DNA from: Carallia brachiata
Lineage: Eukaryota; Streptophyta; Magnoliopsida; Malpighiales; Rhizophoraceae
Length of the DNA stretch: 64,000 nt
NCBI GenBank assembly: GCA_021464245.1
Contig: JADCRB010000075.1
Location: 1,984,001 to 2,048,000 of the forward strand
Reading direction: 5' to 3'
Positions 1-64,000 of this stretch are shown here, one piece after another; positions within the stretch are counted from its first letter, which is position 1, and every line of letters starts with the position of its first letter. The translations under genes were made by a program, and so were the position numbers. The notes beneath the pieces are model-generated. The model searched no databases, was not told the origin of the DNA, and was given only the letters and a program-made list of their open reading frames with translations.

Positions 1-1931
1 CAACATCGTCAATTTAGCACATGCCATCAAGCTACCAACAAACCTCCACTTGCCACCAGATCTCAGCACCAACAACGTAAGGAAACAAAGGAAGTAGGAA
101 AAATAACTACCGAAATGTCAGAGCGATAGACCCCTGCACTAGGCCCCCCCGCCTTCGAAGCATCTTGACTCTAAAAGCACCCCACAACAACCACTGGAAC
201 AACAAAGCAACCACCACACCAAGGGAAACCACCCACAAATGCTATATAAGGCCCCAACCATCAGCTAAAAGGAGATCCTCCCCTATCCCAATGTCGACCG
301 CAACAAGCGATTAGGTGAAGGAGGGGAGAGAAAGCACCAAAAACATGAAGCCCACCAACTGGAGACGAAATATGTAAGTGTATTTTCAAAAGAAATAAGT
401 AAAAGAAACGAAAAGAGTCTTACATAAAAAAGAGAGAAATTTTGAAAACCTTATATATGAGAACGCATGGTATTAGTTTAATTAGCCTCATAGGTGTCTA
501 TGGACAAGTACCACACACAAGCGCGGGCATGTGCATATGTCACGTGATATTTTATACGTAGTTAATTAATTAAATAATAATTAAATATTTCTCACAATTT
601 TTCTTATCAAATTAATTGTCCTGACAATTATGTCTAAACAGTTATAATTTAACTGTTTGGTTGTTTGAACAGTCGTGTCCCATATATTATGTTATCAAAT
701 ATAAGTAAAATCAACAGAAAATGGATGCAAATAATATTCAAATAAAGGATATGAACAGTGTCTGAGGCGTGCGAGGCACTATCCTTAAGGATAGTTTCCG
801 CCCCCGTTCTCAAGCTGAGACAGTGCACCAGGTCGCAACGGCTACCCTCCCAGGATACAACAGACCTTCCCACTAATGTGCACTGCAAATAGTGAGGTAA
901 CAGAAACAACTCTAATTTTGATTAACCCAGCAAAATCTAGCAAAAGAATGTGCAGGAAGAAGAGTATCTGTAGAGAGTAGTCTTTCTGGAGAAGAATGAG
1001 TTGTTGATATACTGGTTCATCCTTTGAGGTTCATAAAAGTGAATAATGACCATAAAGGTGAATAATGGACAGAATAATGGTGGTTAAATGGCTGTAACTG
1101 CTGCAACGACTAGTTTTTCAACAGCAAAAAACGGCTAGTTTGACCGAAGAGTCTGAATAGTCTCAAAAACGGCTGTAACTGCTCCTATCGGACCCAAGAC
1201 TGGGTTGCGCAAGACCTCTTATGGGTCTTTTATTTTATGAAAGTGTAAGACACATATTAGTTTATAAACAAGTGGTATATAACCTTTCTTTTCCATGTGG
1301 GATCCAAGTCTCCTTATATACTCTTTTATTAAGTATTACTTGGCTTCTCTTTCCCATGTGGGATTCAAGTCTTTTAAAATACCCTTTATTCTTCCAACAC
1401 ATTATTCCCCTGTAGAATACTATATATAAAAATTCATACTGTTTGTATTTTACTGTAGAAAAATTACAAATAGTACCAATAATAATATTACATGCATAAT
1501 TTTGTTTCCTATCTTTGTTTTATCATTGTACAAGTGCAATTAAGGGCATAAGCTGTGGTGCATAATTGGAATGTGACTATTCCCTTAAAAAAAGTGACGT
1601 CTGACACACAACTTAAAACGGTCTGCAATTCATTGTTTTTTTATTTTTTCAATTCTAGATTACAGAATTTTTGTACCAACAAAACAATGAACCATGGATT
1701 CAGAGACCGAATCCCCACTCCAACCAGGAGAGGCCATTGAAAACCAAAGAAGATAACCAACAACAACCATAATCAGACCAAGCAAGTGTCACTACGAACA
1801 CACAAAGCACCGTTGAGGACGCACGAAGCTGACCAGACTCTTGGTACATGATAGGGAAATCCGGCGCACACTAGCCCCTAAATAGCCGACCTATAGATAA
1901 CAAAATTAAGTGTTCGAAGGTCTTAGGTTAA
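1..1931. other. Left flank, no gene recognised
   Basis: I see no convincing coding exon here. The first ~400 bases are less AT-rich than the rest and include a TATATAAGG-like box near 243, which could be the edge of a transposable element; this is a guess. Two imperfect ~50-bp direct repeats lie at about 1281-1330 and 1341-1391, each with a CCATGTGGGAT core, a look common in plant LTR or promoter debris. The rest is AT-rich. Confidence 0.5.
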
Positions 1932-2330
1932 AGTTATGTTTGGTATTAAGGTGAAAAGTGCGTTGTAGTGTAGTAATTGTATTTTAAACTAAAAGTAACT
2001 TTTTTAATATTTGGTAATTCTTTCTAAATGCAGTTTTGCAAATGTGATACCTCTCAAAACTATGGTTTTACAAAAGTACCTTAAATATACTTTTAAAAAA
2101 AGTTATAAAACTCAACGACCATACCACACAAATTTTGAATTAAGTGGATAAAACTAACTTTATCAATTTAAAAAATTATTAAACATTCAAAATTTAAATT
2201 TTTTTACAGCTTTTTCATGATTATTACTAAATAATTTGTAATTTTAAATAACAGTATTTTTAATTACAATATTTTGTTCGCAGTATTTCTATTTACAGCA
2301 CTTTTTCTTATAGTATTACCAAACAGACCT
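1932..2330. mobile_element. Tourist-like (PIF/Harbinger) MITE, ~399 bp
   Basis: The ends are imperfect terminal inverted repeats: the left end reads AGTTATGTTTGGTAT and the reverse complement of the right end AGGTCTGTTTGGTAA. The element is flanked by the trinucleotide TAA on both sides (1929-1931 and 2331-2333), the target duplication expected of PIF/Harbinger MITEs. It has no coding capacity and is AT-rich. It lies about 520 bp upstream of the cytochrome c start codon, so it may form part of that gene's distal promoter. Confidence 0.6.
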
Positions 2331-2796
2331 TAAATACGATATAAAAGTCCTTCACGTCTTTGGATTTTTTCACCGACCTTTTTCCCATTTTGGGCTTTTA
2401 AATTTTCCAACAATTTCATACCTTTATGAAAACTAATTTATCATTTTTGGATTAATAATTGTAGTCAAACATTAGACTTTTTATTTAAAGAAAAGGATTT
2501 CTATGCAAAACGATTTTTTTTTCCCTGAAATTGTTACAAATCACACAAAGGAAAAACACGGAGAGAGAAGTTAAACGGGGAGTAGAGAAAACCTAGGGAT
2601 GTAGGGGGGCATTTATGTCATTTTATCCCAAAGAGAGCGTGCCACCACCGGCCACCGCCAGACACCAGCAGTGTGTCCTGCTTGTATTAAATAAATAAAA
2701 TAAAATAAAAAAAAGCGCCGCCCAAAACCTGATTTTAATTTCGCCGTGAGAAAAAATAACCAAAGTCAAAATTCCTTTGGAACCCTAGCAGAGTAG

Positions 2797-4468
<1,672 letters not shown>

Positions 4469-7330
4469 TGCCCTTCCTTTAACGTTCATTAGATTTCCTT
4501 GCAATTATTCCCAAAGGAGAATTCTTTTTCAAAAGCAGTTGAATCTATTTGTTAGCTGAAATAAGAGCCGTGAGGGCTAAAAGATGATGTTTGTTTTGAG
4601 AGTTGAGACGAGGAAAACATTTTTCTGATGTAAGCCACTCCTCGAGGCATCCGGTAAACCTGCAATGATTTTTCTCTGAAAGAGCTTATGCGATCTGCTT
4701 GTCGGTGTCTTTGTGGTGAGAATTTTTTTCCTTTTATTTTTCTCAAATTGGAATAGGAGGCGTTTTGTCTCATCAAGATGGCGGTTTCGCGTTTGATAGT
4801 AAAAATGAGTTCTACTATACAGTTTAATTTTAAATAGTATTAATGTAATTGTATAATTTATTTAATTATTTCTAATAGTTTACTTTAAAATTTTTTTTAA
4901 CTATCTATCAATATATATTATTTTAATTATATTATAATTTTATATAAAAAAATTTATCAAGTATTTTCTTTTAACTATAAAAAGAACAGAAAAACTTGTC
5001 TTTTGATTTGGTGGTCTTTCCTCGTCAACTGAGATGAGATTGGATGGTGTCATTGTTTATGAGCTTGACTCGTTTTCCTCGGTGAAAGAAAATTTTATTT
5101 CAAGGTATTATTTTTGTTTTCTCATTAAATAACAAAAAATGAGAAACAAAGTAATTTCCCCCAAAATAAAACCCTTTCAGAGCTTATTGGTTCAATTTTC
5201 TGCACAAGATTATTGATCGGTATCAATATAGGGTAAGCGGACCGTTTTAGATCTCACGTTGTAAACGTTGTGAACGATCGGACCCATTTTAGGTCTAACA
5301 TTTTAAAAATTTGGGACACATATAGACATTTCGTTTTAGTGGTAATCGTATGAGTTCATGTTCGTGAAGGAGGTTCGTGCAAAAACAATGGTGAGGGTGA
5401 ACAAGGTTTAAAATTCCCACCCAATTTTGTGCCAAGTTCGTTAAATTGGCTCGCCGACTTTGAAAACTACTTATAAGTTGTAAACGAGAATTTTGCAAAT
5501 ACCAATTAGAATCTCAATGGGAAAATGAGAAGTAACATGTACGTCTGCCTCTTTCCACCGTCACTTCATTTTGTATTTTAAACGTTATTCTACCGTTGGA
5601 CTTAGTTGGTTAGTGTCTCTCTTCTTTCTTTCTTTTTTTTTTTTTTTCTCATGCCCTTGCTTCTTTTTTTTTAATAAGAAAAAAAATTTATCGTAAGTAT
5701 ATTGCTCATCAGATATGCTTATTGATATTAGAGTAATTTCCATTTGTAACGCTTTATTCAACTACACTCAAAGAGACAGACTCACCACTTGAGAACTGGT
5801 GGAATCGAGTGTGACTCTGCTACCGGCGACTACAGCGATTACCAAATTTGAAACTTAACATCGCCTCATAATCTTTCTCCACCGCAGCAAACATCAAACC
5901 ATTTGTCAGAAGAGGACAAGAGCATAAAGATTCAAATTTAGGTCATTAATGTGAAACTCACACCAACTTATCACCGTGTTACAACTTCAAGTGATTATGC
6001 CCTTACTCGCTTTTTGACAAAACAAACCACTCAAAAATTTTGGCAAGAATTTGAGCTTAGCTTCATGGTTTCATTTTTCATGGTAGGTAGACTGTCATAA
6101 AGTTCAAGCACTTCTCCTATGAAGTTTATTTTTCTATATTCAACTATTTTGTCAGTTACTGTATAGCTGACTGTGGCCTATAAAAAGGTTTGGCTGATAC
6201 GAAAAGTAACAAATTGGGCACATAATTCCTTCTGGGTAAGATATGAAGCTGAGGCCACCCAGCTCAAGGAGAATATTCCAACTGCGAAGAAAATACATAT
6301 CACGCCTACGTTCTGGGTTTGGATTGGAATTGGACGTACTAAAAAATAAAAATGGTGTGGATCAAATAGGACCACTCTTTAATGCCACGGCGGTGCCTAT
6401 TTCTTTTGTTATCTAATAGCCACTAGCTGTATTGGTATTAAACAATGATTGCCAACTCTGTGATTAATGTGGGGTGGCTTAGGCATGGCGAAAATTGGTT
6501 GTTCAAAGCCTTGTCACATAGACCTACTAGGCTGGTTACAGCTGGTCATATGAATAGATAAATTTTAAGTTTTTTTCATTTTAATGTTCAGATATAAATT
6601 TTAAGTTTTATGCACACAAAAAAACTCACATCATCGGCCAAAGGCAGAAAATACAATGTTATCGTCTCCAAATAAAAATGAATGAACTAATTGTTAGATC
6701 AACAACAATAGTATGTTGTCTATAAGAATTCTCAAAGCCAAAGCCAATTTGATTGACGAGTGATTATATATTTTGTTTTTTTTTTTATTTTTAAATTTCA
6801 ACATAATGACTAATTTTAAATTACCTTCAACTCAACATGCAATGTATTTTGTTCAATTTAACTTTTGAGATTTTTTTATCTTTTAAAAAAACACACTTAA
6901 AAGTTTTTTGAAATGTTGGACATAAATATAAAAAATTCAGTGATACGGCTGAAAAATCTAACAAGTATGTTTTTCTTTTTTTAAAAATAAAATGAAATTC
7001 AGACCCTGACTAAAAAATAATAATATCTAGTATATTTTTTTTTAAACATAAATAAATAAAAATAATACTTTACAAATCTGTTAAAATATTTCTTAAAACT
7101 AAAATGAACTAATCACTTTACACTAAACTCCAAAAAAGCAAACCAACAAACATCACTGAACAAGAGCTCGAGAGGCTCATTGGCCGGCAATATCCATTAC
7201 ATTGTCAAAAGAACAAAACAAAACAAACTAATAAGTCACTGTTCCTCTGTGTGCATATTTATTTATTGAGTTTTTATTAGAATCCAAAAAAAAAAAAAAC
7301 CTGCCAAAACAGATAGTTTGATTATTTAAG
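4469..7330. other. Intergenic region between cytochrome c and GBA2-like gene
   Basis: The first ~300 bases are probably the cytochrome c 3' UTR. Beyond this the sequence is AT-rich, with a strongly AT-rich block at about 4800-4980 and homopolymer T tracts at 5630-5670. A short minus-strand open frame around 6178-6375 contains a hydrophobic stretch but no family I recognise. Nothing else is supported. Confidence 0.5.
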
Positions 7331-7466
7331 ATCCTCACACTTTGGGATTTGGGAATAACTCCAATTCCATTCCTCAAATCACAGGCTTTCTCTCATATTA
7401 GTTTGGTTTGGTGGGCACCCATTTTCAGTTTCAGTTCAAAGGTCCCCTCTTTTTTCTGTGTCTCAG

Positions 7467-8282
7467 GTTAGTGCTCCTACTATTTGTTCAATTTTCTATC
7501 TGAATTTCCACCTGTTTCTTATTTGTTTCCTTTTTCTTTCATTTATTTATGTATTTTTTTTGGTCACTGTGTAACGTCTAGTTGACTTTATGCATGTATA
7601 TAATGTATGGATATACGATGTGTGGTGAACTGCAATGAAATTCTTCTTCTTGTACTTCTTCTTCTGTCAGTGCTACTGGTGAGTTACATGATGATTATGT
7701 TAGTTTGTGTGATTCCAAGCAGACTACGTATTGAGTATAAATCTGGCATCAGAATATCGCACATTAAATGCTAACATCTATGTTTTTTTGTATGTATAGG
7801 CTCTCGCATATGTATGCAACATTTTGGGACCAATTTAGACTATATGTACCCATTAAAGGCTACGTTTGTCGACCCTTTATTGGCTTATCTTTTGAGGTGG
7901 TTGATGAATTTTTCAAGCCTATGATTAGTTAAACAAAATGGGTGTTATTGGGATACATCAGTTTTTAGTGTGAATTGGAATTCTGTGTTTGATCGGGCTA
8001 ATTCTTTTTTAGCAGATTGCGGATCTGTGGGACAGTATTTGTTTGTGTCAGCGTAGTATTAAAGGACGAAATGTATTAATACAGCTTTGTTTTGGTAGTT
8101 CAGTGATTTCCTATCAAGTAGAGTGCTATCATTGCTGTTCTGTGCATTAACATTTTAGTTTTTTCTAATTTTTTTTATGAGTTGGAGTGGCACATCTTGG
8201 TGCTGATCAGAAAAGGAAACGGGTATGATTTGAAAAGTATAATTCAACTGTGCTGCTTTTCCTTGTCTCTGTTTAAATCCAG
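7467..8282 (+). other. Probable 5'-UTR intron of the GBA2-like gene
   Basis: A good donor (TCTCAG|GTTAGT, about 7461-7472) and a good acceptor (AATCCAG|ACAAC, about 8276-8287) bracket this stretch, and the start codon follows the acceptor by only 5 bases. An untranslated first exon would then lie at about 7330-7466. This is read from splice-site form only; there is no transcript evidence. Confidence 0.5.
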
Positions 8283-8287
8283 ACAAC

Positions 8288-16084
<7,797 letters not shown>

Positions 16085-17245
16085 CTCTTATAGTTTTCAT
16101 TGTTTTCTTCGGCTTTCGTGCATTTGGGGTTTTGCATTCATTATTCAAAAATAAGAAAAAGCACTGGTACAATGAGGTATAGCTCGCCGGTACTGGGATC
16201 ATTTTTAAGATTAAACGTCTCGTCTTTAAAATTGAAAGTTTTAAATTTAAGTTACAGTAGGTTCCAATTAATCCAGAAAGAAAAAGCATGGGGGCATAAA
16301 CTAGCTACAGAATATTTGGTTTATACCATCGTGTGTTGTAGTGTAACGGTAATACACTGAACATGCCAATTGTGAGGTGGTAATACACTGAACATGCCAA
16401 TTGCGAGGTCCCGAGTCTGAATGCGCCGTGACGTGCGGTGGGATTAAACTTTTAAAAAACTTGAGTTATACTGTAACTATACAGACATGTCAAAAGTTTC
16501 TTCTGAAAGAGGAGCAATACTTTCTGACAAATTTGTAGAATGTCATCCTACTCTCCCAATTTTTTTAACAAAAAAAGAAAAAATGGAATATTTGGTTCAT
16601 GTAACGTTGGGAGTTATTGTCATATAGAAATGTTGCGGTATTAGCTGTGCAATGTTGGGCGTTCTTTCACTGCTCTTTGGTATTTGGTTTGATTTCATTT
16701 CAACCTGTTTGGAACTAAAACCAAACTAAAATATCCAGAATAAAATTTCAAAGCTGAAAATTAAACATAAAATTCTTGATTATTATATATTTTACGTGAA
16801 AATTTGCTCAAATATTGAAAGAAAATGACAAATTAATTTATTTACCAAAAAATAATTACAAAAAAAAAAAACGAAAGTTTGCTTTTTTCGGTTATATTAA
16901 GTTCACTCGTATGCAAAATTTAACTCAAATGAAGTTAAAGATTATAGTAAGATTTCAAACTGAATCGAACCAGAATTTACTTTCTTAAAAGGGAGCTAGC
17001 CAGATTTTTCAATCAACAAACTGAAGAAGAATTTCTTCATTTTTTTTTTCCCATTTCTAACTGAATACTGTCTTCTGGTCATTCTTGGGAGAGCGGTTTC
17101 AGTATCTTAAACCAGGGAAACAAAGAAAATCGCTGGTTTTTATTTGATTCCTTGCATGTAACTTTTTAGTCTCAGATTGCTTTGGAAAATGAAGCAGTTA
17201 AAACATGACATTAGTCCCTCGGCGACAATACAATAATTAAAAATT
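16085..17245. other. 3' flank of GBA2-like gene
   Basis: Probably the 3' UTR at first, then AT-rich intergenic DNA. Apart from the SINE-like/tandem-duplicated piece at 16330-16450 nothing is recognised. Confidence 0.5.
16330..16450 (+). repeat. SINE-like tRNA-related fragment with 31-bp tandem duplication
   Basis: A 31-bp unit beginning GGTAATACACTGAACATG occurs twice back to back (16348-16378 and 16379-16409, one mismatch). The stretch GTGTAACGGTAATACA upstream and GAGGTCCCGAGTCTGAATGC downstream look like degenerate box A and box B of a tRNA-derived SINE. There is no clear A-rich or simple tail, so the SINE call is tentative; the tandem duplication itself is plain. Confidence 0.4.
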
Positions 17246-17248
17246 TAT

Positions 17249-18477
17249 GGCCCGTTTGGAGTGGTTTAAATTTTCTGTTTTCTGTTTATTTTTCACAAAA
17301 AAAACAGAAAACATATTTGTTATTGATTCTGTTTTCTGTTTTTTGTTGAAAAGTTAAAAGTGTTTTTTAAAGAAAAAAATCAAATTGGGAAAACAATAAA
17401 AATTGCTTTCCGATTTTGTTTTTCACTTTTTTTTTTCTATACTTTCTCTCACAACATTTTCTTTCTCTATCCACCATCTTTACCATATCTCTCTTTACTC
17501 ATCCTCTCTCTATCCCTCTATATTTTTTCTCTCACTACTCTTTCTCTCTCAACTCATTCTCTCTCTACCTTCTCTCTCCCTTTTCTATCTCTACCAGTCT
17601 CTCTCTACCCTCTCTCTCTCTATTTTCTCTCTCTCCTCATTGTCTCTCTACCCTCTCTCTTCCTTTTCTATCTCTACCATTCTCTCTCTACCCTCTCTCT
17701 CTCTCTGTTTTCTCTCTCTCCTCTCTCCCTTTTTTTCTATCTCTACCATTCTCTCTCTACCCTCTCTCTCTCTATTTTCTCTCTCTACTCTTCTGTCTCT
17801 CCTCTCTCTCTCCTTTTTCTATCTCTATCATTCTCTCTCTCTCTCCCTTTTTTCTATTTCTACCATTCTCTCTCTACCCTCTCTCTCTCTCCTTTTTCTC
17901 TCTCTATTCATTCTCTCTCTACCCAAACTCTTTCACTTTTTCTTGTTTTACCATTCTCTCTACGCATTCTCTCTCTACCCTCTCTCTCATTTTTTCTCTC
18001 TCTATCATTCTCTTACTCGTTCTTTCTCTACCGCTCTCTCTCTTTTCTCTTTTTGTCATTTTCTCTACTCATTCTCTCTCTACCCTCTCTCTCTTTTCTC
18101 TCTTTGTTCATTTCTCTACTCATTCTCTCTCTACCCTCTCTCTCTCATTTTCTCTCTCTACTATTCTGTTTACTCTTCTTTCTACCCTTTCTCTTTATGT
18201 CATTATCTCTACTCATTCTCTTTCTTCTCTTTTTCTCTCTCTACTCATTCTCTCTTTACCCTCTTTCTCTCTCTCTCTCTCTCTCCCATTTTTCTCTGTA
18301 TATTTATAATCTTTTTACCATTTCTCTCACTATCCTTTTTCTACCTATTTTTTTATTCTTATAAAAAAAAAAACAAAAATTGACAGCAATAAATACAAAA
18401 ATTCAGCAAAGAGCAAAAACAAAAAATAGAAATTGAAAAGTGGAAACAAAAAACTGACAGCGTCTTCAAACAGATCC
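17249..18477. mobile_element. MITE-like element carrying a CT-rich minisatellite
   Basis: The outer ends are imperfect inverted repeats: GGCCCGTTTGGAG on the left and, as reverse complement of the right end, GGATCTGTTTGAAG. The flanking trinucleotide TAT occurs on both sides (17246-17248 and 18478-18480), a candidate target duplication. The ends are A/T-rich (CTGTTTTC-type on the left, GAAAACAG-like on the right). Between them lies about 900 bp of almost pure pyrimidine. Which superfamily it belongs to is uncertain, since TAT is not the canonical TWA of Tourist elements. Confidence 0.45.
17425..18350. repeat. ~0.9-kb CT-rich minisatellite
   Basis: An almost pure pyrimidine tract on + made of variable ~35-50-bp units of the form TACCATTCTCTCTCTACC followed by CTCTCTCTCTATTTTCTC. 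All three forward frames stay open across most of it because CT-rich DNA has few stops; the predicted Ser/Leu/Phe-repeat peptides are not genes. Such mirror-like homopyrimidine DNA can adopt triplex (H-DNA) form; that is known biophysics, not something shown here. Confidence 0.9.
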
Positions 18478-18480
18478 TAT

Positions 18481-21400
18481 ATTTTTACTTTTGAGATCTC
18501 AAATTTTAATTTTAAAATAATATGAGATTTATAAAAATAATATAAATTATTTTTATTGTATAATTGAGTCTTAATATTAACTAAATCTCTTAAAAAAAAA
18601 AAAGGAAAAGATGGCATTGGCTGGGCTGGGCTCCATAGGATGGCATTGACAGAAGCCACTTCTCCACGCTTTCCTAGTGCTTTGTACCACTTTTGCTTTT
18701 CTTTCCTTTATTCCCCCCCCCCCCCAATTGTCTTTTTTGAGTAAATAAAAAAGTTCATTGAGTTGATATAATTATAAGAGTTTCGTTATGTAAGTATATA
18801 TATGTGGATAAATAAAAAATATATAATTAATTTAATAATATTTAATAATTTATTTATTTTTTTAAATTTAATATAATTTTTATGATATAATAATTTAGAT
18901 TTCTACATACCCAATATATTTTTTCTAAATATGGCCAAATAGTATTTTTATAATTATAAATGTAAAGATAAAAAACTTAGTTCTCCCCGTTTCAACATTC
19001 TCGTCGATCTTCAAAGTTATTTCTATACCGCGCTTGGCTAATTTAGGTAATTTATGGTCCTTTTATATTATGGAAAATATTTTTTTAAATACTATTTTTT
19101 ACATTTTGAAATGTTTGGCATATTAGAAAAGGTTGACTTGGAAAACAAAATTCAGTCAGAGGAAAAAATTTGTCATATTCTGTGGATTAAAACCTGAACT
19201 CATTTTTCACAATTTTTGTTGTGCTTTTATTTCCTTTTTTTTGTTCCCCCTTTTTTGGAGTTGGGGGGGGGGGGGGGGGGTTGAGTGGCTTTCCTGCATA
19301 AGCACGTTGTTTAGATCAATTATTTAATTTCCCTTGTCCAGTACTAGCAAGATTTGGTGGGATATCCTCTCTTCTTTCTGTCGAGAAATAAGGCGTGGAA
19401 CCCAAAGTCTCTCATTGAGAATAGAGGAAATTGCGCATTAGCACGAGACAGCAATATTTTTTTATATTATAAATGAAAATATACAGTAAATATATAATTA
19501 TTTAAATTATTAAATTATAAAAAATATATTTAATTTTAAAAAAATTAAATTAATTATATATTTTTTATATATCGTTATTATACTATACATATTTACATAA
19601 TTTTATTAGTAGAAAACAAACTCCACAATTGTACCTTTAGCCAGGATTATAATAAAGGTTCAGAGCAAAGGCTCCGTGGCAAGCATGGACCATTGGAAAT
19701 GGTGAAAGAAAAAAGTGGGAAAGGAGCAGCGTGCCGTGAGCTGTCCATTTTGAGAGACTGCCTTTTTTGCTTTTTTCAATGGTGGTGAATATTTATGAAG
19801 AAAGTAAAGGGAAATAAAATGGCCTAATCATAGTTTTCAAAAACTTTTATCCTTTTAATAAAGCGGCCGAAAAGTAGGGTTGGACATGCTTTACTATACT
19901 TGTGCACGAGTCCCAATATAAATTATTTTAATTATTTAAATAAAGTTTAATTAAAAAAATTTAATAATTTCTTTTAATTAATTTATTTATAATTATAAAA
20001 TAATATGTATCGTTAAATAATTAAATTTATAAAAAAATAAAAATAAAAATTATTAAATATTATTAAATAAAATTATTTAACTACTTATTATTATTTATAT
20101 TAAATTATTTAATATTATTCTTATAATTATTGTATTATTACAAATAATGATCTAGTGCGTCTGCGCTAAGACCACATATGATGTATAATGTTTCATGTTA
20201 ATTTTTCATTTTATTATCAAGTTTCACTACGTACCTACAATTAATTAGCGACGTTATAAAAGGTATACTAACATGATATTATCCTCATCAATAGTTACAT
20301 GATATTTATAAATTTTTATTATTAATTATAATTGTATGTCGAAAGACTAAAATTTATGCAATTAATAGGTACAATAATTTGTAAACATGCAGACACCTCA
20401 AATTAACTGCCATTGTCCAGATTACTTGTGGTTTCAACCCGGGTCGTTGGTCTTGGTCCACTAGGATATTCAACCATATAGTTTTCTTGCCTACTTTTCC
20501 GTTCAACTTTAGTTGCCTTTCTTTGCCCATAAAGACACCAAAGTTGAAAGCTTGAAAATATGTTACTGACAAATTCGATGCCCAAACATTAGAAGTCCTT
20601 AGTTTTTGTCTTCAGCCCCTGAAGTTCATCAGCCTGGCAGACAGCCGACTCCTTGGTTTTCACTTCACATCCAGGTATATATAGACATCCATATACAAAG
20701 CTAAACCCAACTTCGGATAGTCGATTATTATTATTATTATTATTTTATGGAATTGGAATTCTGGTAAATCCCATTTTCGTTTTTCAAATACATTTTTGCA
20801 GTTTTTATTACATTTCTGCTTGGCAACACATAGACAGTTCCTGGGTCGCTTGCTGCTGCTGCTGCTGAAGAAAATTTGGCTACTTTCTAGGTAGGAAGTT
20901 AAATACTTCTGTTAAGAGTGATCTTATATGTCTCGGTGGGATTTCAGATTTCAATATGATCTCATTCTCTTGAGCATTGAACTCCCCAGATGATTACAAA
21001 AATTCTCCTTTCCTTCTTCGAAGACCCTTTTTTTTTTTTTTTTTTTCATTTTTAACATAGATGAATGGCCAACAACACTTAGTTTTGTTACGAATTTGAG
21101 AAAAACTGGTCATATTTTCATTTTCTCCAAGCACAACACAACAGACCAAGCAAGAAATTGATGAAGTTTACAGCAATATTCTGCAGATTAAAATATAATT
21201 GAGTCAGACAAGTGCATGCCATATAGACAATGCAATACATTAATTTTGCCCGCAATCATTTGGCAGGTGCTAAAATTTAAAAAGCTATTGCACTATTTTT
21301 TTCATATTTTATGCACTTACATATATAAAGATACTAATTATGCACAGATCACACATGCTGTTGCAATTTTGTTCGCCCAAAAGGCCCACCAACGCCAACT

Positions 21401-21530
21401 CTCACAACTGGCATGGAATCCTTGCTTGTCTACCATTTAAATGTATTGTCAGGCCTACCATCAAAATCTGATGTTGGGTCCACGTCCAGATATTTTCATG
21501 TTTTTAACATTGAAACTGTTAGTGACTAGC
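18481..21530. other. AT-rich intergenic region
   Basis: No gene is recognised. Two strongly AT-rich stretches (about 18785-18915 and 19450-19610) resemble each other in opposite orientation, suggesting copies of one AT-rich repeat. Homopolymers of C (18715-18725) and G (19264-19280) are present. A tRNA-box-B-like GACCCGGGTTGAAACCAC lies on the minus strand at about 20429-20446 and may be SINE debris. Confidence 0.5.
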
Positions 21531-21532
21531 TA

Positions 21533-21700
21533 TTAGTAGTTGGCAAGGAAGAGAACTGCTATTCCAAAAACACCACAGAGAAGTGCACCAAGAAACAAGC
21601 TCCGAAAAATCCCGCGCTTAAGTGGGTTTTTGAGCGAGGGTTTTTGAGGGAGGTGAGATTTCCCCGGTCCCTTCGGGGCTGGTAATGGTTTTGCGTTTAG
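21533..21700 (-). CDS. Possible last exon of an unknown small membrane protein
   Basis: On the minus strand a frame of about 55 codons ends in a stop at 21533-21535 and lacks its own ATG; it is bounded upstream by a stop at 21701-21703. The peptide is Pro/Lys-rich at first and then has a hydrophobic C-terminus (SLFLGALLCGVFGIAVLF) ending LANY, a shape like a single C-terminal membrane anchor. A second frame over the same DNA starts with ATG near 21769 and stays open 48 codons. I do not recognise the family. It could be an exon, a pseudogene remnant or chance. Confidence 0.2.
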   Translation of the reverse strand, partial: LNAKPLPAPKGPGKSHLPQKPSLKNPLKRGIFRSLFLGALLCGVFGIAVLFLANY

Positions 21701-21796
21701 TTATTCGAACAAGACTAGTCGCGTGCAAAGATAAAGGAAAAGTAAGCCTCAAAGGCCTGACCATAGCTTTCTTCCAGCAATATATGCTTAGTTTAA

Positions 21797-22663
21797 GTAT
21801 GGTGTTTGATTTTGCTGTTATAAATTATTGTTGTTGATTGTTTATTGTTATTATTATTATTGATTACTGATTGCTGTTACTTATTATTGTTATTAATGAA
21901 TATAATGAAATTATAGTATTTGATTAAATTACCACTAACTGTTATTAATTAAATAATAAAATGATAATTTTAACATTCTATTTCTATTTTATTATAATAA
22001 ATAATCTTTTACTTCTAATTAATCTAAATTAGTTTTATAAAAATGTATCTTATATATTTCTAAATAAACATTTATTAAATATGTACTTTGAAGATCAATA
22101 TAATTTATAATAAATATTATTATTTTTTAAAATATTATTTTTATATACAAATTATTGTACTTTAAAAAATGTTATTATTTTTAACTAATTTAGGTTACTG
22201 TTTATACGTTTGAAATAAAAGAAAAAAAGAAAAAAAAAGTGTGTCTATGACAATAATATTATTTATACTAGAGATCCGTCGAGTAGAGCAAAACACAAAA
22301 ATGTTATTTAGTCTCTTAATGAATTTATGAATAATAATATTAATTTACATTGATTAAATTACTGTTCACAAAAAGAAAATTAAAAAAAAAACTTTTCGAT
22401 TAGGCAAAATACAAAAGAAGCATCCTTTACAGCAGTGAGATTTGTCTTTTTAACGAAGGGTACATCTATAATTTTATATATTTAATCAACTGTTAATGAA
22501 ATCAAAAAGTAACTTTATCTTACTTTTTGTATCAATTACTTTTAAAGTCCTCTGTTAGCAATCAATCAATTGTTGATATTTTTTTTAATCAAACACTTAA
22601 TGTCTTATTTTTTAAAATAACAGTAACAACAATAACTCAGCCAAACGTAAAACTAAACACCCT
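21797..22663. mobile_element. MITE-like element, ~867 bp, TAA target duplication
   Basis: The left end GTATGGTGTTTGATTTTGC and the reverse complement of the right end (AGGGTGTTTAGTTTTACG) form an imperfect terminal inverted repeat. TAA flanks both sides (21794-21796, 22664-22666). Subterminal GTTATTGTTGTT sequences are also mirrored at the two ends. The interior is AT-rich with no coding capacity, consistent with a PIF/Harbinger-type MITE. Confidence 0.55.
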
Positions 22664-22994
22664 TAAGTAATGTTTTTGCCCTTTTCGTTTGATTTTACTT
22701 TGGCATTAGAAAATGCTAATACCTATACTATGTGACAGAACAGACGTTTCTTTGAATTCCACAACTGTGTTTTTTTATCAAGAGTTGAATTCCACAACCC
22801 ATGCCTCACGAATAAATCATTTTAATCTCTACCATGTGTACCAGAAAATTTTAATCATTTCTTTGACTAGATGTATTGTTTAAACGAAATGTCATTTTCT
22901 TTCGGAGGAATTGGTACAGGCTCATATTTTTTTCTCTCTCTCACCTTTTTTTGGAAGTTATAGCAACTTTTTTTTCTTTTAGTTCATAGAAGGA

Positions 22995-23100
22995 GAAGTA
23001 GCGCCCCATGTGGGAAGGAATCTGTCGGGAGTTTAAATCCCGCTAATTGCATTGAGGCACACACTTCAATTGCATGTAGGTGAAGCCCGGTCCTTTCGAA
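22995..23100 (+). repeat. SINE-like fragment
   Basis: Contains a box-B-like GGGAGTTTAAATCCCGC followed by GC-richer sequence that ends before AT-rich flanks. The internal GCATTGAGGCACACACTTC and GAAGCCCGGTCC stretches differ in composition from the surroundings. A tRNA-derived SINE remnant is the best guess; there is no clear tail or target duplication. Confidence 0.3.
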
Positions 23101-23757
23101 AACTATAGCAACTTAGAAAGCGTATTTAATGTACAGAACTCTTAATTTGATAGTCTGATTGATTTAGAAATTTATACAGATTTTTTTTGGATTAGTGTCA
23201 CAACGTTGTTTGATATGGGCTACTGTTTTAATTTTTGGTAGGTTGATAGTATCAAATTTGCAAAGACACCTTTACCATGTGCAGGTTTCGCAAATTCTTC
23301 GCCAGGTTTGAAACTATTGTATTTGCATTAAGTTATCTGTATGATATTTTGTTTTTTTCAAAAATCTATTATGAAATAAGCGTTCACAGGATCTCTGAAA
23401 AACATTTTACGTAATAATCGATTGCAGATATGTATAATAATAAAACACGGGCAAAGTTCATCCAGCCATTGCTCACATTTTCAGAAAGATGAACTGAGGT
23501 CTGGAGTTTCGTTCAAAATTAATTAACAAAAAAAAAAAAAAAAACAAAGAAAAGGATTAAAATTAATAACCGAAAGACAGATAAAAGACAAATCATAACT
23601 AATAATAAAAAAAAAAGAGTATACAAATAATTCTCACAAGTATTGTGTAACATGTAGGAATAATAAATTAGCATTAGTCCATATTTAACTTCTATATCTC
23701 TGTCACTCTCATCGAAATTGAAATAAAAATAACAATAATCTTTGTAGGTTACCTGCC
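23101..23757. other. Intergenic, no gene recognised
   Basis: AT-rich sequence with an A homopolymer near 23528-23544. It forms the upstream flank of the coiled-coil fragment that follows. Nothing else is seen. Confidence 0.5.
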
Positions 23758-24147
23758 ATGGATCAGTTTACGGTATCTGCAATTGGATTCATTACTGCTG
23801 CTGGCTTGGCCTTCTGGTACCAAGTGGGGCATGATGCATTTGCTTATTTCCAGACCAAGAAATCTGAAGAGGAGGATCTCAAAGAAAACACGGAGCGCTT
23901 GTTGAAGGAAATAGACTATCTTCTTGGCATAAGGGATGATGTCCAGAACAAGGTCCTTGCTGCAACCAATAGCTCGGAGAGTTACAAGCGATGGATTCAC
24001 AGAGTGGAGGAGATTGAGAAAGAAGTGTGTGTCTTATATGAGAGATATCAAAGTCGTCACTATGAGCAATTAAAATTCACCATAAATGTTGCAAAAAAGC
24101 TCGACGAAGTCATCTGCCTTCAAGGGAAGGGTGACAAATATATATAA
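23758..24147 (+). pseudogene. CC-NBS-LRR resistance gene, N-terminal coiled-coil fragment
   Basis: The 129-codon frame starts MDQFTVSAIGFI and has the layout of RPS5/RPS2-type CC domains: a hydrophobic start, then a charged heptad-like coiled coil (about residues 40-110) with RDDVQNKV and the RWIHRVEEIEKEV segment. In intact relatives the reading continues into the P-loop (GMGGVGKTT) of the NB-ARC domain. Here it stops soon after a KGDKYI stretch and no P-loop follows. It could be a short CC-only protein, but a broken NLR is more likely, since an LRR half lies 0.9 kb away on the opposite strand. Confidence 0.7.
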
Positions 24148-25063
24148 TTTTATGGGCATCTGTCACCAACTAGCAAGGTTAGCAATTTCTGTTGAAGTAA
24201 CATTTGTGAGCTCCCTTCAAATGCTAGCAAAAATCCCACATGGAAAGAGGGAGGAGTGTTTGAGCAACTTAAAAATAGGCCCATGACCTATATTTCAAAA
24301 CCAATTAGTTTTAGATAAATGTGGTGTCCGTGACCTATTTGTTTGTTACTTGTTTTCGCTCCGACCCTCTCTTCTGTGATCTCTCTCCATTATTGGGCTG
24401 AGCGCGCGCATCCGCTTCCGCAAATTATTATCCCAACAATTTCATTGGTCAATGCAGCTTCATCGTTACATAGATGCGGCAACTTGACATGTTTTTGACG
24501 CTGAGTTCACAACAGACTAATTGACCTTTAGATGCATATTTGTAATTTCTATTATTAGCTGCAATCTTATATCCAAAGACAAAAGGGTACAATCAATCGT
24601 CATAATAGTGCAACTAATGTGGGAGTCCGCATCCAATATAGGTCTAATTCACTAGGTGAATGACTTTACCTTAAGTCAAGGATACTTCGAGTTCTTCAGT
24701 GGGAGGTACACTTACTCAAGAAAAAACATCAAACAAACAATGTTGTGTGCCTATTCTTCGTTTCGGATTTCTCTTGAGGTTTGGGTTTGTTCTCGAGCGG
24801 TTTTGCAGCAGGTAAATTACATCCATATAACATCAAATCCCAATCCCACACTTCCCAAAAGAGAATTTAACAAACTGGTGTGACTTTTACCTTAGGTTGG
24901 CCATATTTCATGCCACCGTACCTTATTAACAATGTACGATATTGAAAAACCCAAAGAAGATCAATCCTTGAAATATGATATATGTAATTAAGATATGAAG
25001 CTAAGAAAGAGGAAAATGAAGCTGGTATAAGAAGTAACCTGAAACCCACCCACACCTTCTCAT
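24148..25063. other. Spacer between two NLR fragments
   Basis: No NB-ARC motif (P-loop, kinase-2, GLPL, MHD) is visible on either strand. The sequence is ordinary intergenic DNA of mixed composition. Confidence 0.5.
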
Positions 25064-26207
25064 CTAATAACCATCATCGGTTGGAACAAAAGTGTCATCC
25101 CAAGAATGCTGCTGATTGCCTACTTCCCAGTGCAGTGCGTTCCACCAGCTCCTCTCACCCTTGATCTTCTTTAGAGTTGTATGAATACCTTTGCTGATTG
25201 GGAGACAAAGAAGATTTGGGCAGTTGTAAATACTCATCCACTCCAAAGCTGGTGACATAGTTAAGCCACTGTGGCTGGAGATGCTATCCAATTTGGGCAA
25301 GTAGTGAAGAGATATCTTCTTCAACTTTGGAAGAAAAATAGCAGATTCAAGTCTTGAATTACAGCCACTCACCAAGCTTGTGATGACAGGGCAATCATCA
25401 ACAAGAAGTTCTTCTAAATTGCTGAAACTCACAAGCAATTCTGGAGTCAAAAAGGTCGTCAGCTGTGGACAAGTGCACAAAGTCAACTTTTTTAGAGAAC
25501 TGAATCCATTGCTACAGATTGGACCTTCCCACATGCTCCTCAAATTCTTCATATAATAGATGTGAAGATACTCCAATGCTGTGAGACCTTTAGATGAACC
25601 TGGGCTCATTCGATCTTCATGTATAATTGCTTTTAGCTCATTGCATTCCCCCACCACACACCATTTTAGTTGCATCAGACTCTCATCTCCAAATTCAGAC
25701 AATGTTTTGACATCTGTATGGCGGTCCAAGAAAAATGCATTTGTAAGTCCAAGAACCATCTTAATTTCTTCGGGAACACCTGATCCGTTTACATACTTCA
25801 AGCATCTATCATATTGGTCCATCTCCATGTCTATATCCTCTGGAATCCGCGACATGACACGCTTGATGTGATGACCAACAGTTAATCTGAAATGGGACAA
25901 TGACAAAGAGGCACAATACCAGTTGAAACCACTCAAAAGTTCTACCTGGGGCAAGTAGATCTTAAGAGTATTAAGGGCTGTTAATCCGCAAATTTCAGAA
26001 ACAACAGCTACCGCACATGCATTCCACCGCTCATCATCCGGACTCACATCAATATTTAATTCTTCTAACTGTCTCAGAGCCCTTAAAACCCCAACAGGAA
26101 TTAGCTCACCCAAGTCCTCCAATTTTCTAACAGGCTCATCAAAGGACACTTCCAAACTGATCAGTTTTGTTAATTCTTGAACTTCTCTAGGCAAATTTGT
26201 GATGCTT
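25064..26207 (-). CDS. CC-NBS-LRR resistance protein, C-terminal LRR part (cut by gap)
   Basis: About 380 codons open from the gap edge to a stop at 25064-25066. The N-terminal visible part (ITNLPREVQELTKL) is a typical leucine-rich repeat of plant NLRs, then irregular LRRs follow with CxxL spacing (LKKLTLCTCPQLTTF, LEELLVDDCPVITSL, LEWMSIYNCPNLLCLP). It ends with the ERSWWNALHWE type of C-terminus common in this NLR class. Such proteins sense pathogen effectors in the cytosol or at the plasma membrane. The reading frame runs into the N run at 26208, so the start, CC and NB-ARC cannot be seen; the gap is too short (496 bases as drawn) to hold them. No stop occurs in the visible part. Confidence 0.8.
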
Positions 26208-26703
26208 NNNNNNNNNNNNNNNNNNNNNNNNNNNNNNNNNNNNNNNNNNNNNNNNNNNNNNNNNNNNNNNNNNNNNNNNNNNNNNNNNNNNNNNNNNNNN
26301 NNNNNNNNNNNNNNNNNNNNNNNNNNNNNNNNNNNNNNNNNNNNNNNNNNNNNNNNNNNNNNNNNNNNNNNNNNNNNNNNNNNNNNNNNNNNNNNNNNNN
26401 NNNNNNNNNNNNNNNNNNNNNNNNNNNNNNNNNNNNNNNNNNNNNNNNNNNNNNNNNNNNNNNNNNNNNNNNNNNNNNNNNNNNNNNNNNNNNNNNNNNN
26501 NNNNNNNNNNNNNNNNNNNNNNNNNNNNNNNNNNNNNNNNNNNNNNNNNNNNNNNNNNNNNNNNNNNNNNNNNNNNNNNNNNNNNNNNNNNNNNNNNNNN
26601 NNNNNNNNNNNNNNNNNNNNNNNNNNNNNNNNNNNNNNNNNNNNNNNNNNNNNNNNNNNNNNNNNNNNNNNNNNNNNNNNNNNNNNNNNNNNNNNNNNNN
26701 NNN
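26208..26703. other. Assembly gap (496 N)
   Basis: Unbroken run of N. It cuts the NLR on its left and abuts duplicated segment A on its right. Open frames made of unknown residues across it are artefacts. Confidence 1.
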
Positions 26704-28800
26704 AAAAAGTTCATGAGAAAGACAAATTTGCTCGCTGTTAAGTAAAAATGGTATACTCCTTTTGTTTTTGAGGAAGTTAAAATGGTTTACATTTTTTTTT
26801 GAGGAAGAAAAAAAAATGTTAAACTAGAATGCACTAAAAAAATGACTTCTCGATTATGTTATTACATTATTAAGATTATTAGATAATAATTGGCATCTAC
26901 TTGATGTGGTGGGTAGCTCTTACACGTCCACAAAAATCTACCACCAATATCACTTAATCAAAATAGCCTAGTAAATTTTTTCCTTTGTTATTCGTCTTCA
27001 TCTGTTGATTACTTGCGAATCATAACAACAGTTGACCAAAAAATAAATTTTCCTAGGTTTTTGCATTAGCTAATTGACAGCACGAAAGCCGTGATCTTTC
27101 GGAAAATGAATTCTTACCATATATTTATTCCTATAGAGTGTTGAAAATCTGAGAAAAATTAATCTGACTGAAAAGACAATATAATTAATCAATTGATATT
27201 AGTTTCATCCCATTTTATGAAAAATAAAAAGGTCAGGAAAAATCTATACCATTGATTAATTAATCCGAGAATTAAAAAAAATAGGAATGTTGAGAAATTT
27301 AACGTTCGGCAAAAAATTAGGAGACAGTTATTACCGAAATTTGCACATACATACAAAGCCATTAATTTTGGCTAAGAAGAACAACAATTCCCCCACACTT
27401 CCTCTCTCGTCATTAATTTATACCTTCTCCACGGTAGCATTCATAGCGGACCCCATGTTTCTTGGTTTATGTAAGCCTAACACCACTTGCATGGAAGAAG
27501 GGGGTAAAAAAAAAAAGAGAAAAGAAAAAAGAGGAAGGAAAAAGTGAGAGAGACAAAAAGAGAAAAGAAAAAAATTAAAAAAAAAACTCTCTCTCTCCCC
27601 CCTCCTTATTTATAAGAGCAGCCCACTAGAATTGTCGTTTTGGAGAGAATCATTTGCATTCCTGAGAGAGCAGACAATATTTTATCTAGGCAAAAATTAT
27701 TTTTTTCCTTTTTTTTTTCAGATGACAAAGGTGGAAAAATATAATAGAATTCTCAAATTCTTCCAATTAGTTGTAATGCTACAAATCTTAGATTGTAACA
27801 ATGAATGATATAAAACGAACATTTTGCATGCAATCTGGCATTTTAATTCTAGTATCCTCATATATAAATTCTTTTTTTTTTCACTTGATGCCCTTTTCAC
27901 ATGCAGAAAATTTTGCAAAAATAGTGTAAAACAAGGTTGCTTTGCTTGCCTGATATTTTCGGGCATGATTTCTTAAGCAGCTTATATTAAAAAGTGAATC
28001 AAAAGAGTGTAATATATGGTTCAAGGTAGCTCGCACAATCAACAAAATTTTGAACATGATAAATAGTAATTGTGGACGAGTCTTGACTGTCGACTGGCTA
28101 TATATGCATTTTTTTTCTTCAATTTTAGATACTCACTACGTTATGTGAGCTTGATGCCAAAAATTGTTGCAAGGATGAAAATTTTGTTTTCCAATTTGGA
28201 ATAAAGTCTTTTAGTGCATAGCAACGTTACTTTCTATCGGGTGGCCAAAATCAAATTTATTGGTACATATCCAATAACTTTTTGTATGTTCTGCGAAACT
28301 GTTTTCTCTAATTTATTGTTACAATATTGTAAGTCCATTCCAACACAATTTTACTGAGGTTGTTATGTTAGCCATCATGTTGTCCCAAGGGAATTGTCCA
28401 TTATTTACAGATAGATGACAATTATTAGGCTGATAATTAAAATATAATTAAAAAAGTCATTCCTGGTACATTTGAGTCTACGCCTCAATACAAAAAGATC
28501 TGCTAGATTCTTCTAGACATGTCATATGGAATAAAAAAAAATATGTCAACAAATCAAAAAGTTACATAAGAAATGTGAGTTTGGATTCAACCTATTGCAA
28601 TGCATAATTCATATTTGGAGAGAGAGTTATTGGATTACATATTTATTAACATTGAAATCGAACATAAAAAAGATTTATTCTAATCTAATAGTATTTGAGT
28701 GACCCTTGATCTGATTCAGTCCACATGTGCAACGACAACTTACGTGCAAGGTACATTTTTTACTAGTCTCTTCATTTGTTTTCTTTTAATGGGAAATGAT
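26704..28800. repeat. Duplicated segment A
   Basis: This stretch matches segment C from about 45386 to 47400 almost base for base by eye, through shared landmarks such as GCACGAAAGCCGTGATCTTT, the GCGGACCCCATGTTTCTTGG region and the CCTTATTTATAAGAGCAGCC promoter-like block (27604-27624). It also matches the first ~900 bp of segment B from 32024 at lower identity. It begins exactly at the gap. No coding region is seen; short open frames recur in A and C because the DNA is duplicated. Confidence 0.85.
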
Positions 28801-31149
28801 TTTTATTTTTTTTTTTGGAGATGAGAAGATTAATTAAAATCACCACTGGCAGTGGTGGCGCGTGGTGCAGAACATAAAGATAAAAACTTTGAAACACGTG
28901 CAATGAAAATGAACACTAAATGAAAGATTGTAACGTTCATTTTTGCCATTAATCATACATCATTTTACAGTTAAATCAATGTTCTATGTAAAATGGGAAA
29001 TAAAAAAAAAAAAAGAGTTTTAGACCAAACAGAAGATGAACGTTTTACAAGCATTAGGTGAAGAGAAAAAATGAATATATTATTATAAAACTCGCAATAC
29101 TATGCCTAAACTTTAATCTTTAAAAATATGTGGCCAAGAAATAAGGGTAGTCCTTTTGACTTTCAACGCAAATATAGCAACTAAAATCTGCAAATCCACA
29201 TTAATTGTTCTGAAATTTGTCTCTTTATCCTCTCAGTTACGGATATTTGCTACTCAATTACTAAATGATTCATGTTCGTACTACAAGTCTCCACAAGGAC
29301 TCAGATATTCTCCCTCTTAATCATGTATTCTCTTTCCAACGTATTGTCTTCCACTAACCACCGAACCGTGCCCCTTCCGCGCAATGGCAAAGAAAGTGGC
29401 AACGTAATGATAAATAGGTTTCTATTTTTCCTTTAACCTCAACAACCATCCGCCAATATATGTTTAATACTCAACTGAAGAATTTTTAAGACGTCCTCTA
29501 TTACACGGGGTTGGATGTCAAATTAATAGAAGTGGAATTTTACACCTCCTTATATTTTATCTCTCCCCCATTCTCTCTTTTCCTTAAGAGAAAAGAGAAA
29601 AATTAAGGAAACAAGAAAAAAGATATTGTATTGCAAAAGGGTATTTAAATATGAGATAACCTAACTATCTTCTTCTCATTTTATCCTACTTTTTATAGAG
29701 CACTATATGAAGAAAATGTAACATTCACCGTTAATCATAAAATATTTTATTATTAAACCATTGTTTTAAGTAACTCAACCTCTAACATACCACTATAATA
29801 TGTTACTGTTAAGAGAATAAATTCTAAGCAAGGAACATATGATATACTAAATGCCCATGCAAGATCCATTTGCTGCATTAGCATTTTTAGCGTCACCCTA
29901 GGATCTTAACAAAAAGGTTAGGTTGATGAAGCACTTGTGAAGGTGGAAATAATTGTCCTAAAAAACTAAATTATTGAATATTGCTCTTTGCTTGGGATTT
30001 GAAGTACAATCATGGACCTTCGTTCAAATAAAAAACTGGAATTTTTTATCCTTAAAAAGTATATTACATATATGCTAGTTATCACGCTTACACATTAAAC
30101 CTACTGGTCACTCATTTGACGTCCTCATTGAACTTTTTTTGTAGTAAAGACCCATCATTTGAAAAATGTTAGGACAGAGCGGGCATTCCTACGCCCAACA
30201 ATGGTGTCAATAAATTATGAATTCAATGTCGTAAATTCGTAATCTCAATAAAAATCTCTATTTATCTGGGTGGCAATAATGAGAGACTCAAAACCGTAGT
30301 CAAATATGTAAAAAAGTATGTCAGATTACCAATTAAATTATCACCGCAGATGATAAAAAAAACATTCCTGATATTTATTCTATACAATTTGCGCGTGATG
30401 GTGTAACAATTAAGATGTACATCTGTACATCCAGTTATATTATTTTAGGCCAATTTCGACAAGTGGGGGCAATTTCGGGTCGTGTGGAATAGAAAATTTC
30501 TTGCAAGAAATGAAGTTAATTTCTTTGGAACACTACCTTCTCCTTTTCCTTTGTCTTCTTTTCTTTTATTTGGCTGGTTTCTTCTTGTCCGAATTTTCGT
30601 TGTTTGCAGCTCAAAATGTTTGTAAAAGCTGTCATGATGTATACATTGTAGGTTTTTAGGCTACGTTGTCCATATTTGGTACTGTTGCAACCTACTCGTA
30701 ATAAATGAAACCAATAACTAATATACATTAGTGCAAGAAAAGGACTCCAAATTATCAGTATTCCATTAAAAGCACATAGAAATATAGATCTTTAATTTAT
30801 TTGGATTTATTAGATGCACAAATCAAAAGAATCAATCGAAGGGCATTTTAGTCAATTGAGAAACTTTGCTTGGATTTTATTCTGTAAATAGCAGGATATA
30901 AGAATGGGTGGGTATTGGTAAAAGAAAAAGTTTAGTACCTGAGAAATGATAAGCAAAAATCACAAACGTGAATTATCTTTAAGAAAGCAATTGAGTTGTG
31001 AAATATTCTACTTGAATTATCTTTAAGAAAGCAATTGAGTGGTGAATTATTCTTACTTTTTTTTGCCCCCTTTCTACAGCTGCCTTTCTGTGACAGAAAA
31101 TTACTCTGTATGCGTGTGTTTGTATGTACAATTTTCTTTTCTTCACGTT
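28801..31149. other. Intergenic, no gene recognised
   Basis: AT-rich DNA. A ~45-bp imperfect tandem duplication (GAATTATCTTTAAGAAAGCA twice) lies at about 30969-31058. No coding or element structure is supported. Confidence 0.5.
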
Positions 31150-33430
31150 GGAATCCACAATAATTGTTTAATAAAAAGATTACAAATTTAATTATTTTTT
31201 CATTAGAAATTTCATTAGGTCGGGAGTGTAAATGATGAAAATAATTCTTCTTACTTCCATATCTGATATCTTGTTTAAATTTCAACATGCGAAATTTTTA
31301 GATGACATCTGAATTCTCAACAACTATTTTCTTTTTTAACTAATGGACGAGAACATATTACAATTTTTTTCTTTATTAGTACGCATAATCGTTGGCTACA
31401 GAAAGGAAACCATGCTGAGCAACTATAGTACTCAAGAAGGAAATATTGATAAAAGCTATTTTTCTTTTGACATATGTATATCTGTTTATAGTCTTATATA
31501 TCCACAGCTGTCTAATAAAAAAAAAAAGAAAAAAGAAAAAGGACAAATAAGAAATATTTAATTCATAAAAGAAACTCCATTTGGTGGACTGTTTACAAAC
31601 ACGCACTCTCTCTCTCATTAACCATGCATTCCTAAGCCATCGACCATTATAAATAGCCAAAAAGAGGCTGTGCATATTAATGGACCTTTCTTTGTTTCGT
31701 TTCTGGAGTCTTTTTAGTTGCAACAAACAAATTATTACGTGCCCTTGTCACATCATTCTTGTGCCAAACCGGTTCATTTTTTATTTTTTTTATTTTTTTA
31801 TTTAGTCCCATCGGAAATAAAAAGACGTGAATTTATCTAAAATGTATAAAGAGTATGTATACATATTATTTTATGATGAATATTTAGTTGTTACCACCAG
31901 TTTGTGCATGTTAATTTATGTTGGTATAAGAGACAGAGGGAGTAGAAGAAAAAGATTGGCACATGCATTGGCGCACTGTGCACACCATTCATTCACAACC
32001 CTATAAAGCGAAAAAAAGAAAAAAGTTCATGAGAAAGACAAATTTGGTTGCTGTTAAGTGAAAATGGTATACTTTTTTTTTTTTTTTTTGAGAAAGTAAA
32101 AATAGAATTTTTTTTTTTGAGGAAGGAAAAGAAATGGTATACCCAAATGCACTAAAAAATTGACTTCTTGATTATGTTTTTAAATTATTTAGATTTTTAG
32201 ATAAAAATTGGCATCTACAGATCTACTTGATGTGGCAGGTAGCTCTCATGCATCCCCAAAAAATGTGCCGCCAATATCAATTAATCGAAATAGCCTTGTA
32301 AACTTTTTCCTTTATATAAATTTTTTCCTTTATTTTTCCTCTTTACCTATCCATTACTCGTGATTCATAACAAGAGTTTATCAACAAAATTTTTTTTCTT
32401 GGGATATTGCATTGACTAATTAACAGCACAAAAGCCGTGATCTTTAGGAAAATGGATTTTTACAGAGTATTTATTACTACAGTGTATTTAAAATCTTAGA
32501 AAAATTATTGCGAGCAAAAAAGACAAAAAAATGAATCAATTACTATTAGTTTAATCCCATTCTATGAATATAAAAAAAGTCGGAAAACTCTGTACGATTA
32601 ATTAATGCCGGAATAAAAAAATATCAGACGGTTGAGAAAACATTAACAAGTAGAAAGAAGTGTTAGTTATTTACTGGAGAGTTATTAGGGTATCAATGGT
32701 TATTTATGGCGGTTAGGAGGGCAACTTTAATGCTGATAAAATTTCTAGGAAGCATTGTGGTAGAAAATTATAAGGGTAGATCTAACTGTCAGTAAAAACA
32801 AAATGAGGAGCCAACAATTACTGAAATTTACATTTTTTTTTATTGTTCATTAAAAGACTTATTAGGTTGTGGATTTTATAATTAAAGTAACTCTCTCTAT
32901 TTTCATAAACTTTTTTTTTCTCAAAAATAAAATTTTAAAATTTTAAAATAAAAATCTTTAAATTTAATTATTAAAGTACCTTTTAAAAAACAAAATTTGC
33001 ACATATACAAAGCTATTAATTTTGGATAAAAAGATCGAGTTAGCAAAACAACAATTCCCAACACTTCCTCTTTCATCATTAATTTATACCTTCTGCAAAG
33101 TAGCAGTCATAACGGACCCGATGTTTCTTGGTTTATGTAAGCCTAACACCACTTGCTTGGAAGAAGGGGAAAAAAAAAAAGAAAGAAAAAAGAGGACGTA
33201 AAAAATGAGAGAGACAAAAATAGAAAATGGACAACTAAACAAAGAAATGCGCTAAAAAATAGACTGTTTTTTATTTGAAAAAAATATTGGAACAAGAATA
33301 TTAAATGGACAAAAAAATGTCTAGATAATTCGGTAATTTCGCAAAACTCTTTTTATCACACACAGATAGCCAAATGGCAATGGAACTCATTCACACATGC
33401 GCAGAATTTCGATGACACATGCGAATTCTG

Positions 33431-33438
33431 TATAAATA
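33431..33438 (+). promoter_or_regulatory. TATA box of the lipid-transfer-like gene
   Basis: TATAAATA at about 88 bases before the chosen ATG. Transcription would then start around 33460, which places the in-frame upstream ATG at 33459 outside or at the very edge of the mRNA and supports the start at 33519. Confidence 0.6.
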
Positions 33439-33518
33439 TTTGTTATTCCTCCTCTTACATGCTTGTGACAAAACAAAAAAACCCTGACTTTGGGTCTTCT
33501 GATCTTCTGACTGAATTA

Positions 33519-34502
33519 ATGGCTCAGATAATAAGCAAAGCCTTCCTCATCGTCCTCCTTATCATCCCTCTTCTGCTACTTTCTGAAAGCAAAGGCCACA
33601 ACGTCACCAACATTTTCACTGATCATACTCTCCTGGCAGATCAGCTGGTACAAATGAATTATGATATTGATGTTAGTTATCGATGATTATATAAATATAT
33701 ATATATACTGAGTTTGGTTTGCTTAATTAGCTTGTGGTTTTGCCATTCTCTTATATATGAAGGTGACTGATTGTGATAATGTTATTGTTGTAGTCTTGCG
33801 GGGATATAATACTTGGACTTGTACCTTGTAAGCCCTACCTGAGGAAAATCGGTGGTGCTGGGAAGCCGAACGGCGCTTGCTGTTCTTCAGTCGGAGACTT
33901 GGCCAGGAGGAGCCAAGCTGCTACGCTCTGTAGCTGCTTCCTCAGTTTTTATGTCTCCAACCCAGACCCGATCGTTCTTTCAAGGCTGCTGACCCTCCCG
34001 AAGACATGCCATGCCAGCGGCCACCCCTGCCTGGCAAGGTAATTTATGGGCTCACATTAATTACTTCCATGACTCTTTTCTCTATCACAGGATCAAACTA
34101 GCTAGAAATCAATATATTTAGCTGTTAATTTTGTCATAAGTTGGCACATCATCCGACGCCACCATTGACCAGCTTTGCAAATCGACTAATTAACAACTGC
34201 TCTCTTACATATTATGATAAATCATAAAGTATTTACTTATGAGGCAATTAATAGATAATAATGCTGAGACGCATGCTTTTTAGCACACAACACTACACTT
34301 TCTGCTCACTTTATTTTCTGTGATTAATTAGTATCAATTAATATGTTTGATTTTCTTTTTTTTTTTGTGCTTCGCTTATTAGTTTTTCCTTTATTTTTAG
34401 TTCTATAATCATGTGATTTGTTGCCACTTATTATTAATATGTTGGTGTTCTTTTAATTTTTGTTGTAGTACTCTGCTGGATGGACCTGCTGCAATTCCCT
34501 GA
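33519..34502 (+). CDS. Secreted non-specific lipid-transfer-like protein, 3 exons
   Basis: Exons 33519-33647, 33794-34038 and 34469-34502 join in phase to 135 aa. Residues 1 to ~26 form a strong signal peptide (KAFLIVLLIIPLLLLSESKG), so the protein should be secreted to the cell wall. The mature part has the eight-cysteine pattern of plant nsLTPs: C-X9-C-X16-CC-X15-C-X-C-X23-C-X6-C, with the CxC being CSC. nsLTPs bind and move lipids in a hydrophobic cavity held by four disulphides. The X15 spacing between CC and CxC does not match the standard nsLTP types as I remember them (usually 9, 11-12 or 19), so subclass is open. An in-frame ATG at 33459 would add 20 residues and spoil the signal peptide; I prefer 33519. 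No break is visible. Only segment B carries the gene. Confidence 0.8.
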
Positions 34503-35740
34503 TGGCTGATGGATGCCAACGCACCCCCCCAAGAAGGAAGAAATTGATGATAAATAAATTGATGATAGCCATCCTGGCCTGTTTGTTTATGGTAGCTTGC
34601 AAGTGTGTGTCTGTTTATTTCCGTTGGAAAGTACTAATGCGTGCGTTTGCTATATATCCGTATGGCGATGGATTGTTGTGGATATTATGTCATCTTGTTA
34701 TGCGGTCATATTATGTCATCTTATTAATTTGCTTCATTGGCTATGTTCGAATATTGCCATCCCCGTCCTATATATATCATTTCCTAACCTTTTATTATAG
34801 TCGTTGGTGTAGCAAAGTGTCATGAACTACATTGGAGATGAAATTAGGGATGAAAAACACTAGAAGCACCCCCGTTCGTGGCTTTGATGTAATTATCGTA
34901 AATATTATTCAAAGCACGACAAATATTTAACGGATATGATAAACCGGTGGATGACAATATTGGCTTCGATGGCTTCATTTTTAAGAGAGAACTACTGAGA
35001 GATTATAGTTAAGAGCTTTGGAGTTTAATGACATCAATTTTCCTTTTTTTTTTTAAATGAACAAATTTCACTGAATGCTGGATAATAAATTTCGCCAACT
35101 TCAATTGGATTGCCATTTTACAATGTAAATAAATCGAGGCCCAATTAACTCTCATTATTTCACTACTTCGGGAGAGTTATTGGATCCATCTATGCTCCTT
35201 CAGGACAAATTACAAAATCTTTTTTTTTTTTTTTCATTGCATTTTTGTGTGAGGATCTACCTGAAATATATACATACGGGTATCCTCAAAAGTAAAAACC
35301 AGCTACTTGGCCACCATTGTCATTACTGGTAAGACCACAACTTTACTATGATCTATTCAACATAGGAAATAGACTTAAGGATGAAATCTAGCTTTTTTTC
35401 CCCCCTAAAAGAAGAAATAAGTTTGTTCACTGATTAAAATGTTCTTTTATGTTTATTTTGTAATTATAATTGACCAAAAAAACGATAAGGAATGCCTTAT
35501 TTAGTGTTGATTTGGTGATTTTTGATCTCAACAACTAAGATAAGAAATGTCTCATTTAATGTTGATTTAATTTAGCCGCTTATGTTTGAAAAAAAAGAAG
35601 GTCAAATCCTTTGACATTATTCTTTCTTCCTTACCATGGGTGCCAGATACAGGAGACATGGAAACAATCCTTGCTCACCTACAGCGAATGTGCCAAACAG
35701 AGTGCATAAATTAAAACATGATAGAAGCATAACTTTTTTT

Positions 35741-35834
35741 TAACCAGCTGGTGCTGCTCACCAAGTAAGTAATATACCCAAGTGGGAAGAATAAGTTCGA
35801 AACTTGCCTCTCAATATTCCCCTCCCCCTTAATA

Positions 35835-35900
<66 letters not shown>
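35741..35900 (+). repeat. SINE-like fragment with (TA)n tail
   Basis: GC-richer leader with AGCTGGTGCTGCTCACCAAG and a box-B-like AGTTCGAAACTTG, followed by a pyrimidine stretch and a ~50-bp (TA)n microsatellite (about 35848-35900), as in tRNA-derived SINEs with simple-repeat tails. It follows directly on the end of segment B. Box A is poor, so the call is tentative; the TA microsatellite is certain. Confidence 0.35.
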
Positions 35901-35903
<3 letters not shown>

Positions 35904-36539
35904 CATAGCTCTTTTGTCCTAAAAGCATATCAAAAGCAGGGCCCTTGTGCTCTGCCCTGGATAGATTTTTATAAGTGATAAAAAAAGGAAAATCAATCAA
36001 AGAAAAAACTACGAGGAGGCTTTCAATTTGCACACTTCTAATGCTATTATACCTTCTTTTTTTGTCATTTCCAAGCACCAACTTCTGCTTTAGAAAAGGT
36101 CAGGATCTTGCTTTATGCTTCATTTTTTTTTTTTTTTGGGGGCTCAATACTTGTGTGTATATCTAAATATATATCAATCTTTTAAGGCCACAATTACCGC
36201 TTTCAGTGTACTTCAAAATAATCTCTTTGATTGCCAAGGTTTTGCTTTCAGTGTACTGCTCTTGTTTCGCCTATTTTTATTTATATTTTCTAATGATGGT
36301 ACCTAAACCCATCACGTCTGCTTCAATTAAAAAGTTTATTGGACTTTACAATATAGATTTCAACTTCAGGCATACAAAATAGACGTATAGACTCGTCCCT
36401 TTTCTTTTTCTTTTTTTTTTTTCAGTTTATAAGCTCATTTTAATGCTCTATCAATCTAACGCAAGAGTTGAAACAGACGTGCAGTTTCGCAAATGAATTT
36501 GACAGAAATGTTCCTTTTTTTTTTTTTCTTTAAGCAGAC
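35901..36539. other. Intergenic, no gene recognised
   Basis: AT-rich sequence with several T homopolymers. Nothing is supported. Confidence 0.4.
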
Positions 36540-39500
36540 TCAGTGTACATGGGATCACTTATACATGGTCCGGATCCTTGGCAGTCCGACATTGCGTACG
36601 CGTCAACTTCTCATTACCAATTGCTCGCACCTGTTTGCAAAAGGTTAATAAGTGTGTATATTTCACATTTTGAGAAAATATTGTACTCTTATACTAAAAG
36701 CATCGACTGCTTTGCTACAATCCTTGAAGAAGTAGACGCAGAAGAACTCGCTAGTAAGTCTAGTCATAAATTTTGCTCACTATTCACAAATAATAAATAT
36801 TATAATATCTTTTTGTTATTTCAATAAATGTAGACATCCAAATGTAGTATCCGTTTTCTTAGACAAGAAAGTAGACTTGCAAACAGCACACTCGTGGAGT
36901 TTTTTTGGGCTAGACGGATTGGAACTGATACCTAAGTCTTCTCTTTGGAGAAGGGCAAAATTTGGACAAGATGTAATCATTGCCAATATCGATAGTGATA
37001 GTGGTAAGCAATATTGCTGTAAACTTACAATTTTTTTTTTTTTGGAGCTTGTCTGCTACTAGTTTTGACAAAACTAGAGTATAATTGATTTAGCAATTAA
37101 ATTAATCTCTTATTTGGTATAGATTCTGTTTTAAAAAATTATTGTATATAGTTCATTTCTTTGACAAAGACATTATAAGTGGTAAAAAAAATGATTTTCT
37201 TTTTTGAGAACAAAGATGCATCATTTATTGATCAATAAACTGTTCTCTTTGAGGGGAGTATAATGACATTTTCAATGAGTTAATAGGCTGACTTACCAAT
37301 GATATTCTGGTAAGAGGATCTAGACCATGCTAATTCACCATAGCTAGATAACGCTATTTGAGCATCAGCATTGGCAAATGACTTAACTTCTCTACAAATA
37401 TGGTTAATGGAGAACTGGGAAAGACGAGAAGCCAAACGTCTTGGCGGGGTTAGGCCAGCGAAACTACCGTTCATGCTATCTTAAAGAAAATGATATGAGT
37501 TCTATCCAATTCTTACATATTTTGATAAGAACTCACAATTCCAGCATTAGATACTAAATTGTGTTGTTTGTTAAGAAACTAAGAATGGCAACCCATAATT
37601 TTATTGATTCAGCTCATAATTACCTATTCCGCCCGGATTATCTAAAAATTGTATTCAAGAAATTCTTAGAAATCGGTAGTTTATTTTTCAAATATGGTTT
37701 GATGTTTGAATGTATCGTGTTTCGATTAATGTAGTTTTCAGGCGAGTCTTAATTAATGAGAAGGAAAATTACTATGATATATAGGTGTTTGGCCAGAATC
37801 GAAGAGCTTCAGTGATAAAGAAATGGGTCCAATTCCATTAAGATGACAAGGCTTTTGTCAAAATGATGACAGTAGAGTTTGTTGCAGCAGGTCCTCTGCA
37901 TTCTTTTTCTTGAGCAATATAGTACACTGAAAACCTGATTTAATTTTGAGTATAAAGAGTCCGAATTCACACTAGTTTTTCTCAAGACCCAATTTGCCTG
38001 CAAAAAGTTTCTAGTAACTTAATTACCCCGCGCAAATTTGTTGGGAGTTAATGTCTTGCCAGGTTATACGTTGTTTAAATATCTTTTAATTTCTTTCGTG
38101 GATTAAATGTCATTATGATATTACCATCTTATCTAGCTGTGACTGTTTTTGTTTATTAAGATTCCTCATTAGATCATTATGGCAATAGACAAAAGTGGTG
38201 TAAATTTGGGTAACCATCTGTTATTATTATCAAATAACTCGCCAGCTGATTATGTAGACCCAAAATTTTCTCAAAGTTTTTTCCCCCTTAGACAATTTGC
38301 TGAAATTGGAATATTGCACTCTTTTTTTATTTCATTCAATATGTTTGCCACTGTACAACATTTGTTATAATATAAATGCCCAGGAAGCTAATTTCGGCAA
38401 GGTACTCTAGTAAAGCTGCTATGGCTTTGAACTTGAGTCATAATCCTGGTTCCTCCTATTATACTTCACGTGACTTGGATGGCCATAGAACTCATACCTT
38501 GTCAACTGCAGTAGACAAGTAAACCTTTTTTTTTTTCTAGTAAATAGTCTATGTTGGTCACTGGTTCAAATCCTGACGGTCTGCTACCTACTCTGGCAGC
38601 AGGAAATTTCGTTTCAGTAACAAATGTGTATGGCCTTGGAAATGGAACTGCCAAAGGCAGATCGCCAAGTGCTAGAGTAGCAGCCTACAAGCCATGCTGG
38701 GATTTAGAAGTCTTTGGCCCTGCATGTATGACAGCAGACGTTATAGCTGCTATGGATGCTGCAATATATGATGGGGTCAATGTGATCTCGCTTTCTCTTG
38801 GTAGCATCGGGGAATTCTACAGCGATGCCTCGGCCATTGCTGCCTTTCATGCTGTTCAGAGCGGCATTGATGTGGTTGGTTTAGCTGGTAATTATGGACC
38901 ACTAGGGGATGTAGCCCATGCTGCACCTTGGATACCGACCGTTGGTGCTGCGACAATTGATCGTCAGTTTACATCCAATGCGACAATTGGAAATGATAAA
39001 CGATTTAATGTAATGAACAATTTTCAATGCCATGTGAAAAATCTTGCACATAATGAAGTTTATATCAAGCATCTTACTGAATAAAACTAGGTACTGATGA
39101 AGTTAATTAGACAACATGTTCTCTTGTTTTTCCATCTCCAGGGAGTAAGCCTATCAACCAATAGATCCGTAAAAAATAAATTTTATACATAAGTCAGCGG
39201 TGAGAAAGCCACCAAGAAGTCAGAGATTCCTAGGTAACAATCTAATCACTCAATTTTGGTTTTGGAATAACCATCCATCGTGAGCAATGTTATCTTATAT
39301 TGGTTCGTAAAAACAAAAAATATTGCAGTACGGTATGTGCAGAAGGGACCCTTGATCCGGAATTGGTCAAAGGAAAAATATTGGTCTGTCCTTATAATGA
39401 GGTTATTGATAGATATGAACTATAAATTAAGACTCTCAATATTGGTGCTATTGGGATGATTGTAACATATGATAAAGAAAATCAAAACCGCATTGAAGCA

Positions 39501-39620
39501 TACCATTACATGTTTCTAGCAGCAGACCTAAATTTCATTGATAGCAAATTAACTTTAGCTTACATCAATTCTACCAAGTGTCATCCCTATAAACTCTATG
39601 TCTACGCACGGAAAATTCTT
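36540..39620 (+). pseudogene. Subtilisin-like protease (SBT5/AIR3-like) pseudogene
   Basis: Pieces of a plant subtilase occur in order. Propeptide (I9): 36540-36751, SVYMGSLIHGPDP to the LEEVDAEELA end, closing with a good donor. Catalytic Asp exon: about 36835-37013, HSWSFFGLDG to IIANIDSDSG. Catalytic His exon: 38383-38523, with DLDGHRTHTLST, where the conserved DGHGTHT glycine is Arg, ending in a stop. Core: 38600-39020, with AGNFVSVTNVYGLGNGTAKG and an oxyanion region LAGNYGP. PA-domain region: about 39330-39600, TLDPELVKGKILVC with an in-frame stop. About 1.4 kb of unrelated DNA separates the Asp and His exons, and no catalytic Ser region (GTSMS) is seen. Intact relatives are secreted serine proteases of ~750 aa. 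This copy is dead. Confidence 0.85.
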
Positions 39621-39718
39621 TGATTCTGGCCACCGAATATAGATTACACACACGCATGTTCATGACAGGAATCCTGTTGCCTGTATCGGAGGCTCAAGGA
39701 TGTATTTGAAGACAAAAC

Positions 39719-40226
39719 TGTGAGAATATTTCTTATTTGGATTGCCATTAATTAGATTTTTTCTTTTATTTAAAATCAGATCAGATGTGTAGTTCAATTA
39801 TGGATCAGAATATTATTAAGTGACTTATTGGGTCATATTTACCTCTTATGTCTGTACTATAATTAAGAATGTGTTTTGAGTACGAGATTGATGCCTAATT
39901 ATGTTATTTGTTGTAGAGTCTGTTGTTAAACTCATGATGGGTGGACTTAATTAGGGTTACAGTATAAATAAGGAGGCAGGTCCCCTTTCCACACAATTTT
40001 TTGAGGGTTACGTTTAGTTCTCCCCATCTGAGCTTTCGCTCATTACCGACTGTGTAGGAGACGAAGATCCTGATATCTGACATGCTCCCTTGTACGTATT
40101 ATTATTTTATAGTTCAAGTTAATCATCAACATGACTACAAGAGGTACATGTGATCATTATTCATATTAATATAATTATGTGGTTCTAGTATTGATATGAG
40201 ATTTTAGGGTCAGAAAATTTCTAACA
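39719..40226 (+). mobile_element. Left LTR of a Ty1/copia element
   Basis: Starts TGTGAGAATATTTC and ends TTTCTAACA, the TG..CA form of copia LTRs, ~508 bp. It contains a TATA box (GTATAAATAAGG, about 39962-39973) and is followed at once by a primer-binding site. I find no right-hand LTR, because the element is cut off at 42832. Confidence 0.7.
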
Positions 40227-40228
40227 TG

Positions 40229-40240
40229 TAGTATCAGAGC
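40229..40240 (+). other. Copia primer-binding site (initiator tRNA-Met type)
   Basis: TAGTATCAGAGC, two bases after the LTR end, differs by one base from the canonical TGGTATCAGAGC that pairs with the 3' end of plant initiator tRNA-Met. Confidence 0.7.
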
Positions 40241-41117
40241 AGTCATATCGATCTAGAACTCGTATCTGAAATAAAACAATAAAGATATTATAGATTTATT
40301 TTCCAACAATTTGTATTCATTGGCTATATCTCGGTGACGGGTTAATAACAAGGGTGTTTATTCATATATTATTTTTTTTTAATGATAATTTATATATCAT
40401 TATTTTTAGAGTTGGCCTTGCGGCGGCCGAGACTTGTACGGGCATGCAATGGCAAGAATTGTAGCTTTTGCAATTTATTTTCGGTGGTAATATACATAAA
40501 AAAAAACAAGACAATCATAAATAGTTGGTTGCTGCCGCGGCAAAGCCGAGGGTCAGCTTACCGTGCATAAAACTCTATGGCACATGGGTAATTATCCATG
40601 TGCCATGGGTTGGGTGCTATTGCACTGTCTTTTTATTTTTTTTATCATATTAAGTTTGTTTTATAATATTGGACTGTGTATTTTGTTTCGTATGGTATAT
40701 TTAAAACGGCAAAAGAAATTTATATGGAATTGAAATTTTGTTGTGAGCAATTTTATTAATATAATCCTTGTTTAGAATAGAGTTAGATAATTAAATGTTT
40801 GGCACCACAGTGGCCGTTTAATTAATCAATAATATTCTTATGTATTTTTTTGGATGCTCTTGTTATTTAAATTAGTGCATATAATCGCCTACTCACAGGA
40901 AGTTATTATGTGTATTAATTTGAATGACATGGAGCTATTCTAATAGTGAACGGGTTGAGAATCCTTCAGCCCACAGGTGTTGGATTTTTCAATTATGTTT
41001 ATTATTATTTTAGCTTGTTATTTTGGGATAATTTTAGAGTCTATTACATTCTCCACCCACAGGGGAATTTGTAATAATACTTTGAAATTCCTAATGATTA
41101 AATTTGAATAATTACTT
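40241..41117 (+). other. Untranslated leader of the copia element
   Basis: Between PBS and gag no gene is seen. It includes a perfect 11-bp inverted repeat (ATGGCACATGG ... CCATGTGCCAT) at 40577-40606 with an 8-base loop. In full-length elements this region holds the leader and packaging signals, but no such function can be assigned here. Confidence 0.4.
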
Positions 41118-42832
41118 TTGCCCATTATGTTTACTGATTTCTGCTATCACTGTTTTTCAGCTTCATGTACTTTTTCTTTAAATAATCAGTCCTTTCCAAT
41201 TGAAACTCTGATTGGTGGAAATTATAAAAGATGGAAAGAAGATGTGGAGATGGTTTTGACCATAATGGATGTGGATATGGCCATTAGAGTTGATAAACCG
41301 GTTGATTTGACTAATGAGAGTACCACTGCAGAGAAGGCATATTATGAGAAGTGGGATAGGGCCAATCGTTTGGCTCTCATGGTAATAAAAAGATCTGTGT
41401 CTGAGGGTTTGGGAAATTCTATTCCCAAAAACTGACAATGCTAAAGCTTTCTTTACTTCTCTCGGGAAAAGGTATATAGTTTCTGGTAAGGCTGAATCTG
41501 GTCAATTGATGGAAAAATTCATCAATATGAAGTATGATGGGATAGGTGGTGTTAGGGAATATATTCTTAAGATGGATTCTCTTGCTTCCAGACTTGGTGA
41601 GCTTGAATGCCCTGTTGCTGATCCCTTTCTTGTTAACCATGCCCTGAACTCTTTACCTCCCAAATTTGATGCACTGAAAACTTTTTACAATACCCAAAAA
41701 GGAGAGCTGGGATGTCAACACTTTGATATCCATATGTTCTCAAGAAGAGGATAGAATGAAACGTGAGGTTTCAGGAAGTGTGAATTTGGTCAATCAGCCA
41801 CGCCCAAACAAGTCTTTTCATAAGAAGAAATTTAAAACCCAGGCAAAGGCTGGTCCTAAAAACAATCCTAATTAGAAGCACTTTGGTCCTAAACCTGTAA
41901 TAGTGAAAGATGAATGTTGGTTCTGTAAGAAAGTTGGTCACAGGAGAAAGGACTGTTTTGCCTATAAGAATTACCTTGAAAAGAAGAATAAAAATAATAA
42001 ATCAAGTAATTCTTTTACTTTCGTTTGCTTTGAATCCAGTTTGATAGATGTTCTTGTTAATTCTTGGTGGATTGACTCTGGGGCATCTGTCCATGTTGCT
42101 AATACCTTGCAGGGATTCAAGAGCAAGCGAAAGCCAATTCGGGATGAAGTCAATCTATTAGTAGGGAATGAAGAACGAGTGACAGTAGGGTTCATAGGAA
42201 TAGTTGAGTTAAAGTTAGATTCTGGATTTATTTTGATTTTGAAAGACACTCTCTTTGTTCCGACTATGAGACTAAATTTGATTTCTTTGTCCAAACTTCA
42301 AGATATTGGTGTTTACTTGAATTTCAATAAAGGATGTTATGGTTTGTTTTATGATTCTGTTGTTATTGGAGATATTTCTAGATCAGACAATTTATATAAG
42401 TTAAATGTTGATCCTAAACAGTTTAATGTACTTCATGTTGTTAATGTTGGCAATAAAAGGCCTCTGTCTAGAGAAACTTTATACTCTTTTTGGCACAAAC
42501 GTTTGGGTCACATCTCAAAAAAAAGGATAGACAGACTAATAAAAGAAAATGTCATCCCATGTCTTGAAACCTTTAATGAGAGTGACTGTGTTGATTGTTT
42601 TCGAGGAAAGATGACTAGGAAAACCAATAAAAATTCTACTCGTAGTAGAGAGCTCCTAGAAATAATTCACACTGATATAAGTGGTCCTCTTCAAAACACC
42701 AAATGTGGAAACAAGTATTTTATAACCTTTATAGATGACTTCTCCCATTATAGTTATATCTACCTCATAAGTGATAAATTACAATCACTTAAGAAATTTA
42801 AAATATTTAAGGCTGAAGTAGAAAAGCAATGA
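41118..42832 (+). pseudogene. Ty1/copia gag-pol, truncated in integrase
   Basis: Domains appear in the Ty1/copia order. Gag (41160-41760) has NYKRWKEDVEM and later FINMKYDGIGGVREYI; it is broken by a stop near 41433 with a frame change. A CCHC zinc knuckle lies at about 41912-41955 (CWFCKKVGHRRKDC). The protease has the active site WWIDSGAS (about 42066). A GAG-pre-integrase region has WHKRLGHISKKR. Integrase begins with IHTDISGPL and FIDDFSHYSYIYL, holding the first catalytic Asp. The frame ends at 42832, before the remaining catalytic residues, and RT and RNase H are absent. An in-frame stop at about 41873 lies just before the knuckle. The element is dead and its 3' part missing. Confidence 0.9.
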
Positions 42833-42841
42833 TTCCTTAAC

Positions 42842-42893
42842 GATTCTTTCAGCCCAATTGCAATAATGATTCTTTCAGCCCAATTGCAATAAT
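42842..42893. repeat. 26-bp tandem duplication at the copia break
   Basis: The unit GATTCTTTCAGCCCAATTGC plus AATAAT occurs twice exactly, in direct contact, ten bases after the copia frame ends. Short tandem duplications at a truncation point fit a filler repair of a double-strand break, which is inference. Confidence 0.8.
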
Positions 42894-44104
42894 ATTGATA
42901 TAATTATTTAATTTTCCAAAAAAGTGTTCACTTTCCCCAAGTATTAGAATGAAAAACTTATGCTTAATCAGAATCAGTCAGATTGATGACCAAACAAGCA
43001 GATAACCACCAACCATGATCCTTTGCCGTAAGTACGTAGAAATTTCTATTTTTTATGGGCCTTTTTGTTTACTTATTTTCTTGCATCTCTTTCTGATTTC
43101 ATCTTAAATTTTTTCTAGCTGATGGATGATGAAACTGATGAACAAGGTGTTTGAGGATCTCTTGGAAATGGTTGAAGTGTCTGTTCTGTAAATAATGGGA
43201 ATGTTTGTTTCTTTTAGATTAGGAGCGAAATTCAGCCATTGGTTTGTTTTTAAATTAAGCTTTACTAAACTAAAAAAAAAAAAAAGCTTTACTAAGTAAT
43301 TTAATTTGATGTAGTAATAAAATAGTCATGTAATTTATCTAAATAATATTTAACAGTTTGTTTATTTTTTTTTTAAATTTCAATTATTTAATAGCACATG
43401 CTAATATTTTACTACTTAAATATTACTACATAGTATTTTTCTTTTAAATTTCTAGTAAAATAATTCTATGGTATGTTTTTCATGTATAATAATCTCTCCA
43501 AAGCAGAAGTGCACGAACGGGCTCTGCTTCTGTTATGCTTTTAGGACAACAGAACTCTGTTTCATTACAATCACCAAATCAAGATAAATTAGAAATTTTG
43601 AATCCATCAAAAAAGCCTTATTTCGTTGTTAGGAAAAAGAAATCTAAATATGATCCTCATTTTTATTTTCTCTGTTGAATCAGTCGTGATAAAGTTCTGG
43701 CCTTTAGCATGTCCATAACCTATTATCCTTTAGATCATAATTATTGTGAATCATGTTTGTTAAGAAATATGATCATATCTTCCATTGTAAGAAAAGAGTG
43801 ATTTTGTCGATGAATCATTTGGATATAACAAAAAAATCTTTTTCTAAGTTGCATTTCATTATTTTACATAACATTCTCGTTTTGGTAAAAAAAAAAAAAA
43901 AATCTGTCTATGAATTGATTGGGACACTTTATTGAGATCTTTTTGTCGTGTATTCAAGTGCTAATGAATCTTTTGTTATCTTTTAGCCTTTCCACCTCCT
44001 TATAACTAACAAAAAAAGGGGCAAGGTCTATGATCTTACTCCACAAACATCCTTTCTATGCTCTTATTCATATTTTTTATTTTGGATAAAAATTATATTA
44101 TTTA
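42894..44104. other. Intergenic, no gene recognised
   Basis: AT-rich. A very short frame near 43127-43192 (NKVFEDLLEMVEV) has a faint look of a reverse-transcriptase remnant but is too short to call. No subtilase remnant resumes here. Confidence 0.4.
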
Positions 44105-47100
44105 TTTTGAATAATAATCATTATAAAAAGATTAAAAATTTAATTATTTTTTTCATTTGGAATTTCTTTAGGTCGTGAGTGTAAACAATAAATATAATTT
44201 GCCTCATTTCCATATCTGATATCTTTTTCAAATTTCAAGATTCAAACTAAAAATTTTAAGAAGGCATCTAAATTCTCAAAAACTATATATATATTTTTTG
44301 TTTAAACATGTGACGAGAACAAATTACAATTTCGTTTTTTTTTCGTTTCTTTATTAGTACGCATAATTGTTGGCTGCAGAAAGTAAACCATGCTGAACAG
44401 CTACGGTACCCAAGAACGAAATATTGATAAAAGCTATTTTCTTTGTGACATATGTATATCTGTTTATAGTCCTATCTGCAGCTGTATACTTCAACAAAAA
44501 AAGGAAAAAATGGAAAAAGGACAAATAAGAAATATTTAATTCAAAAAAGAGGCTCAATTTGGTGGACAGTTTACAAACACACACACTCTCTCTCACTAAC
44601 CATGCATTCCTAAGCCATCAATTATAAATAGCCAAAAGAGGCTATTCTTCGTTCCTTTTCTAAAGTCTTAATTTAATAAACAAATTATCGCGCCCATATC
44701 AATCATTCTAATGTCAAACCGGTTCATTTTTTTTTTTTTTTTTTTTCGTTTAGTACCATACGAGATAAAAAGACGTGAATTTATCTAAAATGTATAAAGA
44801 ATGTTATATATATTATTTTATGATGAATATTTAGTTGTTACCAAACGAAAAAATTCAATACCAAATAAGCCACCCGTTAGCCTTATGAATCACCAAGCTA
44901 AAACGAAAAATGAATGGAATCGTCCTATTTGAGGACAATCTCGAACTAAGGAGCTACTTAATAAATAATTAAATTTTATGGATATAAATTGGACACAATC
45001 ATAATTGCAAACTAAAAAATCCATAAAATGATGGAAAAAAAAATCAGCATTAAGAATTAGTAAGGATTTAATTTCATTTAGTAAAATTATTTAAATTGAT
45101 ACTACGTAATGTCATTTAATAATTTCACATTTGTCAGTATTTGTTCTCTTATCTAGAGTGTACAATTATCCATTTATCTATTGCCAATCAGGCCAACCTT
45201 AGGAATTTATATTTGGATCTAAAAAATGATCTAACTTATTGTTCGAGAAATTAATAAAGGAAAAAAACGTTCATGACAATTTGCATATTAATTTATGTTG
45301 GCATGAGAGGACAGAGGGGTAGAAAGAAAAAGAGTGGCACATGCATAGGCACAACTTTCATTTATAACCCAATAAAGATAACAAAAAAGTTATGAGAAAG
45401 ACAAATTTGGTCGTTGTTAAGTAAAAATGGTATACTCCTTTTATTTTTGAGGAAGTAAAAATGGTATACATTTTTTTTTTGTGAGGAAGAAAAAAAAATG
45501 TTAAACTAGAATGCACTAAAAAAATGACTTCTCGATTATGTTATTACATTATTAAGATTATTAGATAATAATTGGCATCCACTTGATGTGGTGGGTAGCT
45601 CTTACACGTCCGCAAAAATCTACCACCAATATCACTTAATCAAAATAGCCTAGTAAATTTTTTCCTTTGTTATTCGTCTTCATCTGTTGATTACTTGCGA
45701 ATCATAACAACAGTTGACCAAAAAATAAATTTTCCTAGGTTTTTGCATTAGCTAATTGACAGCACGAAAGCCGTGATCTTTCGGAAAATGAATTCTTACC
45801 ATATATTTATTCCTATAGAGTGTTGAAAATCTGAGAAAAATTAATCTGACTGAAAAAGACAATATAATTAATCAATTGATATTAGTTTAATCCCATTTTA
45901 TGAATAATAAAAAGGGCAGGAAAAATCTATACCATTGATTAATTAATGCGAGAATTAAAAAAAATAGGAATGTTGAGAAATTTAACATTCGGCAAAAATT
46001 AGGAGACAGTTATTACCGAAATTTGCACATACATACAAAGCCATTAATTTTGGCTAAAAAGAACAACAATTCCCCCACACTTCCTCTTTCGTCATTAATT
46101 TATACCTTCTCCACGGTAGCATTCATAGCGGACCCCATGTTTCTTGGTTTATGTAAGCCTAACACCACTTGCATGGAAGAAGGGGGTAAACAAAAAAAAA
46201 AAAAAAGAAAAAAGAGGAAGGAAAAAGTGAGAGAGACAAAAGGAGAAAATAAAAAAATTAAAAAAAAAACTCTTTCTCTCCCCCCTCCTTATTTATAAGA
46301 GCAGCCCACTAGAATTGTCGTTTTGGAGAGAATCATTTGCATTCCTGAGAGAGCAGACAATATTTTATCTAGGCAAAAATTATTTTTTTCCTTTTTTTTT
46401 TTCAGATGACAAAGATGGAAAAATATAAAAGAATTCTCAAATTCTTCCAGTTAGTTGTAATGCTACAAATCTTAGATTGTAACAATGAATGATATAAAAC
46501 GAACATTTTGCATGCAATCTGGCATTTTAATTCTAGTATCCTCATATATAAATTCTTTTTCTTTTTTTCACTTGATGCCTTTTCAAATGCAGAACGTTTT
46601 GCAAAAATAGTGTAAAACAAGGTTGCTTTGCTTGCCTGATATTTTCGGGCATGATTTCTTAAGCAGCTTATATTAAAAAGTGAATCAAAAGTGTTGATAT
46701 ATAGTTCAAGGTACCTCGCACAATCAACAAAATTTTGAACATGATAAATAGTAATTGTGGACGAGTCTTGACTGTTGACTGGCTATATATGCATTTTTTT
46801 TTTCAATTTTAGATACTCACTACGTTATATGACCTCGATGCCAAAAATTGTTGCAAGGATGAAAATTTTGTTTTCCAATTGGGAATAAAATCTTTTAGTG
46901 CACAGCAACGTTACTTTCTATTGGGTGGCCAAAATCAAATTTATTGGTACATATCCAATAACTTTTTTTATGTTCTACGAAACTGTTTTCTCTAATTTAT
47001 TGTTACAATGTTGTAAGTCCATTCCAACACAATTTTACTGAGGTTGTTATGTTAGCTATCATGTTGTCCCAAGCGAATTGTCCATTATTTACAGATAGAT

Positions 47101-48765
47101 GACAATTATTAGGTTGATAATTAAAATGTAATTAAAAAGTCATTTCCTGGTACATTTGAGTCTACGCCTTAATACAAAAAGATCTGCTAGATTCTCTTAG
47201 ACATGTCATATTGAATAAAAAAAAATATGTCAACAAATCAAAAAGTTACATAAGAAATGTGAGTTTGGATTCAACCTATTGCCATGTATAATTCATATTT
47301 GGAGAGAGAGTTGTTGGATTATATAGTCATTAACATTGAGATCGTGTATGGAGGAGGTCTATTCCAGTTCAATAATGTTCAGGTGATCCTTAATTTGACT
47401 CAGTCTACATGCCATGTACTTTTTTTATTGGTTCAAAAAAAAGTAAAATTCATAATCCTAAATCTTCTAATCATTTCTTATCACGTTTAGCAATATGGCA
47501 ATGATTCTATGCACATTTAGACGTGCGAAGAAGTATATTTATAAAATCCAGAACCTTAACCAAATTGCCCCACATTCCTAGTACTTCATCTATAACCAAA
47601 TTATACCTTATTTAATAAGTAGTTCATCGGCTCTTGATAAATAAATTGATGATATCCATCCTGACTTGTTTGTTTATGGCAGCTTGCAAGTGCGTGTCTG
47701 TTTATTTCCTTTGGAAAGTACTAATGTGTGTGTTTGCTATATATCCGTATGGTGATGGATTGTTTGTGAATATTATGTCACCATGTTATGTGTGGTCCTA
47801 TTATTAATTTCCTTTATTGGCTATGTTTGAATATTGCCATCCTCGTCTATATATATATATATATATATATGTTCCTAATTAACCTTTTACTATATAATAG
47901 TCGTTGGAGTAGTAAAATGTCATAAATTACACTGCAGATGTAATTAGGGATGAAAAACACTAAAAGCACCCACGTTCATGGCTTTGATCTAATTATCGTA
48001 AATAGTATTCAAAGTTTCATGACAAATATTTAACGGATATGATAAACGGGTGGATGACAATATTGGCTTCGATGGCTTCATTTTTAAGAGAGAACTACTG
48101 AGAGATTATAATCAAGAGCTTTCGAGTCTAATGACATCAATTTTCCTTTTTTTTTTTTTCAAATGAACAAATTTCACTGAATGCTAGATAATAAATTTCG
48201 CCAGCTTTAATTAGATCGCCAATTTACAATGTAAATAAATGTCTTGCGGGATACTTTGACTTTTACATCTATAAATTTATGAATAAATCGAGGCATAATT
48301 AACTCTCATTATTACACTATTTCGGGAGAGCTATTGGATCCATCTATGCCCCTTCAGGACAAATAAAATTATTATTTTTTTTCCATTGCATTTTTTTGTG
48401 AGGGTATACATGAAATAGACTTGAGGATGAAATACAGCTTCCCCCCCCCCCCCCCCGCGCTTCCTCTCTTAAAAAAGAAATAAGTTTGTTCACTGATTCA
48501 AATGTTCTTTTAATCGACCAACAAAAAGGTAAGGAATGCCCTATTAGTGTTGTTTGGCGATGATGATCTTAACAACTAAGACAAAGAATGTCTCATTTAA
48601 CGTTGATTTAATTTCGCCGCTCATGTTTGGAAAAAAGATCAAATCCTTTGACATTATTCTTTCTTTCTTTCTTTCTTGCTATGGGTGCCAGATATCGGAG
48701 ACGAATGGAAACCATCCTGGCTCAACCTACAGTGAATGTGCCGAGAAGAGTGCATAAATTAAGCA
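44105..48765. repeat. Duplicated segment C (gene-less copy, target of the retroelement)
   Basis: Matches B (31150-31900, 32024-33240, 34540-35720) and, very closely, A (26704-28800, against 45386-47400). It has an extra ~430-bp block at about 44845-45275. At 47637 it resumes the 3' flank of the lipid-transfer-like gene seen in B (GATAAATAAATTGATGATA and onward), but the coding part is absent, replaced by the A-type block. The outer LTR retrotransposon is inserted at its right end. An (AT)n microsatellite lies at about 47851-47871 and a C homopolymer near 48440-48456. Confidence 0.85.
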
Positions 48766-48770
48766 GTATT
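48766..48770. repeat. Target site duplication GTATT (left) of outer element
   Basis: Identical pentamer at 63435-63439 on the right. The two flank the TGTAAC start and the TTTACA end of the element. Confidence 0.9.
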
Positions 48771-49395
48771 TGTAACGGGTAAATTTTGAGCTTGTAACAA
48801 TTAGGCTGCGAAAAATACAAACACAAATTACAGATAAAAATTTAAAATTTATGCGGGTTTGATCTCTGGGTAGATTCTCCGATTAATGCTCCTGTGTAAT
48901 TTAGTCAAGGGCCGTGGAGGCTTAATCTTGACCGAGAGATGTTGAATTTCCACAGCGTGACTTTGAACTGTAGGAAATGGATTCCACTGAGAGCCGAGAC
49001 TTCATCTCAAGTGGATTAGTTGAACTCCGGTGAGGGCCGTAGGAGGTTTGATCCCACTCGGATTGAATGGATTCCTACTCGAATTGGATGGACTCCGGTG
49101 AGAGCCGTAGGAGGCTCGATCCCACTCAGATTGGATGGACTTCGGTGAGGCCCGTAAGAGGTTTGATCCCACTCGAATTGATTGGACTCCGGTGAGGGCC
49201 GTAAGAGGCTTGATCCTACTCGAACTTATAATATTTTGATATTTTTAGATCTATACTCTCACAGATCCAGATCTGATACGATCGGAGAATATAAATCTAA
49301 AAATAACTTTTGAAACGGACACAGCAAATTTTTTTTGACTTTGTACCTGAGATATCTTCCTCAAAAAAGTTAAGAAAATATATCACAGAGTACGC
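48771..49395 (-). mobile_element. Outer element, left LTR, first part
   Basis: Starts TGTAACGGGTAAATTT like the right LTR (62565). By eye the two LTRs differ by scattered substitutions only, a few per hundred bases. The nested element interrupts it after TACGC at 49391-49395; the remainder resumes at 58052. Confidence 0.9.
49021..49225. repeat. Tandem repeats inside the outer left LTR (4 units)
   Basis: Four ~48-68-bp units each begin with ACTCCGGTGAGGGCCGTA or a close variant and contain GGCTTGATCCCACTCG. The same array occurs in the right LTR at 62815-63020, so it is a feature of the LTR itself, transcribed at both ends of the element RNA if these lie in R or U5. Confidence 0.85.
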
Positions 49396-50148
49396 TGTAA
49401 AACGTAAATTTCGAGTCTAAAACAATTAAACTCGAAAATATAAAAATAAATTACAAATAAAAATTGTAAAAGAAAAGAAAATTTACGTGGGGTCAATCTC
49501 CGTAGATCCTCCGATTAGTGTTCCTTTTTTGACTCGGTCAAGGGCTGCACGAGCTTGATCTTGACAGAAATAAATTTCACAACTTTTTCTTGAACTGGGT
49601 AGACTGAAACGGATCTGATTTGGACGTTTTGACTACGATTAAACCGCAGAGACCTGATCTGAGCCGATCTGGCTTAATTTCACCGAGGGTCGAAGGACTT
49701 GTTCTCGGATGAGCTGCCTGAATTTTACTGAGGGCCGTTGAGACTTAATCCCAGGATTTGTAGTAATTTGATATTTTCAGATTTATATCATAAATTCAGA
49801 TCTAGCGATCGAAAATATAAATCTAAAAATAACTTTGGAAATGGAAACAAATTTTTTGGGCCTTACCCTGAAATATCTCTCAAAAAGGAGTTAGGAGAGT
49901 ATACTGCAGAGTAAAAGCACGTAAGAAAAGGAGAAATTTTTTGAGAGATTTTCAAATTTTCTTTTTCTCTCAAATTCTCTGAATTTTTCTGTTTACAGAT
50001 TTGCTGAATGTCTTTGAACTGAGGCTGGGGGCCTTTTTATAGGCCCTCCAGAGAGGACCTTACGCACCAATCTTGAAATTCAAGATTGGTGGCTGCCAAT
50101 CTTCTCTTTTTTTTTTTTTTTTTTTTTAATTTGAAAAGGATGTTTACA
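49396..50148 (-). mobile_element. Nested element, 3' LTR (left copy)
   Basis: 753 bp, matching the right copy (57280-58046) except for scattered base changes and small indels. It includes the TATA-like box on the minus strand at 50031-50042 and the CAATCTTGAAATTCAAGATTG hairpin region around 50080. Confidence 0.9.
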
Positions 50149-50164
50149 ATGCCCCACTTCAAGG
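50149..50164 (-). other. Polypurine tract of nested element
   Basis: In sense orientation CCTTGAAGTGGGGCAT lies directly before the 3' LTR, the position of the plus-strand primer. The outer element has CCTTGAAGTGGAGGCATT in the same place (58295-58312). Confidence 0.65.
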
Positions 50165-50271
50165 GTCGGTAAGAAAAAATTTAAGAGATGATTCGAACCG
50201 AGTCTTGAAGTCCAGTTTGAAATTTGGAAACGTCTTGACGAACATTGAATCTTGGAGTCTTCTATCTTTGA

Positions 50272-50801
50272 CTATGCCTGCTGTTGTTGGATCGCAATAG
50301 GAATCCGATACGATCTTGAGAAAGTTAGCACCCCAGCCAATATAGAAATTGAAGCCTTGGCTCCAGGTGCATTCGAGCTTCCATAGCCCGCAAAGGATTT
50401 TTTATATCTCTTAAAGTTCCAGAGCTCTGGTGAGGATGATCCGGTAGGCAAAGAACTTGAACCTCCCCAAGAGGAAAGGCTCACTTGGAACTTAAGACCT
50501 GTGCACAGAGAGACTATGGTGATGATTCCCGAATCTGCTTCGACGTAAGGAGAGTAGTTGGAACTTCCCTGCACGTCGCTGCATTTGTAGATCCAGGAGG
50601 ACGATCAGAACTTCTCGGCTCACTGCGATAGATGTGAACTAAGGAGAGTAGTTGGAACTCCATGACACCGATGGCGTTGGAGATTGAGTTTCGAGGGCTT
50701 TTAAGGATCCCTCGAAGAAGACTACTCCTTCTTTTCTTAGCTCGTGCGCCTCCAACTTCTTGATCGAAGAACTTCCTGAGACAAGTGCAGAGACTAGCCA
50801 T
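50272..50801 (-). pseudogene. Second extra ORF of nested element, unrecognised
   Basis: Starts MASLCTCLRKFFDQEVGG and continues with a basic GARAKKRR stretch, then Ser-rich sequence including SSNYSPYVEADSG and the module SSWGGSSSLPTGSSSP. A frame change is needed near 50514-50574 to link the two halves. The same ORF, also broken, sits in the outer element (58421-58959), so it was part of their common ancestor. A TATATATA box lies about 50-60 bases upstream on the same strand. I do not recognise the family. It is not a retroviral gag or pol domain, so a host-derived segment is possible. Confidence 0.5.
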
Positions 50802-50849
50802 TTTCTTTTGAGAAAGAAGAGCTGAGGGGTGAATATTATAACTCGGGCA

Positions 50850-50868
50850 TGCAGGATATATATACAAA
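50850..50868 (-). promoter_or_regulatory. TATA-like element before second ORF (nested)
   Basis: In sense TTTGTATATATATCCTGC, some 50-65 bases before the ATG at 50801. The outer element has the equivalent TGTATATATATCCTGCGTG before its ORF (about 59003-59022). Conservation in both copies hints at an internal promoter; function is inference. Confidence 0.4.
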
Positions 50869-50984
50869 TAATAAAGAGTTTTTTTTTTTTTTTTTTGAAA
50901 AGTCAAAAAAGGTATGCAGAATCGGGTAGGGCCATCCACGTCCCTTTCCTGCATAAGAGACAAAAGAGGCAGCGGCTGACGCGT

Positions 50985-51075
50985 GTCACGAAAGTCGTTA
51001 CCGTGTGTGGCAGAAGTCGTTGCCGTGTGCTGCGGAAGTCGTTGCCGCGTGCTGGCAGAAGTCGTTGCACCTTAT
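50985..51075. repeat. 22-24-bp tandem repeat between WOX ORF and second ORF (nested)
   Basis: AAGTCGTTGCCGTGTGCTG-type units occur four times in a row. The outer element has the same array at 59136-59215. It lies where an upstream promoter region of the second ORF would be. Confidence 0.8.
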
Positions 51076-51088
51076 CTTGTCGGCCGTC

Positions 51089-51829
51089 CTAGCGGGGCCC
51101 GAGGTGCAACTCCAAGTCAAGCTCGACCTCGTCTGGTGGGCCGATGATTGATGTCAACGTCGACGTCGCTTTCCGGCTGGTTGATGCTGCCGGAATATTC
51201 TGGAAAGAGAGGCAAAGTTTCGCCGGAATGACTCCTTTCTGCTAGAAAATGTCCTCCTAGACTTAAGTACCTAGGAGGGATGAACCCTTGGCTGACTCCG
51301 TAAGACCACCAGGACCAGCGTGCATGCTCCCATGGGCTACGGCTTTGATGAATACCGTGAGAGACATTGTAGTGGAAGAACTCGGACCTGCTTCATTTGA
51401 CGGCGAAGTTGTACTGGTGGGATCTACCATCGGAACAGCAGACTGTTCTTTGGAAAAATCAGCTCTCAGTGCTGGTTTCTTCCTGCTTCTCCGATTCTGG
51501 AACCAATAAAACACATTTTTTCCTTCGATTGCCCCGAGTGGGCGCAATCGTGAGACAAGTTGGTAAATCTGAGATGCATTAGGCATAATACCTCCATTGT
51601 TGTGGAAGACTTCCTCTAGAATTTGCAGTTGCGCCATGGTTGGTTGCCATCTGTGCGGGGTGACCTTTCTTCTCCCTTGTCTTGAGGTTCTGCAACTGGT
51701 TCCATCTTTCTTGTGGCAGAGGAGCAAAGGTCTGGTGTGTGGTGAAGATCGATTGAGACTGATGCTGAGTTTCAGACTCAAACCCTCCGTCGCTTTTATA
51801 TTTTTGGGCCGTTCACAGTTTATACTCAT
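51089..51829 (-). pseudogene. WUSCHEL-related homeobox (WOX)-like ORF with EAR motif, nested copy
   Basis: A 188-codon frame (51829-51263) contains a WOX-type homeodomain at about residues 60-119: start RWQPTMAQLQILEEVF, then LRPLGAIEGKNVFYWFQNRR (helix 3, with the WUS-clade EGKNVFYWFQN signature). Downstream the frame is shifted by an indel. Past it, in another frame, lie GVSQGFIPP and a C-terminal ELDLELHLGPR before a stop at 51089-51091; LDLELHL is a classic EAR repression motif (TOPLESS binding in other plant proteins). WOX proteins are nuclear developmental transcription factors. Here the ORF lies inside an LTR retrotransposon, downstream of integrase and in sense with it, the place where Tat-lineage elements often hold extra ORFs. 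A TATA-like GAGTATAAAC overlaps the first ATG, so true translation may begin later. Confidence 0.85.
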
Positions 51830-51839
51830 GCGGGCCAGG

Positions 51840-52103
51840 AGTTGGATTGGATTTTGAACTTGGTTTCTGGACTGTGTTTGGAACTTGGAATTTTTTGGGT
51901 TTTGGGCTTTGAATTGAATTTGGGTTGATGTTTGGGTTTGGTTTGGATTTGGGTTTTTGGATCGAGTGTTTGGGTTTGGACTTTTGGATTTGGGTTGAGT
52001 GTTTGGGTTTTGGACTTAGTTTTGTGTTTGAATTGGGCTCAAGTGTTTGGGTTTGGATTTTTGGGTTTGGATTTTCGCTTGGACTTTCAGATCGGGACTT
52101 CCG

Positions 52104-52141
<38 letters not shown>

Positions 52142-52230
52142 ATTTTTTTTTTCTTCTCTTTTTTTTTTGATTTTTTTTGATTTTTTTTTTTTTTTTTTTT
52201 TTTTTTTCAAACATATTTACACATAATATT
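51840..52230. other. TTTGGG-rich and poly-T spacer upstream of the WOX ORF (nested)
   Basis: On + this is GTTTGGGTTT-type degenerate repeats (51840-52080) followed by near-pure T with a few G/C (52100-52207); in sense it is A-rich. The lysine- or phenylalanine-rich open frames it creates are not genes. Confidence 0.8.
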
Positions 52231-52315
52231 GTTTCAGAAATTTACCATTGATTGGGCCGATTCGGACGCCTTCTTGGTCTGACAGCATGTAAGCGTTGTG
52301 AGTAGGCCTCCTGCA

Positions 52316-55131
52316 CTAGTATGGCCCGTCCCATTTGGAAGTAAGCTTGTCACCAGGCCGATGCTTCATGTTGATGGGCCGTCGCACTGCAAGAACAAGG
52401 TCTCCAACTTGAAAAGATCGAGGGCGGACCCTGCGGTTGAACGTGTTGGTGAGCCGGGCTTGGTAGCACTCAAGTTTGTTGTGCTTCGAGCCTCCTTTCA
52501 TCGGGCTTCTAACTCATCCAGACGTAGGCGAGCATTCTCCTCCTGTGTGAGTCCTTCCAGAACAGCCATGCGCAGGGATGGAATCTGTGTTTCCAACGGC
52601 AGTATTGCTTCGACACCGTAGACAAGTGAGTATGGCGTCGCCTGTGTTGGAGTCCGGTAAGTTGTACGATACGCCCATAATGCCTCCGGAATTCTGTCAT
52701 GCCAATCTCTTTTGGATTTAGAGACTACCTTCCGCAACAGGTTGCATAAGGTCTTGTTGAATGCTTCGGCCAAGCCATTTGCTGGGGCATTGTACATGGA
52801 TGACTTGTACTGCTTGAACTTGAACTTCTCGCAGAGCTTGTCGATAAGCTGTTGTAGAACTGCTTACCATTATCAGTGATGATGAATCGAGGGACTCCAT
52901 AGCGATAGATCAGCTGAGTCCGGATGAAATTGGCAACATGCTCCTTCTTTACCTCTCTAAGTGGAATGGCTTCAGCCCATTTTGAGAAGTAGTCGGTTGC
53001 TGCGAGGATGTACAGGTGACCCAGGGATGACTTTGGCAAGGGCCCCACTAAGTCGAGACCCCAAGCTTCAAAGGGCCAGGATGAGACAGTTGGATGCAGT
53101 GGCTCCGGTGGTTGATGTATGTAATTCGCATGAAATTGACAAGCTTGACAGGTTTTAGCAAACTCAATTGAATCACGTACCATGGTTGGCCAGTAGTATC
53201 CCATCCTTCTGAGTTGGAAGTGCAACTTAGGCCCGATTGATGTCCGCCACAAACACCAGAATGTGCTTCAGTGAGAGCCTGTTTTGCCTCTTCATTGGCT
53301 AGGCAGCGAAGTAGAACTCCATCAAAAGACCTTCGATACAGAGCATCCTTGAGATATATGAAGCGGGGAGCTCGTCGTTGAATTTCTGTCTTATGACGAC
53401 GATCTTCGGGCAGCTTCCCGTGCTGTAGGTAGTCAATGATTGGTTGACGCCAGTCCTCGTCCTCCGCGAGACGTACAGATACAGCATTGGCTGTTGTAGT
53501 TTCTTCATCATCCTTTTGTGGCACTATCCATTTCTGGCATACGGCAACAACTGTAGCCTGGATTTCTGACTTTGCAAGAGAAGTGGCCAGGTTAGCCAAC
53601 GCGTCTGCCTGAGTGTTTTCTCGTCGAGGCACATGCTCCAAGGTGATGCTTTCAAATTCATCCATTAGCTGTCGAGCACGTTGATGGTAAGGCGCAAGGT
53701 CCTCTTTCTTCACGTCATACAATCCTGTAAGTTGGTTGATGACGAGCTGGGAATCTCCATGGACTTCTATAGTTGGAATCGAGAATGATAGCATATGGTA
53801 GTATTTGTCGTTGAGGAGTGACAAACACTATGCCAGCACCAGCACCATCACGCCTTGCTGCACCATCAAAGAACATCGTCCATGGTGGTAGTGTCTCAAT
53901 GTAAAAGACCTCTTCATCTGGAAGATCATCTGTGAACTCCCAATCTGACGGAATAGGGTGATCTGCAAGGAAGTCTGCTAGGGCTTGTCCTTTGACTGCT
54001 TTTTGAGGCACGTAGACAATGTCGTAGCTTTGTAGGATTACTGCCCACTTGGCAAGTCGTCCTAACAAGATTGGTCTGGATAAGATATATTTGACAGGAT
54101 CAGCTCTGGCAATGAGACGTACCGTGTGAGCTTGCATGTAGTGCCTCAGCTTGTCAATGGCAAAGAACAGTGCTAGACATGTCTTTTCAATGGGCGAATA
54201 ACTCAGCTCCGGACCGTTTAGTGTTCTGCTCAAGTAGTACAGGGCAACTTCCTTTCCCTGCTCGTTTTCCTGTGCAAGCAAGGCTCCCAAAGATCTTTCC
54301 TGCGCTGCAATGTAGAGAATCAACGACTTTCCTTGAATTGGAGCACCTAGGACCGGTGGATTGGAAAGGTACTTCTTTATGCTCTCAAAGGCTTTGCTGC
54401 AAGCTTCGTCCCACTCGAAGTTGACATCCTTCTTCATCAACCGATGGAAAGGTTGACATCTCCCAGCTAAATTGGAGATAAAACGGCGAATGTAAGCCAG
54501 CTTTCCTTGTAGACTTCACAGCTCGTGCAGGTTTTTAGGTTCATGCATCTTTTGAATTGCCTCAACCTTTGACTGATCAACTTCGATTCCACGATGGCGC
54601 ACCACGAATCCAAGAAACTTTCCTGATGTGACACCGAATGCGCACTTGAGAGGGTTCATTTTGAGCTGATGCCTCCGAAGTCTTTCGAACACTGTCTTGA
54701 GATCCTCGAGGTGGTCTTTGCACTTCTTAGTCTTTACAACTAAGTCATCAACATAACATTCTACACTCTTTTGGGGTGCGGAATGCTGTCAACTTCTCGT
54801 CTTCTGGTGCCATTCTGATTTGGTTATAGCCTGAAAAACCATCCATGAAGGACAATGCTTCGTGACCCGTTGTTGCATCGACTGTGATCTCCGTTGTTGC
54901 ATCCTTGAGTTCATCAACAGTTGCTTGGCCACCATCTTCAAGTTCCGGGGGAGCCTCCTTCACTTTACCATCTGATGAGTCGGAATCAGCCTCCTTGCTA
55001 ATTGTGACATGAAATGTAGAACCTCTGACTTCACCTTCTTTGTTTGACTGGATAAGCCTTCTAGACGTCGTAACTTCGACACATAGTGCAGGAATGTGAT
55101 GGTGCTTGCAGATGGAGCCTCCTACAGGCAA
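52316..55131 (-). pseudogene. Ty3/gypsy pol, decayed (RT remnants, RNase H, integrase)
   Basis: Sense order from 55131: a protease-RT linker (acidic, PPELEDGG), then an RT piece SFMDGFSGYNQIRMAP, then the YVDD catalytic motif (54744-54755), but the ~35-40 residues normally between FRTPKG and VECYVDD are missing, as is the first third of RT. A stop lies near 54525 in the connection domain (LHEL*). RNase H (54440 to about 53650) has FFDGAARRDGAGAG and later VHGDSQLVINQL, split by a frameshift near 53820. Integrase (about 53400-52500) shows the CQACQ zinc-finger half, catalytic Asp in GLDLVGPLPK, Asp in ITDNGKQF and Glu in GLAEAFNKTL, again with frameshifts. A C-terminal piece ends VGDLVLAVRRPINMKHRPG. 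The motifs fit the Tat lineage. No active enzyme can be made from it. Confidence 0.9.
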
Positions 55132-55159
55132 AGTTCGGTAGGCTGTGGCTGCTTCTCAC

Positions 55160-55500
55160 CTGTTAGGGTCTGGTGTTTTATTGTCGCCTTTTATACTCGT
55201 GCGAGCAGGAGTGTTGAATTGTGGTGTCGCCTTTTATGCTCGTGCGAGGCAGGAGCGTTGAACTGTGATGTCGCCTTTTATACTCGTGCGAGACAGAGTG
55301 TTGACTGTGAGATTGTTAGCCTTTTATACTCGTGCGAGGCAGGAGTGCTAAACTGTGATGGATTGATTATCGCCTTTTATACTCGTGCGAGCCAGGAGTG
55401 TTGAACTGTGGAGCTGTTCGCCTTTTATACTCGTGCGAGGCAGGAGTGTTGAATTGTGGAGCTGTTCGCCTTTTATACTCGTGCGAGACAGGAGTATTTT
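55160..55500 (-). repeat. TATA-box minisatellite, 7 units (nested)
   Basis: Units of ~40-50 bp, each with CGCCTTTTATACTCGTGCGA on +, at about 55191, 55231, 55274, 55320, 55371, 55420 and 55468. On the sense (minus) strand each unit gives CGAGTATAAAAGGCG, i.e. a TATAAAAGG box. Between units are AGGAGTGTTGAATTGTG-like spacers. The array separates gag debris from pol. Confidence 0.9.
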
Positions 55501-55700
55501 GTTGAACTGGTGAGCTGTGGAGCCGGAGAGTTGGTGAGCTGCTGAGCTGTTGAGCTGCTGAGTTGTTGAACTGTTGAGCTGTTGAGCTGCTGAGTTGTTG
55601 AGCTGTTGAGCTGTTGAGCTGCTGAGCTGTTTGGTAAGCTGCTTAGCTGTTGAGCTACTGAACTGTTTGGTGAGCTATTGACCTGCTGAGCTGGACTTTG
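55500..55700. repeat. GAGCTGTTGAGCTGCT-type 9-bp repeat (nested)
   Basis: Imperfect 9-bp units (GAGCTGCTG / GAGCTGTTG) run next to the minisatellite. The outer element has the same block at 60520-60700, so it belongs to the family. Confidence 0.85.
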
Positions 55701-55879
55701 ATTCAGGGTTTAAGTTTTACCCTCGAATCTGGATTTAGACTTGGAATTTAGATTTGGGCTTTGAGCCCGAGTTTAGCCGAGTTTATGTTTGGCTTTGAAT
55801 TTGTTGACTTTTTGAGTCGGGATTTGATTGGATTTGCCCCCAAATCTAAATTGAATTTTGATGAGGGTTCTGACATGCA

Positions 55880-56042
55880 CAAGAACTTCAGACATTTTTT
55901 TTTTTGCCTTTGTGCTTCTCTTTTTTTTTTTTACCTTTTTTTTTCTTTTTTTGAATTTTTGGCCCCTTTTTTTTTTCTTTTTTTTTTTTTTGAGAATTTT
56001 TTTCTTTTTTTGTATTTTTTTAATTTTTTTGATTTTTTGGGA

Positions 56043-56078
<36 letters not shown>

Positions 56079-56145
56079 AATTTTTTTTTCTTTTTTTTTT
56101 GAGAATTTTTTTTTTCTTTTTTTTTTTATTCTTTTTGACATAACA
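55880..56145. repeat. T-rich low-complexity tract (nested)
   Basis: Near-homopolymer T on + (A in sense) between the gag stub and the repeats. Lysine-rich or phenylalanine-rich frames here are artefacts. Confidence 0.9.
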
Positions 56146-56227
56146 GTAGTTCTGAAATTTACCTGCTTTATTGGGTCAGGTCGAAATGCATTTCTGACCT
56201 GATAACATGGAAGCATTTTTTTTTGAA

Positions 56228-57011
56228 CTAGACATGACCCCTCCCACTTGGAAATGAGCTTGTGGCTGAGTCGGTACTCTCGTCCTTCTGTTGGTCCGAT
56301 TGGCTAAAAACTGTGCCCCCAAATCGAGATGATTGAGGACGATCTTCGCGGTTGACTGCATCAGCGGGTTGGGCTTGGTGAAGCCCTTTGTTAACGTCAT
56401 CTATTTGCTGTCTTAATTCCTTCATATTTTCAATCAACTGTGCATATCCGCTAATCAGCTGTGAATATCCGCGGTTTAAATCTGCAAACATTTTTTCTAT
56501 TCTGGTGGTGTTGGTCAGCCTGACATCAGCAGCGGTAGATGGTTCTCCACGGAAGACTGTTGTAGAGGGCCCGTCGGATCTTTCCTGACTTGTTTCAGCA
56601 CAACGCGTTGGATTTTGCTGTTCAGCAGAATTTGATGCTCTATAGAAGACTGGAGTAGAGGGATCTTCTTCTTCCTCTGTGTTCTTGTGCAGAATAGGTC
56701 GGATTCTGTTGTTGGGCAGAATTTGATGCTCTACCCCTAACTTCGGTAGGGGTAGGTGATCGACTCCTCTGTTTAGTGACAGAGTCACGTGAGAAATCTA
56801 ACTGCTGTGTGAGCTGCAAGTCCTCAATTTTAACTTGTGTTGGCGGGAGGAACTTTGTTCTTGCGCGAGTCTGTGGACTCAATTGAGTGGCAAGAAACTG
56901 TGTCCGTCCGCGGGTTTGTGGTCCTGCGTACCCAGGTAGGGTAGTTGATGCAGGCAATGGAGCCGTTGCCTTCTTTTTTGAAGCAATGGTTGTACTCCTT
57001 TTTGGTGCCAT
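56228..57011 (-). pseudogene. Gag N-terminal remnant, nested element
   Basis: Starts MAPKRSTTIASKKKATAP directly after the leader; a basic, proline-rich, presumably disordered head follows, then repeats of the form RASNSAEQQNPTR, then a helical stretch (NRGYSQLISGYAQLIENMKE) that looks like a coiled coil. A frame change is needed near 56640-56788. The Retrotrans_gag capsid core seen in the outer element (EFLNRFFSTRRTVS type) is missing; an A-rich tract replaces it. Function in an intact relative would be particle assembly. Confidence 0.65.
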
Positions 57012-57257
57012 TTGATGTGCTGAACACCTTGTTAAATTTTTTTTTTTTCACTTTTTTTTTTTTACTTTTTTACCTTTTTCGTCTTTTTCTCTATTTTGTC
57101 TTTTTCTCTTTTTCTTTTTCTTTTTCTTTTTTTTCCTTTTCTTCGGCTCTTTTCTTTTTTCCTTTTTTTTTCTTTTTTTCTTTTCTTTTTTCTCGGCTCT
57201 TTTCTTTTACCTTTTTTTTTTTTTTTTTAAGGAACAAGAGATGGGAGGTGAAGTTGT
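57012..57257. other. Leader of nested element, T-rich on +
   Basis: T-rich with TTTTTCTTTTTC repeats (A/G-rich in sense) between PBS and the gag start. No gene. Confidence 0.6.
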
Positions 57258-57279
57258 CCCACCGAGCGTGCCAAAAATT
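57258..57279 (-). other. Primer-binding-site region, nested element
   Basis: In sense TTTTTGGCACGCTCGGTGGG follows the 5' LTR directly. The outer element has TTGGCACGCTCGGCGGGAT in the same place (62541-62564). The matching tRNA was not determined. Confidence 0.6.
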
Positions 57280-58046
57280 TGTAAAGCGTAAATTTCGAGT
57301 CTAAAACAATTAAACTCGAAAATACAAAAATAAATTACAAATAAAATTTAAAAAAAGAAAATTTACGTGGGGTCGATCTCCGTAGATCCTCCGATTAGTG
57401 TTCCTTTTTTGACTCCGTCAAGGGCTGCACGAGCTTGATCTTGACAGAAATAAATTCCACAACTTTTTCTTGAACTGGGTAGACTGAAACCGGATCTGAT
57501 TTGGACGTTTTGACTACGGTTAAGAACCGCAGAGACCTGATCTGAGCCGATCTGGCTTAATTTCACCGAGGGTCGAAGACTTGTTCTCGGATGAGCTGCC
57601 TGGATTTTGCTGAGGGCGCGTTGCTTAATCCCAGCCGGATTTGTAGTAATTTGATATTTTTAACTCTATATTCTCAAATTCAGATCTAGCGATCCAAGAA
57701 TATAAATTTAAAAATAACTTTAGAAATGGAAACAGCAAATTTTTTGGGCTTACCCCTGAAATATCTCTCAAAAAGGAGTTAGGAGAGTATACTGCAGAGT
57801 AAAAGCACGTAAGAAAAGGAGAAATTTTCTTGAGAGATTTTCAAAATTTTCTTTTTCTCTCAAATTCTCTGAATTTTTCTGTTACAGATTTGCTGAATCT
57901 GTTTTGAACTGAGGCTGGAGGCCTTTTTATAGGCCCTCCAGAGAGGACCTTACGCCACCAATCTTGAAATTCAAGATTGGTGGCTGCCAATCTTTCTTTT
58001 TTTTTTTTTCTTTTTTTTTTTTTTTAATTTGAAAAGGATGTTTACA
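57280..58046 (-). mobile_element. Nested element, 5' LTR (right copy)
   Basis: 767 bp. Sense start TGTAAACATCC, end CGCTTTACA. It has a minus-strand TATA box (CTATAAAAAGGC, 57921-57932) about 115 bases in and a perfect 14-bp inverted repeat at 57955-57983 with a one-base centre (CCACCAATCTTGAA / TTCAAGATTGGTGG). Confidence 0.92.
57921..57932 (-). promoter_or_regulatory. LTR TATA box, nested element
   Basis: CTATAAAAAGGC in sense; the same sequence is conserved in the other LTR at 50031-50042. It is the best candidate for the element's core promoter, giving a short U3 of ~140 bases. Confidence 0.6.
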
Positions 58047-58294
58047 TACGCAAAAGAAAATTTTCTTGATAAACATTTAATTTTTTTTTTTTTGCTCTCT
58101 CTCTTGTTTGCTTTTTTTTTTTCGCTTGCTGCCCTGATTCAATTTGGGGGGAGGCCAATTTAAGGCCTCCCCCGCTGTCTGCCACCAACCATTTGGTTGG
58201 TGGCATTCAATTTAGGTTGGCAGCTGCAACCTTGACTTCAAGGTTGGCGGCTGCCAACACTTCTTCTTCTTTTTTTTTAATTTACTTGTTTATA
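58047..58294 (-). mobile_element. Outer element, left LTR, remainder after the nested insertion
   Basis: Begins with the duplicated target TACGC (58047-58051), then CAAAAGAAAATTTTCTTG as in the right LTR from 63190. The end reads TTTATA in place of TTTACA, a single change at the terminal CA. It holds an inverted repeat around 58216-58258 (GTTGGCAGCTGCAACCTTGA and its partner). Confidence 0.9.
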
Positions 58295-58420
58295 AATGCC
58301 TCCACTTCAAGGGTTGGTAAGGAAGAATTTTACAGAAATGATCCGAACCGAGTCTTGAAATCCAGTTTGAAACTTGAGATGTCTTGATGAACATTGAATG
58401 TTGAAGCTTTCTATTTCCGG

Positions 58421-58959
58421 CTAGACCTGCTTTTGTTGGATCTTAACAGGAAACAAATACGATCTTGAGAAAGTTAGTAGCCCAGCCAATGCAAAAATTG
58501 AAGTCTTGGCTCCAGGTGAGTTCGAGCTTCCATAGCTCGTAAAGGCTAGCAAAGGTTCTTTGAAGTTCCAAAGCTCTGGTGAGGATGATCCGGTAGGTAA
58601 AGAACTTGAACCTCCCCAAGAGGAAGGCCCAACACTTCGGAACTTCAAGACCTGCACACAGAGAGACTGACTGTAGTGATGACTCCCGAGTCTGCTCCGA
58701 CGTAAGGAGAGTAGTTGGAACTTCCCTGTACGTCGTCGCATCTAAAAAAAAGATTAGGATGATTACAGCGTCTCATCCCTCTGTGGTAGATGTGAATTAA
58801 GGAGAGTAGTTGGAACTCCATGACACCGATGGCATTGGAGACTGAGTTTCGAGGGCTTTTAGGGATATCTCGAGGATGACTACTCCTTCTTTTCTTAGCT
58901 CGTGCGCCTCCAACTTCTTGATCAAAGAACTTCTTGAAACAAGTGCAGAGACTAGCCAT
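58421..58959 (-). pseudogene. Second extra ORF of outer element, unrecognised
   Basis: Starts MASLCTCFKKFFDQEVGG, then the same basic and Ser-rich modules as in the nested element (GARAKKRRSS; SSWGGSSSLPTGSSSP). The reading frame changes near 58645-58741, a different break from the nested copy. It sits ~270 bases downstream of the WOX-like ORF and just before the polypurine tract. Unknown family; presence in two elements with different LTRs shows it is an old part of the family. Confidence 0.5.
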
Positions 58960-59225
58960 TTTCTTTTGAGAAGAAGAAGAGCTGAGGGGTGAGTATTATA
59001 ATTCGGGCACGCAGGATATATATACATACAATAAAGAGTTTTTTTTTTTTGAAAAGTCAAAAAGAAGGTACGTAGGGTTATCCACGTCCCTTTCCCGCAT
59101 AAAAGACAAAAGAAGGCAGCGGCTGACGCGTGTCACGAAAGTCGTTACCGTGTGCTGCAGAAGTTGTTCCCGTGTGCTGCAGAAGTCGTTGTCGTGTGTT
59201 GTAGAAGTCGTTGCACCTTATCTTA

Positions 59226-59976
59226 TCAGCCGTCCTGGCGAGGCCCGAGGTGCAACTCTACGTCAAGCTCGGCCTCGTCTGGTGGGCCGATGATGTTGAC
59301 GTCGCTGGAGCCTTCCAGCTGGTTGATGCTGCTGGAATATTCTTGGAAGAAAGGCAAAGTTTCGCCGGAATGACTTCTTTCTAATAGAAAAGTCCCTCTT
59401 GAACTTAAGTACTTAGGAGGAATGAACCCTTGGCTGACTCCGTAAGACCACCAGGACCAGCGTGCATGCTCCCATCGGCTACGGCTTTGATGAACATACC
59501 GTTGATAGACCATTGCAGTGGAAGAACTCGGACCCGCTTCATTTGAGGGCGAAGCTGTACCGATGGGATCTACTATCGGAATGGCAGACTGTGTTTTGGA
59601 AAAAGCAGTTCTCAGTGCTGGTTTCTTCCTGCTTCTCCGATTTTGGAACCAATAAAACACATTTTTTCCTTCGATCGCCCCGAACGGGCGCAATTGTAAG
59701 ACAAGTTGATAAATCTGAGGTGTATTAGGAATAATACCTCCATTGTTGTGGAAGACTTCCTCCAAAATTTGCAGTTATGCCATTGTTGGTTGCCACCTTG
59801 TGCGGAGTGACCTTTTTTCTCTCTTGTCTTGAGGTTCTGTAACTGGTTCCATCTTTCTTGTAGTAGAGGGGCAAAGGTCTGGTATGTGGTGAAGATCGGT
59901 TGAGACTGAGGCTGGGTTTCAGACTCAAACCCTCCATTGCTTTTATATTTTTGGGCCGTTCACAGTTTATACTCAT
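59226..59976 (-). pseudogene. WOX-like homeodomain ORF with EAR motif, outer copy
   Basis: Same protein as in the nested element. The first 83 codons (59976-59725) run into a frameshift at the start of the homeodomain (KKVTPHK then out of frame). In the next frame (59765-59226) helix 1 resumes at EEVFHNNGGIIP, then AIEGKNVFYWFQNRRSRKKP, a Ser/Pro linker, GVSQGFIPPKYLS, and the C-terminus ELDVELHLGPRQDG before the stop. This copy keeps the C-terminal frame open that is broken in the nested copy, while the nested copy keeps the homeodomain start. LDVELHL is one residue off the LxLxL EAR form LDLELHL. It lies immediately downstream of the TATA minisatellite. Confidence 0.85.
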
Positions 59977-60059
59977 GCGGGTCAGGAGTTAAACTAGATG
60001 TTGAGTGTGTGAATTTTGTGTTTGGGCTTTGACTTTCGCTTGGGCTTTCAGATCGGGAC

Positions 60060-60505
60060 TTCCGTTTTTTTTTTGGGCCGTTCACAGTTTATACTCATGT
60101 GGGCCAAGAGTTTAGTTTGCTGGATTGTTCACCTTTTATACTCATGCAGAGCAGGAGTGTGCTGTAGTTGATCGCCTTTTATACTCGTGCGAGGCAAGAG
60201 TGCTGAATTGTGGTGTCGCCTTTTATAATCGTGCGAGGCAGGAGTGTTGAACTGTGATGTCACCTTTTATACTCGTGCGAGGCAGAAGTGCTGAATTGTG
60301 GTGTCGCCTTTTATACTCGTGCGAGGCAGGAGTGTGCTGTAGTTGATCGCCTTTTATACTCGTGCGAGGCAGGAGTGCTGAATTGTGGTGTCGCCTTTTA
60401 TACTCGTGCGAGGTAGGAGTGTTGAATTGTGGTGTTGTTTTTATACTCGTGCGAGGCAAGAGTATGCTGCTGTTGATCGTCTTTTATACTCGTGCGAGGC
60501 AGGAG
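60060..60505 (-). repeat. TATA-box minisatellite, ~9 units, upstream of WOX ORF (outer)
   Basis: Regular 43-44-bp units at about 60130, 60173, 60216, 60260, 60305, 60348, 60393, 60437 and 60480, each with CTTTTATACTCGTGCGAGGC on +; in sense each gives a GAGTATAAAAGGCG box. Degenerate units (GTTTATACTCATG) lie at about 60087 and 59967, the last overlapping the WOX ORF start. Confidence 0.9.
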
Positions 60506-61080
60506 TGCTTTGTTGTGGAGCTGTTCAGTTGACAAGCTGCAGAGCTACTGAGCTGTTGAGTTGTTTGTTGAGCTGTTGAGCTGCTTGTTGAGCTGCTGAG
60601 CTGTTTGTTGAACTGCTGAGCTGCTTGTTGAGCTGCTGAGCTGGCGAGCTGCTGAGCTGTTTGTTGAGATGTTGAGCTGGTGGGCTGGTGAGCTGCTGAG
60701 TTTTTGACTTGGGTTTAGATTTAGGGTTTAGGCTTTGCCCTCGAATCTGGATTTAGGCTATGGGTTGGCATTTAAATTTGGAATTTGAGCCCGAGTTTAG
60801 ATTTGGTGAATTTGGGCTTTGGGATGAGGTTTGAGTTTAGGCTTTTTGGGTCTGGATTTGAATTTGGGCTTTGAGTCGGCATTTGAGATTTGCCCCCGAA
60901 TCTAAATTTGAATTTTTTTTATGAAGGGTTCTGACAATGCACAAGAGCTCTAGATTTTTTTTTTTTGCTTTTTTTTTTCATTTGTTGCCTTTTTTTGTTT
61001 TTCTTTTTATTTCTTTTTTTATTTTTCTCTTTTTTTTTATTTTTTTTTGCCTTTTTTTTTGCTTTTTTTTTTTACACAGT
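60506..61080. other. Repeat and T-rich spacer (outer)
   Basis: Holds GAGCTGTTGAGCTGCT-type 9-bp repeats (60520-60700), GGATTTGGGCTTTG-type degenerate repeats (60700-60900) and a T-rich tract (60950-61075). No gene. It takes the place where protease to integrase would stand in a full element. Confidence 0.7.
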
Positions 61081-61145
61081 AAATTTAGAAGTTTACTGTT
61101 TGATTGAACCAAGTCGGGATGCGTTGACAGCATGCAAGCGTAAAT

Positions 61146-62479
61146 TCATGTTGACTTTCTTCTGACGGATTTGAAGGGACGACAGTCTGGTTGACTGAGA
61201 CTATGTCTCCTTGGTCCAAATGATTTATTTTGGTCTATGAGCTTTAAGATCAGCTCCTTTAAGACGAAGCACTTCTCGGTTGGATGGTGTTGTGCGGTGA
61301 TACCTGCAGAATTTCGGATCTTGACCCGATCCTTGTGATTGGGTTGCTTACATTCCGGAAGTTTGATCAACTTAGCTTCTAAAAGTTGATCGAGAATGTC
61401 TGGAACGTCGGAGTCGGGGAATGGATACTTCTTCTGTTCCAACTCTCGCAAGGTCGTCCTTCCCTTTTCTTGTTGTTTTAGTTGATTTGTCACCGCTGGA
61501 GGACTCATTTTTGCTTTAGCTCCAACTTTTATCGGTGAAGCATCAATGGCCATCACTTCCTTGCCCCCATGTTGGCTCAGTTGGATGGGAATCGTGCCCC
61601 TAGAGGTCTTGATACTTATTTCCATGTCATGCGCGCGAGTTGCTAATTCCTCAAAAGTTCGAGGTTTGATGCCCTGCAGAATGTATAATAGCTCCCAGTG
61701 CATCCCCTGGATGCACATCTCCACACCATAAGTCTCCGTAAGTTGATCTTTGCAGTCTAGATTGAGAGCACGCCATCTGTTGATGTATTCGACAACGGGC
61801 TCTCCTTTCCTTTGTTTGATACTAGAAAGCTCCATCATGCTCACCGTTCTCCGAGTGCTGAAAAATCTGTTGAGAAACTCTCGTTGTAGTTGTTCCCAAC
61901 TGTCGATTGATTCTGGTTCAAGGATTATGAAACACGTGAAAGCGGTCTCTCTAAGCGAACGAACAAACTGTTTCACCAAGAGATCACCGTAAGTCCCTGC
62001 ATTGTTGCAGGTTTCAACGAAGTAGGCGACGTACTGTTTGGGATCGCCTCTTCCGTCAAATTGTTGAAATTTGGCGGTTGGTTAGCCCAAAGGCATGTTC
62101 AGACTTCGATCCGTCTGGGTGTACGGTTTGACGTACATCTGTGATCCTTGGAAGGATGTAGCTTATTGTATACGGATCGTATTTGCTATCATATCCTGCA
62201 ATTGTTGAACAGATAGCGAAGCTACAGAATTTGAGGGTGGCAGCTGTGTAAAACTACCTGGTTGTGTTTTTCAGCAGTGAAGACATTGGCTGGTGTGGCT
62301 TCTGGAGTGAAACCGAGTGGATATGCTTGCTCTTTGCGGGTCTCGGGATCAACTTGGATCAGGGTCTTTCCTTTGAGGGCAGCGATCTGTTGATCTTTTT
62401 CTTCCACAACTTTGAGCAGTTGGAAAATTCAGCTTTCCAATTCTACAATCCTGTCTTCAATGTTCGTTGCACTTGACAT
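61146..62479 (-). pseudogene. Ty3/gypsy gag, outer element
   Basis: In sense the start MSSATNIEDRIVELES is followed at once by a stop, then the frame goes on (QLLKVVEEKDQQIAALKGKT, a coiled-coil-like stretch) to a second stop near 62222. After frame changes the capsid core is open from 61979 to 61146: LVKQFVRSLRETAFT, WEQLQREFLNRFFSTRRTVS, EPVVEYINRWRALNLDC, MCIQGMHWELLYILQGIKP, which is the Retrotrans_gag domain of Tat-type elements. A C-terminal region YPFPDSDVPDILDQLLEAKL and EKCFVLKELILKL precedes the missing protease. It would form the virus-like particle shell in an intact element. No pol follows. Confidence 0.85.
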
Positions 62480-62564
62480 TGTGATTGCTGGATTTGTGGT
62501 TTTTTTTTTTTTAGAGGAGCAAAAGATGGGAGGCAGAGATATCCCGCCGAGCGTGCCAAAAATT
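62480..62564 (-). other. Primer-binding region and leader, outer element
   Basis: In sense AATTTTTGGCACGCTCGGCG starts at the LTR border, matching the nested element's PBS region. The leader to the gag ATG is short (~85 bases). Confidence 0.6.
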
Positions 62565-63434
62565 TGTAACGGGTAAATTTGGAGCCTGTAACACTTAGGC
62601 TGCGAAAAATACAAACACAAATTACAGATAAAAATTTAAAATTTATGCGGGTTCGATCTCTGGGTAGATTCTCCGATTAATGCTCCTGTGTAATTTAGTC
62701 AAGGGTCGTGGAGGCTTAATCTTGACCGAGAGATGTTGATTTTCCACAGCGTGATCTTGAACTGTAGGAAATGGATTCCACTGAGAGCCAAGGCTTCATC
62801 TCAAGTGGATTAGTTGAACTCCGGTGAGGGCCGTAGGAGGCTTGATCCCACTCGGATTAAATGGATTCCTACTCGAATTGGATGGACTCCGGTGAGAGCC
62901 GTAGGAGGCTTGATCCCACTAGGACTGGATGGACTTCGGTGAGGGCCGTAAGAGGTTTGATCCCACTCGAATTGATTGGACTCCGGTGAGGGCCGTAGGA
63001 AGCTTGATCCCACTCGAACTTATAATATTTTAATATTTTTAGATCTATACTCTCACAGATCCAGATCTGATACGATCGGAGAATATAAATCTAAAAATAA
63101 CTTTCAAAACGGACACAACAAAGTTTTTTTGACTTTGTACCTGAGATATCTTCTTCAAAAGAGCTAAGAAAATATATCACAGAGTACGCAAAAGAAAATT
63201 TTCTTGATAAACTTTTAATTTTTTTTTCTTCTCTCTCTCTCTTGTTTGCTTTTTTTTTTTTTTCGCTTGCTGCCCTGATTCAATTTGGGGGGAGGCCAAT
63301 TTATAGACCTCTCCCGCCTGTCTGTCACCAACCATTTGGTTGGCGGCATTCAATTTAGGTTGACAACTGCTAACCTTGACTTCAAGGTTGGCGGCTGCCA
63401 ACACTTTTTTTTTTTTTTAATTTACTTGTTTACA
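62565..63434 (-). mobile_element. Outer element, 5' LTR (right copy, intact)
   Basis: 870 bp from TGTAAC to TTTACA. It holds the four-unit tandem repeat (62815-63020), a minus-strand TATA-like GGTCTATAAATTGG (63297-63310; the left copy is mutated there), and an inverted repeat near the end (GTTGGCGGCTGCCAAC region). It has a single TACGC at 63185-63189, the unoccupied equivalent of the nested insertion site. Confidence 0.92.
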
Positions 63435-63439
63435 GTATT
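63435..63439. repeat. Target site duplication GTATT (right) of outer element
   Basis: Pairs with 48766-48770; together they fix both element borders. Confidence 0.9.
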
Positions 63440-64000
63440 ACTACGAACACTATAAATTTTTATGTCTGAAAATGTGTCAAAATGCAATGATGCTTAAATT
63501 CTTTTAATTATTGTGATATTTTTTAAAATAAAAAAATAATTATATGTATTTTTTTATTACAAAAAGTATCGCAATAGTTACAAAAATTTAAGTGTCATTA
63601 AATTCAAACACAATTTCGAGTATAAAATTTATTATGTATATAATTATAGTTTGGGCTCCGTGACTGAAACCACTAAGGCCTGATTTGATTTGATTTTACC
63701 TAATAAAATAATATTTTATTGTTAAAATTTTATTTTTTTACAATTATAATTATAATACGAAAATTACTTTTTAATTTTTTTTTATTTGGTCTATGTGTCT
63801 TTTCTTACTAAATGTATGTAATGCTTTTTTTTTTTTGAACGATCTAAATGTATATGATATATGTAATAAGAAGTAAATCTGTTAAAGAAAGAAAAAAAAA
63901 AAAAAAAGTCTCGCTGCCATTCTATTCTTTTGCGCTTTCCCTCCATGCTTCGATTTGTGTCTTTTGATTTTTTTCATTCTCTAATGATGGTGGTGCTGCT
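63440..64000. other. Right flank, no gene recognised
   Basis: AT-rich DNA beyond the outer element. A GGCCTGATTTGATTTG stretch near 63678 resembles MITE termini but no partner end is visible inside the window. Confidence 0.4.

Follow-up and report, generated by a model that had tools for sequence, protein, structure and literature searches.

Plant LTR retrotransposons may carry host-type genes as additional open reading frames (ORFs). In Phalaenopsis, an ORF for an AlkB (2-ODD) m6A demethylase, active as an RNA demethylase in vitro, has become fixed in a lineage of Ty3/gypsy elements (PMC9289625). Regulatory and developmental host domains, i.e. YgdH (LONELY GUY type), B3, PMD and ArgoL2, occur in plant Gypsy consensus sequences, and the screening of 121 angiosperm genomes for extra domains of LTR elements yielded 15 uncommon ones (those named are PMD, G-patch, AIR1, DUF1409, YgdH, L26, B3, ArgoL2 and 2-ODD) (PMC9289625). 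The terms "homeo", "wus" and "wox" are absent from the main text of that study, and no homeodomain or WUSCHEL (WUS) gene within an LTR element was found among the titles and abstract openings listed in literature searches. A further group of elements (Retand, Grande and others) has antisense ORFs in the interval from pol to the 3' LTR, along with tandem repeats (PMC11963269, PMC7264820); in a survey of Retand, the sense ORFs of this region encoded no known domain and the region itself spanned 2,933-6,566 bp (PMC11963269).

In this study, a WUS-like gene was identified in two nested LTR elements within a window of 64,000 nucleotides (the whole stretch of DNA that was analysed, to which all positions refer). 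Like the AlkB ORF, it is a host-type gene in the place of an extra ORF, and like the YgdH, B3, PMD and ArgoL2 domains it would be regulatory or developmental; in contrast to the demethylase, its product is a putative developmental repressor known from sequence. Tandem repeats are shared with Retand and Grande, but the WUS-like ORF is in the sense orientation and has its own TATA-like box.

The nested elements and their lineage

Self-comparison of the window and inspection of the repeat ends revealed two complete LTR elements on the minus strand, of which one (element A) is inserted into the 3' LTR of the other (element B). Their components are:

48771..63434, minus strand, element B (outer element, split by element A), with the 5-bp TSD AATAC (63439-63435 and 48770-48766)
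62565..63434, minus strand, 5' LTR of element B
61146..62081, minus strand, gag of element B (Retrotrans_gag, E=6e-14)
58047..58294, minus strand, first part of the 3' LTR of element B (the second part, ~49395-48771, lies beyond element A)
49396..58046, minus strand, element A, complete, within the 3' LTR of element B, with LTR ends TG...CA and the 5-bp TSD GCGTA (58051-58047 and 49395-49391)
57280..58046, minus strand, 5' LTR of element A
54516..55155, minus strand, reverse transcriptase of element A, broken into frames (RVT_1 matches in two ORFs)
53715..54437, minus strand, Ty3-type RNase H of element A (Pfam RT_RNaseH_2, 1.1e-23; RT_RNaseH, 2.6e-23)
53048..53794, minus strand, second RNase H of element A (Pfam RVT_3, 2.5e-13)
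52498..53267, minus strand, integrase of element A, broken into frames (rve, 1.4e-08, in 52725-53204)
49396..50148, minus strand, 3' LTR of element A

Since element A is nested in element B, the latter must have been inserted first. The two insertions were nevertheless close in time, as the LTR divergences are similar: 34 of 740 aligned sites differ within the LTR pair of element A, and 11 of 241 and 28 of 629 sites within the two parts of the element B LTR. The LTRs of A and B are largely different from each other and can be aligned only in part. The coding regions also differ: none of the 5 pol pieces of element A that were compared matches element B, the gag of element B has no match in element A, and the one ORF scanned in the gag region of the latter (56228-56797) gave no Pfam match to a gag capsid. 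The WUS-like gene and the stretch downstream of it up to the 3' LTR are, in turn, common to both elements (86.8% identity over 1,726 columns). Diverged tandem-repeat arrays with A-rich runs are also present inside both (55180-55986 in A and 60088-61048 in B), and these arrays are 74-87% identical between A and B, though the adjoining gag/pol regions differ.

The succession of reverse transcriptase, Ty3 RNase H, a second, archaeal-type RNase H and integrase is a feature of Tat-type Ty3/gypsy elements. All four are found in element A (ORF 52498-52863 of its integrase region gave no Pfam match), while element B is without pol. Element A is thus best read from its domains as a Tat-type Ty3/gypsy element, and the two RNase H domains fit the Tat lineage mentioned in the initial annotation. 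Membership in Retand was rejected: scanning of 7 plus-strand ORFs yielded no Pfam match at a cutoff as lenient as E 0.05, hence none to the antisense TRP28 (PF04195), and the region between pol and the 3' LTR of element A (~2.35 kb, from 52498 to 50148) is below the Retand range.

The stretch at 50631..50870 (minus strand, 3' of the WUS-like gene) comprises a TATA-like box, a CT-rich leader and a frame starting with MASLCTC (ATG at 50801 in A and 58959 in B). It is the most conserved part common to A and B, with 16 of 240 sites differing, whereas the remainder of the 3' region has 96 differences in 481 sites. As dN (0.067) and dS (0.068) are about equal over 57 codons, constraint on a protein read from the MASLCTC frame was rejected, and no Pfam match was obtained for the ORFs; the stretch might serve as a conserved promoter or RNA and not encode a protein.

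Outside the nested pair, the window contains two direct repeats of 1.97 kb (26704-28660 and 45384-47344; 96.4% identical, 18.7 kb apart) that look like the LTR pair of a large element and enclose a copia-type integrase ORF (42266-42832) and a subtilase fragment (38551-39084); the left repeat adjoins a run of N (26208-26703). Two host gene fragments were also recognized: a glycosyl-hydrolase family 116 (DUF608) ORF at 14251-15084 and an RPS2-like leucine-rich repeat ORF at 25064-25855.

The WUS-like gene and its product

In both elements the gene is in sense with its carrier and ahead of the 3' LTR. Its occurrence in two elements with different LTRs, pointed out in the initial annotation, is substantiated by the second copy (59852-59226) and by the distinct TSDs of the nested pair. 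The features of the two copies are:

51794..51800, minus strand, TATAAAA of copy A, 95 bases 5' of the MEP start
51085..51705, minus strand, WUS-like gene of element A (MEP start at 51705, low end approximate, frame broken)
51464..51655, minus strand, homeodomain of copy A (Pfam PF00046, E=5.4e-12)
51195..51221, minus strand, WUS-box ETLPLFPEY of copy A, in a frame other than that of the homeodomain
51101..51121, minus strand, EAR motif LDLELHL of copy A
59947-59941, TATAAAA of copy B, 95 bases 5' of the MEP start
59226..59852, minus strand, WUS-like gene of element B (a single frame of 208 codons plus the final stop, with one of the 208 an internal stop)
59610..59798, minus strand, homeodomain of copy B
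59337..59363, minus strand, WUS-box position of copy B, degenerate (ETLPFFQEY)
59247..59267, minus strand, EAR-type motif LDVELHL of copy B

At this one locus the frame is broken in both copies. Copy B reads better, with the MEP start, homeodomain, WUS-box position and EAR-type end in one frame without a frameshift, and is interrupted by an in-frame stop (59777-59775) inside helix 1 of the homeodomain. Copy A has indels just before the homeodomain, after the linker and near the C-terminus, because of which its WUS-box and homeodomain are in different frames and its EAR motif is beyond stops. It had been supposed that 51089-51829 was a single open frame with LDLELHL at its C-terminus; the ORF is instead 51829-51263 (188 aa), which joins a leader to the homeodomain and ends upstream of the EAR motif. 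The motif itself is present in copy A, but outside this ORF and beyond the frame changes; the WUS-box was absent from the initial annotation. Comparison with copy B showed that the first ~58 residues of the 188-aa ORF are leader in the wrong frame; in copy B this stretch and the homeodomain are in different frames, for which reason MSINCERP... was rejected as the true N-terminus. Both copies may well have been broken only after insertion. The TATAAAA at the same distance from the start in each copy would, we infer, act as a promoter.

The WUS-type homeodomain with EGKNVFYWFQN, noticed earlier on the minus strand between integrase and the 3' LTR and in sense to pol, was confirmed by the Pfam match given above and by PDB, in which the best sequence match is WUSCHEL (6ry3), followed by STENOFOLIA. 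In a predicted model, for which the input alignment contained WUS proteins, block pLDDT was 95-97 over residues 61-110 and 83 over 111-120 (overall mean 65, low beyond the homeodomain), and the best 11 of its 43 Foldseek matches in PDB were all WUS or STENOFOLIA. A chance homeodomain was rejected on the Pfam, PDB sequence and Foldseek matches.

An insertion at Y54 (helix 1) has been called WUS-specific (PMC7203112). Both copies have this extra residue (F-H in place of Y-Y). It is found in all 24 rows labelled WUS and in none of 17 rows of other WOX proteins; the labels were assigned by database name or by sight, so that count and trait are not independent of each other. The residues by which WUS contacts DNA (R38, K82, N83, Y86, Q89, N90 and R94; PMC7203112) all have identical counterparts in the element protein. 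At position 36, the element has arginine (L-R-T-R-W in copy B, and the same R in copy A ahead of its indel), while 23 of 24 WUS rows have serine. Exchange of this serine for arginine in WUS left TGAA binding intact and shifted the TAAT complex towards typical homeodomains (PMC7203112), and the element protein may therefore read both TGAA and TAAT.

By the published definitions of the WUS-box (TLxLFPxx) and of the EAR motif ([LVI]x[LVI]x[LVI]) (PMC9781121), TLPLFPEY of copy A fits the former exactly and TLPFFQEY of copy B does not, while both LDLELHL and LDVELHL fit the latter. When the last 128 residues of copy B were shuffled 20,000 times, TLx[LF]F appeared in 0.14%, an EAR pattern among the final 16 residues in 4.25%, and the WUS-box-like TLx[LF]F together with an EAR pattern near the end in 0.01% (the stricter LxLxL, fitted by A and not by B, in 0.19%). 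An EAR-type pattern near the end, taken alone, is not rare. It is the inserted homeodomain residue, the exact WUS-box of copy A and the EAR-type end, taken together, on which the assignment to WUS is based, and these features support a WUS-clade homeodomain gene product with repressor motifs.

The gene thus shares with WUSCHEL the MEP start, the homeodomain with its inserted residue and DNA contacts (PMC7203112), the WUS-box and the C-terminal EAR-type motif. It differs in residing in a retrotransposon, in its length (208 codons against ~235-303 residues in complete-looking WUS rows), in the recognition helix (N-R-R-S-R against N-H-K-A-R), in R instead of S at position 36, and in homeodomain identity, which is considered below.

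Donor, age and retention of the gene

The homeodomain of copy A is 47-53% identical to WUS (mean 51%) and 38-57% identical to other WOX proteins (mean 52%); in sequence it is no closer to the former than to the latter. Rows labelled WUS are 80-100% identical among themselves, and the element copy is ~51% identical to them. A homeodomain tree was built on 64 columns with 43 rows, of which 41 were database sequences hand-picked from 128 returned proteins (WOX4, 5, 7, 11 and 13 not knowingly among them). Most of its forks are open; copies A and B were paired (99/100) on a long branch. The rows nearest by path were P0077 and P0092 (the latter named WOX1), neither of them WUS. On these few columns, neither grouping of the element with WUS (p-AU 0.49) nor with other WOX proteins (p-AU 0.37) was rejected.

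A first protein search returned 9 WOX proteins with identity up to 52%, and a profile made from the ORFs of both copies matched 3,146 proteins, the best 120 of which were all at most 58% identical to the query. No relatives of the WUS-like gene were confirmed in viral_contigs or genome_contigs, and none of the element A RNase H ORF in viral_contigs. The gag of element B had matches in Rosa, Malus, Cucumis, Nicotiana and others; the best by E-value covered 91% of the query at ~57-60% identity, and the top identity among the matches listed was 74%, over half of the query. The top match is a 354-aa protein (P0129) labelled Salmonella enterica, from a 1,120-base contig, which is probably plant contamination of a bacterial assembly. 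The host seems unrepresented in the protein collection, so that little weight attaches to the failure to find another WUS-bearing element in that collection.

These data suggest that the element family captured a WUSCHEL-like gene long ago and kept it. We consider it reasonably probable (about 0.6) that a Ty3/gypsy family of Tat type took up a WUS gene in this way and retained it as an accessory gene with a function. Capture was probably via spliced RNA, because the homeodomain and the C-terminal motifs are contiguous. When drift to 52% homeodomain identity was simulated (400 runs for each of two kappa values), the 12-residue helix-3 motif was left in 0 of 400 runs with either value, and an open frame of 188 codons in 1.25-1.5%; the latter figure is approximate, the control having been seeded with the 188-aa ORF of copy A including its out-of-frame leader, and neither figure tells whether the constraint operated within the element or within a donor of the host.

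The principal alternative, which we regard as unlikely, is that an ancestral element took up a functionless WOX cDNA that was simply carried along by replication. Passenger genes are indeed common in plant LTR elements, with 672 in rice and 1,343 in sorghum (PMC3726574), and both copies described here are broken. Moreover, dN/dS, put forward in the initial annotation as a measure of function among element copies, did not single the gene out: between the two copies it is 0.48 (27 nonsynonymous and 15 synonymous changes in 179 codons, the stop codon of copy B left out), a value as low being reached in 10% of 5,000 random placements, so that it is not significantly under the neutral expectation. 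Codon positions 1, 2 and 3 differ 16, 10 and 16 times, i.e. third positions show no excess. By rough arithmetic, subtraction of the LTR divergence (0.048) as the post-insertion part leaves dN of ~0.02 and dS of ~0.09. The gene, with 72 of 617 sites differing, has changed more slowly than the remainder of the 3' region (the 96 of 481 given above; p=1.9e-4). Compared with the non-coding spacer (21 of 199; p=0.80) and with the leader (9 of 124; p=0.21) it is not slower, so that slow change is not peculiar to the gene. Two points speak against passive carriage: the drift control makes it improbable that the homeodomain should diverge by ~50% while the frame stays open and the recognition helix is left untouched, and the gene was kept in both sublineages despite their differing gag and pol.

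Somewhat less likely is that a WOX gene of the host, divergent, fast-evolving and missing from the databases, was captured recently, in which case the divergence would have arisen in the host. The apparent lack of the host in the databases, judged from the gag match identities, and a tree that rejects neither WUS nor other WOX as the donor subfamily would allow for this, but the capture took place before A and B, with LTRs that can be aligned only in part, had split, and no protein among the best 120 profile matches exceeds 58% identity.

Least probable is self-regulation, a variant of the accessory-gene reading with another target, in which the protein would bind the LTR and control transcription of the element, as has been proposed for DNA-binding accessory proteins of Retand (PMC11963269). 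WUS-type motifs showed no clear excess in the three LTRs, where 1 of 21 motif tests gave a low probability, as chance allows (TTAATSS in the 5' LTR of element B, 3 observed against 0.64 expected; 4% of 200).

Ancient capture with retention for function therefore stands as the best reading of the deep divergence, unproven by the two copies, and selection within the element lineage is supported, not proven. The long retention claimed in the initial annotation holds in part: it fits the extent to which the gene has diverged from the WOX proteins of hosts, but neither copy is intact and dN/dS between them is not significantly low.

Possible role in shoot stem cells

Under the favoured reading, a Tat-type Ty3/gypsy family would have captured a WUSCHEL-type gene and held it between pol and the 3' LTR, where about half of the homeodomain identity was lost and the recognition helix, WUS-box and EAR motif were kept. 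The gene would then have been inherited by two sublineages with different LTRs, represented by element A (with pol) and element B (with gag and without pol). Its product would enter the nucleus, bind DNA via the kept contacts (probably at TGAA-type sites, perhaps at TAAT too) and, through the EAR motif, recruit a corepressor of TOPLESS type. Host genes might in this way be repressed in meristem cells, the precursors of the plant germline, if the gene is expressed there and the element gains by it.

Repression by WUS proceeds partly via TOPLESS, which binds its EAR motif (PMC9781121). In Arabidopsis, 54 TE families are expressed at raised levels in the stem cells of the vegetative shoot, and 26 of these are families of LTR elements (PMC7560203); WUS is involved in keeping RNA viruses out of stem cells (PMC10589665, citing Wu et al. 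2020). Considering the TOPLESS route, the expression of LTR elements in stem cells and the exclusion of viruses, a WUS-like repressor borne by an element could mimic WUS or compete with it at the origin of the germline precursors.

Plant gametes derive from shoot stem cells, which are maintained by WUSCHEL. It is conceivable, although we hold it to be improbable, that the family encodes its own small WUSCHEL, which works in these cells and either keeps them in the stem-cell state from which the germline is supplied or competes with the WUS of the host. If so, a retroelement would be steering the stem-cell programme of its host to reach the next generation. The carriage and retention of a WUS-type repressor would constitute a direct molecular link between a retrotransposon and a stem-cell regulator, would bring a developmental regulator into the small group of host genes that have become fixed in LTR elements of plants, and would make the manipulation of meristem fate or stem-cell defence by retroelements testable.
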